DNA of 64,000 bases, from positions 682,001-746,000 of the forward strand of contig NW_026570230.1 of the NCBI RefSeq assembly GCF_019649055.1. The letters are read 5' to 3'. The notes under the pieces were generated by a model. It saw only the letters and a program-made list of their open reading frames with translations. It did not search any database and was not told the DNA's origin. Below, piece by piece: positions 1 through 64,000 of this stretch (positions are counted from its first letter, which is position 1; every line of letters begins with the position of its first letter). A program made the translations under genes and the position numbers. This stretch comes from Paramacrobiotus metropolitanus (taxonomy: Eukaryota > Tardigrada > Eutardigrada > Parachela > Macrobiotidae).

Positions 1-1100
1 TACTTCCTGGTTAAGACGCTAACCGAAACACTGTAGCGCCAGTTTTCTGTTCTGCAGGACGCTAGGGTAGTCGTTACTGCGAGATGTCCATTGTCCACTG
101 CAGCAGTGCGCTTTGTGGCGATCATGGTGCAGATATTCATGCGATCGATCAAACGTACTGGGATCAAAAATTGTTTCGCGGGTCTGCAACATCTTTTGTT
201 TATCTAACGACTTACCGTAATACGTAATTACATTTTATAACTGCAAACCGTCTTCTAATTTCAAACTTAACCGCAGCAAAATGAAACTGCAATTCAATAC
301 AGCTACTTGATGACTTTTGTCTAAACATTGCCGTGTCGATTTTATTAAAATTCGCGGACCATCTTACAAGCTCTCAAAATTTGAATTTAAGCAAATTTTT
401 TAAATATTTTTTGTCTTCAGTATGTTTTCTTTTCAAGTTATCGATTAATGGTTTCGAGCAGCGTAATTTCAACATGCAAAAAAATTCTTCTCCTGGTTTT
501 TAGATACGTACCGTTACGGTGCGTATACAAAATTTGGTAAAATAATTGTGGAACTTCAAAGTAGTCGACAGTCGTACGAATGCTTGAACCAGGATTTGGA
601 GAAGAATTTCAGGGGTTCATAAATCTGGAATAAGTTTCTGTGGTTGTGGATTTGTAGATTGAATGATTTCGTGGAGCGCGATTTTCGTGATGTGTAGAAG
701 CTGAGCAAATTGGCGCCATGACAGCAAATTCATGTAGTATATCCATACATCTATAGATTGAAAGAATCCACAACGACCTTTCCCTTTCCTCGACAGTCGA
801 CAGACACCAGCCCGCCCTTGCTATTCTCCGGGCGATGGAAGCTCGTCGCTGGCAGACAATCTGCGGAAATGCAGTATCCAGACAGACAAGCATCAGATTG
901 AACAAGCATACACACAGCTCGTCAGCTCGTCGTTAAAATCAGGTCGGTACACCCGTTCACCTTAGCATTTGCGTCAATATGTAAGTTTGTTACGCTACGT
1001 GTGAACAGAGAATGACCATACATAGTTTTTAGCCCCGCTGAATAACAGTCTGGAGAAGATGTGAGCAGCCAGCCAGACGATACTTCACACGGAGCTTGTA
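1..1100. other. Host intergenic DNA, no gene recognised
   Basis: Open frames here are short, lie on conflicting strands and show no motif. The AT-rich stretch around 360-560 looks non-coding. A somewhat GC-richer patch at about 700-900 could hold an exon on either strand, but no convincing splice pair or protein motif was found. Confidence 0.4.
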
Positions 1101-1107
1101 CTGTTTG

Positions 1108-1411
1108 CAGAGATGCTGAATCGCAATCGCGAACGTTGATAGAAGAACTAGCGTTTATCGAGAAGAAGATGAAACATCTAGAGCAGGAGGAAACACAACT
1201 GGAACAGGAGTAAGCAGGATATAATATTACGCAAAGGTCAGTTTGTGACAAAAAAATTGTTGGGTTGAATCGGCTCCTTTCAAACTCGCACAGTACCCAA
1301 GAGAAACTGCAAGCATCGTTACGGGAGAAATCCGCCGAGGCCGAGAGAAACCTGGGCTGTTTTGCGACGCTGAGAAGAAAATACGGGGAATACTGTAGTG
1401 CCACTTTTTGA
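1108..1411 (+). CDS. Spliced gene encoding a coiled-coil protein (last two exons)
   Basis: Two exons join in frame. The first ends at 1209 and is followed by GTAAGC. The intron is 84 bp (1210-1293) and ends in CGCACAG. The second exon runs 1294-1411 and ends in TGA. The first exon probably starts after the acceptor-like TTTGCAG near 1107. The protein is highly charged with heptad-like Leu/Ile spacing (LIEELAFIEKK, then HLEQEETQLEQ), continues with alternating Glu/Lys/Arg, and ends in a short Cys/Tyr tail. I do not recognise the family. Upstream exons were not identified. The clean splice pair and preserved phase make a real host gene likely, though only its 3' part is described here. Confidence 0.5.
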
Positions 1412-1984
1412 GGAGATCGACAGAGCTTAAACGGGAATTAGTTAAAGTCAGACGGCACGCTGAGGAAGTGAAGAAAATGTCATGTATCAGCTTCACGAGG
1501 TTATTAATTGTTACGGTGCATTTATGGGTGCTTTGCGTTGTAGCAAGGGAATCCTGGAAGATTCTGTTATATTCGCTACTATATTCCATTGTTTTTCTCA
1601 AGTTTTGGGGCAATAATTAATTTTTTCATGTTTCCTTCGATGAATTTCATTTACCGGTTCAAAAACTTTTTATGAGGTACGCCAATGATGCGTTCAAACG
1701 GCCAGCTGGTTGTCATTTTACCGCAATGATCGTACGACTCGATGATATCAGTTAAGGTCGACCCCGAGCGCGGTTCTTGTCAGTACGTCCCGCGTCCCTC
1801 TGGGTACAACGAGTTCGGAGTCAACCGGTTCCAGTGTGCGAGTAGCGATCCGAAAACTTCGTCATCAACAAATGCAGCGTGTTTTAAGCGGCGCGGCGGA
1901 CCGCGCTGGGCCATGGTCACTAAAAAGTTAGTGCTAGCAGGCTAGTGCTTTTGCGACCTGTGAATTACGAATGCGACAATGAAT

Positions 1985-2105
1985 GTACGGTGCATAAATA
2001 ATAATTATTATAAAAATTAATTTATATAATATTTATATAGCAATCATTTTCATAACGTATATAATTTATATTAATAAATTTATTATATATAAATTAATTT
2101 ATTTA
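1985..2105. repeat. AT-only low-complexity block with self-complementary TTTATATAA runs
   Basis: About 120 bp almost without G or C, made of TAAT/TTTATATAA units that can fold back on themselves. No coding potential. Confidence 0.7.
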
Positions 2106-2181
2106 CCTTGGTGCGATTTGCTCCAAAGCAAATTGCACAGGAAGTCGAAAGTGATCGTGCTGCCGAAAATTAAATTTGAAG

Positions 2182-2792
2182 TCACATCACGAAAGCAGTG
2201 AGTCGTCTGAGTTTTAGCAAGGCTCGGAACTTTGTCAGGTTGAACCTTTGGCTTAATTTGGTATCATCTGGAAATTTCAAAAAGTTTTTTTTGATGTCTT
2301 CGTTTTCTGATGTTTGCAACATTCCTGATTGAGAAAAACGAGTAAAAAGAACCGTTATAAATTTCTTTTCGGAATAGTTAAGAAAAGTCCCCTTCTGCTT
2401 AAAGGATCCGTGTCCATTCATTTCCCATATGATAGGGTGCCGACCACACAGGGGCCGTAGTTCCAGTTCAACGTGGACAAGAACACCTGATCCGTCGATG
2501 GCCAGGCTGATAACCAACTGCAGAATTCCCGTGTTCGCGCATTTCCCAGTGAACAGGGAGCGGAGCCGTGCTATTACTGGGAAAACATCCAAATGCGGCG
2601 AACTGCGTCACCCTGATAGTCAGCTTCACGGGGATGCTGCTGGCGGCGGCAAACTGCTCATCGATCGGGAGGATCTGCTGTCCGGCGGGGAGTCGGAGAC
2701 CGGCGGATTCGTCGGGGCAGTGTACAAGATATAGTTGGCATTCCATGGTGCGTTCTTTGGCTTTCTTCAGCCGTAGACCGCCCAAAACCAGG
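2182..2792 (-). pseudogene. Decayed gene fragment, one arm of an inverted duplication
   Basis: On the minus strand two overlapping frames (about 2785-2580 and 2592-2182) look like one protein broken by a frameshift near 2570-2590. The first begins GGLRLKKAKERTMECQLYLV. The second has hydrophobic stretches (LQLVISLAI, VLVHVELELR). The first part is repeated in inverted orientation at 3641-3803, where it again stays open (ORF at 3581-3835). Duplication, frameshift and lack of a full frame argue for a pseudogene or captured gene fragment. The family is not recognised. Confidence 0.35.
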
Positions 2793-2794
2793 GC
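2630..2794 (+). repeat. Left arm of a ~165-bp inverted duplication
   Basis: Reverse-complement match to 3641-3803 over essentially the whole arm with scattered mismatches. Shared landmarks are the run GGCATTCCATGGTGCGTTC and the segment coding GGLRLKKAKERTMECQ. The unique spacer is about 850 bp. Confidence 0.85.
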
Positions 2795-2805
2795 GGTCTA
2801 CGGCT
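2769..2805. repeat. Perfect 15-bp hairpin at the inner edge of the inverted duplication
   Basis: AGCCGTAGACCGCCC, a 7-nt loop, then its exact reverse complement. It sits exactly where the left duplication arm ends (2794), so it may mark the inversion junction. Confidence 0.85.
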
Positions 2806-2903
2806 GCTTTTCGCTATGTCAGCAGTTCGAATCTAAATTATAACACAGCAGTTCGAAGCGAAATTATCAAAAACAATTAAAATCGAAATTATACACGAGA
2901 AAA

Positions 2904-2998
2904 AAACCTAAGAAACCTAAGGAATTTCAGAAGCCTAAGAAAGCCTAAGAACCCTAAGAAGACTAAGAAATCTAAGAAGCCTAAGAAAACCTAAGAAA
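2904..2998 (+). repeat. Minisatellite of ~9-10-bp CCTAAGAAA units
   Basis: About ten imperfect tandem copies of CCTAAGAAA / CCTAAGGAA. Confidence 0.85.
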
Positions 2999-3640
2999 AG
3001 AAAAACATTTCAGTTGGCGAAATGTCGGGTTGGCGAAATGGGAGGATACCAATGGATCGGCCAGTCGATTTTCTTGTCACGCGTTAATCCCATTCACAAA
3101 CACTGGCAACACATAGGTCATGAGATATTTCCCTATTTTCAGTTTCTTCTCCGCTGGTTTATAAAGGAACTAGCCACATCCGCTAGCTTAAATTTCTACC
3201 AAATGTAGCGCTGCTGATAAGCGGACTGCGCGACTTTCTAGTGGAAGGCGGTTGGCTGGGCTATTTTGGCAGCATCCCGGCCGTATTCCACTTCTGGTTT
3301 TGCCGCTTCCGGCGTTTCTTCCCGGGTGTGGTAAGAAGAAATGATTCTGGGGCCGAGCTTTTGTCCCATGGCGGTAAAGCATTTCTCCATAGAGCAAGAT
3401 TCATTGTGGCTTATGTCCAGGGAAAGCATGGCAATATCCCTTTCGGCGAGGTAGACTGAAACGTTGTCCTCATCAGCGTTGAAGAGTTGGTATTCAAGCG
3501 CGCGGGACTAGGTTTTCAGAATCCTGGTGGTGCCGTTTAAACGCTAGCGTGGACATTGTGGACGCTAGCGCCACTTTCAAATGGCGCTTGTACAAATTAG
3601 CTTTTTTGAACATGCGCCGCTACATACCCGTTGGACGTGC

Positions 3641-3803
3641 GCCCTGGTTTTGGGCGGTCTGCGGCTGAAGAAAGCCAAAGAACGCACCATGGAATGCCAA
3701 CTATATCTTGTACACTGCCCCGACGAATCCGCCGGCCTCCGACTATCCGGACAGCAGAGCCTTCCGAATGATGAGCAGTTAGCCGCCGTCAGCAGCGTAA
3801 GAG
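3641..3803 (-). repeat. Right arm of the ~165-bp inverted duplication
   Basis: Inverted partner of 2630-2794. It encodes the same peptide segment on the plus strand, with small differences after CPDESAGLRL. Confidence 0.85.
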
Positions 3804-3839
3804 ACCCTTGTGTAGTTTCCCATCAATCTGCCTGATCCT

Positions 3840-5340
3840 GGAATTCTCAGTGATCTCTTTTTCCTAACCGCTGATGGAGACCGTGCACCGCGCTTAAAGG
3901 TCACATGCGTGTGGTCTCCCTGACTCTCCGGGAGACCATTGACGCCATGGACACGTCACCTTTGAATACGGATTAAATCCGTTTACCACCACGGCGGTGA
4001 TAAAGTGTGATATCCTGAAACCCAGGGTTTCTGCACAAGGCGGCCTGATCCACGGGAACGGGACCCAAGTCCTTAAGCTGGGTTACGTGCTCGTTTGCCG
4101 GCTGTTATCACGGAGAGCGTGGACTGTGTGCGGCATCTGGAGACTGGTGGCTTGGTGCGGTGCTGTCAGATTGCATGTGAGTACAATATGTATGGGGCGC
4201 TGTTAAGGTTGTGCAAGATGTCGCCGGACTCTAATCTGATGTCGGTAGACCGTGGACGGATCTTTGCCGCCGGGGAAATTCGCGGAGTTGCAGCAGCTGT
4301 TGAGCGAGCTGCGTTCTTGTAATGTTCGGTTATGAGCGGAATGCACATGACAGCACACCTTGGAACTGAATAACGCCGATTCACGCGTTCATCCACTAGC
4401 CCGATGTTCCGGTTTGTCTGCTTTAAAAGCTGGAACTGGTGTCCGTCCACCTAGTTCCGCTTTGCCCGGTTTCTCCCTTACGCTCTAAACAAAATTGCTG
4501 TATTCCTGCAAACTATCCCGCAAAAGCCACAAAAGCTGTGATGCAAATAACGAGAAAGATATAGCAGGAATTCAATGCAGTATACCTATTTCGAATTCAT
4601 CACACAGCACAAAATTGTATTATGTTGTGCAGTGTGACGATTGAAACGTTTTGCCTCGATTTGTACGCTCATTCGGTAAGAAACCTTCGGTAATTTTATT
4701 GGCTAGATAAATAATAAATAAATAATAAATAATCAGATAAATAATAAATCATAAAGACCACTAGTGCTTGTGTAAAAACTAAGAAAAGATAACCCCGTTT
4801 CGAATTTCGGACTGAAATGATCTAGAGTAGGCAACGCTCACACGATAAAATCGCTGGGTAATCAGGTTATAATTACAAATTTACAACCATTCCTTTTCGC
4901 TGGAGCGAAACGGTACATGTACAGATTTTACAACCATGCCAAACTGTACAAAATTTGTGTAATAATTGTACAACATTCATTTTCTGCATTACAAATTGTA
5001 TCTTTGTGCAGAGCAAGAGAAAGCTTGGGTAAAATAGGTTAGTTTACAATGCGGCTGACATTGAAGCGTAAATAAAGGACATTAAAGCGTAAAAAAATTA
5101 GAATAAGAACTGACAAAAAAATTATGCGATTAAAAATTAACGATAATTAAGTACTTTTGACTGCAGCATATTAGTATTTATTTTTAAAATAGATCAGAAG
5201 GCTTGCAAACCAAACTCTTGTCAAATTTATTTTACTAAAGGACAGCAGAATAAATACCGCGAAAATATTTGTGGAAAATTTTACGGTAACTTTTTCTTGT
5301 TGCAGGCCATTCGGCGTATCGTGCGACAAATCCAGTAAAT
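3840..5340. other. Non-coding interval
   Basis: Short frames on both strands without motifs. AT-rich from about 4680, with a TAAATAATAAATAA run near 4707-4745. Nothing supportable as a gene. Confidence 0.4.
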
Positions 5341-5399
5341 GTGCACCTGAGCAGGAACACGCCTGTTACATTTTTGCTTTGTAAGGCTAAACCGATGAA

Positions 5400-5652
5400 T
5401 TTAGTCGAACGTCCAGCTGTCCGCGCGCCGACATCACCGACTCCATCCAGCCAGATGATGAAGTACCGCGCCATTCAGTCCGGCGACTGCAGTGACGCGC
5501 AGAAGCGGAGCGAGGTAAAATTCCGCAATTTGGCGGTGGTTATATTAAACAGCTGCAGAGACATATGCGCGAGTCGCGACCACGAATGTCTTGTGTACGA
5601 ACAAGCGGCCGGTCATTACGGCGGCACCAAATTTCCACACTGCGATCACCAG
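5400..5652 (+). CDS. Candidate pair of host exons, function unknown
   Basis: Two GC-richer stretches are separated by a possible ~50-bp intron. A donor (GCGAG|GTAAAA) lies near 5514 and an acceptor (AGCTGCAG) just before 5563. A second donor (CACCAG|GTAGCG) lies near 5651. The frames stay open across both stretches, but more than one frame is possible and no domain is recognised. The call rests on splice-like borders and base composition only. Confidence 0.25.
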
Positions 5653-5759
5653 GTAGCGCGGCCGCTTACGGGAGGGTCATCGGCAGCGGCAATCCAAGAG
5701 CGACCGATGCGCGAGATAATATTGCTTTATTTTATAGTTTGATAGATTTTACATAAAAT

Positions 5760-7150
5760 GATAAATTCTACATCAAATTATTAATTTTGAATGAATTTGT
5801 TTTTACGCAATCATTCTATTCAAAAATTCAAATAAGTTTCATATTTTCGAAACTTCGTTTTTATTTTGATTTTGTCTGATTAGAGAGGACCGCAATCCAC
5901 CCAGATACCGTACATTGAAGGCCGACGAGATCAAGAAAAAAACAACCTGCCGAAACAGTATCCGAAAACTGCCTGAGTGAGTCTGCGAAAATATGCGTTC
6001 ATTATGAACGTTTTCTTTGTAAACGATACCGGTTCGGCGGTTATTAAGCATTAAATGATTCTGTAGTTTCGTCGTTCACATCCACCGATGTTTGTTCCTG
6101 GCTATCTCGACACGAGCAAGCGATCCATCGTACAGATTCATTAACCAGTACTCCCGCCTGTTAATTAGGAATCCGTGACATTACAACCTGGAATGCTGCC
6201 ATCAAAATTGTCGGGCTCGAACGTCCCGGAAATGGAGCAACAGCACAAGAAGATCGGCGGTGCGGTGCGCAACTCAAGAAGTCCTGAAGACTTCCGTATC
6301 CTGGAGGTTGCGGATATTGGGGCAATGCGAAAATCATTCATTCATGAAACAAAATATCCAAGCGGTTGATGTGGAGATATGCGGGTAAAGATGGAACCGA
6401 AATCGGAGACGCCGACACTTGTTAATCCAGCCTAAAGAAAAAACACCATAGTTGTATCGCCAGCTCAAAATAATGATGCGCCGATTGCTGTTGAACCGAC
6501 TGCAACAGAAGTTATGCAAAATCAAAAAACTGTTAACGTAGCCTTAATTTTACACGTTGCTTTTTTACCTAATTCTAATTTTTGCTCTGTATTTGTTACG
6601 CAAGTCATCGAATTCGATTGACAATAAATAATCCCGTATACTGTAATTATATTTCCACGTATTCAAGAGTGATCCAATCGGTGATCGGCCTCGCACATCA
6701 GATAGCGCCTCGGTTAAATTAGCTCTGAAAATAGTCGCCATCGCTTACTTTGTCGTAAGCTGACTCTGGGTTCGTTTGAAACAGACAAAAATAAGTTACG
6801 CACAGTTTTAAGTGTGAAATCAGAATGCCACTTCTGGACGTGACGAGCTTTAAGCAAACGCCCCAGCGAAATTGCTTGCCGCCCTATCGAGCGAAAGACC
6901 GCGTGGCCCGATCATGAAGTCGAATGGTGAAAAGGCAGCGGTTCAGGGGGTGTAACTGCGACGAAAAGTATAGGCGCTTATTTCCCTGCTCCGACGGATT
7001 TCAGTGGTGCATAAAATGGGAATAGCGAACGCCGGAGATTAAAGGAAAACAACTACCGATACTCGCACAGTACTAGTAGTATTTTGAGTTTTCAACTAGC
7101 TGCTAGTAGCGGAGTGCAGAGCAAGTGATTGTTGATAAACGTATACAAGT
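5760..7150. other. Non-coding interval with one weak open segment
   Basis: The only notable frame is a plus-strand stretch at 6175-6369, moderately GC-rich, without a recognisable domain. Otherwise AT-rich. Confidence 0.3.
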
Positions 7151-7164
7151 ACGTACCATAAATT

Positions 7165-7184
7165 ATTATGCCCTCTGTTGGAAA
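7165..7184 (+). repeat. 20-bp direct repeat, copy 1
   Basis: ATTATGCCCTCTGTTGGAAA, identical to 8374-8393. The two copies bracket 1.19 kb of AT-rich DNA. Confidence 0.85.
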
Positions 7185-8337
7185 GCAGCGTATTACATCA
7201 TTTTTTGGCAGGCTGAAAATAATATTATGTATATTAAAATGTATGTGAATAGTTGCTAAGTTCCGTAATTAATTTGTCGCATGAAGCAAGTTATCGACTG
7301 ATGGAACGCAAGGTTCTCGCAAGTACTGCAAGCAATTCACATAATAATATAATTTTATTTCTCAATATGTACAAGGCGAGCTTCGCTCAACAAATAAGAT
7401 CAAATGAAGAATTTGTATAATAATTATCTGCTAATTAATTAATATAATAATATAAGTATATTTTGACAACGTAACCTACGTACATTTTGAACTATCCTGT
7501 TCTCTACTAGCACATGTGCTGACCAATCCTTTATTGTTAATCTCAATACCAAAATAAAGCCAATACCATCAAGAACTTAAGTGCCGAGCGCGGATGCGCG
7601 AGGCTACCTTGTAATACATAATAATACATAATATTTATCTGCTACTGCTACGCATACATAATAATTATCTGCTACTGCAAAATGTGTCAAAGCTTCGTAC
7701 GCAGTAAGAATTAATGGTGACCGACAACTTAATTAGAAACATTTTTTGATTTTTACTGCTGACTAGTCACCAAGAAATATCGGAATTCCTCGCTGTAATT
7801 ACGTATTTAAAACAGTGCGGATTATTGATAAAATTATACAAGCGCGTTTGTTGGCCACGCGGGAGTTATTGTGGAATCATTTCTCGTATTTTGAGTATTT
7901 CCCCTACTTGTGCTTCATCCCAATTTTTAAGGGAAGCTACCATACCATGTACTACATGTACCAGTTCGTGAATATGGACGAATCTTTTATTTTCGCGCAC
8001 TCAAAAACTTTTTTTTGCGTTGTTTTTTGCGTTCTAGCCAGATTATTTCTACACGTTGGCGTGAAAACCGTTTGTGGGCGCAGATCCGGTTGGTGAATTA
8101 TTGCAGCAAAAAAAGACCTAAACGCTTAAACGCATTCAGGTGTACCAAGCTTCATTATTTTCCGATCATTCAGTTTTCAACAAAACTATGTAATATACGT
8201 ATTAGTATGAACTATGAAGATTGTTTCTACACCAAGCCACCTTTTGTTCGAATTTAGAAATTTTAGAGATTTTAAGATCACTTTAATTTGATAAAGTAAC
8301 GGTGTAACTCTGCTTCGCTGCAGAAACGATCGCCATG

Positions 8338-8361
8338 CTTATGTGCATTAATGCACATAAG
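8338..8361. repeat. Perfect 24-bp palindrome
   Basis: CTTATGTGCATT followed directly by its reverse complement. Confidence 0.9.
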
Positions 8362-8373
8362 TAATGGTGCATA

Positions 8374-8393
8374 ATTATGCCCTCTGTTGGAAA
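8374..8393 (+). repeat. 20-bp direct repeat, copy 2
   Basis: Exact copy of 7165-7184, lying between two palindromes. Confidence 0.85.
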
Positions 8394-8396
8394 AAG

Positions 8397-8433
8397 ATTA
8401 TGCACCGATCTTTAAAAAAGATCGGTGCATAAT
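8397..8433. repeat. Perfect 17-bp hairpin with 3-nt loop
   Basis: ATTATGCACCGATCTTT, AAA, then the exact reverse complement. Confidence 0.9.
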
Positions 8434-8499
8434 GAGAATCTTGGTACAATATGGTGAGTTTAACCTTTTTGGAACTTTCTTACAGCTAGAACTCTTGAA

Positions 8500-10330
8500 C
8501 CGGATGTTGTGGGCGCCAGCGACTTTCCTTACCCGTATAATCGCATTGCTAGTCACAACATTAAAGGAAGTGGCACACTTCCTTTGAGATCCGCTCCGTA
8601 TTATTCCACAGTCGTCACCGAGCAATTTATCACAACCGATAGGAATTCTGATCGCGTCACCCGCGCTAAGCGTTCCGTCACCTGCCGAACATGCGAACTG
8701 TCCAACGCTGACCCTTCCAGACACCAGCAGGCTTTGTGCATGACCGCAGCGTGTCCAGTTCTCGACAATTTCTGACACCGATCAGCGATGAACTCGAAAG
8801 GGAAGAACGCTCTCCAGGTTTGGATGTCCTTAAGCCTGTTAAACCCGTGTGCGTAGATGAACCCGTTCGACGCCGTGCTACAGGAGACCAGTGAATGAGT
8901 GCAGCAAGAAAATGCAAATGGATCGCGCTTGTCCGTTGAAAAGAACCAGTATGCGAACGTGGTTGTCCATTAAAGCAGGGTGAACGATGCAAAAACAGTT
9001 CAGATGGAATGCGGTTGTCCAGTTAATCAGATCAATGCCTGTTTGACCGATCCTCGCTGGCGGCCAGGAACCGACGCTATCGGGAAAACTGCGAACTTGG
9101 CGAAAGAGCCCACTCAGATTGACGAATGCCTGCAAACTGGAAATCTCGTGGAGACCTAGAAGACGGTTTAAGTCAAAATAGAAAAACTGGAAGAAGCTGA
9201 AAAAACTACCGGAGAACTGAAACTACCGGAAACTACCAGTCGAACCAGGAACCAGTGCAAGCGAACGAGGTGAAAAACCTACCTACCAACGAAACCTACC
9301 TACCTACCTACGAAATCTAGGAAGACGAGCACAAAAAGCCAAAGGCGAAATGAATCGTTCCCGAAAAGAAAAAATAAGATAACCAAGCGCAAAGGAAAAA
9401 GCAAGGACCAATATCCGGGATGGATGTGCAGACATCCCCATCAACTGGCAACCGACAAATCGGAAAACCGAAATCTGAGAAAAAGAGCAAGTTCGACCAT
9501 AAATCGGACGCATTGGATGATCGGAAATGCCAACGTGTACCTTCTGTGTTATCCCGCTCGGGAAATCCTGGAAGAACCACCATAAAATAATTTCTATCGA
9601 AGCAACGACGGACACAATAGAGGAATCCGACGCGATCGCCACGAAAAGTTTCCATTATCCGAATGTCTCAGGTTGATGGCTTAAATGCACCCGTGAACCT
9701 CGTAACCGCGAACTGAAGAATGCGATGCCGGTGTTTCTTAACAATTATCCGTAAAACACACGCGACGGGTGGATGTCTGAGGAGGAATGTGCGTCCGAAA
9801 AAAAGGCAGTGGAAACGGTCAAAGGCGAGAAACCGAAAGGTGCCGATTCAGTGCTGCTGCCGACAGATGAGTTCACCCAGAATAAACTATGCCACCGTGA
9901 CAAACGAACAGACAAGAAAAAGAGGGGATGCTTAAGAGTCACTCAAGGAGAGTAGGAGCGTAGTTAATCATCGTTAATCATCGTAGCTTTTGCGGTAAAT
10001 TGTCAGCTGGTCTTGGAAGCATCGTTTAAATCCGTCGGCTGTGGCGATTTAAGATCTTATAAAGAAGGAGATGGAAGATCTGAAATGTTCTCAAGTGAAA
10101 ATTATGGAAATTTCCTGCATGGAAAGAGGGGCGGACCCGGGCGGTTCCCTAAAGGTCACCACACCCAGCCTCGACCCTGTGTAAAAGTACAACAAAGTTC
10201 ATATTCACATTAACTCTGACCTGACAGAGTTGGTTCTCTACGTGTTGCGGCGTATAGAGTTACTGTAACAGAGCAACAAAAAGCAAGAATTCAAAACGAA
10301 CGTTAGCATTCAACCAAAGCCGGACAGTGT
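8500..10330 (+). pseudogene. GC-richer decayed coding-like region
   Basis: Base composition and Glu/Lys-rich short frames look like former coding sequence (for example plus-strand 9773-9955, MSEEECASEKKAVETVKGEK). No frame exceeds about 130 codons and frames switch repeatedly. Simple-sequence CCTA repeats lie at 9270-9312. It abuts the tandemly duplicated remnant at 10.34-11.31 kb and may be part of the same decayed family. No domain recognised. Confidence 0.25.
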
Positions 10331-10340
10331 CTTTACCAAA

Positions 10341-10800
10341 CAAAGAAAGAACTGGAGATACGCGTGAAGAACTTGAAATATCGTCCGGCGAACTGTCATG
10401 AAAGAAAAAGGCACTGCAGAATGGGTGCAGGCAGTAATGGAGCTGATCGGCCAGAAAGCGGTCTATATCAAATATCAACTTAACCGGGAACTCTGCGCCT
10501 AGCTGGAATCGTACGAAACAGCGAAACGCCGCTTAAGCCGCACGGTGGATCCATTCTAGAACAGTCACAGTGGTGCCTGAAACACACGCAACGCAAAGGC
10601 GAGAACGCCGTGCTGGACTTAGATGCCTACTGCACTCAGGCGGCGCTCCCCCCGGCGGCAGACCGAATAGTGGGTGGAATGCTTCTGTGCGGAGACATGT
10701 CACCCTTGATAAGTCACCGAACCTCTGCGAGTCGCCATTGGACAAAGTGAATTGTGCATTAGTGGTCGCTTAACTGTCAAACCGGAAATTATTTAAGGAT
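10341..10800 (+). pseudogene. Tandem-duplicated gene remnant, copy 1
   Basis: This segment recurs about 510 bp downstream. Both copies contain the landmarks AAGAAAGAACT, CCGGGAACTCTGCGCC, CAGGCGGCGCT, CGCCATTGGA(C/T)AAAGTGAA and a shared tail (GGA(C/A)GGA(C/T)CG...TTTTAAACA-like). Every frame is interrupted (for example TAG directly after the CTCTGCGCC landmark), so this copy is a pseudogene. Confidence 0.6.
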
Positions 10801-10850
10801 GGACGGAAGGACCGTCTGACTTATTTTAAACATACAGTGTCCATAACAAG

Positions 10851-11310
10851 CCAAGAAAGAACTAGGGAAACGCGCGAAGAACTCGAATTAACGTTTGGAG
10901 AATTTGATCTGCAAGAAGAATATGCAGAACAAGTGCAATCCGGCCGCCATGGAGAAGGTGTGCCAAAAAGCGACGTGTGTCAAACAGCAACCGAACCGGG
11001 AACTCTGCGCCGAGCATGAATCGTATCTGTACGAAGCAGCAAAACGATGCTTGAACCTCGCGGCTCACGGTGGACTTATACGAGAACCAGATATTTAACA
11101 CTGAATCGCAGTGGTACCAAGAGCACATGCAGTTCAAGGCAAAAACGCGATGTTGGACGCTGATTTCTACCGCGCACAGGCGGCGCTGCGACAGACCGAA
11201 GCGATATGGAACGGTTGTGTGCGGCGACGAGTAAACCGCGGAGAACCTCGTGAGAATCGCCATTGGATAAAGTGAACTGCGCGTTAACGGCCGATCCGTA
11301 AATTATTAGA
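10851..11310 (+). pseudogene. Tandem-duplicated gene remnant, copy 2
   Basis: Second copy of the ~510-bp unit. The segment equivalent to the stopped frame in copy 1 is open here (NRELCAEHESYLYEAAKRCL), suggesting a helical protein. The reading frame still breaks after about 65 codons. Family not recognised. Confidence 0.6.
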
Positions 11311-12116
11311 AGCGCGGAAGGATCGCTTAACACATTTTGAACAGGGGCTGGGTATTCTGTGCCGGTATGCGTCATTGTCACATCATTCGACACGGACGGG
11401 TTAGTTCGTCAGAAAGGTGGATGGCTCATCAGCCTCATCCAATCTGCCGACCTTCGACAGAATGTGGATTTCATTGAACATCCACCCGTCCACCTTTCTG
11501 ACGGCTACAGTCGTGCATTGTGGGCTGTCTGCTGCTTCATGCGTGTCATTTGGACCGCTGCTGTTGCAACCTGCCGTGAGTTGTTTATCTTGTCAACGAC
11601 ACGCAAATTACATGTATGGTGAAGCATAATTTGTGGGAGGAAAAAGCGCGGACAAATGCATGGCAGGAGAAATTGTAAGAGCAGCGGAAGAAAGAGCGGA
11701 TGGTGTGCCGCCTGATGGAGATCGGGATGCCGTATCAAACGCGTAGAACGTTAATACGTATGTCGCAGGTTAGGATGGTTATACAGAGCTGTATATTGAT
11801 GCAGATGCACGTTGCTTGCATAGTTGAAATGATCGTCTTGGCATTTACTTTACTGACCTTACAATAGCATTTTCTGATCCGAAGGGTAAGTTCAACTGCC
11901 TAAATTCTGTAATCACTTCTGGAATCTCTCAAAAGGACTTTATCTACGCACAAAGAAAACAGAGCATTAAAAAAAAGTTAATAAAGATTTTTGGTAAAAT
12001 CATGTGAAACAGAAACAGCAAGAATAACGAGCGAATACGCAATCATATACCGGTAGTCGAATAACAGTACTATCATATCATTGTTGTCAGTTGCTACATA
12101 TCCAGAAAAGTCACAA

Positions 12117-12786
12117 TTAAACGTTCTTGACAGTCAAAATCGTCAGGTACGGTAATGCTGTTTTGTTATGCTTGTGCTCAACGTAGCGGCGCACACAGAG
12201 TTTCTGGAAATGCTCAGCACGCCACTGGCCGAAGGTTTGCGTAACAATTTTTAGCAAGCTCGTTTCCTCCTCCTTCAGACGAGCCAGTTTCCTATATGCG
12301 TCCTGGGACCTTGCAGCAACAATAGTTGTCCGAAGCTCCCACACCGTGTCACGAATCTTTCGATCGCGCTCCAGGTCAGCCACATCAAGATGGCGAGGGA
12401 TGTAATTAGCAGCGATCAAACGAACGCTTTTCGGCAAGGACTTCTGCACTTCGCCGCGGTAAAGGGACAGAGCCGCTTGTGTGTGCTGCAAGATCTCCTT
12501 CCTGCACTTGTCTTGTTGATCCTGTCATGCGGAAAAAAAGTAATACGGTAAGCAAGGTAAATACAAACTTAAATATACTCTTTACCAGCAGATCAATGAG
12601 CTGCTTTGAATATTGCTGCACCTTCCCGTCTAGTGTGAGAAACAAGTCGGCCCGCTGCAAGACCGACTTGGACAATGGAGCCCTGGCCAACATCACTACC
12701 GCCGCCGCGGTATCCGTGCCTTCCGCAGCTTGCTCTGTCGCAGTGTTTTTCTCAACTGCGATGGGCTTCTTCTCTTCTACATGATT
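12117..12786 (-). CDS. Two-exon host gene (3' part), helical protein of unknown function
   Basis: On the minus strand, exon 12786-12586 follows an acceptor (TTACACAG|AATCAT). It ends at a CTGCTG|GTAAAG donor, and after a 64-bp intron (12585-12522, acceptor GACAG) continues in exon 12521-12117 to a stop. The joined frame is open throughout (about 200 codons). The first exon is Ala/Glu-rich and then helical (SKSVLQRADLFLTLDGKVQQ). The second is highly charged with a coiled-coil-like centre (RKLARLKEEETSLLK) and a basic C-terminus. The family is unknown to me. The 5' exon(s) above 12786 were not found. A good splice pair in phase gives reasonable support for a functional gene. Confidence 0.6.
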
Positions 12787-12799
12787 CTGTGTAATATGT

Positions 12800-13942
12800 T
12801 TTAAATAAATTATCTTGAATTTTCCATTTAGCTCCCAGTTTTAAACCATTTAAGCAAATGAAGCGTAGATTTTTTGTAAAATACAAGGTTATTACCATTA
12901 TAATATTATGGAATTCGTATACTGTTTCCGAAGGCAGGAATTGGAAAACTTTTTCTGCTCAAAGATTTCTCGCGGGAGCTTCAACAAAATTTTGAACTGC
13001 CAATCAAAAGTAAACTATATAATGTTTTTAAAGGTCACCTTAAGACCGAGTTGGAGGTTGCTACAAATCACATGGTCATTACATGATTACTATTCTGCTT
13101 GGAGACAATTTATCAAAACATTTTTATACATATTGTTGTTGAAAGTGTCGTTGAATGTTTTTAGGGAATGTTCTAAGGCTTGCGCTCTCTATTTCATCAA
13201 ACCTTCTAACAGTCAAAAATCTGCAACGCTCAGTTTCAGGAGGTCAGACTGTTTATATTACTGATAATAAAACATGGAACCTCGACATAGTATTAATGAC
13301 TGAAATCAGGCCATTCTTGGTTAAAAAATAAAAACAATTATTACACGCATATGGCTGCAAGTGTCTGCTGTAGCCTTCCAGACAATATGTCTGTGCCAGC
13401 CAAGCAGCGGAAAAAAGTGGGTGGATCCGGAGGTCGACGTGACACTCGGGCCGCTCGTCTGGGTCAACATAGAAGCCCAGCGCAAAGCCACGGTTTTAAC
13501 ATGAAACGCGATAAACCCGTTGGGATTGCGGGCCATGACAAGGAGGTTCCTGGATCCGGGCCATGACCCAAATGATCTGGTTCGTCGTCCATCTGAGAAA
13601 CTCGGAGACCGTGATCGGCAGATTTGCGGAAGTCCGAAGAAAATTGCGGTGCGCTCCTTTTTGATGATGATATGCTGGCTGTCCTCCTGTGATCCAGACA
13701 AGTACCAGGAAGCCGTCTTGATAATATGTTATCCGCCAGTCCGTCGTCGTCCTCTCGATTCAGCCCGGAGAACCGGGGCGATCAAGACGAAGGATTTTGT
13801 AATCGTCATGTAATCTTCATGCCGGTCGCGTTGGCCTGCCCGTCTAATCCCACCGCCGCATTCTGGCAATCTCATCGTTGGTTCAGATGGCGTGTCTTTT
13901 TTTTAAGAACACCACGGTCGAACAGACTGTCTGCGAAGGTAA
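12800..13942. other. Left flank of the Polinton, no gene established
   Basis: 12800-13320 is AT-rich with no useful frame. 13321-13701 on the minus strand holds an open stretch (SRNLLVMARNPNGFIAF) with some coding flavour, but no domain or splice partners are clear. Confidence 0.35.
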
Positions 13943-13948
13943 CTGGTG
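13943..13948 (+). other. Target-site duplication, left copy (CTGGTG)
   Basis: The six bases before the left terminal repeat are identical to those after the right repeat (28937-28942). Six-bp duplications are the known signature of Polinton integrase. Confidence 0.95.
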
Positions 13949-14067
13949 AGAAGAAAAGAAGCGTTGAAATGGTCACCAAACAAACAACTGATGGCCAAAC
14001 AAACAATAAACATCTTGTTTACAAACATACTGCATACGACGTGCATTTAACACAAACAATTCGGCGT
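13949..14067 (+). repeat. Left terminal inverted repeat of the Polinton
   Basis: Begins AGAAGAAAAGAAGCG. The first 29 bp are identical to the inverted right end. After that the left copy has about 19 extra bases around AACAAACAACTGATGGCC. Similarity resumes at ACATCTTGTTTA and, weakly, at AATTCGGCGT (to 14067). Confidence 0.92.
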
Positions 14068-14400
14068 CACAACACCACCTTATGTTATTGATTTACGATA
14101 CATCGTCCAACCCGGTGTACCCCATTTGTTTGTTTAAATTTTCCCCACCCATTTCACCCCTTTCTTTGATTAAATTTTCCCCTCCCTTTTTCTTCCCTTT
14201 TTTGTTTTTGCCAACATAACATGCATCATTTTTTTGAGTTTATCACTTTTTTTGTTTTTTTGTTAAGCTTTAAAGTAACAAGTGAAACAGTTGTTTATCA
14301 TTTTCCAAAAGTAGCCGTAGCACTGCAATACTGCAATCGGTATTTTTGACGATTTGTGATTTTTTGGTTTTTTGTTTTTTCACGAATAATAGGTGAAACT
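14068..14400. other. Pyrimidine-rich spacer between the left terminal repeat and the IAP gene
   Basis: C/T-rich plus strand with two copies of (G)TTTAAATTTTCCCC-like sequence (14134-14150, 14168-14185) and T runs. Non-coding. It lies downstream of the IAP stop and could hold its 3' end. Confidence 0.5.
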
Positions 14401-15231
14401 TTACACTAACACAAAAAAACTCGGATTTTGAATCACCACAGTTCTGCAAACAGGACACTGTATCAATCTATCTGAACAGTTATTGCAGCAGGCCAGATGA
14501 TTACATGGGCGGAATACAACTTGGACTTCATTGTCTAAGCAGACCTTACATTGCACTTTCTCCAGGGGGTTATTTTCTCTTTTCCTAGCCGCATACGCTT
14601 GAGATACCTTGTCACAGATCTGCGCTGATTCCTTTGCTTGCTTGGTCTGAACGTCGTGGACATACTGTTCTCCTTTTTGTGCTATGACAAATGGACATAT
14701 GGGCGACGCTCTGGCGTGCTCTTCCCATGCTCCATCGGTGGGAACCCATCTTTCAAGCTCTCGACCGCAGTGAAAGCACTGGACGCAATCACCGTTCCCG
14801 TTATAAAACCAACCGGCTTGGGCCATGACCCTGGGATGCTGAGCTTTTGATTCAGGCCACTCGGCAAATGTAGAAAAACGAGCCTTGTAATCCATCATGT
14901 CTGGAAAGCGCACAGCGTAGCTATAGGTCCCCGGAATAGCAACTGGTGCTGACGCCCACACCTCCACGACGTCTTCTCCTTCCGCAGTAATGGGTTCAGG
15001 TGTTCTCTTTGACATTGGACAGTTTGGAAACAGTAATTGATGATGCCGCCTTGGGCTTCGGATTTTACCCCATCCGGACATAATACCGTCACAATATGCG
15101 CACTGAACTTCATCCCCGGTTCCACGATAAAACATTCCGGCTAAGGCCAAGTACGTCGGTGGAAGTAAACTATTGTCCCAATTGGTGTGTTTAAACGTAG
15201 CCAGACGATGGATCACATTACGCATGTCCAT
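14401..15231 (-). CDS. iap: Inhibitor-of-apoptosis protein, two BIR domains plus RING
   Basis: 276 residues, complete from ATG to stop. BIR1 lies at about residues 8-75 (CAYC, then HHQLLFPNC). BIR2 is at about 110-180 (CFHC, then EEHARASPIC). A C-terminal RING covers about 228-266 (CKVC, CNHLAC, CPVC). Both BIRs keep the Cys2-His-Cys zinc ligands. By family knowledge such proteins bind caspases or IAP antagonists through the BIRs and act as ubiquitin ligases through the RING, blocking apoptosis. This size and architecture match baculovirus-type and small insect IAPs. It is the only leftward gene of the element and faces the 152-aa ORF across a shared promoter region. No frameshift is seen, in contrast to several structural genes, which is compatible with recent capture or with selection. 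Confidence 0.95.
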   Translation of the reverse strand: MDMRNVIHRLATFKHTNWDNSLLPPTYLALAGMFYRGTGDEVQCAYCDGIMSGWGKIRSPRRHHQLLFPNCPMSKRTPEPITAEGEDVVEVWASAPVAIPGTYSYAVRFPDMMDYKARFSTFAEWPESKAQHPRVMAQAGWFYNGNGDCVQCFHCGRELERWVPTDGAWEEHARASPICPFVIAQKGEQYVHDVQTKQAKESAQICDKVSQAYAARKRENNPLEKVQCKVCLDNEVQVVFRPCNHLACCNNCSDRLIQCPVCRTVVIQNPSFFVLV

Positions 15232-15302
15232 TTTTGCTGTTTAATGACAAAAAAACTGAATCAATAAAAGCCTGTTTCTAAAACCGAAATCTAAATTTTG
15301 CT

Positions 15303-15650
15303 TGACCATCGTAGTTTATATATAATACCAATAAGGACGAAGCTTCCCAAGTCTCCGCCTTTTACACCTTCTAACAAGGCTTGCAGGGGAAAAAAGGCGG
15401 AGCAAAATTATCGATTTTTCAGCCAATCGCTACAGTCTTGTGTTGGGAAAAGTTTGACGAATGGAAACCATTGCTTTCCATAAAAAGGCGGAGTTTTGGA
15501 GGGATTTTATGCGAATCAAAATCCAACACTTTGCAGTCGCTGTAGTCGTGAGGATATAAAAGGCTAGCGGGTAAACCTTGAATTGTCAGTTGCTTTTCAG
15601 TTCCGTAAGAAAAATTGTTTGCTACTTGTTAGTCGCTTTTGCAATCAAAA
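15303..15650. promoter_or_regulatory. Divergent promoter region between IAP and the 152-aa ORF
   Basis: Rightward: TATAAAAG at 15555-15562 and an arthropod-style initiator TCAGT at 15586-15590, 65 bp before the ATG. Leftward: TATATAAA read on the minus strand at 15315-15324, about 85 bp before the IAP ATG. Between them the motif AAAAGGCGGAG occurs three times, once inverted (15353-15363) and twice direct (15391-15401, 15483-15493). A further inverted copy follows the last right-hand gene (23549-23559). The spacing suggests a shared regulatory element, but its binding factor is unknown. Confidence 0.55.
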
Positions 15651-16109
15651 ATGGATTTTGCACGCACTTTGGAGATTTTGGGAGAGCTGAACGGATACAT
15701 CATCTATAAGGTCAACAATGTGGTAAGTATGTTTTGGAACACGAAAAAGGTCAGTCTTGTTCTAGCTTTTGATCAGGAAACAGACGGTTACAAAGATCAT
15801 GAAGAGGCGTTCCGGAAAGGAGTGCGTCTGGGATGTAGTGAAATTTCGGACGTCCTGAATAAGTTGAAAGCGGGAACTATCCAAGCAGCGATGGACAAGG
15901 CAATCACAAGCAAATCTGCGGAAAAGGTCACTCTTGCCGGACCTGCTTGTATGGATGTACTTCTCAGTATCCATCCTAAATATGGGCGGATGATCCGCTT
16001 TTCACAACCCGGGCGCTCTTTACAGATTCCATACCGAGGATTTTTGGATGTAGCTCGCATTGTACAGGACAGCTTCTGGGGTCCTGAGGGAGTGTCCATG
16101 GATACGTAG
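15651..16109 (+). CDS. Unidentified 152-residue Polinton protein
   Basis: Starts MDFARTLEILGELNGYIIYK, with the ATG about 60 bp downstream of a TATA/TCAGT core promoter, and ends in TAG. No signal peptide, membrane segment or Cys/His cluster. Predicted mixed alpha/beta with a charged middle (residues about 45-95) and a beta-like C-terminal half containing IHPKYGRMIRFSQPGR and IPYRGFLDVARIV. It is placed between the IAP and the TBP-like gene, and its intact frame suggests an accessory or regulatory role. Not recognised; I considered ssDNA-binding or PC4-like coactivator folds but could not match motifs. Confidence 0.7.
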   Translation: MDFARTLEILGELNGYIIYKVNNVVSMFWNTKKVSLVLAFDQETDGYKDHEEAFRKGVRLGCSEISDVLNKLKAGTIQAAMDKAITSKSAEKVTLAGPACMDVLLSIHPKYGRMIRFSQPGRSLQIPYRGFLDVARIVQDSFWGPEGVSMDT

Positions 16110-16259
16110 GCTAACAGCATTTGACTTGTGTAACATAATGCACTATTTCGATTTACTATGTTTTTGGTCTTTTTACTAATGACAATCTACAGCTTTGTCT
16201 GGGATACTTTTAGGTAGCAAAAGAAAATTAAATAGGATAAAAAAAGGGCTAATGCCTCT

Positions 16260-16319
16260 ATTCGCGACAGACTGAGTAAGAAACGTATATAAAGAATTCG
16301 TGCTCATTCTGTCGCGATT
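16260..16319. promoter_or_regulatory. TATA box centred in a 17-bp inverted repeat, promoter of the TBP-like gene
   Basis: Left arm ATTCGCGACAGACTGAG (16260-16276). Right arm CTCATTCTGTCGCGATT (16303-16319), which matches its reverse complement at 15 of 17 positions. The 26-bp spacer has TATATAAAG (16286-16294) in its exact middle. The ATG follows 13 bp after the right arm. The symmetry suggests an operator for a dimer straddling the TATA box, or a cruciform/RNA hairpin. Since the downstream gene encodes a TATA-binding-protein homologue, autoregulation is a natural hypothesis. Confidence 0.65.
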
Positions 16320-16332
16320 AGTGTGTTCAGCC

Positions 16333-16560
16333 ATGGAGATACACAACGTTATTTTGTCCGTCAGGTTTGACAGAAGGATCGACTTGGACGCGATAACCCG
16401 TGTTTTCGGGAACGACGCTACTAAGATGAAAAACTTTAACGCCGTTAACCTTCGCTTGAATGGTAACACATTCTGTCAACTGTTTGCGAACGGCAAGGCC
16501 ATCATAAACGGCGGTAAGTCAGTTGATGAAGCGGAGCAACTGCTGCTCTTTATAAGCTGA
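16333..16560 (+). CDS. TBP-like protein, first (N-terminal) half-repeat
   Basis: 75 residues that align along the whole first structural repeat of eukaryotic TATA-binding protein. It opens with HNVILSVRFDRRIDLDAI (family: QNIVSTVNL..KLDLKTIA). Then come FNAVNLRLNGNTFCQLFANG (family: FAAVIMRI...TALIFSSG) and GKAIINGGKSVDEAEQLL (family: GKMVCTGAKSEE). The GK and G-x-KS positions are kept. The stop TGA overlaps the ATG of the second half by one base (TGATG, 16558-16562). The frame break therefore lies at the linker between the two pseudo-symmetric TBP halves. Either a true two-chain TBP (coupled reinitiation) or one TBP gene carrying a one-base frameshift. TBP nucleates transcription preinitiation complexes in the nucleus. 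Confidence 0.82.
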   Translation: MEIHNVILSVRFDRRIDLDAITRVFGNDATKMKNFNAVNLRLNGNTFCQLFANGKAIINGGKSVDEAEQLLLFIS

Positions 16561-16880
16561 TGTTACTTCTGCATGATTTTACTTTGGAGATTAAGGTACG
16601 TAGTATAGCAAATATCGTAAGCACTTACCGTCATAGTACAAAAGTCAATCTTGCCAATTTATACAATAAAAGCAGAACAATACCGGAAGTAAGTAAGGCA
16701 TTTTTTGAGCCTGAACTATTTCCAGCAGTTCAGATTAAATTTAAGTATTTAGGAGCCACAGTTAACGTGTTTCATACGGGTAACTGCGTTCTTTTAGGAT
16801 GTACATCCGTTGTACAAGTGCAGGCAGTTGCAGAAGCGATAAAAAACCTCCTGCAGTTAATTAACCAAAACTCCCAGTAA
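16560..16880 (+). CDS. TBP-like protein, second (C-terminal) half-repeat
   Basis: 106 residues matching the second TBP repeat. The most diagnostic match is FFEPELFPAVQIKF against the family motif YEPELFPGLIYRM, followed by VNVFHTGNCVLLGCTS against LLIFVSGKVVLTGAK. The N-terminal segment EIKVRSIANIVSTY corresponds to FKIQNMVGSCDV. The Lys of the second GK motif is replaced (GNC). The DNA-intercalating phenylalanines are only partly kept. It starts at the ATG inside TGATG and ends in TAA. Strong divergence from cellular TBP but clear fold-level similarity. Probably acts with the first half on the element's own TATA promoters; this is inference. Confidence 0.82.
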   Translation: MLLLHDFTLEIKVRSIANIVSTYRHSTKVNLANLYNKSRTIPEVSKAFFEPELFPAVQIKFKYLGATVNVFHTGNCVLLGCTSVVQVQAVAEAIKNLLQLINQNSQ

Positions 16881-16984
16881 TCGTAAAATTTTAGACTTTT
16901 CAACGGAAAATTTTCGGAATTTTTGCGGATTTTACAGGTGTGCTGAACTAGCGGCTTAAGGTCGAATTATCTGAGGTTTTAGAA

Positions 16985-17512
16985 ATGGAAAAAATCACTT
17001 TTGATTTTCGTTTTAAAACTCCTTGCACAATTTACATTTCAGGACCAACAATGTCTGGGAAATCAACGTTTACGTTGCAACTCTTGAAAAACGTTTCACA
17101 AAGTTTCACTCCCGTCCCTACTCGTATTGTTTACGCGTACGGTACGTGGCAAGAAACCTTTTCAACTTTTGACGAATCTATTGAACTTGTACAAGGCATT
17201 GATTCCATTATTAATGACGAAAGCTTTTTCAGAAAAGGTGATACAACGCTGCTAATTTTGGATGATTTAATGGAGGAAATAGCATCTGCTACTAAGGCAT
17301 CCGCGTTATTTACCCGTGATGTTCACCACAAAAACGTTTCTGTTGTTTTCATCTCACAAAACCTTTTCAAGCAAGGAAAGAACATGCGTGATATTTCTCT
17401 CAACTCACAATATATGGTCGTATTTAAATCTGTTCGCGACACACAGCAAATAAAAACGCTAGCGCATCAGCTGGGCATGCCACACTTGCCAGAAGCTTAT
17501 AAAAGGCTATAA
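16985..17512 (+). pseudogene. Packaging ATPase (A32/FtsK-HerA-like), C-terminus frameshifted
   Basis: The frame contains Walker A (GPTMSGKST, residues about 20-28), Walker B (LLILDDLM, about 90-97) and the sensor-like VVFISQNLF. It stops early at residue 175. The expected C-terminal region (PFGYLLINLRPGNP) lies immediately downstream in another frame (about 17520-17616), so one base is missing or extra near 17505-17515. That second frame runs on without a stop into the next small gene. In Polintons and related viruses this enzyme pumps DNA into capsids. The motor core is intact, and the frameshift could be mutation or assembly error. Confidence 0.9.
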
Positions 17513-17616
17513 AGGAACCGTTTGGATACTTATTAATTAACTTACGTCCGGGAAACCCCCGACAAGGCCCGCTTACAATCGAATATTTTTGGCTACCGAA
17601 GAATCTATGTAGAAAA

Positions 17617-17937
17617 ATGAAGCCAGAAGAAATTCTCAAGCTAATCGACGCTCTACGTTTGATGACACCCAGACAGCAGAGAGCGTTTTTTCAATTTTCT
17701 ACTACTAAACAGGTCGCTGCAATTGAAGAAGCCTGCTTGAACCTTATTAAGCAACCAAAGGGGTTAAGTAAAACACATTTAGCGAAAGCACGTGCTCATG
17801 TTGGAAAAATAAAGCGACTAGCTGATCGGAATTTAACGCGTGAAAAAAGAAAAAAGCTTTTACAGCAAAAAGGTGGATTTTTAGGAGTTCTTCTACCAGT
17901 TTTGGGAACTCTTTTAACATCGTTCCTAACAAAATGA
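17617..17937 (+). CDS. Small basic protein with C-terminal hydrophobic helix
   Basis: 106 residues. The N-terminal half is helical, the middle is very basic (LTREKRKKLLQQK), and the end is a glycine/leucine-rich membrane-seeking helix (GGFLGVLLPVLGTLLTSFL). This resembles small adenovirus pX/pVI-like virion proteins found in Polintons and adintoviruses. The upstream frame is open back into the ATPase C-terminal segment, so the true start is uncertain. The ATG at 17617 is the first after the ATPase end. Its stop overlaps the next ATG (ATGA, 17934-17937). Confidence 0.65.
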   Translation: MKPEEILKLIDALRLMTPRQQRAFFQFSTTKQVAAIEEACLNLIKQPKGLSKTHLAKARAHVGKIKRLADRNLTREKRKKLLQQKGGFLGVLLPVLGTLLTSFLTK

Positions 17938-19142
17938 AGACTTACGTGTTAGTACCGGAATCAGAATTCGTAAGTGGCAAAAATAGGTCAGGTCCAACAT
18001 CTACTTGGAAAAGGGCCCAAGAAATTAGCGATAACATGAATCAGCAGCTAATGGTGCGAGCCGCCTTGGAGAACCAACGTCCGGTTACGCGCCTGCCGGT
18101 TAGCGAGACACCAAACTATACCATAGAAAGCAATACCTTGCCATCGGAACTTTGCATAAGCCAGCAACCGTGTCAAAATACGTTGAGGCAAAGCCGCTAA
18201 TGCAAGATGCATTTTTTCAAACCGGACCTTTGCTTGAGAGCCGTGGTATCCAGGTTAGTACAGCAACAAATGACCAGCAAATTCAAGCAAATTCGTCACC
18301 CCAAATTGAGTACGTACAGTCCGAGCCGTTGGTGCATTACGTACAAGTGCCCGCGGACCCAATCGTGCACTATGTTCCTACAACCGTGCCGAGCGAACCT
18401 GTTGTCCACTATGTTCCAACCCCTTCGAAAACTTTAGTCAAACACGTATACAAATCCCCAAAAGTCCCACCAATAACTAAAAAGCGTGGTGTTCCAAAAA
18501 CTTCCCGTAACACCATGCCGAAGAAGAACCAGGCGCCAACTATAGAGTTTGCACCGACACCACCAAGCATACAAGATGCACCGCAAGAACCACCAATTGT
18601 TGAGTTTCCTCCTGACGGAGTTCTGGATTACGAACCCCATGAAAATCCAGCACTGCCGTCAAATATAAATGCAAAGGCACTTAATTATCAACCAAATAAA
18701 GTCTCACTGCGACGAAGTACACGTAAAAATTCAGCGTTACCGTATGCTGGTACGCGACTAGCCATCGAGGACCTTCCACCAGCTTACAGGTTTTAGGTAA
18801 GGCGTTGGCTCCAATTAAAACCGCGGTGCGTCGTAAGACTCGCGATAAAACTGCTCTGTTGCCGACGTCTACGCAACTGTCTGTTGAAAATGCCTTAACT
18901 GTTCCGGGGCTAACGGGCCCGTCGGCACCATGCCAATTGAAGCAGCGCATAGAAAAGCTATAACATACAACCCACAGCCTGCGAAAACAAAAAATAATGT
19001 TCAGTTAAGTAGCCAAAAGGATGAAGAACAAGAAACCAACACATATAGGCGGAGAATCGCTAGAGCCCCAACAAAGTTCTACGGGCCACCACGTAAAAAA
19101 CAGCGTACAACACAAACTGGAGGGTGGTTAAACTTTGCTTAA
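17934..19142 (+). pseudogene. Proline-rich Polinton structural-type protein, frame broken at least twice
   Basis: Three successive frames read like one protein. 17934-18200 begins MKTYVLVPESEFVSGKN. 18110-18796 has a repeated P-x-VHYV motif (EPLVHYV, DPIVHYV, EPVVHYV) and a basic Pro/Lys segment. 18797-19142 ends in a basic tail (RRRIARAPTKFYGPPRKKQR) and GGWLNFA. The shifts fall near 18130-18160 and between 18800 and 18930. Position between ATPase and integrase and the composition suggest a disordered virion protein, but the family is not established. It ends one base before the integrase ATG. Confidence 0.6.
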
Positions 19143-19143
19143 A

Positions 19144-20203
19144 ATGGTAACACTAGATGAAATTTACCTGGATGCCGGGAACCCCGGTAGCCTTGGAGGA
19201 GTTGAGCGTCTGTTTAAAGAAGCTCAAAAACATAATTATACACGTCAGCAAGTTGAACAATACTTACAGTCTAAGGACGCGTATACACAACATAAAGCAT
19301 ACCGCTCAAAGTTTAAACGAAGAAAAATTATATCAGTAAATGTAGGAGACCAACACCAAATTGACTTGATGGATATGCAAAAGTTTCGTAAAGAAAACGA
19401 TGGTTTTAATTACGTGCTGACGTGTGTTGATTGTTTCTCCAGATATGGTTGGGCGGAGCCAGTGAAGTCAAAAAAGCCGCCAGAAATTGCTGCAGCGCTC
19501 AGCACAATTTACAAACAATGCAGTCCGCCACTGCGCTGTCAAAGTGATAACGGTAAAGAATTTGTTGGAAGAGAAATGCGTGCATTTTTTAAAGAATGTA
19601 ATGTAACCTTTTTTTACTACTCGAAATGATGATGTAAAATGCGCAATGGTAGAACGACTCAACCGTACCATTAAAAACCGTATGTACGTATACATGACTG
19701 AAAAAAACACATATCGATACATAGACGTTTTGCCACAGATAATGCAAGGGTATAATAGCACTGTGCATTCTTCAACCGGTTATGCTCCAGAAAACGTTGG
19801 AGTAAACGAGAGCAACTCTATCCTTGAACGTATGCTCAGCGAACAAAAGAAATCAAAGGGGCCCGCATTTACAGCTGGCGACCATGTGCGAATTGCCAAA
19901 AGAAAAAACACGTTCGAAAAAGGTTACGAAACAAATTACACGGAAGAAATTTTTAAAGTAGTCAGAGTTTTAAAACATAAAAGCCATTTTTTGTATGCTA
20001 TCGAAGACCTAGCTGGTGAAGCAATCGACGGACACTTCTATGCTTCCGAACTGTCAAAATTTGTAATGACTGAGAGGCCATACCATCGCATTTCTAGGAT
20101 ATTAAGGGAGCGCACACACAAGGGTAAAAAACAATATCTGGTACGTTGGTATGGCTACGGCCCCGCGTATGACTCTTGGGAAAACGCAAACGAATTAAAA
20201 TGA
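19144..20203 (+). pseudogene. Polinton integrase (DDE) with C-terminal chromodomain, one frameshift
   Basis: Starts MVTLDEIYLDAGNPGSLGG. The catalytic triad is visible: D in QIDLMDM, D in QSDNGKEF and E in MVERLNRTIK, at the usual ~35-residue spacing for the last two. The C-terminus is a chromodomain (YLVRWYGYGPAYDSWENANE) with aromatic-cage-like residues. The first frame stops at 19629 and the E motif is in another frame starting before 19646. The break coincides with a run of seven T (about 19609-19615), where six T would keep the frame. Slippage, a sequencing indel or a real mutation are all possible. The stop overlaps the penton ATG (ATGA, 20200-20203). The enzyme inserts element DNA and makes 6-bp duplications; the chromodomain may direct it to modified histones. 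Confidence 0.93.
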
Positions 20204-20943
20204 GTTTTTACTTGACACTGCCATCTTCGGCGTCTCGTGATTTGTATCCAAAAAACTGTCCCGGACATTTCACAACTTTATTAGCCAGGGCAGTGGATCT
20301 GGACGGTACCTGGGAAGTTGCGTTATCAGAATTAATACTTCCTCCTATGCAGTTAAAATTTAATAGCGGCTTAGTGGTTGGTATTGCGCGAACTAATTAT
20401 CCCACTCGGGAGACTCGTTTTTTAAGTGAAAAAGCATATCCGGACGAAAACCGGTTAATACACGCTGTTAATGTGCTTTTGCGTGATGGCGCGACGGATG
20501 ATGAACCAGTTTTATATGGTCATATCGTAGTCAGTGGTAACTCCTCTGAACTAAGTATCAGACCAGACACCACCCTGACGTTCCACGGTGCAGAGTATAC
20601 CCGTGCTTTAGGTTTGCTGCAAGACTACAGTTATACGGGCAGTGATAGCCCTACTTATGTCCTCCACCCGGGGAAACATAATCGCATTGTACACGTCTAC
20701 TGTGACATCATTGAATACGGTCTAGTGGGGGATGCTATGGTTCCTTTGTTGCGCACGATATCAACGCAAGCGAGCTCGTTTGAAGATACGTGCATCCGTT
20801 TTGAAAGCCCTCACTACGTACCTATAGCCCGTCATACGTTCCAAACAGTTGAAATTAAAGTATGCGATGATTTAGGTAATGAAGTGTTTTTCCATCCAGG
20901 TACTGCAATAATCAAACTACACTTCCGACTGAAAAAACACTAA
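20200..20943 (+). CDS. Minor capsid (penton) protein, single jelly-roll
   Basis: 247 residues, intact. The start MSFYLTLPSSASRDLYPKNC followed by WEVALSELILPP is typical of Polinton penton proteins, which open with a short beta-strand and a 'P.N..F.T.L...L.L.G.WEVAL.E' signature. Length is close to other Polinton pentons. It sits between integrase and a small virion protein and precedes the major capsid gene. Predicted to form the pentamers at capsid vertices. Confidence 0.88.
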   Translation: MSFYLTLPSSASRDLYPKNCPGHFTTLLARAVDLDGTWEVALSELILPPMQLKFNSGLVVGIARTNYPTRETRFLSEKAYPDENRLIHAVNVLLRDGATDDEPVLYGHIVVSGNSSELSIRPDTTLTFHGAEYTRALGLLQDYSYTGSDSPTYVLHPGKHNRIVHVYCDIIEYGLVGDAMVPLLRTISTQASSFEDTCIRFESPHYVPIARHTFQTVEIKVCDDLGNEVFFHPGTAIIKLHFRLKKH

Positions 20944-20945
20944 AA

Positions 20946-21317
20946 ATGGTACTCCAAGAACTTAAATTCGATGAATCTCGCTACATTCAAATATTCAATC
21001 GTCAGCACGGTTACGGAATGCCCGTTTACCGCGGTGCACCAATGACGGGTGGCAGCTTTTGGGGTCGCATCATAGGATTTGCGCGGGGGTTGTTTAGTAA
21101 GGCTGCACCTCACATCAACAACATGATTGCTACCGCCCAACCACACATGAAGACATTTGCCTCGAAAGCGGTAGAATCAGCCATCGATAAAGCTGTCGAG
21201 CACGTCAGTGAAAAAATACGTCAACAAAGCGGCTCAGGCATTAAGGGACGAAAGAAAAAAATAGTCAGCATTAGTAAGAAGCAACGAGCAATTGACGCGA
21301 TAAAAGACAAACTGTAG
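20946..21317 (+). CDS. Small virion protein with glycine-rich amphipathic segment
   Basis: 123 residues. Central GGSFWGRIIGFARGLFSKAA resembles membrane-lytic or cementing proteins (adenovirus pVI-like) of Polintons and adintoviruses. The rest is helical, and the C-terminus is basic (GIKGRKKKIVSISKKQR). It starts 2 bp after the penton stop and ends 2 bp before the capsid ATG, so it belongs to the structural cassette. Confidence 0.75.
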   Translation: MVLQELKFDESRYIQIFNRQHGYGMPVYRGAPMTGGSFWGRIIGFARGLFSKAAPHINNMIATAQPHMKTFASKAVESAIDKAVEHVSEKIRQQSGSGIKGRKKKIVSISKKQRAIDAIKDKL

Positions 21318-21319
21318 CA

Positions 21320-22527
21320 ATGGCGCTTATAGAAAACGGCTCAGAGCCATCAATGTTGTTAGAGAGTCACTTATTCTACTTACCTTCAACACTAACGGAA
21401 CGATGGAATACCAGAGATTATTATTTGGGGCCCTCACAAGCCACGACCGACGAATCCAATGATTTTTCATTTACTGTAGCTCCATGTCAGTCGGAATTGG
21501 TTAGCTTAGCCGATATTCGATTTACGTGCGATCTTCACGTTACTAATGCAGCTGGAACCATACCAACGGATAGCGACTGTTTGGCCCCTATTAACAACAT
21601 TGTACACAGTCTTTTCGAGCAAGTTAGTGTTACTCTAGGCGGTCGCAGTATATCGGACAGTAGCTCGATGTATCACATTCGCGCTTATTTGGAGAGCCTT
21701 TTGGGTTATACAAAACAAGCGCAACTAACTAACTAAGTCTGGGTGGGTTCGCTATGGACACTGAAATGTCCAAAGATCCGATTTTCACAGAGAAAGTAGA
21801 CGGAAAATCATCTTTCCATAGTGAAGGTGCTGAAAAAAGGCGAAAGTGGATACAAACATTGAAGCCACTCCAGTTGTCAGGCAAGTTGCACTGCGACTTG
21901 TTTCAGCAGGATCGCCCACTTATACCAGGCGTAGAGTTAAGCATCAAACTGATTCGTAACCGAAAGAATCTAGCGTTTATTGCCGATAGCGACCTGGCAG
22001 CACCTAAAGTTGTAGCGATTCGGAATCCCCGATTGCGTATACGCAAATACGAACCAGCTCCGGATTATCTTGCCGCAATGACAAAGCAACTGGTTGGCAA
22101 TAATGCAAAATATCACGTTGAACGCGTTGCGATGCGGCAGTGTACTCTGATATCTGGTCAGCAACAACACGTGTGGGCGAATATCGTGATTGGACAGCTC
22201 CCAAAGGTAATGTTCCTAGCCCTATCACCCAGTCGTTCTTTTGCTGGGGAATACAAGTCAACTCCCTTTAATTTCGATCATTTTAACCTGTCTTATGTCC
22301 ATGCCGAGATCGACGGCCAGCTGTTTCCCACTCGAGGATACAATTTAGATTATGAAAACGGGGCCACAGCCGAGGCCTACGAAGGACTTTTAGACACACT
22401 GGAGCGTTTAGGAGAAGGTCCGGGCGAGCTACCCTTTGATCGTTCGGATTATAATGCTGGTGGCTTTTGTATTTACGGCTTTGACTTCACTCGCGGACAT
22501 ACTGGCCGCGGGGCTCTTCTCTCCTAA
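21320..22527 (+). pseudogene. Major capsid protein (double jelly-roll), one frameshift at an (AACT)3 repeat
   Basis: N-terminal frame 21320-21736 contains SHLFYLPSTLTERWNTRDYY, PINNIVHSLFEQVSVTLGG and AYLESLLGY, all typical of Polinton capsid proteins. The rest (about 21745-22527) follows in another frame with LSGKLHCDLFQQDRPLIPGV and the C-terminal FDFTRGH-like end. The break is at CAACTAACTAACTAAG (21720-21735), a tetranucleotide repeat whose copy number could have changed. Together about 400 residues. Expected to build the hexagonal capsomers. This copy cannot make full-length protein without a corrected frame. Confidence 0.92.
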
Positions 22528-22663
22528 TTAGGCAAGGCAATCTTAACATTAATTTTAAATTTGCCAAAGCTTTAAAGGAAGGAGTGGTGTGTGTTGCAAT
22601 GTTAGTCTTTGACAACGTTATCGAAATAAATAACAACAGACAGGTTTTGTTTGATTTTGCTCC
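22528..22663. other. Short spacer before the protease gene
   Basis: 136 bp, AT-rich, with no clear core promoter beyond TTAATTTTAAAT-like sequence. Confidence 0.4.
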
Positions 22664-23164
22664 ATGAACAGTATAGAAATCGACAATGCCCTTAGAAGGG
22701 ATCCAATAGTTCGTGATATTTTTGTTGGAGTCTTTCCTTGTGATAAAATTCCTGACAAAGAATTTCCGGGTGCCTACATCGTGAATACGCAACCTAGCAC
22801 TGCCTCGGGAGAGCACTGGGTCGCATTTTACTGCACTAAACCCGGTACAGTGGAAGCCTTTGACTCGTTTGGACGAAACCCAGCAGAGTATTCTCTACAC
22901 ATCAAAGACTGGATAGGTCAAGACTACATTACCATGTCAAATACGATGCGACAAAGCATAGATTCTACAGTCTGTGGTCAGTACTGTATGTTTTACGTAC
23001 TTCTACGTTGTCGAGGGTATTCCTATGAAGATGTTATGTCCGCCTTAACCAAGCATAAAGGCGTGAATGACAAATTTATTCGAAAATTTATAAACAAGTA
23101 CTTTAACCTGCACACTGCGCTACGAGACGATAATTTTATAAGGCAACTAATAAAAAATGGATAG
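22664..23164 (+). CDS. Adenovirus/Ulp1-type maturation cysteine protease
   Basis: 166 residues, intact. The catalytic order His-Asp-Cys is visible: GEHWVAFYC (His), EAFDSFGR (Asp), STVCGQYCMFYV (Gln/Cys helix). Family members cleave capsid precursors during maturation. Length and position after the capsid gene match Polinton PRO. The TAG stop overlaps the next ATG by 8 bp. Confidence 0.93.
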   Translation: MNSIEIDNALRRDPIVRDIFVGVFPCDKIPDKEFPGAYIVNTQPSTASGEHWVAFYCTKPGTVEAFDSFGRNPAEYSLHIKDWIGQDYITMSNTMRQSIDSTVCGQYCMFYVLLRCRGYSYEDVMSALTKHKGVNDKFIRKFINKYFNLHTALRDDNFIRQLIKNG

Positions 23165-23534
23165 ACCCCAAAAAATAGCAACACTTATCTTCTGGGGTCT
23201 TATGATCTCCGTACTACTAATATTCAATGTTCTTGAGATATGCAATCATGTTTCCCGAAAAACTAACCTGACTCAATCCAATGAGATCACTAAACATGTC
23301 TTGAACTTGATGATGAGTGATGCCGAATTCAGTAATGGATCGGTGTTTGGTCACTCACCGGCCCTGCCGGTGAGTGCCCAAACCTACCCGCCACCGCCGC
23401 CTCTAAACAAAGCTGTCCACATGATTCCTGACAACTTAGACTTGAACACAAGTCTGGGAGAAAAGAGCGGTGCTTGCCGCAGTATTTTAACGCCGGTAGT
23501 AGTGCAGTTGGAAATGGAAAGTGATTGGTTGTAA
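23157..23534 (+). CDS. Small membrane protein with N-terminal anchor
   Basis: 125 residues. One membrane segment (LIFWGLMISVLLIFNVLEI, about residues 10-28), then a hydrophilic part with a PPPPPL run near 80 and a Cys/Ser-containing end. The start overlaps the protease stop, so it is probably co-transcribed. A HSPALPV stretch is encoded by a short GC-rich hairpin (ACTCACCGGCC...GGTGAGT, 23353-23373). Family unknown. Confidence 0.55.
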   Translation: MDRPQKIATLIFWGLMISVLLIFNVLEICNHVSRKTNLTQSNEITKHVLNLMMSDAEFSNGSVFGHSPALPVSAQTYPPPPPLNKAVHMIPDNLDLNTSLGEKSGACRSILTPVVVQLEMESDWL

Positions 23535-23868
23535 AATGCAGCAACATGCTCCGCCTTTTCGGCTGCACATTATGTGTACGGACTTCAATGTGCTAAACGG
23601 TCGCAATATTTTAACTGAGAGAAATGTTTAGCTGCTAGTCTGGGGTACTTCAAATACTTTCAAATACCGGTACAATTCGCTTATCGAGTTGTATCCATGT
23701 AGCGTACCGTATCCATGTAAGTAAATAATATTTTAATTTTACAAGGTTTGAAAGTAGGATTTTTCTAATAAAAACGTATTCCTCGAGTGAGCGCAGATGC
23801 GAAAAAGTATATCTTTAATTCTTCATTCATGCAATGTCAATATCCTGAAGCGACCAAAGTGTAATAGA
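23535..23868. other. Non-coding, 3' end of the structural cassette
   Basis: Contains an inverted copy of the AAAAGGCGGAG motif (23549-23559) 15 bp after the last stop, then AT-rich DNA with TTTCTAATAAAAAC (23763-23776, a possible poly(A) signal). Confidence 0.45.
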
Positions 23869-24553
23869 AGGAGGGGGTAAATACACGGGATAGACAGGAA
23901 AAACGGCAATAATAAGGGATAACCATTCAGGTGTTGTGCACCATGGCCAGCCGCCAAGGGAAAGCAGTCCAGCGACACTACACAAAATTCATGCTTTGAG
24001 ACCCGAGCTGCCTTCTCCGTAGACTCCTACGTTATACTCAAACACCTACGTCTTCGAGAATTCAGAATCAAACCGTGTAATCTACATCTTAAAGAGCAAG
24101 AAATAATTAACAAGATTTTCGATACCACGCAAGCCGTGATCTATGAGAAACAAGACAAGTTAGAGCCAATTAAGTTTCCCATAGACAAAGCAATGGAGCT
24201 CCGTAAAACAAATCATCCAACTCCTATGCTTAGTCTACGAGAAACTCAAATGGTTCAGTCTTGCTTCAGTTTTAATTAGTGGCGAATTATTTCGTATCAA
24301 AAATCTTGTAAATTTTTTCTTGTTCTTTTGAGCTATCGATTGTGCGGATTAGTTCTGAAATATGCAAGACGAAGGTGGTTGTGTTTAACATAGAAGTCTA
24401 CGGAGAAACAGCTCGAGACTGGAGTCTCAACGACTGATCTGCACAGTGTCACTAGAACTGCCTTCCCTTGGTGGCTGGCCGTGTTGCACAACACGTGAAG
24501 GGTTATCCCTTATTATTGCCGTTTTTCTATCTTTCCCGTGTATTTACCTCCTT
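23869..24553. repeat. 685-bp fold-back element (long imperfect hairpin)
   Basis: Outer ends GGAGGGGGTAAATACACGGG and the inverted GGAGGTAAATACACGGG. The first ~110 bp of each arm are highly similar (shared ACGGCAATAATAAGGGATAAC and CCAAGGGAA). With more mismatches the arms keep aligning inwards (TCTCCGTAGACT, CACCTTCGTCTT, AAGATTTTTGATAC blocks) to a centre near 24200-24220, so almost the whole unit is one inverted duplication. No coding frame. Could be a fold-back/MITE nested in the Polinton or a source of long double-stranded hairpin RNA. Confidence 0.85.
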
Positions 24554-26340
24554 GTACCCGTAATTCGTTAAGGTTTTATATACGAACATTTAACAAATTT
24601 CAGTTGGCAATACATCGATATGTATTAACACGGCTGTCGTAACTAGTTACACTCCATGAACTCAAACCTAACATTTCCAGTACACACAAGTCGAGCGCGG
24701 GCGCGAGCTTACTATCGACCGAAGCGTAACGAAAGCCTATGTTCAAGAATAATGCAAAATGTGGTGTGTATATGCGTGGGTAACCACCAGCAAATGCACG
24801 TATGCACGATGGTACCTGTCACCAAATGCACAGCACGGTTGCCGTATATACTCACGCCACATATAACTCGTAGTGTCTGTACGTCGGTCACCGTCAGGAA
24901 ATGCTAACATGCACGGTGATATTTGCACCCGGATGCCCACCTATGCACGGTAACCGTATATATTGGCCGGTGGTAATCTCCCCGATATGATCAAAAGATT
25001 ACTGCGTTTGCTTTTTGGTAACAATGGCAACATAGCGCTACCGAACGTTCGTGGGGGCATTATTACCTGTCACAAGCGATGGGCTTCATCACCAGTACTG
25101 GAATCGTTAGCCGATAGCGACAGTATCAATTTACCGGTTTCCGTTAAACATTTTTGATTCAATATTCTAGTTTGGTGTTGCAGACACAGTCCAGTACCAT
25201 AATACTGTTCCTGAAACTCTTTTCTTGACACCCACTCCGGACTTCTGACATTGTACAACATAACAAAAACTAAGTAACGAAATAACTAGAAAAACCCCAA
25301 ATTGTGCAATTTCCGGCAAATATGTCCCCACAGACATAGCGAACCAAACAACCCTGTGCGATAAAAAAATCAAAACAAATTAATATCCCGGTTATTAACA
25401 AGTACCTTCTAGAAAACTGCCTAATCGGAATAGCACTCCGTTAGCATTACTAAGGGCAATTTCGTGTAAATGGTAGCCCTCCGGCCAAGTCGGTATCACC
25501 AGATTTTTGACATGATAGACCTATACGGGAACGCTGCTTTTCAGTTCAGTTTTTAGTTTTCTATAAAACGTCACCAGCGTTACTAAATCCAACCCCTCCT
25601 ACCGCATTCAGCAGATTTACTGTGCCATTGACTGCTTTGCATATTATATGCATATTGTGGCGGTGACCTTCCACAGCACTGTATGAACCGGCATAAATTT
25701 TTCCACTAGAGTTGAAGAAATTATGATTTTTGTGTACAGTGTCGAAACATGTATTCGAAACACTTACGTAATTGCGAAATTTTATGTAAATGCTTACCGG
25801 CGCCTGAGGCCGAGATTTCACTATTGTCATTGTACTAAAATTATACCAGCTGGAATGAGAGCATTAAATAATCGAAAAAGAGTGCCCACTGTAAAACGGG
25901 GTGTCATCATTTAGGATATAGTCCTGCTCCGCTTCGATCCTGCAGTGCGCGCAAAAAGCGAGTGCACTTTTCTAGTATGTAGTACACAATACTAAATACT
26001 TATTTTGTACATTTTTTATTTTTGCGGTATAGATTTACGAGCTGTACACTCTTCAGGCTGCGCAAGGCCGACCTCGCGCAAAAATTGCACAATAAGGTCA
26101 CAAAAGAACAGCAACAGATAAGGTATTGGAGAATAAAAGCACTGACCTATTTTTACCGCGTGTGTGTCACTATTCCGGAAGCAGATGGTTGGTTTGCAAA
26201 CAAAAGAGTACACTTTTGAGAAACATTTGAAGGAACTATGATGCAATACTGTTTTATTTTACCTTTACTCATATTCTACGTTTTAATTAGCACGCAGATC
26301 AGATTGTGCATATCCGGAATAAAGATCCGTACAAACCACT
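24554..26340. other. Non-coding right-hand region of the Polinton
   Basis: No frame longer than about 90 codons and no viral motif. 24790-24960 contains several GCACG(A/G)T and GTATATA words. This is where a polymerase gene might be expected in other Polintons, but no trace of one is seen. Confidence 0.5.
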
Positions 26341-26403
26341 ATTTAAATCTCACTGTCCCTAACAACCGCATTAATCATTTTATAATTTTCAAATTGTAAC
26401 AGA
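26341..26403 (+). promoter_or_regulatory. Possible core promoter of the H2A-like gene
   Basis: CTATTTAAATC at 26339-26349, about 55 bp before the ATG at 26404. No clear initiator. Confidence 0.35.
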
Positions 26404-27065
26404 ATGCCGCACGGTCGCGTAGCGAAAAAAACTAGAGGTAGAGCCCTCTCCGCTCCAGGCGAGCCGGTGCAATACTGCCGGTTGGCCGTATTCACCAGGC
26501 TATGATTCAGGGTAGCCAAACTGAAGAATCCGCATCTGTATTCATGGCCGGCGTTCTAGAGTATTTGGTTGCCGAACTCCTGTTCCTTGCTGGAAACGTG
26601 GCAGAAGTTGCACGTGCCACCGACATCAAGCCGGGTCACATTGATCAAGCCATTCGTGACGATCCGGAGGTAGGTTTTGTAAATACATATGCTACTTGCT
26701 TATTACGGTCGCATAAATATTATCATTACACCCTTATTAAAAATTATCATTAAATATCATAAATATAATATTATAAAATTTGTAATTATAATATTTAATA
26801 TTATCATACTCCCTTATTAAATATTACAAATATTATCATACACCCTTATTAAATCCGGCAATTATTATTATCTACAGGTACTGCAAGTCATGCTGGTATG
26901 CGACAACGCAAAAGCTATCTAAAATATTTATAACGCTCATATCTGTATAGACCTATTTGTTGATATTACGTATATGAAATCATAATAATACTTTCTTCTT
27001 CGCAGTTTACAACGCTCTTGTGGGGTGTGCTCCTGGGATGGTGCGATCGCCATAACCGCCGCTAA
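26404..27065 (+). pseudogene. Divergent histone H2A-like gene with one intron and one frameshift
   Basis: Exon 1 (26404-26669) begins MPHGRVAKKTRG, a basic tail. In the next frame it gives SRRAGAILPVGRIHQAM (H2A: SRAGLQFPVGRIHRLL), VFMAGVLEYLVAELLFLAGN (H2A: [20 protein letters not shown]) and IKPGHIDQAIRDDPE (H2A: I.PRHLQLAIRNDEE). The intron is 336 bp (26670-27005): donor GAG|GTAGGT, acceptor CTTTCTTCTTCGCAG. Exon 2 (27006-27065) gives FTTLLWGV, matching the H2A segment ELNKLLSGV, and stops after 20 codons, so the usual C-terminal tail is short. A one-base shift lies between about 26440 and 26455. The acidic-patch EE is changed to DDPE. A poly(A)-like AATAAAA follows at 27105. An intron excludes a simple processed retrocopy. 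Confidence 0.8.
26725..26860 (+). repeat. Tandem CACCCTTATTAAA repeats in the H2A intron
   Basis: Three copies of (C)A(C/T)(A/C)CCCTTATTAAA near 26728, 26809 and 26841, separated by AT-only sequence. Confidence 0.6.
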
Positions 27066-27129
27066 TAGATTTTGCTCGAGATGTCGTACTGTGTGCTGAT
27101 GTGCTAATAAAAACTTGTTTTCCTCATGA

Positions 27130-28160
27130 ATTTTGAAATGTTAACAATATTAAAAAACTAAACTTGCTTTAGCTAGTTGAGTGGAATCTATATTCAGTGG
27201 AATGTGAATGTTATCCCGTACTTCTGTTTTGGAATAAAATAATTTTCAGGTGTCTCCCACACCTGACAGTCTCATAGTCCATCAGGACCACATCATAATA
27301 ACTGAACGCGTTACCAAGCCTGTCACAATAAACTGCCTTTGACAGCAAAAAAATCCTGCCGACTTTACAGTAAGCAGTAATATTTTCAGTCACTGACATT
27401 AAAATTCGGGCAATACTGTATCTGCACAGTCATCAATGAGAATCTATGAGAACTTAAGTGAGTGTATCAATGAGAAGTTGTGCACAGTCTATCAATGAGA
27501 ACTTAAGTCGAAATACAGTTGGCTACCATACAACACAAACCGCATCGAAATAGTCAGTAGTAGGTACCTATTTTTACCGTATAGTGTAGAATAACGACGT
27601 AGTTGTCCGAAAATCCAGTTCAATAAGATCAAGAAAAAAACCCCTTGGGTGCCGTATCCTTAGCTTTTCCAGCATCAGTTATCAGTTTCCAGGGTGGTAC
27701 AGCAACCGTGTTCTCCCTCACAATGTAACGTACCAGGATCGAATACGCTTTATTAGTCTGTCCACTAGCCATGTAAAACCGACGTCCCACAAAATACAGT
27801 ATGAGTACATTGCTAAGAGGTGTACGTCCATTTGGACCCCGCCAAACAATCTCGTGAGGCCCCAGGGCTTAACTTTTATAATAATTATTAGAATGATAGC
27901 CAGTATGAGTATGATAGAATGGGTATGATAGCCTGCTCATTACACAAAAAATTGTAAACATACGGTGAACTACAGCAATAAACAGATTACTGTACATACA
28001 AAATGCATACACAGTACGTACACAGTATAACTATACGAGTACATACATAAATTAAACAGACAAAGCTACTGTGTAGAAAATTTATATACAGTAGTCATTA
28101 TCGTTGCACAAAGTGGTTCTCGTGCAAGCAGTTCTTAGGGCGTCAGTTTACCGATCTGAT
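27130..28160. other. Non-coding right-hand region of the Polinton with a short direct repeat
   Basis: No gene seen. GCACAGTC(T)ATCAATGAGAA...CTTAAGT occurs twice, at about 27425-27461 and 27482-27511. Confidence 0.5.
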
Positions 28161-28168
28161 CATCGCCA

Positions 28169-28338
28169 CGCCTTATCGCACCTGTGATACACTGTGGAGA
28201 GACAAAAGGGGAGTGTAAACATTCCGATTTTACAGCCACTGAGTGCCCATCTCCGCACATAGACACTATTGGGTAGAAAATACGGTGGCCAGCACCGCCT
28301 TTTCATCTCTCGCAGTGTATCACAGGTGTGATAAGGCG
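28169..28338. repeat. Inverted repeat with 41-bp arms, right subterminal region
   Basis: Arms 28169-28209 and 28298-28338 (core CGCCTTATC(G/A)CACCTGTGA). About 37 of 41 positions pair. Loop of 88 nt. Ends contain the GGCGGAG word also seen near the left-end promoter. Confidence 0.85.
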
Positions 28339-28388
28339 GAGTAAGGTAACAAAACGGGCGTCCAGCATTAACTGATTGTTATAACTAT

Positions 28389-28510
28389 GTGTATGGCGCG
28401 TCGGGAGACATTCCATGAAAAAGTAGGTCACCGGACAGCGTCATGCTGAATTAGGTCGGCATATGAATAGGCAGTCCATCTCAAGGAATGTCTCCCGGCG
28501 CGCCATGCAC
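28389..28510. repeat. Inverted repeat with 26-bp arms, right subterminal region
   Basis: Arms 28389-28414 and 28485-28510 (GTGTATGGCGCGTCGGGAGA type). 24 of 26 positions pair, 70-nt loop. Confidence 0.85.
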
Positions 28511-28828
28511 AACTTCACTCGAAATCCAACAGCCGACGTCTGGATACTTAGTGTGAACAACACCACTGCACTAACATCATTATAATTTACTTAAACTAAA
28601 CTACTTTATGGTAACATTAATCATAGTTAAATACAGAATACTATTGCGATAGTTATTATTATTGTTTAAGAATTTAAGTTAATAACGTAATTTACTGTTA
28701 GGATTATGATTATAACCATATAGCTAACTAAATAAAAACATAAGTTTGTTGTTGTAATGGGTTTAACGTTGTTGTAATTATAGCCGTAATTATTGTTGTG
28801 TTCCAGATGTTATTGTTTATTGTAGCTA

Positions 28829-28936
28829 CGCCGAATTATTGATGTTTAGAGTGTTTGTAAATAAATAATATGTCTGTTATTCATAAACAAGATGTTAATG
28901 TTTGTCCGGTGACCATTTCAACGCTTCTTTTCTTCT
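28829..28936 (-). repeat. Right terminal inverted repeat of the Polinton
   Basis: Reverse complement of the left end: 29 identical terminal bp, then an imperfect match to about 108 bp. Confidence 0.92.
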
Positions 28937-28942
28937 CTGGTG
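28937..28942 (+). other. Target-site duplication, right copy (CTGGTG)
   Basis: Exact copy of 13943-13948. Confidence 0.95.
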
Positions 28943-31480
28943 CGTTAGGGATAATTATATGAAGGCTACGTACTGTACCAGTTTCGAATAAACACATAAC
29001 TTATTTAAATGAAATGTTCAGATTATGAAACGATTATTTGTAAGATTACTATTACTATATTAATATTCCGCATTTCTTATGTACAGGAAAACGTCACGAC
29101 TAGTATTTATGAACTAAGTGCGCAATTGTCATTAAAAGTTGCTGTAGAAATTACTCATTGAAAGTCATTGATCATTGTCCCTTACATTACCTACTTCGAC
29201 ACCTCTACCTCTCTGCATTAACTTGCACTGACTTACGTGAACTTGCGCAGACTTGCGTTACTTATATGGACTGAAAGCTAAGTCTTGGAAAGGAAACAAT
29301 CTACACTTATGGCAAAGGTTTCGTTACAAAAAAAATTGGGTACATGCAGAGGTGTGTAGACAACGTAAGTTCGCGCAGGGTACCGTTAGTAAACGTAAGT
29401 GGATATTTCCGCAGCTGTTAGTTAGCAGTAGTAGTGTAGCTCTCAAGTCAATGTAAACAACGCACATCTGCGTAAGTTCACGTAAACCTGTTCAGAGAGA
29501 CTAACGGGGTGGATGTGGTCAGTAAACGTTGTCAAAAACGGGGCAAGGGGGTAAATACGGTAGCTCTTTACTATCGCAATGGCCGCAACTGTGTTTACAG
29601 GCTTGATCCGAGAATGGCGACGTTCGACCCGGAAATGATGCGATGTCATCTGAAGGGAATGGCACATTCGAATCCTTGAACATCACACCATTCACTCCTG
29701 CCACCGTTAGTGTTGACAGTAGTCTGACCCCATAGACATATATTTCTTGGGTTATATAATGTTGCTCGAGTGTGGCATACCACAAAATATGCCTCAAAAG
29801 TTGAAAAGCAATCGTTGTTGAATAGAATGGGAAATTTAGCACGGCAACAATCACTTACAAAGTAGAATTCGAAGATACCTTATTTAATAAATATTCAAAT
29901 GTAAGAACTCCTGGCGACTCCCGTGCACCCAGTCAACATGCGCGCGGACTGAAAAAGGTCACCCATGCACTCAGCCATAACGTAGTTATTATTATGTTCA
30001 AGAGCATTTTCGGCCGTCAAAAGTGCTGTTTTTGTCAGGCATTTAATATTTATATTTTTACGGCATTTAATATCGATCCAGCAGAAGTTATTAGCACTTC
30101 GTACAAGGTACTGTTTCAAGTACGAGTAAGTACTGTAACATCTTTGTTGCTAGAATACCAGTAATCTATAGCAGTGAAGTGCTATAGATTACTGGTTATC
30201 AGGTTATTAAGATTATTATCAGGTTAATTTGCTCAAAAAGTTTTCTCTTCAAAAGCTAAATAATAAGGATCGCCTTGATAAATGGTTTGAAAACGGTTTC
30301 GTTTTAAACTTCCCATCTACCCTGATCTGGAAACTTTTTTTAGTGGCAGGGCTCTACAGCGGTGATAATTTTAGCCACTAACACCATCGTTTTCACGAAT
30401 ATGGCACCCACTTCAGAATCGTTCTCGGTTCTTCAGAAAGATTCATATATTATGGTGCTCAATCACCTTCTTCAAAAAGGAAAAGCAGCCTCCGACTGAT
30501 CTGTCAACAAACAACGCAGCGTGAACTTTTTCGTGACGACCATGACGGATTGGTCGTTTCCCAATGGGCAGATGTGGCCACATTTGCAGCATGAGGTGAA
30601 ACCTTAAGGGAAGTGGCCCTGTACGGCCAACGATGAATGCAGATATTCTGCAACGGTTCTATCGTCCCTCATATATAACTGTATAACGCACCGGAACTAT
30701 ATATGAACGATGTTCATAATTATCTGAATCATCAAAGTGCTCTAATATTTGATGAAGCAAATCGGGAGGATAGCAATTAATAAAATCGGGAGGACGTGAA
30801 AGCGTAATCTGCATGTGTTCTTATGACAGGGCTATACCGCGCTGCGCTACCTATTCCTCGGCTCCAGTGATCGGGAACGCAGTAAGAATCTCCACCACGT
30901 TCAGGAAAAGCACAGCAAGCTTCGGCAGCATAATTTTTGACCCGCATTGGTATCCTGCACGGGAAGTTGCGATTGGCTAGTTTGAGGAACCACAACCGCA
31001 TCTCACGGATCAAAACCTCAGTAGGCAATTTAGCAGGCAAACCTGGTGGAGCTGCTTTACTCGTTTGGTTACCTGTGGAACAATCTGTATCACGGAAACT
31101 TATTTTCGCTAAACTCGTCCAAAACATCAGTCAGAAAAATACTACCGATCTCCAACCTTCCGTTCTTTAGCGATATGTTCTCCACTGCAGAAGAAAATTT
31201 GCGCAAACAATTCCACCATCATTCCGTTTCCTCCTGACTTTATCAATTCTAAAGGTATCATGCAGCTTTTGACATATTAGGTGGCAGTATATACTGTAAC
31301 TACGTATACAAAAGGTGATCTGCTCGAGCTTGCATTTAAGATACATACAGAACCTTTAATTCTACATCTTTCTTTATTTATACATACTTTTAAGTCTCAT
31401 TAAAAACAAATTTCGCAAATTTGATTCCGCAGTGGGGAACGGACGCTGATATCCTTTGAAAAAAGGGGTAGAAATTTAGA
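28943..31480. other. Host intergenic DNA right of the Polinton
   Basis: Only short unsupported frames. A minus-strand stretch at 31190-30990 (VENISLKNGRLEIGSIFLTD, then LPTEVLIREMRLWFLKLAN in another frame) has some coding flavour and could be an exon of the LRR gene to its right, but splice sites are not clear. Confidence 0.35.
30157..30196. repeat. Perfect 17-bp hairpin with 6-nt loop
   Basis: ACCAGTAATCTATAGCA, GTGAAG, then exact reverse complement. Followed by a TATCAGGTTA direct duplication. Confidence 0.9.
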
Positions 31481-31510
31481 ATCCGGCGGTGGCGGCGTTT
31501 TCCCCCGAGC

Positions 31511-31650
31511 GAGTGATGGATTTTGACCGGTTGGAGTGCAATTCGCCGGCGCCGCTAATGCCGCAACCCCATCGCTTCTACTGGGATACCCAGGGGAAAA
31601 GGACCGGGGAGACGGCGTTCGGCGGATGACGGTCCGTCGCCGGTATACGA
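31511..31650 (+). CDS. Candidate first exon in a CpG-rich island
   Basis: ATG GAT TTT GAC opens a frame (MDFDRLECNSPAPLMPQPHR) in an island much richer in C and G than its surroundings, ending near an AAAG|GTGGGT donor (about 31650). The first frame stops at a TGA at 31627, but an alternative frame is open to the donor, so there may be a frameshift. Function unknown. Confidence 0.3.
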
Positions 31651-32499
31651 AAGGTGGGTATGAACGCTCGTGTGTTCAGTTTGTGTGTTATATTATTAAT
31701 AAATTACGCAGTCCCATACGATGCCATGCCTACAGATATCAGACATTTTATGAATAATTCTGGGGTGAAATTGTTTGGCAGATTTTTGTGCCTAATTAGC
31801 AATTAATCTGGTTTGTGGTTGAAATGACTTTTAAATGAATGTTGTGCAATCATTCCGTACTTTTCTGCTGTAAAGGATTTCAATTCTAAATGTTGCATTT
31901 TCGCAAAACGTATTAATATCGGAATGGTGCGGCGTTTTCGCACACGGATAATTAGAGATCGTCAAGGTCATGCTGCAATATTCTTGTGACCATCGCTATT
32001 CACCGTATCAAGTTCGGCCGAGAAGACTGAAAACTGAAATAACAGAAAATGAATGGTTTTCTCGATTCGTTGTTTTTTCAAGAAATTTACCACACAAAAG
32101 GTGGAAGTCTAAGGAATATCAAAAGCAGTAAAACTCAAACTTTAGAACAAAGAAATATCTTCGCAATTTTTTGAAACGTTTAAACCATTTAAAAAACATT
32201 TAAAAATTGATGCAGTGACTGTAACTTGTAAAATGAGACTACAACAATTATAAATACAGAGTATTATTAAAAAATTAACAATGTAATTGGAGTGCTTTAG
32301 TACTTTCAAAAGGGGAAATTATCTAAGATCAACGTAGTGCTCGTACAGCCAGTGAGTGTGGCTGTGGTGCCTTGCTATAAATTACTTTTCGCTGGGTGAA
32401 CAAACCGTTCTCGCCAAAAAACTTATATTATTCCGTATCTGTAGATTGTCATCTGCATGCATAATTTTTCTGTCAGACTGTTTATAGTTCGGTTAATAG

Positions 32500-32853
32500 A
32501 CAAAGAGCGAGAGCAAAGTAAACTCAATGGAGCGAAATCCTCCACCGTCGTCAGCGCGTTGTGCGTAATCTCCAGCGAACAGAGCTCTTGCAGACGACCT
32601 TTGAAACAAAGAAAAACAAGCAAATAAATCGTACATAAAGACCTTAACCTAAATGAGATTCCAGTGAAAGCATCTCGCGTACATCACATTTAGATACATA
32701 TCAAAAATTTTAGGCGAGAAACTGTTTGATGAAAAAAGTGTATAATCTTTAGAAACGCGTGAAACAAGAGGATGCGGTGGACTGCTTACTATGGTTTTCG
32801 ACCCGCGAGATGTTTATAGTACGAGTGATCCGGCGCAGGGTGTCGCGGTCCAT
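32500..32853 (-). CDS. Leucine-rich-repeat protein, first two exons
   Basis: On the minus strand the ATG at 32853 follows an in-frame TGA, so it is likely the true start (MDRDTLRRITRTINISRVEN). Exon 1 ends at 32790 before GTAAGC. The 191-bp intron ends in TTTCAAAG and exon 2 starts at 32598. The codon split across the junction keeps the frame. Exon 2 gives LQELCSLEITHNALTTVED, a leucine-rich-repeat pattern (L..L..L.I..N.L). The exon-2 end is uncertain; a weak donor follows the FAPL segment. Downstream exons were not found. LRR proteins mediate protein binding; the specific family is unknown. Confidence 0.5.
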
Positions 32854-32999
32854 CGTGGGCGGAGTTCAGGCGTTTTTACGGTTTAACGCGGTGGATTGTG
32901 CCGGTGCTGCTCACTGAGAAACGCCCGAAGCACTGGTTGTACATGCTGCAAAATCAACAGTGTATAAGTGGGGATAACTGGCAATCACGCTGAATTAAA

Positions 33000-33730
33000 A
33001 TAATATCGGCTGTTACAGTATTTGTTTACATTTCTCTACTTCGTTATCCATTACAGCATACGGCGATCTGTCGTACTCTGTAGATTCACCAAGAAGCAAA
33101 AGTACAAATAAAATCAAAACAATAAATCCGGTATTCCGGTTGACAGTCCACTAATACTGAATGGTACTCCCGAATAATTTTGTTTACTCGGCAGTAACCG
33201 ATTAAAGTAAAACTTAGGACAAGGCTTGAAACGGTTACACTAAATATTTAAACTTAATAACATTTAATTAATAACTTTAACTACAAAATTTTTATCAGTA
33301 CATTAATCGTAGCGTAGGTTCTTCATGCGCTTGATAAATGACTTGTGACGTCATGCCCCTATTAATATCGAAAGGCAATGTGTACGTGTTTCTGTGACAA
33401 CTTAAAAGGCGTAAAGAACAGACAAACCACCGAAGTTTTGATCCAAACTTCAAATACTTACTGTACGCTGCTGCTGAACTGCAACGCATGCTTCCACGCA
33501 CTGAACTTTAACCGTACTTACTCGTACGTATCAGACTGGGCTTGGTGATGCTAGGCTTCTCGTTGCCATGCAATAAACGATGTCCTCTATTTGGCATTGA
33601 ATCCCAACTAAACATCTGGACTCCTGAAAATTATAAGTATTTTCTTTACATACTTAGTATTCTTAAAGCGTGAATATGGTTTAGTCAGTGCATTTATTTA
33701 TGAACCATGCAGTTACACATGGACTAGTTT
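33000..33730. other. Intergenic or intronic DNA without a recognised gene
   Basis: AT-rich, no frame above 70 codons with a motif. Confidence 0.4.
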
Positions 33731-33740
33731 ATGACTCACC

Positions 33741-36700
33741 AGTACTCGGAAGGTATCTTTGGCAGCGCGTCGGCCTTGTTCACCTCCGTTTTGTCTTCCA
33801 CCGAGCGCACTTCCTTCTTCTCGCCCAGCAGCTGTGCCAGTGCTTTTTCCTTAATCTCCACCCGGATGTTCTCATCCACACCATGGTGCCCTGGCTTCTG
33901 CGCTTTCTGCAGTACCACCTCCAGCGCATGCTGCCGAATCTCATCGGTCGATTCCACCTGCATTACGAGCGCCTGCACCTCCCTTAGCGTCTTCTCTAAA
34001 TCGCGCTCAAATTGCTGGCTACCTGTATGGAAAAACACGCAATGATAATAGAAGACTTGGTAGAGATTTTTTAATTCAATTTTATTTGGGCGCTGCCGGT
34101 GACCTTTAGAATAAACTATCTGTATATGGACAGGCTTGGTAAAAATTGTTTGAGTAAAGGTTTTGACTTCGAGTTGCTGGTTACTTTACGCTCGAGAAAG
34201 CAACGACTCTCTAGAAATTTTCGTAATTTTTTCGTAATCGTAAAACAAAATTTATTATTTTTATACAGAATTGCTGATGACTTTTACAAAAAATCTGGCA
34301 CGATGAAAGTTTTTATAATTATTGTCAATAAATAAACAAATAACTTATTTTAATTTATTCAATAACAAGTCTCGAGGGTGAATGAGCTCAGTATTCAAAT
34401 CTGACAGAAACGAACCTGTAATTTATTCATCCACTCTGTCTAGCGAATACTCCGGACCCAGCTGCTCGCTGCTGACCTTCTACCTCAGCAGCGCAATCCC
34501 CGCCGCGCGATTCGACATCTTATCTCCATGCTCCTTCCGCAGCAGTTTCAACTCGCGCAACTGGCCTTCCTGAAACTTCAACAACTCATGATTTCTATTC
34601 TGGTTCTGCAGATCCCGCGGCGGTTGCGCGCAGCGATGATCTGCTGCTCGAACCCGGCATATTCCAGCATCAGCTTCTGCCAGTCCTTCATGGTCAGCTG
34701 CTCGGATAACCAGCATTTATCGTCTTCCAGTGTGGTCTTATCTTGAAGTTTGGTGTCCAGTTCGCAGATTGTGGTCTCGTTTTTTCGAGGAGCGCGAGGT
34801 AACGCTGCACCCGTCGGCTTCACCGACGAGGAGGCATTTTAGTTGGAGAAGGACTGGTGTGCTCACCTGATGCACGAGACATTCGGCTTCCTGGAGTTTG
34901 CGTTGAGACACGACGGCGCCGAGGTCAACCGGTACAGAGTAGACAATCGATAAGCGAGGGTTCTGGGCAACCGCCAGTTCGGAGCCACTGTTTGGAACCT
35001 GAAAAGAAAAATATAAGCCTCTCAAATTCAAACGTTTGTTTTTGTCTAAAAACTGACTTGCGATGGCCAATCTACGCAGTAAGGGCTATCTAATGATACG
35101 TTGACATGGAAGTTTGTTTCAGTGGATCTGGCTGGCGAACTCGACAGAGTGGGAATTTCGTTAAGGCTCACGCGATTATTATATAGTGATGATAATAAAA
35201 AATGGTGTGCGCAGACAGCGCAGTCAATGGTAGTGGTGAAAGGTGGTGTGCGGAAATTTTGGTGGTTAAACTTGTGTGCCGAGCCCACCCCATAAAAATA
35301 TCAACAATTATAACAGTACAGTAACGAAACATAGTTTGATCACTTTGATGTGAGTAAACAACGCAAAATGTCTGCAACAAAATTTGACCAGTAAATGGCG
35401 CAAAATAAAACCTGCGAGCCGCTCAACTCGTATGAGCAGAATGTGGCAGATTCCGGCAAACCCTTGAATGTAAAACTAATATAATCTAAACTTTGAACAA
35501 TTTTTCATACGACCGAACTGCGATTATGACAGCGCGATCAGACGTGACAATCTTAAAATCTAAGCCAGAATAAAATTAGGCTTTAGCTTTGTGCACAACG
35601 TTATCACCCACTTCCTCCACTAAACGCCGGACGCCCCTTGCAGGGGTACTACATCCTACTCTGTCTCAGCCCAGTTACAAACACTGCTTCTTTAACTTCC
35701 CGTTTTTTTAAACAATTTTCTACAATTAAATGGTCTACATTCCACAATTCTCACACATTTTCCTACATGTCAGTGGTATCACACACCGTCAATCGAGCGA
35801 CAAGTCCAGCGTCACACACCAACTGACCACTACATAATAACATCACATAGAACTATTAACTTGCATGGGCTGAGGTGAGTTGAACATGTAAGTACCAGTC
35901 GACCAGTTAAGCTGGAAAGAGAACGCCGAATTTGCCCGTATAAATTTGCAAAAGGTTTTTATTAAATACTATAAATTAAAACAATGATACTGCATCAGTT
36001 ATTCGAGAAGTTATTGACGAATTGTACGGAAATTACTTAGCTGCATGGAAATACAGCTAGTACAAGCTAAAGAGGTTTTCCCCTGAAAATAGAAACGTAC
36101 AGGCTGGTTTCAGCCTTTTCTAAACGCACAATTGACTAATTTAAGCAAAGATCATCAACGGCACAGCCGAACTTATTCTGTACCTAGCTGAACCAAGAAG
36201 CGCAAATAAGAAAATTTGGAAAAATAACATTCAACTAATATCTAATACAACGGAGATATCAATAAACCACATTCATGCATAAAATGTTTTTAACTAAAGA
36301 AACTACCACATTTAGCTAAGTTAGTTTTAAAGGACACGTGTAAGTATACAGTGAAGTAAATAATAGTCTTTCGATTTTTGGATCAAACGGTGACGGCTAA
36401 ATAGAATGAAATGTTCGATACACCAGATGGCGTCAGTAGATGTTGAAACGACGAAAAATGACGTACAAAAAATCTATTGCTAACCTGTAGTGAATCGTCT
36501 GTTCCTCGTCTAGTGGCACCCGACAGTGTTTTACGCGACGGCCGTTTAGGATCGTACGGAGGCAGGCTGGTCTCGCGAAGACGGCCGTTCTTGCTGCTTA
36601 TTGAACTTTTCGAGTCAGACCTGGATTTGTAAGAGCTTTCCGCTCCGCGGTTGATGTCTTGCGACGGGACTTTTTTCCCCATTCTTAATTAAGGATTTTT

Positions 36701-36772
36701 TCCTCTTTTCATCATCCTTAATTGAGGATTTCTTCCGCTTTTCGTCATCTTTTAAAGATGACTTTGTTGCCA
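33741..36772 (-). CDS. Multi-exon coiled-coil gene, unknown family
   Basis: Exons on the minus strand, in order. 36772 to about 36487 encodes a Lys/Ser-rich region (MATKSSLKDDEKRKKSS with a tandem KDDEKRKKS repeat), has one frame change at a G4A6 run near 36670, and ends CTACAG|GTTAGC. 34999-34868 (acceptor TTTTCAG|GTTCC, donor CATCAG|GTGAGC) encodes SIVYSVPVDLGAVVSQRKLQ. About 34810-34480 is coiled coil (TKLQDKTTLEDDKCWLSEQL; a frame change near 34620). 34022-33741 (acceptor CATACAG, donor TACTG|GTGAGT) encodes FERDLEKTLREVQALVMQVE and a charged tail. Repeated splice pairs and heptads support a long structural protein. Frame changes could be real or assembly indels. The 3' end lies left of 33741. 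Confidence 0.5.
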
Positions 36773-36779
36773 TATTTTC

Positions 36780-38340
36780 GGATAACCACCGAGAAGACGC
36801 AAGTGCTTTACTGAATACAAAGGTCAGTTGAGTGTGATCAATGGAAGCTCGACTCACGCTTATTTCTGCTCGTGCACACTGTTTTTTCCGCTTTTCGGAG
36901 ACTTCCGGTCGCACACCTGCCGAACGGTGGTTGGAGCTCGAAGGGACCAAGAGTCCTGGTCGGGGCCTGTCGTCGCCGCGGCGCCGTACCGCTCTTAACC
37001 GACTTCGCTGGTCTCCCGGGGAGGGAAACGAGCTGGAGGCGGTGCTGGTGGTTTTTACGGGATTGGTTAGTTGAGGTTGGTTGATTGAACCAGTGCTCAA
37101 CTGCGCTTTGATCTGGTGCTAAACAGCCAATCAAAATGGTAATAGAGTGCTAGAGTAATAATGGCAAAAAATAAATAAATAAAAATAAATTAATAGGAAG
37201 CTTAGAAAGAGTTTCAAATTATTTGTCTGTATGTTCCTTAATAATTTGCTTTTTAGTAAAACAAAACAAGGAAGTACTCTGTACTTTGATCGGTTCTCGG
37301 GGGGTTTTATTCGGCTTCGTGGAGATGGCCTAATGGGAAGGGATCGGTGGTGCTACTTTTGGAGCTGACTGCAAATAAAAGTCCAGTCGCAACTAGACAC
37401 TGCCATCATTTCAAAGATATTCTACGCCTACCCCAGTTGTTGGTTTTCCCGAAATGATTTATTAGGGGGTGCCTTCTGTCTGATATTTTTGTCGATAGAG
37501 CGCAATTCAGCGGGGAGATAACGATTTTCAACGTGAGACACGCGATCAGGTGCCTCTCCCAATAGAGCACTGGCACAGAAGCATTCGTACAATCAACACG
37601 CATAATCAGCAGATAATAGCAGGGGGCATTTTGAGCGCTGAATAATAGATCAATAATTCTCACTAATGTCGCGCGGATAATCATTTCCGCCAAGTCCTGG
37701 CGTGCACGGAGAACCGTACAATATGAAAAAGGTTAAATAAAGGTCAGATCAGCTCTGGTAAATGACAAGTAAGTACTGTCAAGTGCGCATTTTGGTAAAT
37801 TGGACAAGTATTATAATACTAACATCACTTTATTATAATTATTTTTTTATATAATGCATTATAATTATTTTTTTACGTGTTTACGTATGCACTTATTTTG
37901 TTTTATTTTGATCACATGTACGACGGGCTGCAGAGATAACTGTAATGCAAAATAAAGAGCAAAATACTGATTTGCAGCGCAAAATGAAGATAGAGTTTCT
38001 GTAGGTATATTTCGAAGTATGACTTTTATGAGTTTTATTGTCGGCTTGCAACAAATTTTGACAGCTAGCTTTCTAGTCGGAAATACTCCAGGATTTAGTG
38101 GTGAATTCTACGGTCAAAACCTTTGCCTTTCTTGTCGAAGCTTAGAAACGATTTAGTTTTACAAAATACTTTGTTTCAAAATATCCTCATCCAGAAACAG
38201 AAATCACAAAATTACGAAGGCAGCACAAACTATTATCAGGGGTAAAAGTTCATCGATTACTTTCGCCTTGTACTGAATTTCCACGCGATTTGGTTTTCGG
38301 TTCTTTTCTGATCTAAAACAGGATGTTAACCAGTTAATAT
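36780..38340. other. Intergenic DNA; GC-rich patch at 36.84-37.1 kb
   Basis: The GC-rich patch is open on both strands for 70-100 codons and may be the 5' exon or CpG promoter of the coiled-coil gene. 37.1-38.3 kb shows nothing supportable. Confidence 0.35.
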
Positions 38341-38395
38341 TAAGAAAGTCAACTCAACCAAGCTAAGAAAGCCAAGAAAGTTCAACTCAACTCAC

Positions 38396-40694
38396 CATAC
38401 TTCCAATCATACAGTTCGTACACTGGTACTGACTCATACCAGTCTAGGGTTTTCCATGGCCATACGTCCTCGATCACGTAATCGCGATGCGTAGGTAAAT
38501 TTGTGAAGTGGTATTCCTCCGGATGTCCCCATGGAACCAAATAGCAGAATTCGACTTTCTCAGGCCTTTTTATCATCGGGTTTTCTGGCAATTTCAGTTT
38601 ACTTTTGCGAAATGGATTCAGTTCAGTACAGATCCGATAAAGGTACGATGACAAATGCGTTATACAACAAGCGGAGTGTTTTTTTGCCGTGGTGACCTGA
38701 ATGAAAGTTACCACTCCGTTTTTTTTGGTATCCAAATACACCAAATCAAAGGATGCTTGAGTTCGCGATTCCGGAATTAGCCAAAATTCTTTTGCGGCGT
38801 CTGTTCTTATCTCCTCAGATGTGGACATCCTGTATTTATCCTTCTTTGTTCTAAAAAGATAAGCGTAACCACATTTCCACATTTCTTTGAACTCGGTATC
38901 CGGGGATTTTATTTTTATTTTAAAGGCTCCGGTTATGCCACCCTTTTCTGTTCCTGTTTTAGCCATAGTGATGACAAATCGTTCGAAATAATGTCCAAAA
39001 GCGGTATTATTAACATCATAAATTACGGAATTCCATTGACGCCTAATATCTTCGGTTTTCTCATTCTGGATAACTCTTGATTTTGCAAAGGCGCACATAA
39101 AATCCGGCGTGATTTTAAAGCCTGTAAATTTTTCATGGCTACAGTCTTCCTTGCCGCAGTCTTCCTCGGCGCAGTATTTCACGCCTTCTCGCCGCAGTCC
39201 ATACAACCGACTATGGTTGTCTTTGTCAATGCCAGCACCACCCCGATATACGCTTTCAATATCGGCTTCAATCTGAAACAGTTTCTTCTGAAACATGTTA
39301 CGCGCAGAATATCCAGCAGTTTCCCACTTTGCATCAATGAGCGCTTCGGCATCTTCAGCTGACAGTTCGTCTTGGCCCAAAATTTTACTGAACTCGGGGT
39401 ACTTGTCGTAATCATATTGGAAAATCAGCCGCACAGAATGGAAGAATTCCTTATCCTGCAGGGCTTTAACGAAATCGTTCCGTTCCCATGAACAGTGCTC
39501 CAATTCAACCACACGACCTCTTTCTGCATCCCATTTGATGTCCATAGATGAAACGAATATAAGCCTACGATTTTTAAGGCGGACGTTGGAGCCATCATTA
39601 AGCAGTCGCTCATCTTTTCTCCAGGTTCTGAATTCTTTGCAGAACGGTTCATAATTTTCATTGACATCCACTTTCGCTCCCCGGTGTCCATCAATGAAGA
39701 CAACGCGCGGTTTGCTGTCTTGCAACTTTTTGATTATTTGTAGAGCAGAATCCTTGGTGATATCGGAAAAATCTATTATGTTATATTTCAACGTCTTATC
39801 CTTGTCCTTAAAGAACTCGAAACACCGTGCACCAGTTTGGTCTTGGCTGGGTAATCCGATCCATAGCACATTCCACTCTGAATCCAGCACCGTGCATTCC
39901 GCATCCGCGTTCGAAAGGTTATAGTTCGGGTTTTCTGCTCTTGTGTTTAAACCAGCTGCCGTGCTTAAGGCAAAGCTGAACGCCGCACAGGATTTCCCTG
40001 AACCTGGGGGACCTCGTACATAATAGTAATACCATTCGGGATTGAATTTAGGAAAAGTAGCCTGTGCATTGTTGACTATCGTTGTCGCGGGCTGATTCAA
40101 GACACCAGTTAGACCCTTCCAAAGTATCCAAAATTCGCTACGCTTAAACAATCGCATGTCGCTTTTGCCTGGCTCTGCCAATGTTTTTTCTCGCAGGCGC
40201 GCTCCATGAGCCAAGTCTTTTGGAATTGACGCAAACGCTCCACACGTATCGTGCAGATCGTTCAGATTATCTCCGACTGGCGTCCAGTCGAGTTCTATGA
40301 AAATTAACACTATATTACTAAATTATCTTAACACACACAATACAGCCTTGTAAACGTGCAGCTGGGTGACCTTAAAAAACAAAGCCGTAGTTTTCGATTG
40401 GTTTATTCGGCTAGTTCATTCGAAAAAACAATGTCAGTTTCAGTTTTCGATTTGTTCGAGTATTATGTTTCGAAAAAAATATAAAATAATTCATTAAACT
40501 AATTCGTCTCGACTTTTCAGCATTGCCGAAGAGACATTTAAACCACAGCACGTAACCTGTGTCCATTCTGTCCTGGGGCGTTTCCGATGGAGTATCCTGC
40601 GCCTTACTGGTACGTAGTCGAGACGGTTTGGGAGATTTTGTGTCACTTGTGTTTCTCTTAACTGACTCCCGGCGGTTTCGGCGTTCGTCAGCCT
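38396..40694 (-). CDS. Crinkler/RHS-like protein: P-loop NTPase fused to a PD-(D/E)xK-type nuclease
   Basis: Two exons. 40694-40561 is a basic, Ser/Lys/Pro-rich linker exon (ESVKRNTSDTKSPKPSRLR). It ends ACAG|GTTACG and joins in phase with the 1.9-kb exon 40294-38396 (acceptor TTTTCATAG, donor TATG|GTGAGT). The long exon holds Walker A (VRGPPGSGKSCAAFSF), an 'hhhhDGhR'-type Walker B (RVVFIDGHRGAK) and a C-terminal REase-like core (FDLVYLDTKK, then VTFIQVTTAKKHS). That IQVT..K-H signature is typical of Crinkler-RHS effectors as described for the CR family. A Cys/His cluster (CAEEDCGKEDCSHE) lies between. Such proteins are linked to transposon-associated or effector nucleases. The N-terminal header and the last exon are not located. 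Confidence 0.7.
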
Positions 40695-40726
40695 TGCGAA
40701 AACAAAGAAAAGTGAAACGGTAACTA

Positions 40727-42633
40727 ATTTAAACTTTCTTTGTACAGGCTATAAATCCTCTGTAGTTCTTCTTCCGTTTTGTGCGGACGGATAAACCCAT
40801 ATGCATGTAAATACTCGTAGTTGTGCGAACTAAAGAAGCATTATATATATATATATATATATTAAGAAATCTCTACCTTTACGAACGCTATAGCTTTCTT
40901 TAACTGTATGGCGCCATGTATGCAGAATATCGGTAAACGGTTTGTACTGCACCTCTATTTCTTCAATGTCCTTTAACGTTATGGGGAGTTGCTGGATCAT
41001 GACAAAGTCGTCCCCGTCGGTAGGCTTAAAATACCCTTCCAAGGATGTTTGGATGTCTTCTTTTATTTGTCGGACAGACCATTTTACCAGCCATTCTACG
41101 ATTTTGGTCTCGTCGAATCGCATAACATGAACCTTTTGCCACAACGTCCGACGTTCCACAAAAAAAACAGCATGGGCTAAAGCCAGTGTAGCATAAGAGA
41201 CATCCAGACAGCGCAGTTCCTCGGTGGTCCAGTGTGTGTGCCGGTAGTGAATACCTTCACGTTCATCGCCGTTTTGGAAATCGTACAAAACCTGTTCAAC
41301 GGGGCTTCATGTAATACTGCAATGATTTACATCTAATAACATGTCGTACACCGTAATGCGCTCCTGTCGTAGTACCTCTCGCTGCTCACTCCTAAAGCAG
41401 CTTGAAGTGTAAGTGCGATTTTGGTTTAAAAAACGGGCCAAAACAATCGAATTTTAAACACTTAAGGGTACAGAGCACCTAAAGGTGGGGCCTAATGTAT
41501 TTTCGACCTCTTGAGCTAGGGGGAAATCGCCATACCTGACCTCACAACTGCGTTTTTAACTTTACATTTTGTATCATAAGAAATATCTCCATAAGGGAGT
41601 AAAATTAACATAGCCAACCTGGAAAACAACAATGAGAAGATTGGGGGTCGAATACGAGGCAGCGCTAACCCTGAACAACTAACTACCTACTCACTAATTA
41701 AAAAATCAGAAATAACAAATCAGTAATCACCTCTCTGACATTACGTCGGTCACGCGAGTTTTCCTGATTCGCAGTTTTCTCAATCCACGCTGTAAGGGTG
41801 GCCGGATCGAAGTTTATTGTCGGTAAAGCTGCTTTCAGCATGCGGCACAAATCAGATCCCAGTTCGGATGAATTCACATTCACCATGCCATACGAAACTG
41901 GCACTTCCCACGACTCCATCAAGAGCCCACCGCCCGGAGAAACCGTGCAGTTTTTCCAGATTACCGCGGCCACCGTCGATGCAACATCGGCACAAACGTC
42001 AGCCAAGCTGTGTATCTCCCGAGTGAACCGATTGACCATCTCCCAGACACCCCGATCGAATATCACCGTCAGCTTCCGTTCCAGAGCCTTCACTTCACCG
42101 AAAGCGTGGATGAATCGCAGGCAGTCTACCAGGTCGGTGTTATTGCCTCTCTGAACAGCGCGTCGTATGATGATGCGTTCTGTCGAGGTAGTAACACGTT
42201 TCCGCAGGCTTTTGGCCAGCATGACGGTCCCACGCTTTAGTTGCGGGTCACAAATTGTGGAATCCACCAAGTACGACACGCGAATTTCTTTGGAGTACTG
42301 ATCCTGAGTGAGCACACAATTCCACAACGTGCAAACACGACTGCATAGCACTTGATCAATACTGTCCAGAAACTGCAGCACTTCGCCGAGTAGTTCCACC
42401 GGCAGCATTGTGACTGATCGGCAGTCGTCTTGGTCGACCGGCTCTTGCTCAGAAGTTTCCACATCGTGTTCGTCCTTCGGCGGAATCCAGTTAGCCCCGG
42501 AAAAGCTCCACCCTGCGCCAAAGCGCCCTTCCACAGCGTTCCGGGCATCTCGCAAAAGAACTTCCTGTTGTGGCAGACACGACATAAGAACATTTTCAAT
42601 GTTATTCGAGCAGCAAAATACACTACCTTTCAT
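40727..42633 (-). CDS. F-box-like protein of a lineage-expanded family, three exons
   Basis: Minus strand. Exon A (42633 to about 41733) carries an F-box (MLPVELLGEVLQFLDSIDQV, then CSRVCTLWNCVLT) followed by a long alpha-helical region. It ends at AGAGAG|GTGATT. Exon B (about 41296 to 40875, acceptor GTTGAACAG) encodes YDFQNGDEREGIHYRHTHWT and TTEELRCLDVSYATLALAHA. Exon C (about 40837-40727) encodes FIRPHKTEEELQRIYSLYKE and ends in TAG; its splice phase is not fully consistent with exon B. A (TA)n run lies in the B/C intron. A partial paralogue sits at 45.74-46.19 kb. F-box proteins select targets for SCF ubiquitin ligases. I recall similar families in tardigrades (inference). The start codon is uncertain. 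Confidence 0.6.
40838..40862. repeat. (TA)n microsatellite
   Basis: About eleven TA units, inside the last intron of the F-box-like gene. Confidence 0.9.
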
Positions 42634-43403
42634 TCCGTGCACTACCTTTTTGCACTACCATTCATTCGGTGCACTTTCTCTTCAAGCCCTATCTACGTTT
42701 ATTTGCTTGCACGACCTTTGATTTTTTAAAGCGTCAACATTATTTTTCACGTCAATATTATTTCCGAAATTGTGGATTTTTGGTTAACAGCTGTCAAAGT
42801 TGCGTAATTTAAAGCATCATCAGCATACGCAAAAGCGAATTTCCGCGAGTACTGTAGTGCATTTGTGAATGCGAGCAGTACACACATTTGCTGGTGCTAT
42901 TTTCCCGTGCCGTAGATTCTACGTTAAATGCAAAAAGTTTAAATCGTCCGTGACTCAGTACAAACTGCAAGTGTTTTATTTCCGTGAAAACCTTTCAGCT
43001 GTAAGCTTATTTTCATTCTTAGATTTTTATTCTTCATTCTTTTAATTATAACATAAGCGGGCTGGATGAAATCGAACGCTTTTGTGAAACACGGAATCTG
43101 CAAAGGTGGCGCCCTACTTTTTCAAGCCTATAACGCACTACGGCTGCCACACCAGATGCGAAAACCAGTGCAGTGGCATATCGTAATGGGCAACTGGCGA
43201 ACGTCCCGAGTAAGGGGAAATAGTCCCTCCAGACTGTCTGAGACAAAATACAACACTGCGTCAAAACTGACATCAATGATCAACCGGTAATCGTTAAACA
43301 AATAGACCCACGTGGTACGCTGGGATACATTCAGGATATTTTCTGACAGTAGGAACCAAGGTATCTCACCCTCACATTTGCGGCTTACAGTCTGTGCTAA
43401 CTG

Positions 43404-43802
43404 TTAACGTGCATCGTTCAACTGGCAATAGTTTATGGAGTTCAACGTAATGATAGCGGATGGAAAGATTGCGCTGTAGCTTACCACATGATCGCTGTTT
43501 AAGCCGTCGTCGCGCTTCCTCGTCAGGCACACCACTGCATTTCCCATGTGACGGATCGGATAAACGCTCCATCCTGCTAACATCTCCTTCCAGATATTCC
43601 ACAGCGGCGCCGGCATCGGTGCATCGTCTGTGTGCGACTGCGCTAAGGTGTAGGATGCCAGCACAAATTGAGAAAGGCGAATGGCGCGCGCCTTTAACAC
43701 CGTTGTGGGTGGTACAATGCGGACCGCTTGGATAGGAACGCAGTCCTTGACGATATGAGAACCACAGAGCACTCCGACAAAGGCGCATGTTTCGCCGAAC
43801 AA
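43404..43802 (-). CDS. Uncharacterised open frame upstream of the F-box-like gene
   Basis: 132 codons, GC-richer than the flanks. Contains CVPIQAVRIVPPTTVLKARA and LWNIWKEMLAGW. It may be a further exon or a relative of the F-box-like family. Two other frames are also open here for more than 90 codons, so the call is weak. Confidence 0.3.
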   Translation of the reverse strand: MFGETCAFVGVLCGSHIVKDCVPIQAVRIVPPTTVLKARAIRLSQFVLASYTLAQSHTDDAPMPAPLWNIWKEMLAGWSVYPIRHMGNAVVCLTRKRDDGLNSDHVVSYSAIFPSAIITLNSINYCQLNDAR

Positions 43803-44088
43803 GCCCGGGCGAGAGGAACTTAGCCGGGTACCATGTCCACGGTTGGTTAGGGGAGGTTCGGGCTAACACCTGGATTTTCTCGCTGGAACCCGCGCGCGCG
43901 ACCTGAGAAAGTAGCTCTACCTTTGAAAATTTGTATCTTTGTTATGTTTAACAAAGATTTTTTTCAGTTAACTCCAGTCTGCATGAAAATTGTCTGTATC
44001 TTTCCAAAACGTCAAACCCAACATTGTTTCAAAGGAATAATATATTATGCCAAATTTTATAAAGGCAATCACGACTTTTACTCATACA

Positions 44089-44690
44089 GTAAAACCTGTG
44101 ACTTTGAACATTCGCGTAAATTGAACACTGGTGCACATTGAACGCTCATTACGGAACCGGCGCGTCTCGTAGACTATAACACAGGGGGGCCCTCGCGTAA
44201 ATTGAACAACTCTCTAAAGTGAACATTGAACAAATAAGCTGGAACGGATGTAAGTGTTTACTAATATTTAGTCCTTTCGAAAATGAACTGTCAGATAGCG
44301 TAAAGCTACTGATGGTTTATGGTGGTGAGTGACCTTTACTGACTATCAACTACAGACACGACGCTAACCCAATCGTTCTGGTAACGTTGACCTTTATGTA
44401 AACTGATTGAAGCTAGCACTGCAACAACATCAAGGCTGAGAAGACATTCTAGAGAACACTTTCCGAGACCAGATATTCCAGAGCTGCTAGCCATGCAAGA
44501 TGACATTAATTCATTCAGAGAGAGTTCTTCTCCCTCAAGCACTTCAACAGTGATTTCTGATACAAATATGGAAGATGAGAGAACACGCCTTCAACTCAAC
44601 AGCACTCATAGACAAACCATGAGTCAACATTTTATTGATTGTTTTATGAAAGATCAAAGTACACCTAACACATTACTAATTGGCTAATTC
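44089..44690 (+). mobile_element. Possible pogo/Tigger-like DNA transposon remnant
   Basis: CAGTAAAACCTGTGACTTTG at 44089 resembles the CAGTAAAACCT ends of pogo/Tigger transposons. It is followed by four TTGAAC/TGAACATT words (44103-44235). A downstream frame (44493-44687) is Ser/Thr-rich and could be a transposase C-terminus. No matching right terminus was found. Confidence 0.35.
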
Positions 44691-45739
44691 TTTCTGGCCA
44701 CTTCCTTCCGTTGCAAACCATATCACAGTATGACTGTCCATACAAACTATACTTCAACCAGTCGTACTCGTGACAGAACAAAGCTCCAGAATCTGTACAA
44801 ATTTTTGTCGCGTTTCCGAGCAATTTGTAGGCTTACTGAATAATGTTGAAAGGTAGAAATGATATTCTGAATTTTTAAGAAACTTTCTACAAGAAACTGA
44901 GATACAGGTATGAGTTATCAGTCTGCCAAACAGACAATAACGAAATATAAGCATCGGGCATATGTGATGACGTTTTACAGGCTTTTTGGAGTGCGGTAAC
45001 TGTTGATCCCTTTCACTGGATAAACAAAATCCGCAAGCGAAAGGGTTGAACTTGCGTAATGGCCTTTGCAGGGGGCAGCGACAACAGTGCTGATATCAGC
45101 GGAAGAGACGAAAATGATTAGGACTTGCCCGACACAAAGGCTAGTTTTACTTTCGTAAGTCGACATTTCTTAGGTACGCGGCGGTATAGGCATAATGGCA
45201 TAGGGATTATGTAGTGTACAATGTACATAAATAAAGAGTAGCTTTACGCTGTACAAGCTAGGTAAGGCGAACTTGATGGTTAATCACTGCTGGTAAATGC
45301 GTTTCCAGCATGCGATAAACGTCGGAACGCAAACAAGGAGCATAGAAATTTGATGATTTATACGAACTTAACGTCTGCCATGAATCGCACACGTACATAC
45401 TCGTAACATCCCAGTCTCATGCAAAAAACACGCAGTCTTCCCAAGTATGTTAAATTCTAGTACAACCTTATTGCGCATACATTCACAAAAAGTTGAAAAA
45501 AATCTTCCGATTACAGCAGCAAAAACACTACAGACACGCATAAATGTAATTTCTGGATGCGTCCGAAAATTTTCGGTTCACCGTTCTTCAATAGTGCCAC
45601 GAAGAATTACTGGCGAGAAATGGGCCCTGATAGTCATTACGGAGACCTCTAAATAATTTCATCAGCAAAGGCATTCCACTCTAGTATCATTGGATGAATA
45701 GTACTATCGGCTGTCTTGCTGACCTTCATCCACTGAAAC

Positions 45740-46190
45740 CCTTTGACTTTCCCTCATCAAGCGATGTAATGCGTGCAGCGTTAGTTTGGTCAACTTGGAC
45801 ACATCCAGAGCGCGCAGTTCATCGGCGGTCCAACTGCGCTGTTGGTAGTGGACACCGTCACGTTCGTCACCGTTTTGGAAGTCGCATAAAATCTGCTTTA
45901 AGGGACTGCATTACGTCACCGACTGTGCTTGCCGTACTTTGTAACGCATTATAACGAACAACCTTTAGGTATGGGGCAAGTACTGACCTCTTCTACTGCC
46001 TGACGGGAACCGGGTTTCTTCCGATTGGCATTTTCATGTATCCATGCAGTCAGGCTCGCCGGAGCGGTACCGTGTGTTGGCAAATTTGCTTCCAGCATAC
46101 GGCACAATTCACAGCGCAATGCGAGTTTCGAGTAAGTCAAATTCAGTACATGAAACGGAGATGCAGCTCCCCTCAGCCTTTCTGCTGGTG
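45740..46190 (-). pseudogene. Truncated paralogue of the F-box-like gene
   Basis: The right part (46190-45990) matches exon A of the gene at 40.7-42.6 kb (LCRMLEANLPTHG against LCRMLKAALPTIN; SLTAWIHENANRKKP against TLTAWIEKTANQENS). It ends at GAAGAG|GTCAGT. The left part (about 45910-45770) matches exon B (DFQNGDERDGVHYQQRSWT). Exon/intron order and the 45-80-bp intron are kept. The F-box itself is missing and no full frame exists, so probably a pseudogene. Confidence 0.65.
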
Positions 46191-46577
46191 ACAGACACAT
46201 GCCGGAGGCGACGGAGTAGCTGCTGTTTCCAACCGAAAATTACCTTATGCCCATGTGACAAAGGCTGGGATGAACGTTCATCCCACTGTGGTTACGTAGT
46301 GCAAGGTATACGCAAGAGTTTATTAGCAAGTATATGGAGCGAGATGGCGGGCGAAGAGAACTTATGAGCCATACCAGAGAAAAAAGAATTAATTAGCAAG
46401 ATTCTGAGCAAGCAGCACCAAGACTGGTTTCGAGATGATTCAGATCATGAGATGGCGTCGGTAAAATGTAGAGGATAAGGTATTCTTATCTTAATTAATC
46501 CCACAGCCAACACACCGTAGGGAAAAGCAAATAACACTCCTACAGATGCTGGGCCGCTGGCTGTGCAATATAGTTTC

Positions 46578-47570
46578 TATCGTTTCTTGAGACATTTCTG
46601 TATGATTATCAGATAGGTCTTCCGTACATCATGCAGACAAACAGCAAACAAAAGCGGATCCATGACTGCCTGCAAGGAATACGCTAGCGACGCCATGACA
46701 ATCAGCCAGGGAGGGATCACAATTTTCGTCTGACGTGCCAACAATTGTACAACCATTGGGTGTCCATAAGACGAGGAAGCTGGTGGTCATCGCCGTAAGT
46801 GCCAACAGGGCGTGCGACTGATTTTTTCGCCAAGTAGTCCCAGCTACAGCATGCGGACGACTGGAGGTATTTCCGATAGCAGGGTGTAGCTTGCGACTCC
46901 GCCATGCATTAAGGCCGATAATACACGGAAAAGATAACAGTACGATCGCAGTGGGGATGTAGAAAATTAGTGGTATGTAGTACACCATAGCAAACCTCTC
47001 TTCCGCAATCTTCGCTATGCAAGGGATCTTGCGAGCTCTCTCAAATACAAAGGAATTCCGTAGAATAATTGGCAAGCAGAGCGCATGCATTGATACCCAT
47101 AATACAATGCAGATGTAAATGGCAAACTTGCAAGAGTGATAGTTACGATAGGTCAACGGTGAACCGATAGCCCATAATCGATTTAAAGAAATGCAAACAT
47201 GGGAGTATGTCGCCCCACCCTGCAGCAGCCAAGCACCGTACAAATAAAACTCACACGACGATCGCCCTGTAGCCGTCGTTTGCATAAAATCCCACGTGGC
47301 TGCCAACGGAAGAACGCAAACACACCAGCAAAACAGGTTACTGATCATGAGATTGATGACATAAATGACAAAACCGTTGATCAGGTTTCGATTGGTTAGG
47401 AATGTCACCAGCAGTGTCCCATTTGAGATTAAAATGAACAGATATACAGCAGCGTCTATAAATAATCTAAAATCTCTGTCGTCCACACCTGCCGCATTTT
47501 GACTGCTTGATATTACCGAGGCATTTTTCTGTATAGGGTGAGACAATGTCATGTTGAAATAGTCCTTCAT
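46578..47570 (-). pseudogene. Rhodopsin-like GPCR, single exon, frameshift between TM6 and TM7
   Basis: From ATG at 47570: an extracellular N-terminus with N-x-T/S sites, then TM1 (VYLFILISNGTLLVTFL), TM2 (NLMISNLFCWCVCVLPL), and TM3 with NRLWAIGSP replacing the DRY box. TM4, TM5 (VYYIPLIFYIPTAIVLL) and TM6 (LTAMTTSFLVLWTP) follow. After WTP the frame slips by one base (near 46755). TM7 with the NPxxY-equivalent (DPLLFAVCLHDVRK) is in another frame, ending at a TAG at 46578. Family A orphan receptor. The Asp of TM2 and the DRY Asp/Arg are not kept, so ligand and coupling are unclear. The one-base slip makes this copy a pseudogene unless it is an assembly error. Confidence 0.85.
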
Positions 47571-47599
47571 GTTGATGTTAGGACGTGAAGGAGTGATCT

Positions 47600-49365
47600 T
47601 TGCGTGGCTGGCGCAATTGGCAATGTCTGATCATAAAATTACCACAAAATGACAAAACAACGTAGCTGGTTTGTTGGTGGATACGTTTTCTACACTGATG
47701 ATCATGGCATCCGGATGCTTTATTTTAAATGAGTGTCATGGCGTTGCAATTTTGAATTAGTGTAATGAAATGTCGCACGCACTTTGGATAGAGTGCTTCT
47801 CGCTCTTCCTGGAATAAGAGCGTGTTCAACGGCGTATAAACGCTCATGGTGGGCGAATGCGTTCTGCACCCCATAATGCAACTACACAAATGGCGTGGGA
47901 TGCGCATCACAATCGTAGTCATTCAAGTATCCAGTATCCGCATTCAAACAACTTTACCGGAAAAAAATCAATGCCAGCAAATTAAGGAGGCAAGCATCGT
48001 CTGACTTCTGGAAATTAGGGAATCCGCATAAACAACGAGTTTACGAAACCCTGTTTTTGGCGGGTAGTGGGACCAGACCAATTTCTAACGCACAGTCCTA
48101 ATACATCCTAATTAACTTTTAATCAATATGCCCGAATACAGGCGCGCTAAATTCCGTTCATCCTGTGTATCTTCAAATGTCTGGAATTGTGATCTTCATT
48201 AGAAAATTGATCGTTCTTGGTGCACACAATAATGATTTCAGAAGAATCAGGCGTTGTTAGCTCTAATTGCACAATTATAATATTATGGTACGAAAAAACC
48301 CAGCACCCAATATCCGGAATGTACATGCCGGATATTGGGTGCTGTGTTAGAACCAGAGCGCAGCCGGAATAGTGTACCAGGAAGACGTCAACTGGTGTTT
48401 CTCTACAGATGGGATCCGATGAACATACATCAATCCCAGAGACTGTAAAGCGGTTGAGGTTCTTCGTCGAGTGAAAGATAACAAATTTACAAGTCAGTCA
48501 AGGAGATCCAAAGGGACCTCATACAGCAATACGCTGTAAAAGCAGCAAGCGATGTACATGTACCATCCGACCTTTTAATCAGTCCGTCTGACCGAACGGA
48601 TTATTTAACAGATTTGGTGTCACACAAAGTTACAAACCCTGGCAAATAAACTACGGCGTGGCAAACAACCTGGCAAATAAACTTCTATAGTTGCAACGGG
48701 TCCTAGTTAATTTCCAAAGCGTTCGGTAGCGGAATTTTGAATTGGATGTTTGCCGAACAAGGAAATTAGCAATTCGCTCTCTAAGACACAGATTCGTTTG
48801 TAACACGAGAGTGGGATTTCTAACTTAACAAAATATTTGTTGTTTATTTTCAAAATTTCATTAAGCATTTAACGTAATGTTAAATGTCTGTTAAACGGCT
48901 GCGGTTTCTTGTAGCTGCATTTTAATTTTCTCCTCTGTCGTTATGGCGCAGTCCATAAATATCAAATTTGCATCAGAATATATTCGCAGAAGTAATTTCA
49001 TACAGTACGTTATGTCACTTAAGTGTAATGCGTACATTTTTTTGCGAATGTATTAAATTATGTGTGTGCTAAGTGCTCTTACTTTGATCCCTCAGTAGAT
49101 GATTTAGGCTACATGTTTGTTCTTTACAATTGTCGCTGTGCAGTGCCCTTACTTGCCGCTAGCATGCTTTTAATGTAGAGATGCCGTCTTGGGTGGTAGT
49201 CCTCCAATATCGAGATAAAAAAGCCGCTAGTTGCTCGCGCTGCTCTGGCGGTATGCGTTACCATTTTACTCTGTTATCATTGTTTTCTGCGCCCTTTGTG
49301 ACCGCATGCGCAGTGTAGCCGCTAGCGCGCCAGTTATGCTCCACTCGCCGGCCAGTGACGATAAC
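47600..49365. other. Intergenic DNA, no gene recognised
   Basis: AT-rich with short frames only. Contains a perfect hairpin at 48301-48344. Confidence 0.45.
48301..48344. repeat. Perfect 17-bp hairpin with 10-nt loop
   Basis: CAGCACCCAATATCCGG, a 10-nt loop (AATGTACATG), then the exact reverse complement. Confidence 0.92.
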
Positions 49366-49369
49366 CTAG

Positions 49370-49501
49370 CTGGACTTGGAGTATCACCAGTTCTCCCGTC
49401 CCGGGGAGCAACGGATGTATGAGGACTTCAGCGATCCCGAGAACACCGCCGGCGAGTCCATGCAGCTCCAGCGTTTCGTGATGAAAGGAAATGGCTTTGA
49501 G
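49370..49501 (+). CDS. Candidate internal host exon, 44 codons
   Basis: Acceptor ATAACCTAG before 49370 and donor GAG|GTTTGT after 49501 delimit 132 bp, phase 0 at both ends. It encodes LDLEYHQFSRPGEQRMYEDF and MQLQRFVMKGNGFE. GC-rich against AT-rich flanks. Family not recognised, and neighbouring exons were not found. Confidence 0.4.
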
Positions 49502-51150
49502 GTTTGTTATTCCCGGAAGAATATTGGGATTGCAATTTGCTGATGTATTGTGCGGTTGCCGGTTATAATACGAAGATTGAGTGGCAACTGATGAATTGCC
49601 GAAGCTGCTATCTCCACCACATCCGATTCGCTGTGTCGTTTGCGCCGATTTCTTTCAGTTAGTCATATCAACAGGCAACGGAAATGAACAGTGAATATAT
49701 TTACCCGATATTAAGAAACACGTTTTAGACCTTTCCAGCGCAGATGTGTAGACAACGCCCATTTGCCACTTCTTTGACATGAATGGCACCGTTTCGCGGA
49801 CGAGTCCAACAACTGCTTTTGTTTAAATTTCGCGTTCATATTCTGTACTTTAGCTTTATCACCCACCCGATATCGGTATATCAGAAAAGCGTTCGCGGTT
49901 CCACCAATCTGGGGCACGTCAGTATCGCTGTTTCTCCGATTTCCAGGATTACGAACGCAACACTCATACTAACTGGCACTTCTAGCTTGCAAATTATTAG
50001 CCATACAGCAGCAAAGTTTTTATCAGAAACTGGATTTTTTTTTCTTACTGGCAATATGGATGGGGCAAATGTTGTAATTACATTGTTTTTAACCATGAAT
50101 GCACGCTGATGAATCAGCGCGAACATGTGCACGCTTTACAGTATGTCCGTTTGACCATGGCGCAGGGCGCAGACGTCCGTCCTGTGGATGTTGAAACGAA
50201 ATGCATTTCACTGCAGGTAGTCCTTTGGTACTGCCGTAGATATCGTTTTTGATCGATGCGTCTCAAGCTTCAGCAGACTCTCGATGTAAAATAAATTATG
50301 TAAACCATTTAAGGTACAGTACAGATATACGATCCTGTTTCCTCAGTAGTTGATAGCGTTTGTGATATGATGAATTCCCTTGTTTGCATCGTACTGTTCA
50401 CCATTGAATCAAAAAATTTCATTGAATTCCCCATTGAATTATGCTTCCTGCAGCTTGAGGCGTACGTACAGTACTCGTTCTTCCTATCATGAATCGCTAT
50501 AAAGAAATAATAAAATAAGTTGAGCTAACCAACAAGCTGATATTGTGAATGTGCGTTTCCCCGTGAAAGTAATCACTTTTCCCCATCAGATTCTCCAGTT
50601 ATAATTGAAATGAATGTGATATGGAGGAAATACGGTGCTTGAATTGCAGCTAAAAGATAGTTTGCACCTGTTGCAACCTCCATGAGGCTCTGTCGGGCAC
50701 GCTCGCAACCGTAAAATAACCCCATTTATATAACGAAGTGTGGTCTAACCGCTGACGCACAACTTCTCTGGGAAAATGCTCCTAGGCCAGGGGCATCTTC
50801 TTGACCAGCGGAAAGAAGTGGCAAAATCAATTCGCGCACCGGGCTACCTGGTTTACGATAAACAGCGAGAAAAGGTCAAATCTTTCTCATGCTCATACGA
50901 AAAAGCACTTTAAACAAATCACTGTCAGATATGACACGGAAGCAGAGCGAAAATGGGGGCAAAATATGCCTTTATTGTGAAACAATAAAGCAACCACAAA
51001 CAAACACAGGAAAGCCAATGCGGCGTAAGCTGTGAAAAAGTAGCTGCAAGCGCGCAAGTCAGAAATCGTGATAATGATGCAGCGTGCTGCAGGTATGCAA
51101 CAGCTGATGCCGTAAAGCATGGAATCGCTCGTAGGCGCTGGGCTACGCCC
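49502..51150. other. Intergenic DNA left of the retroelement-like block
   Basis: No supported gene. Base composition changes clearly around 51.15 kb. Confidence 0.45.
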
Positions 51151-52867
51151 CAAGAGTGCTGGAGCGATGCGCTGATTGGTCAGCGAGACAAAGTAAACGC
51201 TGAGTAATCAGCGTAATAAGCGCGGCACGAACGGCGTAGCCGTGTGCGGGCGGGCGACACAGAAAGCCACAAGAGGTGTCTACCGCCTCGAGTGAGCGGT
51301 CTCTGACAAGCCTCTGGGCGGGAGTGGGAGCTCCTGCGAGCACCTTCCGACTCTGCCCCTGGCCAACCCGGTGGGGTGCCAGGATCCGATACCCGGTAGG
51401 GCCGGATGCCACTTTGTCTCTAAACCCGGTAGGGTTGCTGCCTCCAGACCCGCGGTGCAGTGCACCGAACGGCCGAAATCCGGAGTGCACTCTGGTTGCT
51501 GGGGGTTCCAGTGTGGTTGAAGGCTTGCTTTGGTCGAACAAGTAAAAAAATAAAGTTTATAAGGCTCATTGGTTAAACATCGAAATAGGAAAATCACAAT
51601 TCCAGTGAGAATTAAAGTAAGATCAAAGTTAGAGATCCCAAAGCCAATTCCTTTGGTTAATGGCTAAATAAAAACATCATCTTTGGTTAATAAAGTCTAG
51701 AAAAACCAGGTTTGGTTAAAAAACTAGACAAAACAAAAGGGCTTATTCCGACTAGGGTTACCACAGGGCCAGTGTCCACACGGGTCCTAGTCAACGGTCC
51801 GCTTTATCCGGTAGGATATGTCTGGTCCTGTGAATCCGGGGCGACGGTTCCCAGAGATATCCACAGGGGTCCAGTGAAGTAATTCCAGCGGAGGTGTATA
51901 AGGAAGGCACGGTTGCATGCGCAAGGACAAGTTGTCCCCTTCCTGATTATGGTGGACCAAGCCCGGTTGGGCGGTCCGTGGTGGGCCAGAGTGATGTCTC
52001 TGGACAGGAGAGGTGCTCCTGTAGTGAAATGGACCGAACCCGTTAGGGTGGTCATAAAGGCTTTAAATGACGCCTCTGAGCGGGAGGGGTACTCCTGCTA
52101 TCCAAAATGGTATGCTTGGACCGATTCCGTTTGGATGGCCCATATGGGTCTCTAACTTGGACCGGTTTTGGCCTTGCATGCCGGTTTGGTCATGCACCCA
52201 GGTCCAGAAATCTTCTAAGTCCAGGAGGGCCATAATGGGAAAATTTCTAAGTCCGAGGACATCCTCTTTTGGCCTAGGGGCGGTGCATCGTTTGGATGGG
52301 CCACTGGGCGGTCCGTGGTGGGGATGTTGGACATGGCATGCAAAGTGGGTGTACCACAACGTCTATGTGGCTCCCAAACTCACTCGTCCCAGTTGCCTGG
52401 TGTGGCAACTAAACTCGTGAGCCATCTATGGTCGGTTAGACGTATAGTGGGCCTGGTCCAACTTCTATGGGCCAGGACTTGGCCTTGGCTTGTCGCAACT
52501 TCTATGCGGGCCAGGCTGATCCACGACTTGTCGCAACTTCTATGCGGGCCGTCGCCGCCTTCTGGGCGCTGGATCCGTTCCATGCCGGTGAACTGGGCGT
52601 TGTGCCAAGTTCGGTCCGGTGGACTCCGTCGGATGGTCTGGGATGGCCAGGCCAAATTCATGGTCCCAGCCGCTAAGCCAGAGCCTATCCGGGGAATCCG
52701 GTTAAGATCCAGGGATTAAGGTCCTGTGAGGTAGACGGTACATGGCCGTAAGCCACGTTTGTTGGGCGAGGGTAACAACCGTTAGATTGCACCCATCATG
52801 GTGTTCAAGTCCGGTTCGGCTAATGCCGGTCCAGTTTTAGGGCCGACATGCAGGAATGGCCGTTGGC
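51150..52867 (-). repeat. GC-rich non-coding end region, candidate LTR/3' UTR with internal repeats
   Basis: No conserved frame. CAACTTCTATG(C)GGGCC occurs three times at 52457-52547, GGGCGGTCCGTGGTGGG twice (51968, 52306), and CTTTGGTTAAT-type words several times at 51650-51715. Position after the last ORF fits a 3' LTR, but boundaries and polypurine tract are not identified. Confidence 0.4.
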
Positions 52868-53937
52868 CTATCCCTGCCCTCCTTGTCCGGCTTGGTCGCC
52901 GTCGCCCAATCCAGGGTTGAGTGGGTCAACGACGCTTTCCTCCATGGCAGCCAGTTCCTGTTCAGTCAGGTTTTCTTGCTGCTGGCTGGAGGCGCTGGTC
53001 GGCTGGGCTTCTTGGCCAGAATGTGTGGCCTGTGTCTGGGCTTGTGCGGACGATCCTGTTGAGGATCGCTGAGTGCGAAACTTCGTTGGAAGTTTCCTCA
53101 TTGCTGTTCGATTAACGAACGCTTCCGCATTATCGTCAAAGTCCGTTGGACGTCGATAACGGTAGTCTTTGACGTAGCTCCTGAAAACGTTTAGGGCGCT
53201 CTGAATTTTGACTCCCGCTTCGATCTCGTGGATCTGATTTCCTAGGAGGGCCACTTGGGTCAATAGCCGAGGGACGATTTTCCCTTGCCGGTAAGCAACT
53301 TCAAGTTCCCAATGGCAGTGTAAGTGGCCAAGTCTAGCGGCAAAGATGCGTATCATCGTGCCGTTATAGGAGTAAGTTTGTGTCTCCGGGTCATCCTTAT
53401 GATCAGCCGGCTTGCATGGGATTTCTATGGCCGCTCTGCAAGCTGCAATAATGAAACTGGCGTTCGCGTACGGTAGGATGAACGGGGCCAGGTATTTGAC
53501 AACGTCGAGTTGGTCGTCCTTGATGTGCAATTGGCACAAGTCGTTCCAGTCCGGACGGGTGATAGGCTGTCCCAGTAAGTTCACGTCCGTGATGCTCGAT
53601 AGAGCATTGTCGCGGACCATTGGGTAGCCCTCGCGGTTCTGGGTATGTTCCGTCATGTTAAAATCACGGGGCCAGTCTTTCCTCTGCATTTCCATTTCGA
53701 GTCCGGACCGGGTGACGAAGGTTTGCAAATTCTGGACCATGGCATCGACTTGGGCCCATCGGTCCCTGGGGTATGGGATGGCCCTCATAATATAATCCGT
53801 CACCTCCCGGTGGGGAAGTGGTCGGATGTTAATGCCTTGGTCCTCAGCATACTTATATGGATCGAAGTTCGTGGCACTGACGCTCACATCGTGTCGGGCC
53901 GGTGGGTCCGATGACGGCGGTGCGGGCTCCGTTTCCA
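52868..53937 (-). CDS. Unidentified 356-residue protein, nucleocapsid- or capsid-like in general make-up
   Basis: Starts METEPAPPSSDPPARHDVSV. The central ~230 residues look globular and helical (ITRPDWNDLCQLHIKDDQLD, YLAPFILPYANASFIIAACR, IRIFAARLGHLHCHWELEVA). The C-terminal ~80 residues are Gln/Ser-rich and disordered. The frame is intact, unlike its neighbours, and extends upstream of this ATG to about 54.2 kb. The globular core with disordered tails is what one would expect of a coat or nucleocapsid protein, but I could not match a family. It is the last ORF before the candidate LTR. Confidence 0.55.
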
Positions 53938-54083
53938 TCGGTATTTGGATGCTGATATTGTGGGCCACCGAGCTGACGCTTGGTGGACTGAGCGACAACC
54001 AGGTTGGACTCCGTCTCGTTTCGCTTCCCGGGTGATGTGCGCAGTTGGCGTTGCTCAGGCTGTCTACGGCTTTGGCGTCCACT

Positions 54084-54603
54084 TTAGTCCTGGTTGCGGC
54101 TCTGAATCTGATAACGTAAGTCATCGGCATTCCGCGGTAGCGGTGCCAGTGGCGCGCGCTGCTCAGTACGCGCTGGCTGATATTGGCCTTTAAAGGCATC
54201 CAGCAGTCCACCTTCCATCAGCTGCCGGGCCACCTGGTCAACCATAGCTTTGTTGATGTTTTCCAGGATCGTTTTTTCGAACCCCTGGGTGTGGGCAACT
54301 CCTATCCGTAGGATCGAGAGCCTGATCGTAGATCTCTATCTGCTCGTGGTCCCTCAGTAGGGGAATCAGGTGGCATCCGTCGCGGCTGGTCATATGGCAG
54401 TATGCATCGAAGTTGCCTCTCACCACTTCCAAGTAGAAGCAGTAGGCTCTTTCACTCTCGTCGCGAAAGCCCGGTCGCAGGTGGTATGCGCAGGGGAACA
54501 ACTCCCGTGAGGAATTGTCCCGGCGGTTTTGGTCTCCGCTGTTGCTGTTGCGTCTGCAGTCCGAGCATCGCGGCTCATACTTCTGCTGCGGTGTAAGTCC
54601 CAT
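54084..54603 (-). pseudogene. Short Cys-containing ORF with one frameshift
   Basis: ATG at 54603 (MGLTPQQKYEPRCSDCRRN). Cys/His pairs CSDC, CAYH and a later AYCHM suggest zinc binding. The frame changes at a GGGG run near 54280 and continues (ILENINKAMVDQVARQLMEG) to a TAA at 54084. Function unknown. Confidence 0.45.
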
Positions 54604-55084
54604 TCTCTGTGGTAACAGAAATGAAACTTGCAGAATTGGGTTAAGTCCGCTTTTTATGACAGGTCCCTATGATAATTACGCCCTATATTTTACGTCCCTA
54701 TAATTTTACGTGTGATTTGTTAACTAGGCTTTTCTTGCCCGGTGAATTATTTCGGGATCACCCCCTAGACCCTATGCAAATTCTATGCCTAGGTCACTGA
54801 TGGTAAGTACGCCGCTTCTTCTTGGACTTGGTTGAGGCCAAGGAATCGGATTAGGTGGGACGAGGGCCGTAACGATCCGGTGGGATGTTATGTTGTCTGT
54901 ACCGCTGCTGGGCCTCGGGCTCGTCAACAGTTTGCTCGAGCCATCCTTCGTTTAACATCTTCCGTACGACGTATCTGACGTCCTCGCAAATAGGGTACAA
55001 CCCGCTAGGGCGGCCCTGGTTCGGCATGTATGCTATCCCATCGATAAGTTGTGGATGGTGCGAGATGACGTATCGGCCCAGGAG
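54604..55084. other. Spacer between damaged ORFs
   Basis: About 480 bp, lower in GC than its surroundings in the first half. No frame supported. Confidence 0.4.
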
Positions 55085-58000
55085 CTAGTTGGCTATTTCG
55101 CCTCGTGTGAGGCCTAATGGGTGCTGAGTGGTAGTCAGCACTGTAAAGACGGCGTTACGCCACTCCCAGTAGCCTTGAGGAGCCTTATCCACTTTTTCCG
55201 GTGGGAAAGTATAGAAGATCTGCGTATTGGGCAGATGGGTCCGTAGTATAGCTCCTTCGTTGTAGGCCATCTGGATGTACTTCATCACTTTGGACTTAGT
55301 CAGCGGTGGGCCATTCCATTTCTTAATGAGTTGGAAGGCCAAGCCCCTGTAGCAAGGGTTGTACCCGTTTGGGACAACGCCTTTAAGGCCGCCTTAATAT
55401 ATGCCCATCGCTTGTCTGAGTTGGAGATCCGCGGCTTTTTGGAAGGATCTCCACCGGGCCATTTCCTGGCCACCTTTGGTGTTGGTGGCGAGACATAGTC
55501 GATCCGTGGTATGGCCGGGCATGGGTCAGGTAAGGTCCATGGGATCTCACCGTCATCTGATTCCGGTGAGGTCGAGTCGCGCATCCTTTCCCGTTCGGGC
55601 GATGCAGCGCTTCCACTTGGCTCAGCGTTGTCCACGCTGGCTGAACTTGCTTGGCTAGCACCTTCTGCGCTGCCTTGTTCCTGGTTGGCACCTTCTGCGC
55701 CACTCTGGTCCTCCATGTCCTGGTCACCGATAGGTGGCTGATTCTCGTCGCCGGGTGGGGTTTCCATGTCGTGGTCCGGTGGGAGGTCCATGGTAAGTTT
55801 ACCAGGGCTTTGGTCATCATCGTCATCAGAGTCGGACTTTTGGGACTCCATGGTTTGGTCCTGGTCCGGCTCTTCTTGATCCTCTTCCTCTGAGTCCTCC
55901 GGTTGTGAGTCCTCAGAGTCCGAATCGCTTGGCTGCGGTGAGGGATCTTTTTTCCCTCTTTTCTTTGTGGATGTAGCCGATAAGGCTGGCGAAGGGGTCT
56001 GGACCGGCCAGCTGCGTTAGGCAGTGACACTGTGTCTCTGGGCGCGGGCCGAATTCCGGACGCGCGCATCTCTTCCTCCGCTTCTTGTCGTGCAGCCAAT
56101 TCTCTTCTTGTAACGGACGGCCGAGGAGGCTTCTCTACCGGCAAGTTCTTTGGACCAGGCAGTTTGGCCACTTGGGAGATCAAGTATGCCTCCTTGGCTC
56201 TGCCGGTCAAATGTCTTTCGGTGGTCCGACCGCTTTCTTTCTATCCGGGTCCCATTTTGTGCCCACATCGTGTGACACATACAAAGACCGTTGGGTCTTC
56301 TGCGGGATGAACCCGGGGATGGTGAAGCGGATAGGTTCCGCCCGGTAGGCGTTGGTCGTCTCCAAGGTTCCGTCCTTAACCAGCGCTAACAACTCGTTGA
56401 GTATGATGCGCTCCAGTTCTTCCAGGTCCCCCTCTCCTTTATAATAGAGAGCATTAAGGGTCCTGACGATGTCGACCAAATTGGAGCCTCTCGGGTTATG
56501 CAGGTAAGCGATGGTCCTGCATATCTGGTGGAAGGGGTAATCCCGGCTGCGGGAAAGCCCTGCTGGCCGATGAGGCACGTGAAGCTTCATCATGCTGGTC
56601 CAGTCACGGTGTGTGCAGACCAGAAGTCTCATGTCCAAAATGAGAGTTACTACACGCCGCATGAAGGGTGCCGTTAGTACACGGTCCGCTGGCGGTAGCC
56701 CTCTGAATTCCTCTCCATGTGCCATTCTGGCTCGAAAAACTCGGACGAGACATTGGTACATGTCTCTTTCTGTTGTACGTCTCATGATCCTGGCCGCTGC
56801 CACCCATTGGCGCACATATGGACCCGTTGGGATCTCAATGTGCGTGGCCTCTGGTCCAGGATTGGGGAGCTCAGCTTCGTCGTCTCCAGGCGAGGGGAGC
56901 ATTGTCTCCTCCGAAGGTGGTTCACCTGGGGGGACTGGCTCGTATTCCTCTTCTTGCCATGGACGATATGTTGCTGGCCCTTCAGGCTTGTCCATACTGT
57001 CCGATAGGACTTGGACATCTTCATCGCCTGACAGCCGTTTTTCTAGCTGGGCGATCTTGGCCTCATGACTTTTCTTGTCTTTGGCCGCTTGTTTCTTCTG
57101 GCGGTTCCTTTCGGCCTCTGGGTTTGATGTTGGCCGAGGTGTGGTCGCCTAGCTCCCACTCGGTTGAGGGGAGTTTGGACGAGTGGCCGGTTTGGCCCTT
57201 GGTTGAGGAGAATTTGGACGAGAGGCTGGTTTGGCCCTCTCTGGGTTTTTGGCTTTTCTCGGCTGCTTACTCCGTTGGGAGTTAGCTGAGTGAATTACAC
57301 CCAGGCCGAGTGCAAAGTTCTCCATTGTCCCTGTTGCAGGGAAGGTTACTGGACGGCCAAAAGGTATATCGTCGACGTTGGCATGCATGTTCGTCAGTGT
57401 TATCGGAGCAGCGGCCGTTGGCCCTGTTCCGGACTGGCTTTGGTCTGCCGATTCTTGTGTCGACGAAGTGGCCTTCGGTGGCTCCTCCGGTTGAACTGGT
57501 TTTGACTGTGGCTCTGTGGCCACAGGTCCAGACGGAGAAGTATCCATTGGCTCTGAGGCCGCTAGTGATTGTGCCTGCGTCTTTGGCGGTACCACAGTTG
57601 GTGGCGCGTTTGACGACAGGGTTTCAGCCATTCTGAAGTCTTCCTCCGGTGGGGGAAAGGCTTTTTGGTTGCGACGGCGCCGGTAATCATCTATCATCCG
57701 AAGGACCAAGGACCGGAGCATTTCCGTGATCATGTCGTATTCTTCCGTACGATTCTGCTCCTTGGCCTCCTGTCTCTTTGTGAGCAGGGACGGATATTGC
57801 CGTCGTTCGTTATGGTCAGCGTGAATCAATAAGTGTCTCTGCTCGATAGGAGTGAGAGCACTCATGGGCATCAAGGCCGCGTCAGCTTCCACTTGTTAGT
57901 CCGAGACAGCCGGTTTTATCTGCACCTTCATTCGGGCCGACTCTGCGACCGCTGGTGCTGGGGTTCTAGCCGTGACCGTTACTGGCTCAAGTGTTGAACC

Positions 58001-61000
58001 TGCAGACACCGTAGGTGCTGCGATTCGTTCCACCGTAATGGTCATAGTTGGCTGCTGAGGAGGTGAGGTGTCCATCCTTTCTTTGGTCGGGGACTTGCCT
58101 GGCCGGCTCGGTGTGAACCTGGCAGGCGCCGGTTCGATGGCCGGCATGCTGGGCATTCGCGCCGGAGTTGATGTGGCGCGTCCAGGAGAAGTCCTCTTGG
58201 ATGGAGATCGGCTTTGGCGTGGCGATCCCTTCGTTGAAGGTGGCCGGACCTGGCTGGTCTCATATAACGCCCTTTGGACATTCTCGTCCAAATCTTCCTC
58301 GATCTCCGATTCCTCACTGGAGGAGACGCCCCAGAAGGCCGCAGGCGGTTGGGGCTGTTCGTCCTCACTTTCTGCCTCTTCTGGTGGAAGTTCGTCTTCC
58401 ACCGGCTGGCCTGGTCGCGGGCGCGGTTCTACTGTCCATGCCCTTGGGTTAATGTGTGGGCCACGGATATAGATGGCGCGTTCGATGATTTCGCTAGGCA
58501 ACTTGCGCTGGCGAAGTGCCTGGCTCTTGCTTCGCATAGCCATCAGTTTTCTGATGAGGATTGTACGTCCTTGGACCATCTGTTGGCAACCGCGGTTGAT
58601 GCGGTCAATCTCGCGGTCCGTTAATGTGGGGTCGCCGGCGCGTAGTCGCTGGCGCATGTCCTCCTCAGTAAGATTCAAGCGTAGATCGAGTTCTATGATC
58701 TCGCTTCCAGCCCGGTTGTGCGGGTCATCCCATGAATCCGCTTGGGTCAGTCGGATACGATGCCTCGTTGGAGGTTCGTCCCGCAATGGCTTTGTTGTCC
58801 CTGACGGAATTGCCGGTGCTTCCGGTGGGGAGAGCACGTGTCCCTTGCCAGGAAAGTTCTTCGGTGGCGACTTCCTCTTCTTGGTCGGTAGGCCACGAGG
58901 TGTCAAAGTTGGCGGTTCTGTCGCCTTAGGCTTAAGTATGGAGCGACCGGGCCTGGTAGGGCCAGGAGTGTCTAAGTCCCTTGCTGGGTCACTCAACGCT
59001 GGTGGAGTGGACCTGGCTGGTCTGTTCAGCTCCAAGTTCTCCCTTGGTCCTCGCCAAGGTGGGAGTGACCGCTGTGAAGGAGGCTCTTCCGCTTCCGGAG
59101 GAGTCCTCTTCTTCTTCTCGAATCTGGGCGACCGTGGGCCACTTGTTGTAGCAGGAGTGGCTGGTTCTGGCCGTCCTCCTGTCGATTTCCTCGGCGTTGG
59201 CCGGACAACGAGAGTGCCACTTGATGTGTCGCCTTCAATTGGCTTCGGTGTGGCGCATCAACAGCCATTGGACTTGTCGTTTCACCAGCCGGTTGGACTG
59301 GTGTCGACTCTGCTTCAGCCGGTTTCTCCGAACAATGCTCAAGGGTATTGTCAGGCAGGCTCACGTCCATTTCGACGTCCTGCGGTGGGACTTCTTTGCT
59401 GCTGTCCGCTGTGGCAGGTCCAGCAGTGTCCACAGGTTGGCTTGACGTTGGACCGGGCACCGCTAGGGCCTGGGCCAACTCAGCTGAAGTTGGCTGTCCA
59501 GCTGATGTTAAGGCGGCCGGTACATATGTCAGGGCCAAAGGTGATGGCACAGACACTGGTGATGGTCGCCATTCGTTTACTGGATCGAAGTCACTAGAGC
59601 GTGCCGTCGTTGACGGACGTGGGACTTTCCAGTAATCTTCGATGAATTCTCATATCCATTTTATGGTATGGTCCATAACCGTTAACGATGGACCGGTAGG
59701 CATCGTGTGGTTAGAAGTAAGGCCCTTGAGCAAAGCCACCCGTTGAGCTAGGCTCTGTTGCTGTTGTGTCAGCCTGACCGCTTCTGGGTCAAATGGGCTG
59801 AGTTCGCGGATCCGGTCGTTTAGGCGGCGCTCCACATCTCCAGCGTCGCTGATGAGGTTCCGAATTCTCAATGCTTGGACAATCGTCATTTGCATGGGTC
59901 CAGTGTCGGCCTCGCGCAACCGTTGGTCCGCTGCGGCCTGTTCCTCGTCCCATTGTTGACGTAAAGTCTGCGGGGCCGGTCGATTGTCGTCGTCCGGTTT
60001 ATTTAATAACGGGAAGTCGTCCGCATAAGCCGGTCTACCTTGCGTAACGTTACCCCGCATAATAAGTTCCAGGCGTTCCGCTATGGCTGGTGGCGGCGCC
60101 AGTGAAGTTGGCCTCGGGTGGACCTGTCGTTCTGGCGCGACCAAGTGATCAGGCGGAGCCGTCAGTCCTGGTACTGGGATTGGGTTTGGCATGTCGAACC
60201 ATTCGATGTCGCTGTCGGTTTCTGTGTCCGACGCGCTGGCTGGTCGACTAAGTGCCGGTCCGGCTGCAAATCTTTCAGCCGAGATCCGCATAATCCTCGA
60301 GACTCGCATCCTCAAATCTTTCGCCGGTTGGCGTGTTGAGGACCGTGTCGGTACGAGAAGTCCAGTTTGTCCGACGCGTGTTGGCTGCCCCGATCGGGGT
60401 TTAGGCAACACGCGGCGAAGTGCTTCATCGATCAGGCCAAGCTGGTATTGCCGGTTACGGAAATAGCACAGCGCTGGTGCGTCGTTGGCCGTATCTAATG
60501 GTTTATCCATAAACCGCAGCATGGCCCGTCGAATCCTGGTAATGTATTCCAGGACGCGTTGAAATTCCAAGTCCAACGCAACTTTTCTCCGTATAGTGGC
60601 GATGTCCACACCCTTCAGGCCGGTGATAACCTTGCGGATTTCCTCTTCGAGGCGTTCCGCGGCGTGAAGTTCACGCTCCAAGGGTGGTATGTCTGGATAG
60701 GCCCTCAGGTCATACGGAGAGGATGCTGGTTCACGCGATTCCAAACCAGTGGCTGTCAACATTGCCTCGTCGGTAGACGTAGGCTGAGCCACTGGTGGCG
60801 CGGAAGATTCCCCTGTCGTAGTGGTAACTACGACTGTTGGGTTCTCTGGGGGCGGTGCTGCTGATGGCGCTGGCGCTGGACGTGTTGGTGCTGCGGATCC
60901 TTCGGTCCTCAGCTGTCTTTCCGTCCGATATTGTTCCAGCTGGTCCCTCAGCCTGCGAGATGCCGCCAGCAATGCCTGACCGGTTTGGTCATGCAAAGGA

Positions 61001-62319
61001 AATATCTCGTTTTGAGCCTGGCGGGTCGCAATTTCCTCGCTAAGTTCATGAGCGAGTCGCCGAAATTCATCTTGATCGAGAATGATGCGCTGAGCCGTCT
61101 CACGGTAGTGAGGGCTGCGGCTGTCCAATTCTCGAATCATGGCCTCCAATTCTTGGATGGCATTCTCTACTTACTTCAGATTGTCCTGAAGTTGGTAGAG
61201 TGGAGTCCGGCCGTCGGCTAAAGGTTCGATAGGGGATTCAATCCTCATCGGTGGTGTAGTTGGATCGCATCGGAAGTCCCCTTCGTCTTCTGGCTCTGGC
61301 GGTGACACAGGTTCTGTCGGTAGGACAGCCTGGTCACGCCCAGCCAACACTGGGTTCAGTGCTGGCCGTGCCGCTGGTTCCGGTTCAGCTAAGCCAAGTT
61401 CGGCTGCCAATTCTGGTGGAACCTCTTCTGGCCGGTTATATATTGTGAGCCGTCCATTCACAAATACCCGTAATGGGTAATCACTTGGCTCGTTGAGCTG
61501 TGATGTGCTTGGCTGGGTTTCCGGCGGCGCCGGTGTTCGCTACGCTTCCGGTCCCGCTCGTGGAGGCTCAATGGATGAATCAGACGGCGCCTGACCCGTA
61601 GGGTCAGGTTGTGCCGCTGAAGGTGAGCCATATGGCGGTTGGCCATATGCTCCATATCCGCCATAAGGCGGTGGATACCCATAAGGTCCTGGCGGATACA
61701 TCCACGGTGGTGGGTATCGCCATGGGTTTAGGTCCGGCTGCGGCTGGTTTGAAGGTCCAGGCGCAGGATACGGGGGATATCCATAATGTGGGTTGTAGTA
61801 TGGCGGCGGAGTGTACTGTGGCCGCGGTCCAGTATGGACCGGCGTAGTCGTGACCGTTGGACCGACTGCCGCAGTTGTGAAAACTGGCTGGTTTGCCGAA
61901 GTGGTCGGTAGGCCACCATACAGAATTGGTTGAGGTGGGCCGGTACGGCCGTGAGGATAACGTCGGACCGTTTGGCCCGACGTAGAGCTTGGCTGGCTGC
62001 CGGCTACTGCTGCGTTCACCACGAGTCCAGTGTCGTCAGAGAATGTCCCTGGCTGCCAAAGTTGTGGCGGAATGGCTCGAGGTGGCAGAGGCTGGGACCG
62101 CGGTAGCGGTGTGTCGGCCTGTAAACTGGGGCCGACTGACATAGTTGCCAGCTGCTCAGCAGTTAGGTTGGCCCTAATGTTAGGTACCTGTACACTCGGA
62201 GGCTGGTTAGACGACCGAGTGGAAGATCCGCCCGACCGGGATTCCGGTCGTGAATATGGATGTGTGCGGTTACTGCGGTCGGAGTCATCAGAGCGATCGG
62301 TGCGTCGGCGTCCTTCCAT
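55085..62319 (-). pseudogene. Giant proline-rich ORF (~2,400 codons) with five in-frame stops and several frameshifts
   Basis: From ATG at 62319 the frame stays coding-like through three stops: TAG 61540-61542, TAA 61171-61173 and TGA 59650-59652. It then shifts one base near 59245 and passes TAA 57896-57898 and TAG 57149-57151. It shifts again at 56209, near 56010 and near 55385, and ends in TAG at 55085. Segments: Ser/Arg-rich start, a Pro/Tyr/Gly low-complexity region (PYYNPHYGYPPYPAPGP and PYGGYGAYGQPPYG, about 61.85-61.63 kb), helical regions, an Arg/Ser/Pro region (SPSKRTSPGR), a globular-looking part (56.9-56.2 kb: RRVVTLILDMRLLVCTHRD) and an acidic run (55.9-55.8 kb). No ATG follows most of the stops closely, which argues for one decayed protein rather than separate genes. 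No family recognised. Confidence 0.55.
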
Positions 62320-62352
62320 CGTTGAATGGGGCGCTGTCACGAGACGAATCAC

Positions 62353-62567
62353 GCGGTGTTAGGCTCCTACCTACTATGTTAGTTCGAAGTACGGCTAGCT
62401 ACTTATAAGCTACCTTGTCAGATAAGGTTACGGATATTGGACCAGTTTAGCTACTTCTAAGCTACTGGTCTTTTAAGGTTAGGTTAGTTAAATTAAGGTT
62501 CGTTAGTTTCGGTAGCAGCTCACGGTTAGTTCGACTAATTCTAAGTCTACCGTGTCAAATACGGATA
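62353..62567. other. Low-GC spacer between two ORFs of the retroelement block
   Basis: About 215 bp with repeated AGCTACTTATAAGCTAC / AGCTACTTCTAAGCTAC words and GGTTAGGTTAGTTA. Could act as a promoter for the giant ORF. Confidence 0.4.
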
Positions 62568-63266
62568 TTATTTTAGAACGTCATTCTGTCCAGCCTTGTC
62601 AACCGCCTTGTCCAGTACGTCCGGTGGGACTGTACTGGACTTGTCCGATACGTCCGGTGGGACCGTATTGGACTTCTGCTTTTTGCTCTTTGAGACTTTT
62701 TCCGATTTTTCCCGCCCTGTGGTTATGCGAGTGAGCAAGTCTTTATCCGCCTCATCTTCAGCAACTACGTCCTCTTCCAGGACTTGCTGAGCCGTAAGGG
62801 TTGCCTTAGGCTTTTTAGGCGTCTTTGGTCTTTTGGGCTTCTCCTTAGGCGCCGAGGCCACCTTTGGCTCTTCGGTCGCCGCTGGCTTGTCCGTAGCGGA
62901 TGTCCCTTTTTCTGGTTCCGCCGGGGCCAAAGTTGGGTCAATAGCGGCTAATGGCTGGTTTTGAAGCTTGGTCAGCGCCGGTGTCTCGAAATCCGGTTTG
63001 GCCTTTCGAGGTCGGCCTGGGCCACGCTTCACTGGTGACTCTAGGTCTGATGTCTTTGGGTCAGGTGGGCCATAACCGGGGATTCGCAAAGTCTTTTGCT
63101 GCTCCGCCACAAGTTTCTTGGACGGGCCCTTTCCGGGCTTCTGCTTCTTCAGCAACGTCTCAAGTTTGCTCTGGGCGTGTGAAAGCTCTGCATCTTGTCC
63201 CGGCTCTGCGTTATTGTTGCACCTTTCCGACTCTGTGGGTTCAGGTTTCGCGTCGCCGCTCTTCAT
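62568..63266 (-). CDS. Lysine/proline-rich AT-hook protein
   Basis: 232 residues starting MKSGDAKPEPTESERCNNNA, 14 bp after the integrase stop in a different frame. A clear AT-hook (KRGPGRPRKAK) at about residue 80 predicts minor-groove DNA binding. The rest is Lys/Pro/Glu-rich and disordered, with EKPKRPKTPKKPKA and a short tandem repeat VPPDVSDKSSTVPPDVLDK near the end. It may package or tether element DNA. The frame is intact. Confidence 0.6.
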   Translation of the reverse strand: MKSGDAKPEPTESERCNNNAEPGQDAELSHAQSKLETLLKKQKPGKGPSKKLVAEQQKTLRIPGYGPPDPKTSDLESPVKRGPGRPRKAKPDFETPALTKLQNQPLAAIDPTLAPAEPEKGTSATDKPAATEEPKVASAPKEKPKRPKTPKKPKATLTAQQVLEEDVVAEDEADKDLLTRITTGREKSEKVSKSKKQKSNTVPPDVSDKSSTVPPDVLDKAVDKAGQNDVLK

Positions 63267-63280
63267 CTTGGATGAGCGTG

Positions 63281-64000
63281 TTATTCTGCGACTCGGGCCG
63301 TCCGGGTTAAGGTACGGCTTAAGGCGATCGACACATACAGTGTGTTCAACCCGGTGTCCCGCTCTCGGATCCAGTAAGTATTCGGCTTAGGTATGCCGAT
63401 GACAATGTAGACGCCTTCGAACTTGTGTGGATTAGTCGGGTCGTCTACCATATTCTTCAGGGTGACCAAGTCCCGCTTCTTGAACTCGCCCTGCGACTTC
63501 TTTTTGTTGTAGATGGCCGCATCCCTCAGGAACCCTTCTTCGATTTGCGTTTTTGCTATTTCATGCGCCCTGTTCAGGCGCTGCTGCATCCTCTGGACAT
63601 AACGTTCGTTAGTCGTAAAAGTCTCTGGGACGTTGGTCCCAGCGAGGACGTCTTGCGGTATCGTCATTTCTCGTCCAAACAGCATATGGTATGGCGAGAA
63701 TCCAGTGGTTGCGTGAACGGCACGGTTCATGCCGGAAATCACGTATGGTAGGGCCCGGTGCCAACGATGTTCGTCGCCGGCGCCGCCAAAGTTTCGAATT
63801 CCGTCCCAGATGGTCTGCATCTGGCGTTCGACTTGGCCTTGGCCCTCTGGATGATAAGCGGATCCGAAGGTCTGCTCGATGCCGAAGATTTTCGCCACTT
63901 TGGCGAAGGATTTTGCCGTAAAATGCGTGCCCCGGTCGGAGTGCATGGTATGCGGCATGCCGTATTTTAGTACGACTTCTTCGACAAAGAACTTCTCAAA
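63281..64000 (-). CDS. Ty3/Gypsy-type integrase, C-terminal part, cut by the window edge
   Basis: Open from the window edge to a TAA at 63281. Contains the second catalytic Asp (MHSDRGTHFTAKSF) and the catalytic Glu (YHPEGQGQVERQMQT). The usual ATTGFSPYHMLFGR motif follows, then a GPY/F-like C-terminal region (FEGVYIVIGIPKPNTYWIR). The first catalytic Asp and the reverse transcriptase would lie beyond 64000. No frameshift is seen in this part. The enzyme would insert the reverse-transcribed element. Confidence 0.92.
   Translation of the reverse strand, partial: FEKFFVEEVVLKYGMPHTMHSDRGTHFTAKSFAKVAKIFGIEQTFGSAYHPEGQGQVERQMQTIWDGIRNFGGAGDEHRWHRALPYVISGMNRAVHATTGFSPYHMLFGREMTIPQDVLAGTNVPETFTTNERYVQRMQQRLNRAHEIAKTQIEEGFLRDAAIYNKKKSQGEFKKRDLVTLKNMVDDPTNPHKFEGVYIVIGIPKPNTYWIRERDTGLNTLYVSIALSRTLTRTARVAE

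What the first reader, a model, noticed from the sequence alone, without database searches (positions are those of the whole stretch)
16333..16880. A Polinton that encodes a TATA-binding-protein homologue, split exactly between its two halves
Seen: ORF 16333-16560 matches TBP repeat 1 (HNVILSVRFDRRIDLDAI; GKAIINGGKS) and ORF 16560-16880 matches TBP repeat 2 (FEPELFPAV, VNVFHTGNCVLLG). They overlap by one base as TGATG. Known: TBP is a pseudo-dimer of two such repeats; I know of no Polinton TBP. Inference: the element carries its own promoter-recognition factor, either as a two-chain TBP resembling the supposed ancestral dimer, or as one gene with a one-base shift at the linker.
Basis: partly seen in the sequence, partly recalled or inferred. 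Interest (0 to 1): 0.92.

Follow-up and report, generated by a model that had tools for sequence, protein, structure and literature searches.

The report
Polinton with its own TATA-binding protein
Virus-like elements in a tardigrade genome nearly all carry their own version of the protein that tells the cell where genes start, with a rebuilt DNA-reading surface, and they carry an odd, conserved start-like signal in front of their capsid gene; the reported split of the gene is probably a sequencing error or a recent lesion.

Summary
The TBP homology is real. Each half hits Pfam TBP (1.4e-9, 7.4e-13), and the unbroken protein of a sister copy folds as TBP (pLDDT 95.8; TM up to 0.86). The element is a Polinton: window 13949-28936, AG-starting inverted repeats, 6-bp target duplication, host the tardigrade Paramacrobiotus metropolitanus. 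The split is not a design: of the 8 closest copies 6 are split and 2 fused, and copies differ largely by homopolymer indels in a nanopore-based genome.

The larger finding: TBP is a core gene here. It lies near at least 133 of 143 capsid-gene loci, in three gene orders, under purifying selection. About 60 environmental proteins join the clade; host TBP does not. DNA-contact residues are rebuilt and near-invariant, a TFIIB-contact acidic residue is kept, and no TFIIB gene was found with the elements. A TATA-like motif, (T/C)ATTAARG, is conserved at silent sites before the capsid gene in both clades and was found in 19 of 20 further loci. I infer a viral TBP driving late genes through host Pol II. 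My searches found no Polinton TBP in print.

The parts
13949..28936 (.). Polinton element, 14,988 bp, without a listed DNA polymerase match
   Evidence: 39-nt terminal inverted repeats (37/39) beginning AG; exact 6-bp duplication CTGGTG on both sides; in eight other copies the likeness begins within 13945-13949
14401..15231 (-). inhibitor-of-apoptosis gene (BIR + RING) inside the element
   Evidence: Pfam BIR 1.7e-35, RING 2.5e-12; the DNA is shared by other copies
15639..16109 (+). unknown ORF upstream of TBP
   Evidence: 47.5% identical ORF at the same place in the C7 family
16286..16294 (+). canonical TATA box TATATAAAG 47 nt before the TBP start codon
   Evidence: at -46/-47 in 8 of 12 window-clade loci (some of them close copies); some TATA in 11 of 12, 1.2 expected
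16333..16560 (+). TBP lobe 1 (frame broken before the linker)
   Evidence: PF00352 1.4e-9
16560..16880 (+). TBP lobe 2, starting at a Met that is internal in fused copies
   Evidence: PF00352 7.4e-13; comparison with L007
16985..17512 (+). A32/FtsK-like packaging ATPase, truncated here
   Evidence: PF04665 1.5e-4 here, just below its cut-off, 9.5e-9 in family C39; longer frames in sister copies
17617..17937 (+). small conserved ORF o17617
   Evidence: found in the same order in 5 other families
19135..20203 (+). RVE integrase with chromodomain, two frames here
   Evidence: PF00665 3.4e-12, PF00385 4.7e-9; one frame in C298, C7 and C39 families
20100..20107 (+). TATTAAGG motif 100 nt before the penton start codon
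   Evidence: top silent-site conservation peak of the integrase 3' end, reached in 0 of 1000 codon shuffles; the motif itself in 5 of 8 families
20200..20943 (+). penton-like (minor capsid) ORF
   Evidence: gene order and recall; homologous ORF in 5 other families; no Pfam hit
20946..21317 (+). small ORF o20946 carrying the motif before the capsid gene
21239..21246 (+). CATTAAGG motif 81 nt before the capsid start codon
   Evidence: ATTAAGG in 8 of 8 window-clade families; codon shuffles 7 of 1000
21320..22527 (+). major-capsid-like ORF, broken into two frames here
   Evidence: gene order and recall; intact 453-456 aa in sister copies; fold not tested
22664..23164 (+). adenain-like protease
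   Evidence: weak PF00770 0.0037, below cut-off; position
23872..24552 (.). self-complementary insertion inside the element
   Evidence: self-BLAST palindrome

Best explanation
The two ORFs are one TATA-binding-protein gene of a Polinton (Maverick/adintovirus-like element), broken in this copy. In this tardigrade's Polintons TBP is an old core gene (shown). In the window clade the TBP gene is switched on through an ordinary TATA box, presumably by host TBP (TATA box shown, its use inferred). The viral TBP keeps the DNA-kinking aromatics and an acidic TFIIB contact, but its base-reading residues are replaced by a fixed new set (shown). It would therefore read a different core element, most likely the (T/C)ATTAARG box conserved before the capsid gene, and hand that promoter to host TFIIB and Pol II (inferred), partly freed from TBP regulators that bind the N-lobe basic patch (inferred). 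This would be an early-to-late switch built from one viral general transcription factor.
For: Homology and fold. Element anatomy. Core status: 126 of 143 capsid loci and 130 of 148 ATPase loci have a TBP match within 14 kb (3.3% expected for a random point), 65 of 79 listed PolB loci within 16 kb; of 10 apparent capsid-locus exceptions tested, out of 17, 7 had one at the predicted place. Selection: dN/dS 0.10-0.26 in the 7 of 13 pairs where dS could be computed. One side of a 100/98 branch apart from cellular TBPs. Rebuilt contacts: Q114 in 100 of 103, N124 in 101 of 103, L215 in 97 of 103 viral rows, against 1, 0 and 1 of 23 cellular rows. Position 188 acidic in 101 of 103. No TFIIB match at the elements. 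Motif: codon-shuffle maxima reached in 0, 7 and 2 of 1000; 19 of 20 further loci against 0.55 expected, 0 antisense; 17 gene-strand against 0 antisense matches.
Against: No binding or expression data; the link between TBP and motif is correlational. The motif was found only before the capsid gene (both clades) and the penton gene (5 of 8 window-clade families); silent-site scans of ATPase, o17617, o18152, capsid and protease genes in 3-4 families did not show it. Before the capsid gene the strict form is in 6 of 8 second-clade families (a variant in C31, none in C44), also not in C7b nor in held-out L096. E186 together with E188 is kept in only 15 of 31 tardigrade and 28 of 60 environmental rows outside the window clade. 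Several viral residues are changes listed as abolishing DNA binding of yeast TBP (PMC2265533), so loss of DNA binding is a live alternative. Held-out loci are relatives of the training families.
Confidence: 0.6

Rival explanations
1. A genuine two-chain TBP: lobes made as separate polypeptides by stop-restart at TGATG (or by frameshifting).
For: Six near-identical copies share the break; two of them (C41, C158) keep long capsid and ATPase frames; lobe 2 has a Met at its start.
Against: C31 (99%) and C103 (92%) are fused; 47 of 56 fetched non-host loci have one frame over both lobes. Lesion in a single-base run; 30 indel events against 26 substitution columns among seven copies; published genome nanopore/Canu. 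In the window copy ATPase, integrase and capsid frames are broken too.
Confidence: 0.03
2. The viral TBP is a decoy: it has lost DNA binding and works by tying up TFIIB or other host factors to weaken host transcription.
For: F116Y, T124N, V203T and L205V appear among yeast changes listed as abolishing DNA binding (PMC2265533, passages); an acidic TFIIB contact is kept.
Against: The replaced residues are near-invariant rather than drifting; the kinking aromatics and N69/N159 are kept with few exceptions; a TATA-like motif is conserved before the capsid gene.
Confidence: 0.15
3. The viral TBP simply adds to host TBP at ordinary TATA boxes, including its own gene's.
For: Canonical TATA before TBP in the window clade.
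Against: Rebuilt base contacts; in the second clade 2 of 32 loci have a TATA box before TBP, no more than chance (0.98 expected).
Confidence: 0.1
4. The (T/C)ATTAARG motif is a site for something else (an activator, RNA processing, packaging), unrelated to the TBP.
For: Distance to the capsid start codon varies from about 75 to 160 nt and more; other virion genes did not show it.
Against: TATA-like sequence, gene-strand only in the stretches counted, and present together with a TBP whose base contacts are changed.
Confidence: 0.3
5. Recent capture or hitch-hiking of a host TBP gene, or assembly contamination.
For: None found beyond TBP homology.
Against: Host TBP falls with cellular TBPs; about 200 merged TBP loci, in three gene orders; environmental relatives.
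Confidence: 0.02

Closest known systems
Cellular TBP (PF00352; yeast 1ytb, human 1cdw)
   Same: Two-lobe fold end to end, kinking aromatics, N69/N159 with few exceptions, acidic residue 188
   Different: 21-26% identity to eukaryotic and archaeal TBP chains; changed base contacts L114Q, V122I/T, T124N, V203T, T215L and others; N-lobe basic patch largely lost in the window clade
TBPs of large DNA viruses (mirusviruses; viral set of PMC7221094)
   Same: Virus-encoded two-lobe TBP
   Different: Those genomes almost always also encode a TFIIB-like protein and vary at the TFIIB contacts (PMC7221094, passages and one section); mirusvirus TBP in 59% of genomes (PMC10132985, passages). Here no TFIIB is found and E186+E188 are kept in 12 of 12 window-clade rows. 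None of these TBPs was aligned here
Beta/gammaherpesvirus late TBP mimics (EBV BcRF1, KSHV ORF24) and their TATT box (recalled, no call)
   Same: Viral TBP-like factor paired with a TATT-type box before late genes, using host Pol II
   Different: No sequence test made; herpesvirus factors are large and need several viral partners (recalled)
Poxvirus VITF-3 (PMC12917281, abstract seen)
   Same: Viral TBP-like promoter factor
   Different: Heterodimeric TBP/TFIIB pair working with a viral RNA polymerase; no TFIIB was found here, RNA polymerase was not searched for
Known Polintons/Mavericks/adintoviruses
   Same: TIRs, 6-bp duplication, PolB in sister copies, RVE integrase, A32-like ATPase, protease, capsid-like genes
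   Different: TBP. Listings showed no Polinton paper reporting one; only PMC10132985 and PMC10675990 were opened for this, as passages

Membership tests
TBP (PF00352) | Significant profile match in both lobes | tested here: met
   1.4e-9 and 7.4e-13; 38.1 and 48.6 bits against a cut-off of 22.9
TBP (PF00352) | TBP fold, full length | tested here: met
   pLDDT 95.8; TM 0.82-0.86 and rmsd about 2 A to eukaryotic TBPs; the alignment used included one host TBP row
TBP (PF00352) | Four DNA-kinking aromatics | tested here: met
   F or Y at 99 and 116 and F at 207 in all 103 viral rows; F190 in 101 of 103
TBP (PF00352) | Canonical TATA base contacts | tested here: not met
   Positions 114, 122, 124, 203, 205, 213, 215 systematically changed, except V213 kept in the window clade; that they contact bases is mostly recalled
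TBP (PF00352) | Binds DNA and TFIIB | not testable with these tools
   Needs biochemistry
Polinton/Maverick | TIRs beginning AG and 6-bp target duplication | tested here: met
   13949 and 28936, CTGGTG; that these are hallmarks is recalled
Polinton/Maverick | RVE integrase and A32-type ATPase | tested here: met
   PF00665 3.4e-12; PF04665 1.5e-4 here, just below the curated cut-off, 9.5e-9 and above it in C39
Polinton/Maverick | Protein-primed PolB | tested here: inconclusive
   None listed in the window copy; PF03175 inside sister copies C56 and C54 (list truncated)
Polinton/Maverick | Double jelly-roll capsid protein | not tested
   Named from gene order and recall; no Pfam or significant PDB sequence match; fold job could not be placed
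Two-chain (split) TBP | Split conserved in related copies | tested here: not met
   Fused in C31, C103 and 47 of 56 fetched non-host loci
Orthogonal viral TBP-TFIIB system | Viral TFIIB alongside TBP | tested here: not met
   PF00382: 6 matches at 3 loci (C45, C100, C28), none at a listed Polinton locus; a very divergent TFIIB could be missed

The most novel reading that the evidence does not exclude
A whole lineage of small animal-associated DNA viruses evolved its own core-promoter code: a TBP with a rewritten DNA-reading face paired with a (T/C)ATTAARG box at the capsid gene, plugged into host TFIIB and Pol II without a viral TFIIB, as an independent counterpart of the herpesvirus TATT-box system.
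Probability: 0.45. Interest if true: 0.92.

Novelty: new variant of a known kind. Interest (0 to 1): 0.8.

Why it matters
A general transcription factor as a core gene of 15-20 kb virus-like elements is unexpected, since such elements were thought to rely on host promoter recognition (my understanding, not from a call). It offers a natural TBP with changed base contacts next to a candidate cognate motif, so the question of how TBP specificity can change in evolution becomes directly testable. It also suggests a simple early-to-late switch for Polintons and gives a marker for finding related viruses in environmental data, where some of their TBPs are now labelled as ordinary TFIID subunits.

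Tried and rejected
Split as a real two-chain design: rejected. Element bounded at 15392-23559 by a 40-nt inverted pair: rejected because copies are alike across 15392. TGTAAA as the viral TBP's site, suggested by recalled yeast altered-specificity changes: 0 of 12 and 0 of 32 TBP upstreams, 5 of 97 upstream windows against 1 of 94 controls, not pursued. A first look at TATTAAGG before the capsid gene seemed to show it lost in divergent families; that view was cut at 130 nt, and some start codons were wrongly assigned; searches corrected it. The second-clade integrase scan had only 8 windows and said nothing; the full-integrase and window-clade penton scans gave no result; the second-clade penton scan and scans of five other genes in 3-4 families showed no such motif. 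IMG/VR scans with TBP and capsid queries confirmed no relative. Capsid sequence against PDB (best E 0.86, unrelated) and Pfam: nothing. The tree holds no TBPL1/TRF, archaeal, mirusvirus or giant-virus TBPs, so a viral source of the gene is not excluded; P0007 is a very long branch. Of the capsid-locus exceptions tested, 3 of 10 (C71, C7, C1) had no TBP at the predicted place, and 7 further ones, 18 ATPase loci and 14 PolB loci without a listed TBP were not tested. Papers with both Polinton and TBP or TFIIB words that I did not open: PMC7786948, PMC11464507 and PMC12085832.

In one search the capsid start of the second clade was anchored inexactly (the query did not begin at the Met), so distances printed there for that clade are too short; one search gives 135-150 nt before the preceding stop codon for six of the seven families with the motif or its variant. 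In one of the 19 positive loci (L101) the match lies at another place than in its relatives. Loci dropped from the residue table: L001, L002, L006, L016, L042, L052 (split, broken or partial), identical duplicates, and the host copies from the viral groups; P0007 was counted apart. From I left out second-lobe rows of loci already listed when merging. The grouping of rows as environmental or cellular is mine, by score and source.

Full report
Observation. The two ORFs stand at the stated coordinates and overlap as TGATG. Each is a TBP lobe by Pfam (1.4e-9 and 7.4e-13). The own genome (170 Mb, 533 contigs) has 101 matches to lobe 1 and 150 scored matches to the Pfam family out of 493 first-look candidates, one locus of which (C4:406165-406662) is the host's own TBP by its sequence. 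An NCBI-named protein whose contig has the length of C41 (1,163,329) gives the organism as the tardigrade Paramacrobiotus metropolitanus.

The element. In eight other copies the likeness to the window begins within 13945-13949. A 39-nt inverted repeat beginning AG closes at 28936, and CTGGTG flanks both ends. Inside are an IAP gene, the TBP frames, an A32-like ATPase, an RVE integrase with chromodomain, penton- and capsid-like ORFs and a weak adenain match. Two sister copies appear to span about 19.8 kb, judging by opposite-strand repeat ends at C56 and C54, and hold PolB matches; the window copy has no listed PolB match. The same block (ATPase, small ORF, integrase, penton, small ORF, capsid, protease) recurs in four further families read at 7.5-10 kb, and its first part in a fifth (C5). 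Capsid and penton names rest on gene order and recall.

The split. Of the eight closest copies, six share the break and two are fused; C31 is 99% identical to the window copy in lobe 1. Among the seven closest copies there are 30 indel events of one or two columns, 28 of them in single-base runs of three or more, against 26 variable substitution columns. The current published genome was assembled with Canu, and nanopore reads underlie it (passages of PMC11191345). An unresolved sequencing error is the simplest reading; a recent lesion shared by six copies is the next. In either case the fused gene is ancestral, because the outgroup copy C103 and other families are fused: 47 of 56 fetched non-host loci have one frame over both lobes.

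A core gene. Merged hit lists give 143 capsid loci, of which 126 have a TBP match within 14 kb, and 148 ATPase loci, of which 130 do; a random point would in 3.3%. Of 79 listed PolB loci 65 have one within 16 kb. The lists were truncated, so I tested ten of the 17 apparent capsid exceptions at the position predicted from their families: seven held TBP sequence, several of them in pieces, and three did not. That gives at least 133 of 143. TBP occupies three places: just upstream of the ATPase on the same strand (77), 6-9.5 kb downstream on the same strand (35) or divergent from it (15), of 148; 18 had none and 3 another arrangement. In the other direction, 37 of 201 merged TBP loci, host TBP included, had neither gene in the truncated lists. 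Pairwise dN/dS is 0.10-0.26 in the 7 of 13 pairs not saturated at silent sites.

Relatives. A profile of the second tardigrade clade found 1468 proteins, of which 120 were listed; the best, nearly all without an organism name, score 150-234 bits, and cellular TBPs begin at about 140 bits (a plant protein with two TBP copies scores 189). A search with the window clade found further unnamed environmental members and another P. metropolitanus protein among 32 hits. In a tree of 64 rows chosen from those held, the 46 viral-type rows and the 18 cellular rows, host TBP included, lie on opposite sides of a branch with support 100/98; tardigrade and environmental rows are interleaved in the second clade. 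This fits one old acquisition and several virus lineages. The genomic context of the environmental proteins was not seen.

DNA-reading surface. In yeast numbering, the viral rows (12 window clade including two environmental, 31 other tardigrade, 60 environmental) keep N69, N159 and the four kinking aromatics with few exceptions, but carry Q114, I or T122, N124, T203 (or S/R), V, M or a polar residue at 205, N213 (V in the window clade) and L215, most of them near-invariant. That these positions face the minor groove is recalled knowledge, supported in part by PMC2265533, whose table lists F116Y, T124N, V203T and L205V among yeast changes that abolish DNA binding (passages). PMC10005294 reports that plant TBPs with three substitutions in the second repeat accept TGTAAA and other variants (passages). 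Fixed new residues argue for a new ligand rather than for decay.

Partners. PMC7221094 found that almost all viruses with a TBP-like protein also have a TFIIB-like one, poxviruses excepted, and that viral TBPs vary at the two TFIIB-contacting Glu (passages). Here TFIIB matches occur at only three genomic loci, none at a listed Polinton. Both Glu are kept in 12 of 12 window-clade rows, 15 of 31 and 28 of 60 in the others; position 188 stays acidic in 101 of 103. The basic N-lobe patch is lost in the window clade and diluted in the others. I infer use of host TFIIB.

Promoters. The window-clade TBP gene has TATATAAAG at -46/-47 in 8 of 12 loci (11 of 12 have some TATA, 1.2 expected, reached in 0 of 300 shuffles; some loci are close copies); in the second clade 2 of 32, as expected by chance. 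A k-mer comparison upstream of structural genes, made after I had noticed the motif by eye, put TATTAAG on top among 7-mers (21 of 97 windows, 0 of 94 controls; windows are related). Silent-site conservation peaked at ATA-TTA-AGG in the integrase (before penton) and at ATT-AAG in o20946 (before capsid), two different reading frames, across eight window-clade families; in the second clade the o20946 peak was TATTAAAG, in strict form in 6 of 8 families. Codon shuffles reached the observed maxima in 0, 7 and 2 of 1000. In 20 further loci, relatives of those families, the motif lay upstream of the capsid gene in 19, never antisense and never in the tested downstream stretch, 0.55 expected. The window element has exactly two matches, at 20100 and 21239, both on the gene strand; with the five longer loci the count is 17 gene-strand to 0 antisense. 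Against it: scans of other genes did not show the motif, three of eight window-clade families lack it before penton, and C44, C7b and L096 lack it before the capsid gene.

Structure. The intact protein of copy C31 gives pLDDT 95.8 and two repeats of the strand-helix-strands-helix lobe; by their titles Foldseek's top 44 matches are TBP or TBP-fusion chains.

Literature. Searches for Polinton/Maverick/adintovirus with TBP terms and for tardigrades with these elements listed no report of a Polinton TBP; most were seen as listings only, preprints in bioRxiv and many subscription papers are not held. The herpesvirus TATT-box comparison is recalled.

Verdict. TBP homology and Polinton context: near certain. 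Split: not a design. Core gene with rebuilt DNA contacts: shown. Viral TBP reading a TATT-type box before the capsid gene with host TFIIB: best explanation, about 0.6, untested.

Noticed in passing
window 14401-15231: An inhibitor-of-apoptosis gene (BIR plus RING) sits inside the element; IAP-like ORFs also occur in families C7 (L061) and C39 (L062).
   Followed up: partly
window 52000-64000: GC rises to 0.53-0.58 with strong negative AT skew and long minus-strand ORFs; none of the six tested hits Pfam at 0.01.
   Followed up: no
window 23872-24552: A roughly 680-bp self-complementary insertion, MITE-like, inside the element.
   Followed up: no
L001-L007: Near-identical copies differ by about as many homopolymer indels as substitutions, a warning for any frame call in this assembly.
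   Followed up: yes
P0005, P0072, P0132: Public gene models of P. metropolitanus call Polinton TBPs TATA-box-binding protein-like, or fuse a TBP fragment with the ATPase (LOC129590691).
   Followed up: no
P0008-P0068: Some environmental relatives are labelled as TFIID subunits by the source; some lie on contigs of 12-28 kb that could be whole viral genomes.
   Followed up: no
P0134: A TBP-like protein of 'Eukaryota sp. GEM-RC1' scores 109 bits against the window-clade profile at 22% identity; not placed in the tree.
   Followed up: no
L082, L083, L056, L057: The family with Met at position 205 of TBP also lacks the motif before its capsid gene, a possible co-change (one lineage).
   Followed up: no
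L025: In one second-clade copy the TBP frame runs on from an upstream open frame (403 aa in all), so its promoter may lie inside another gene.
   Followed up: no
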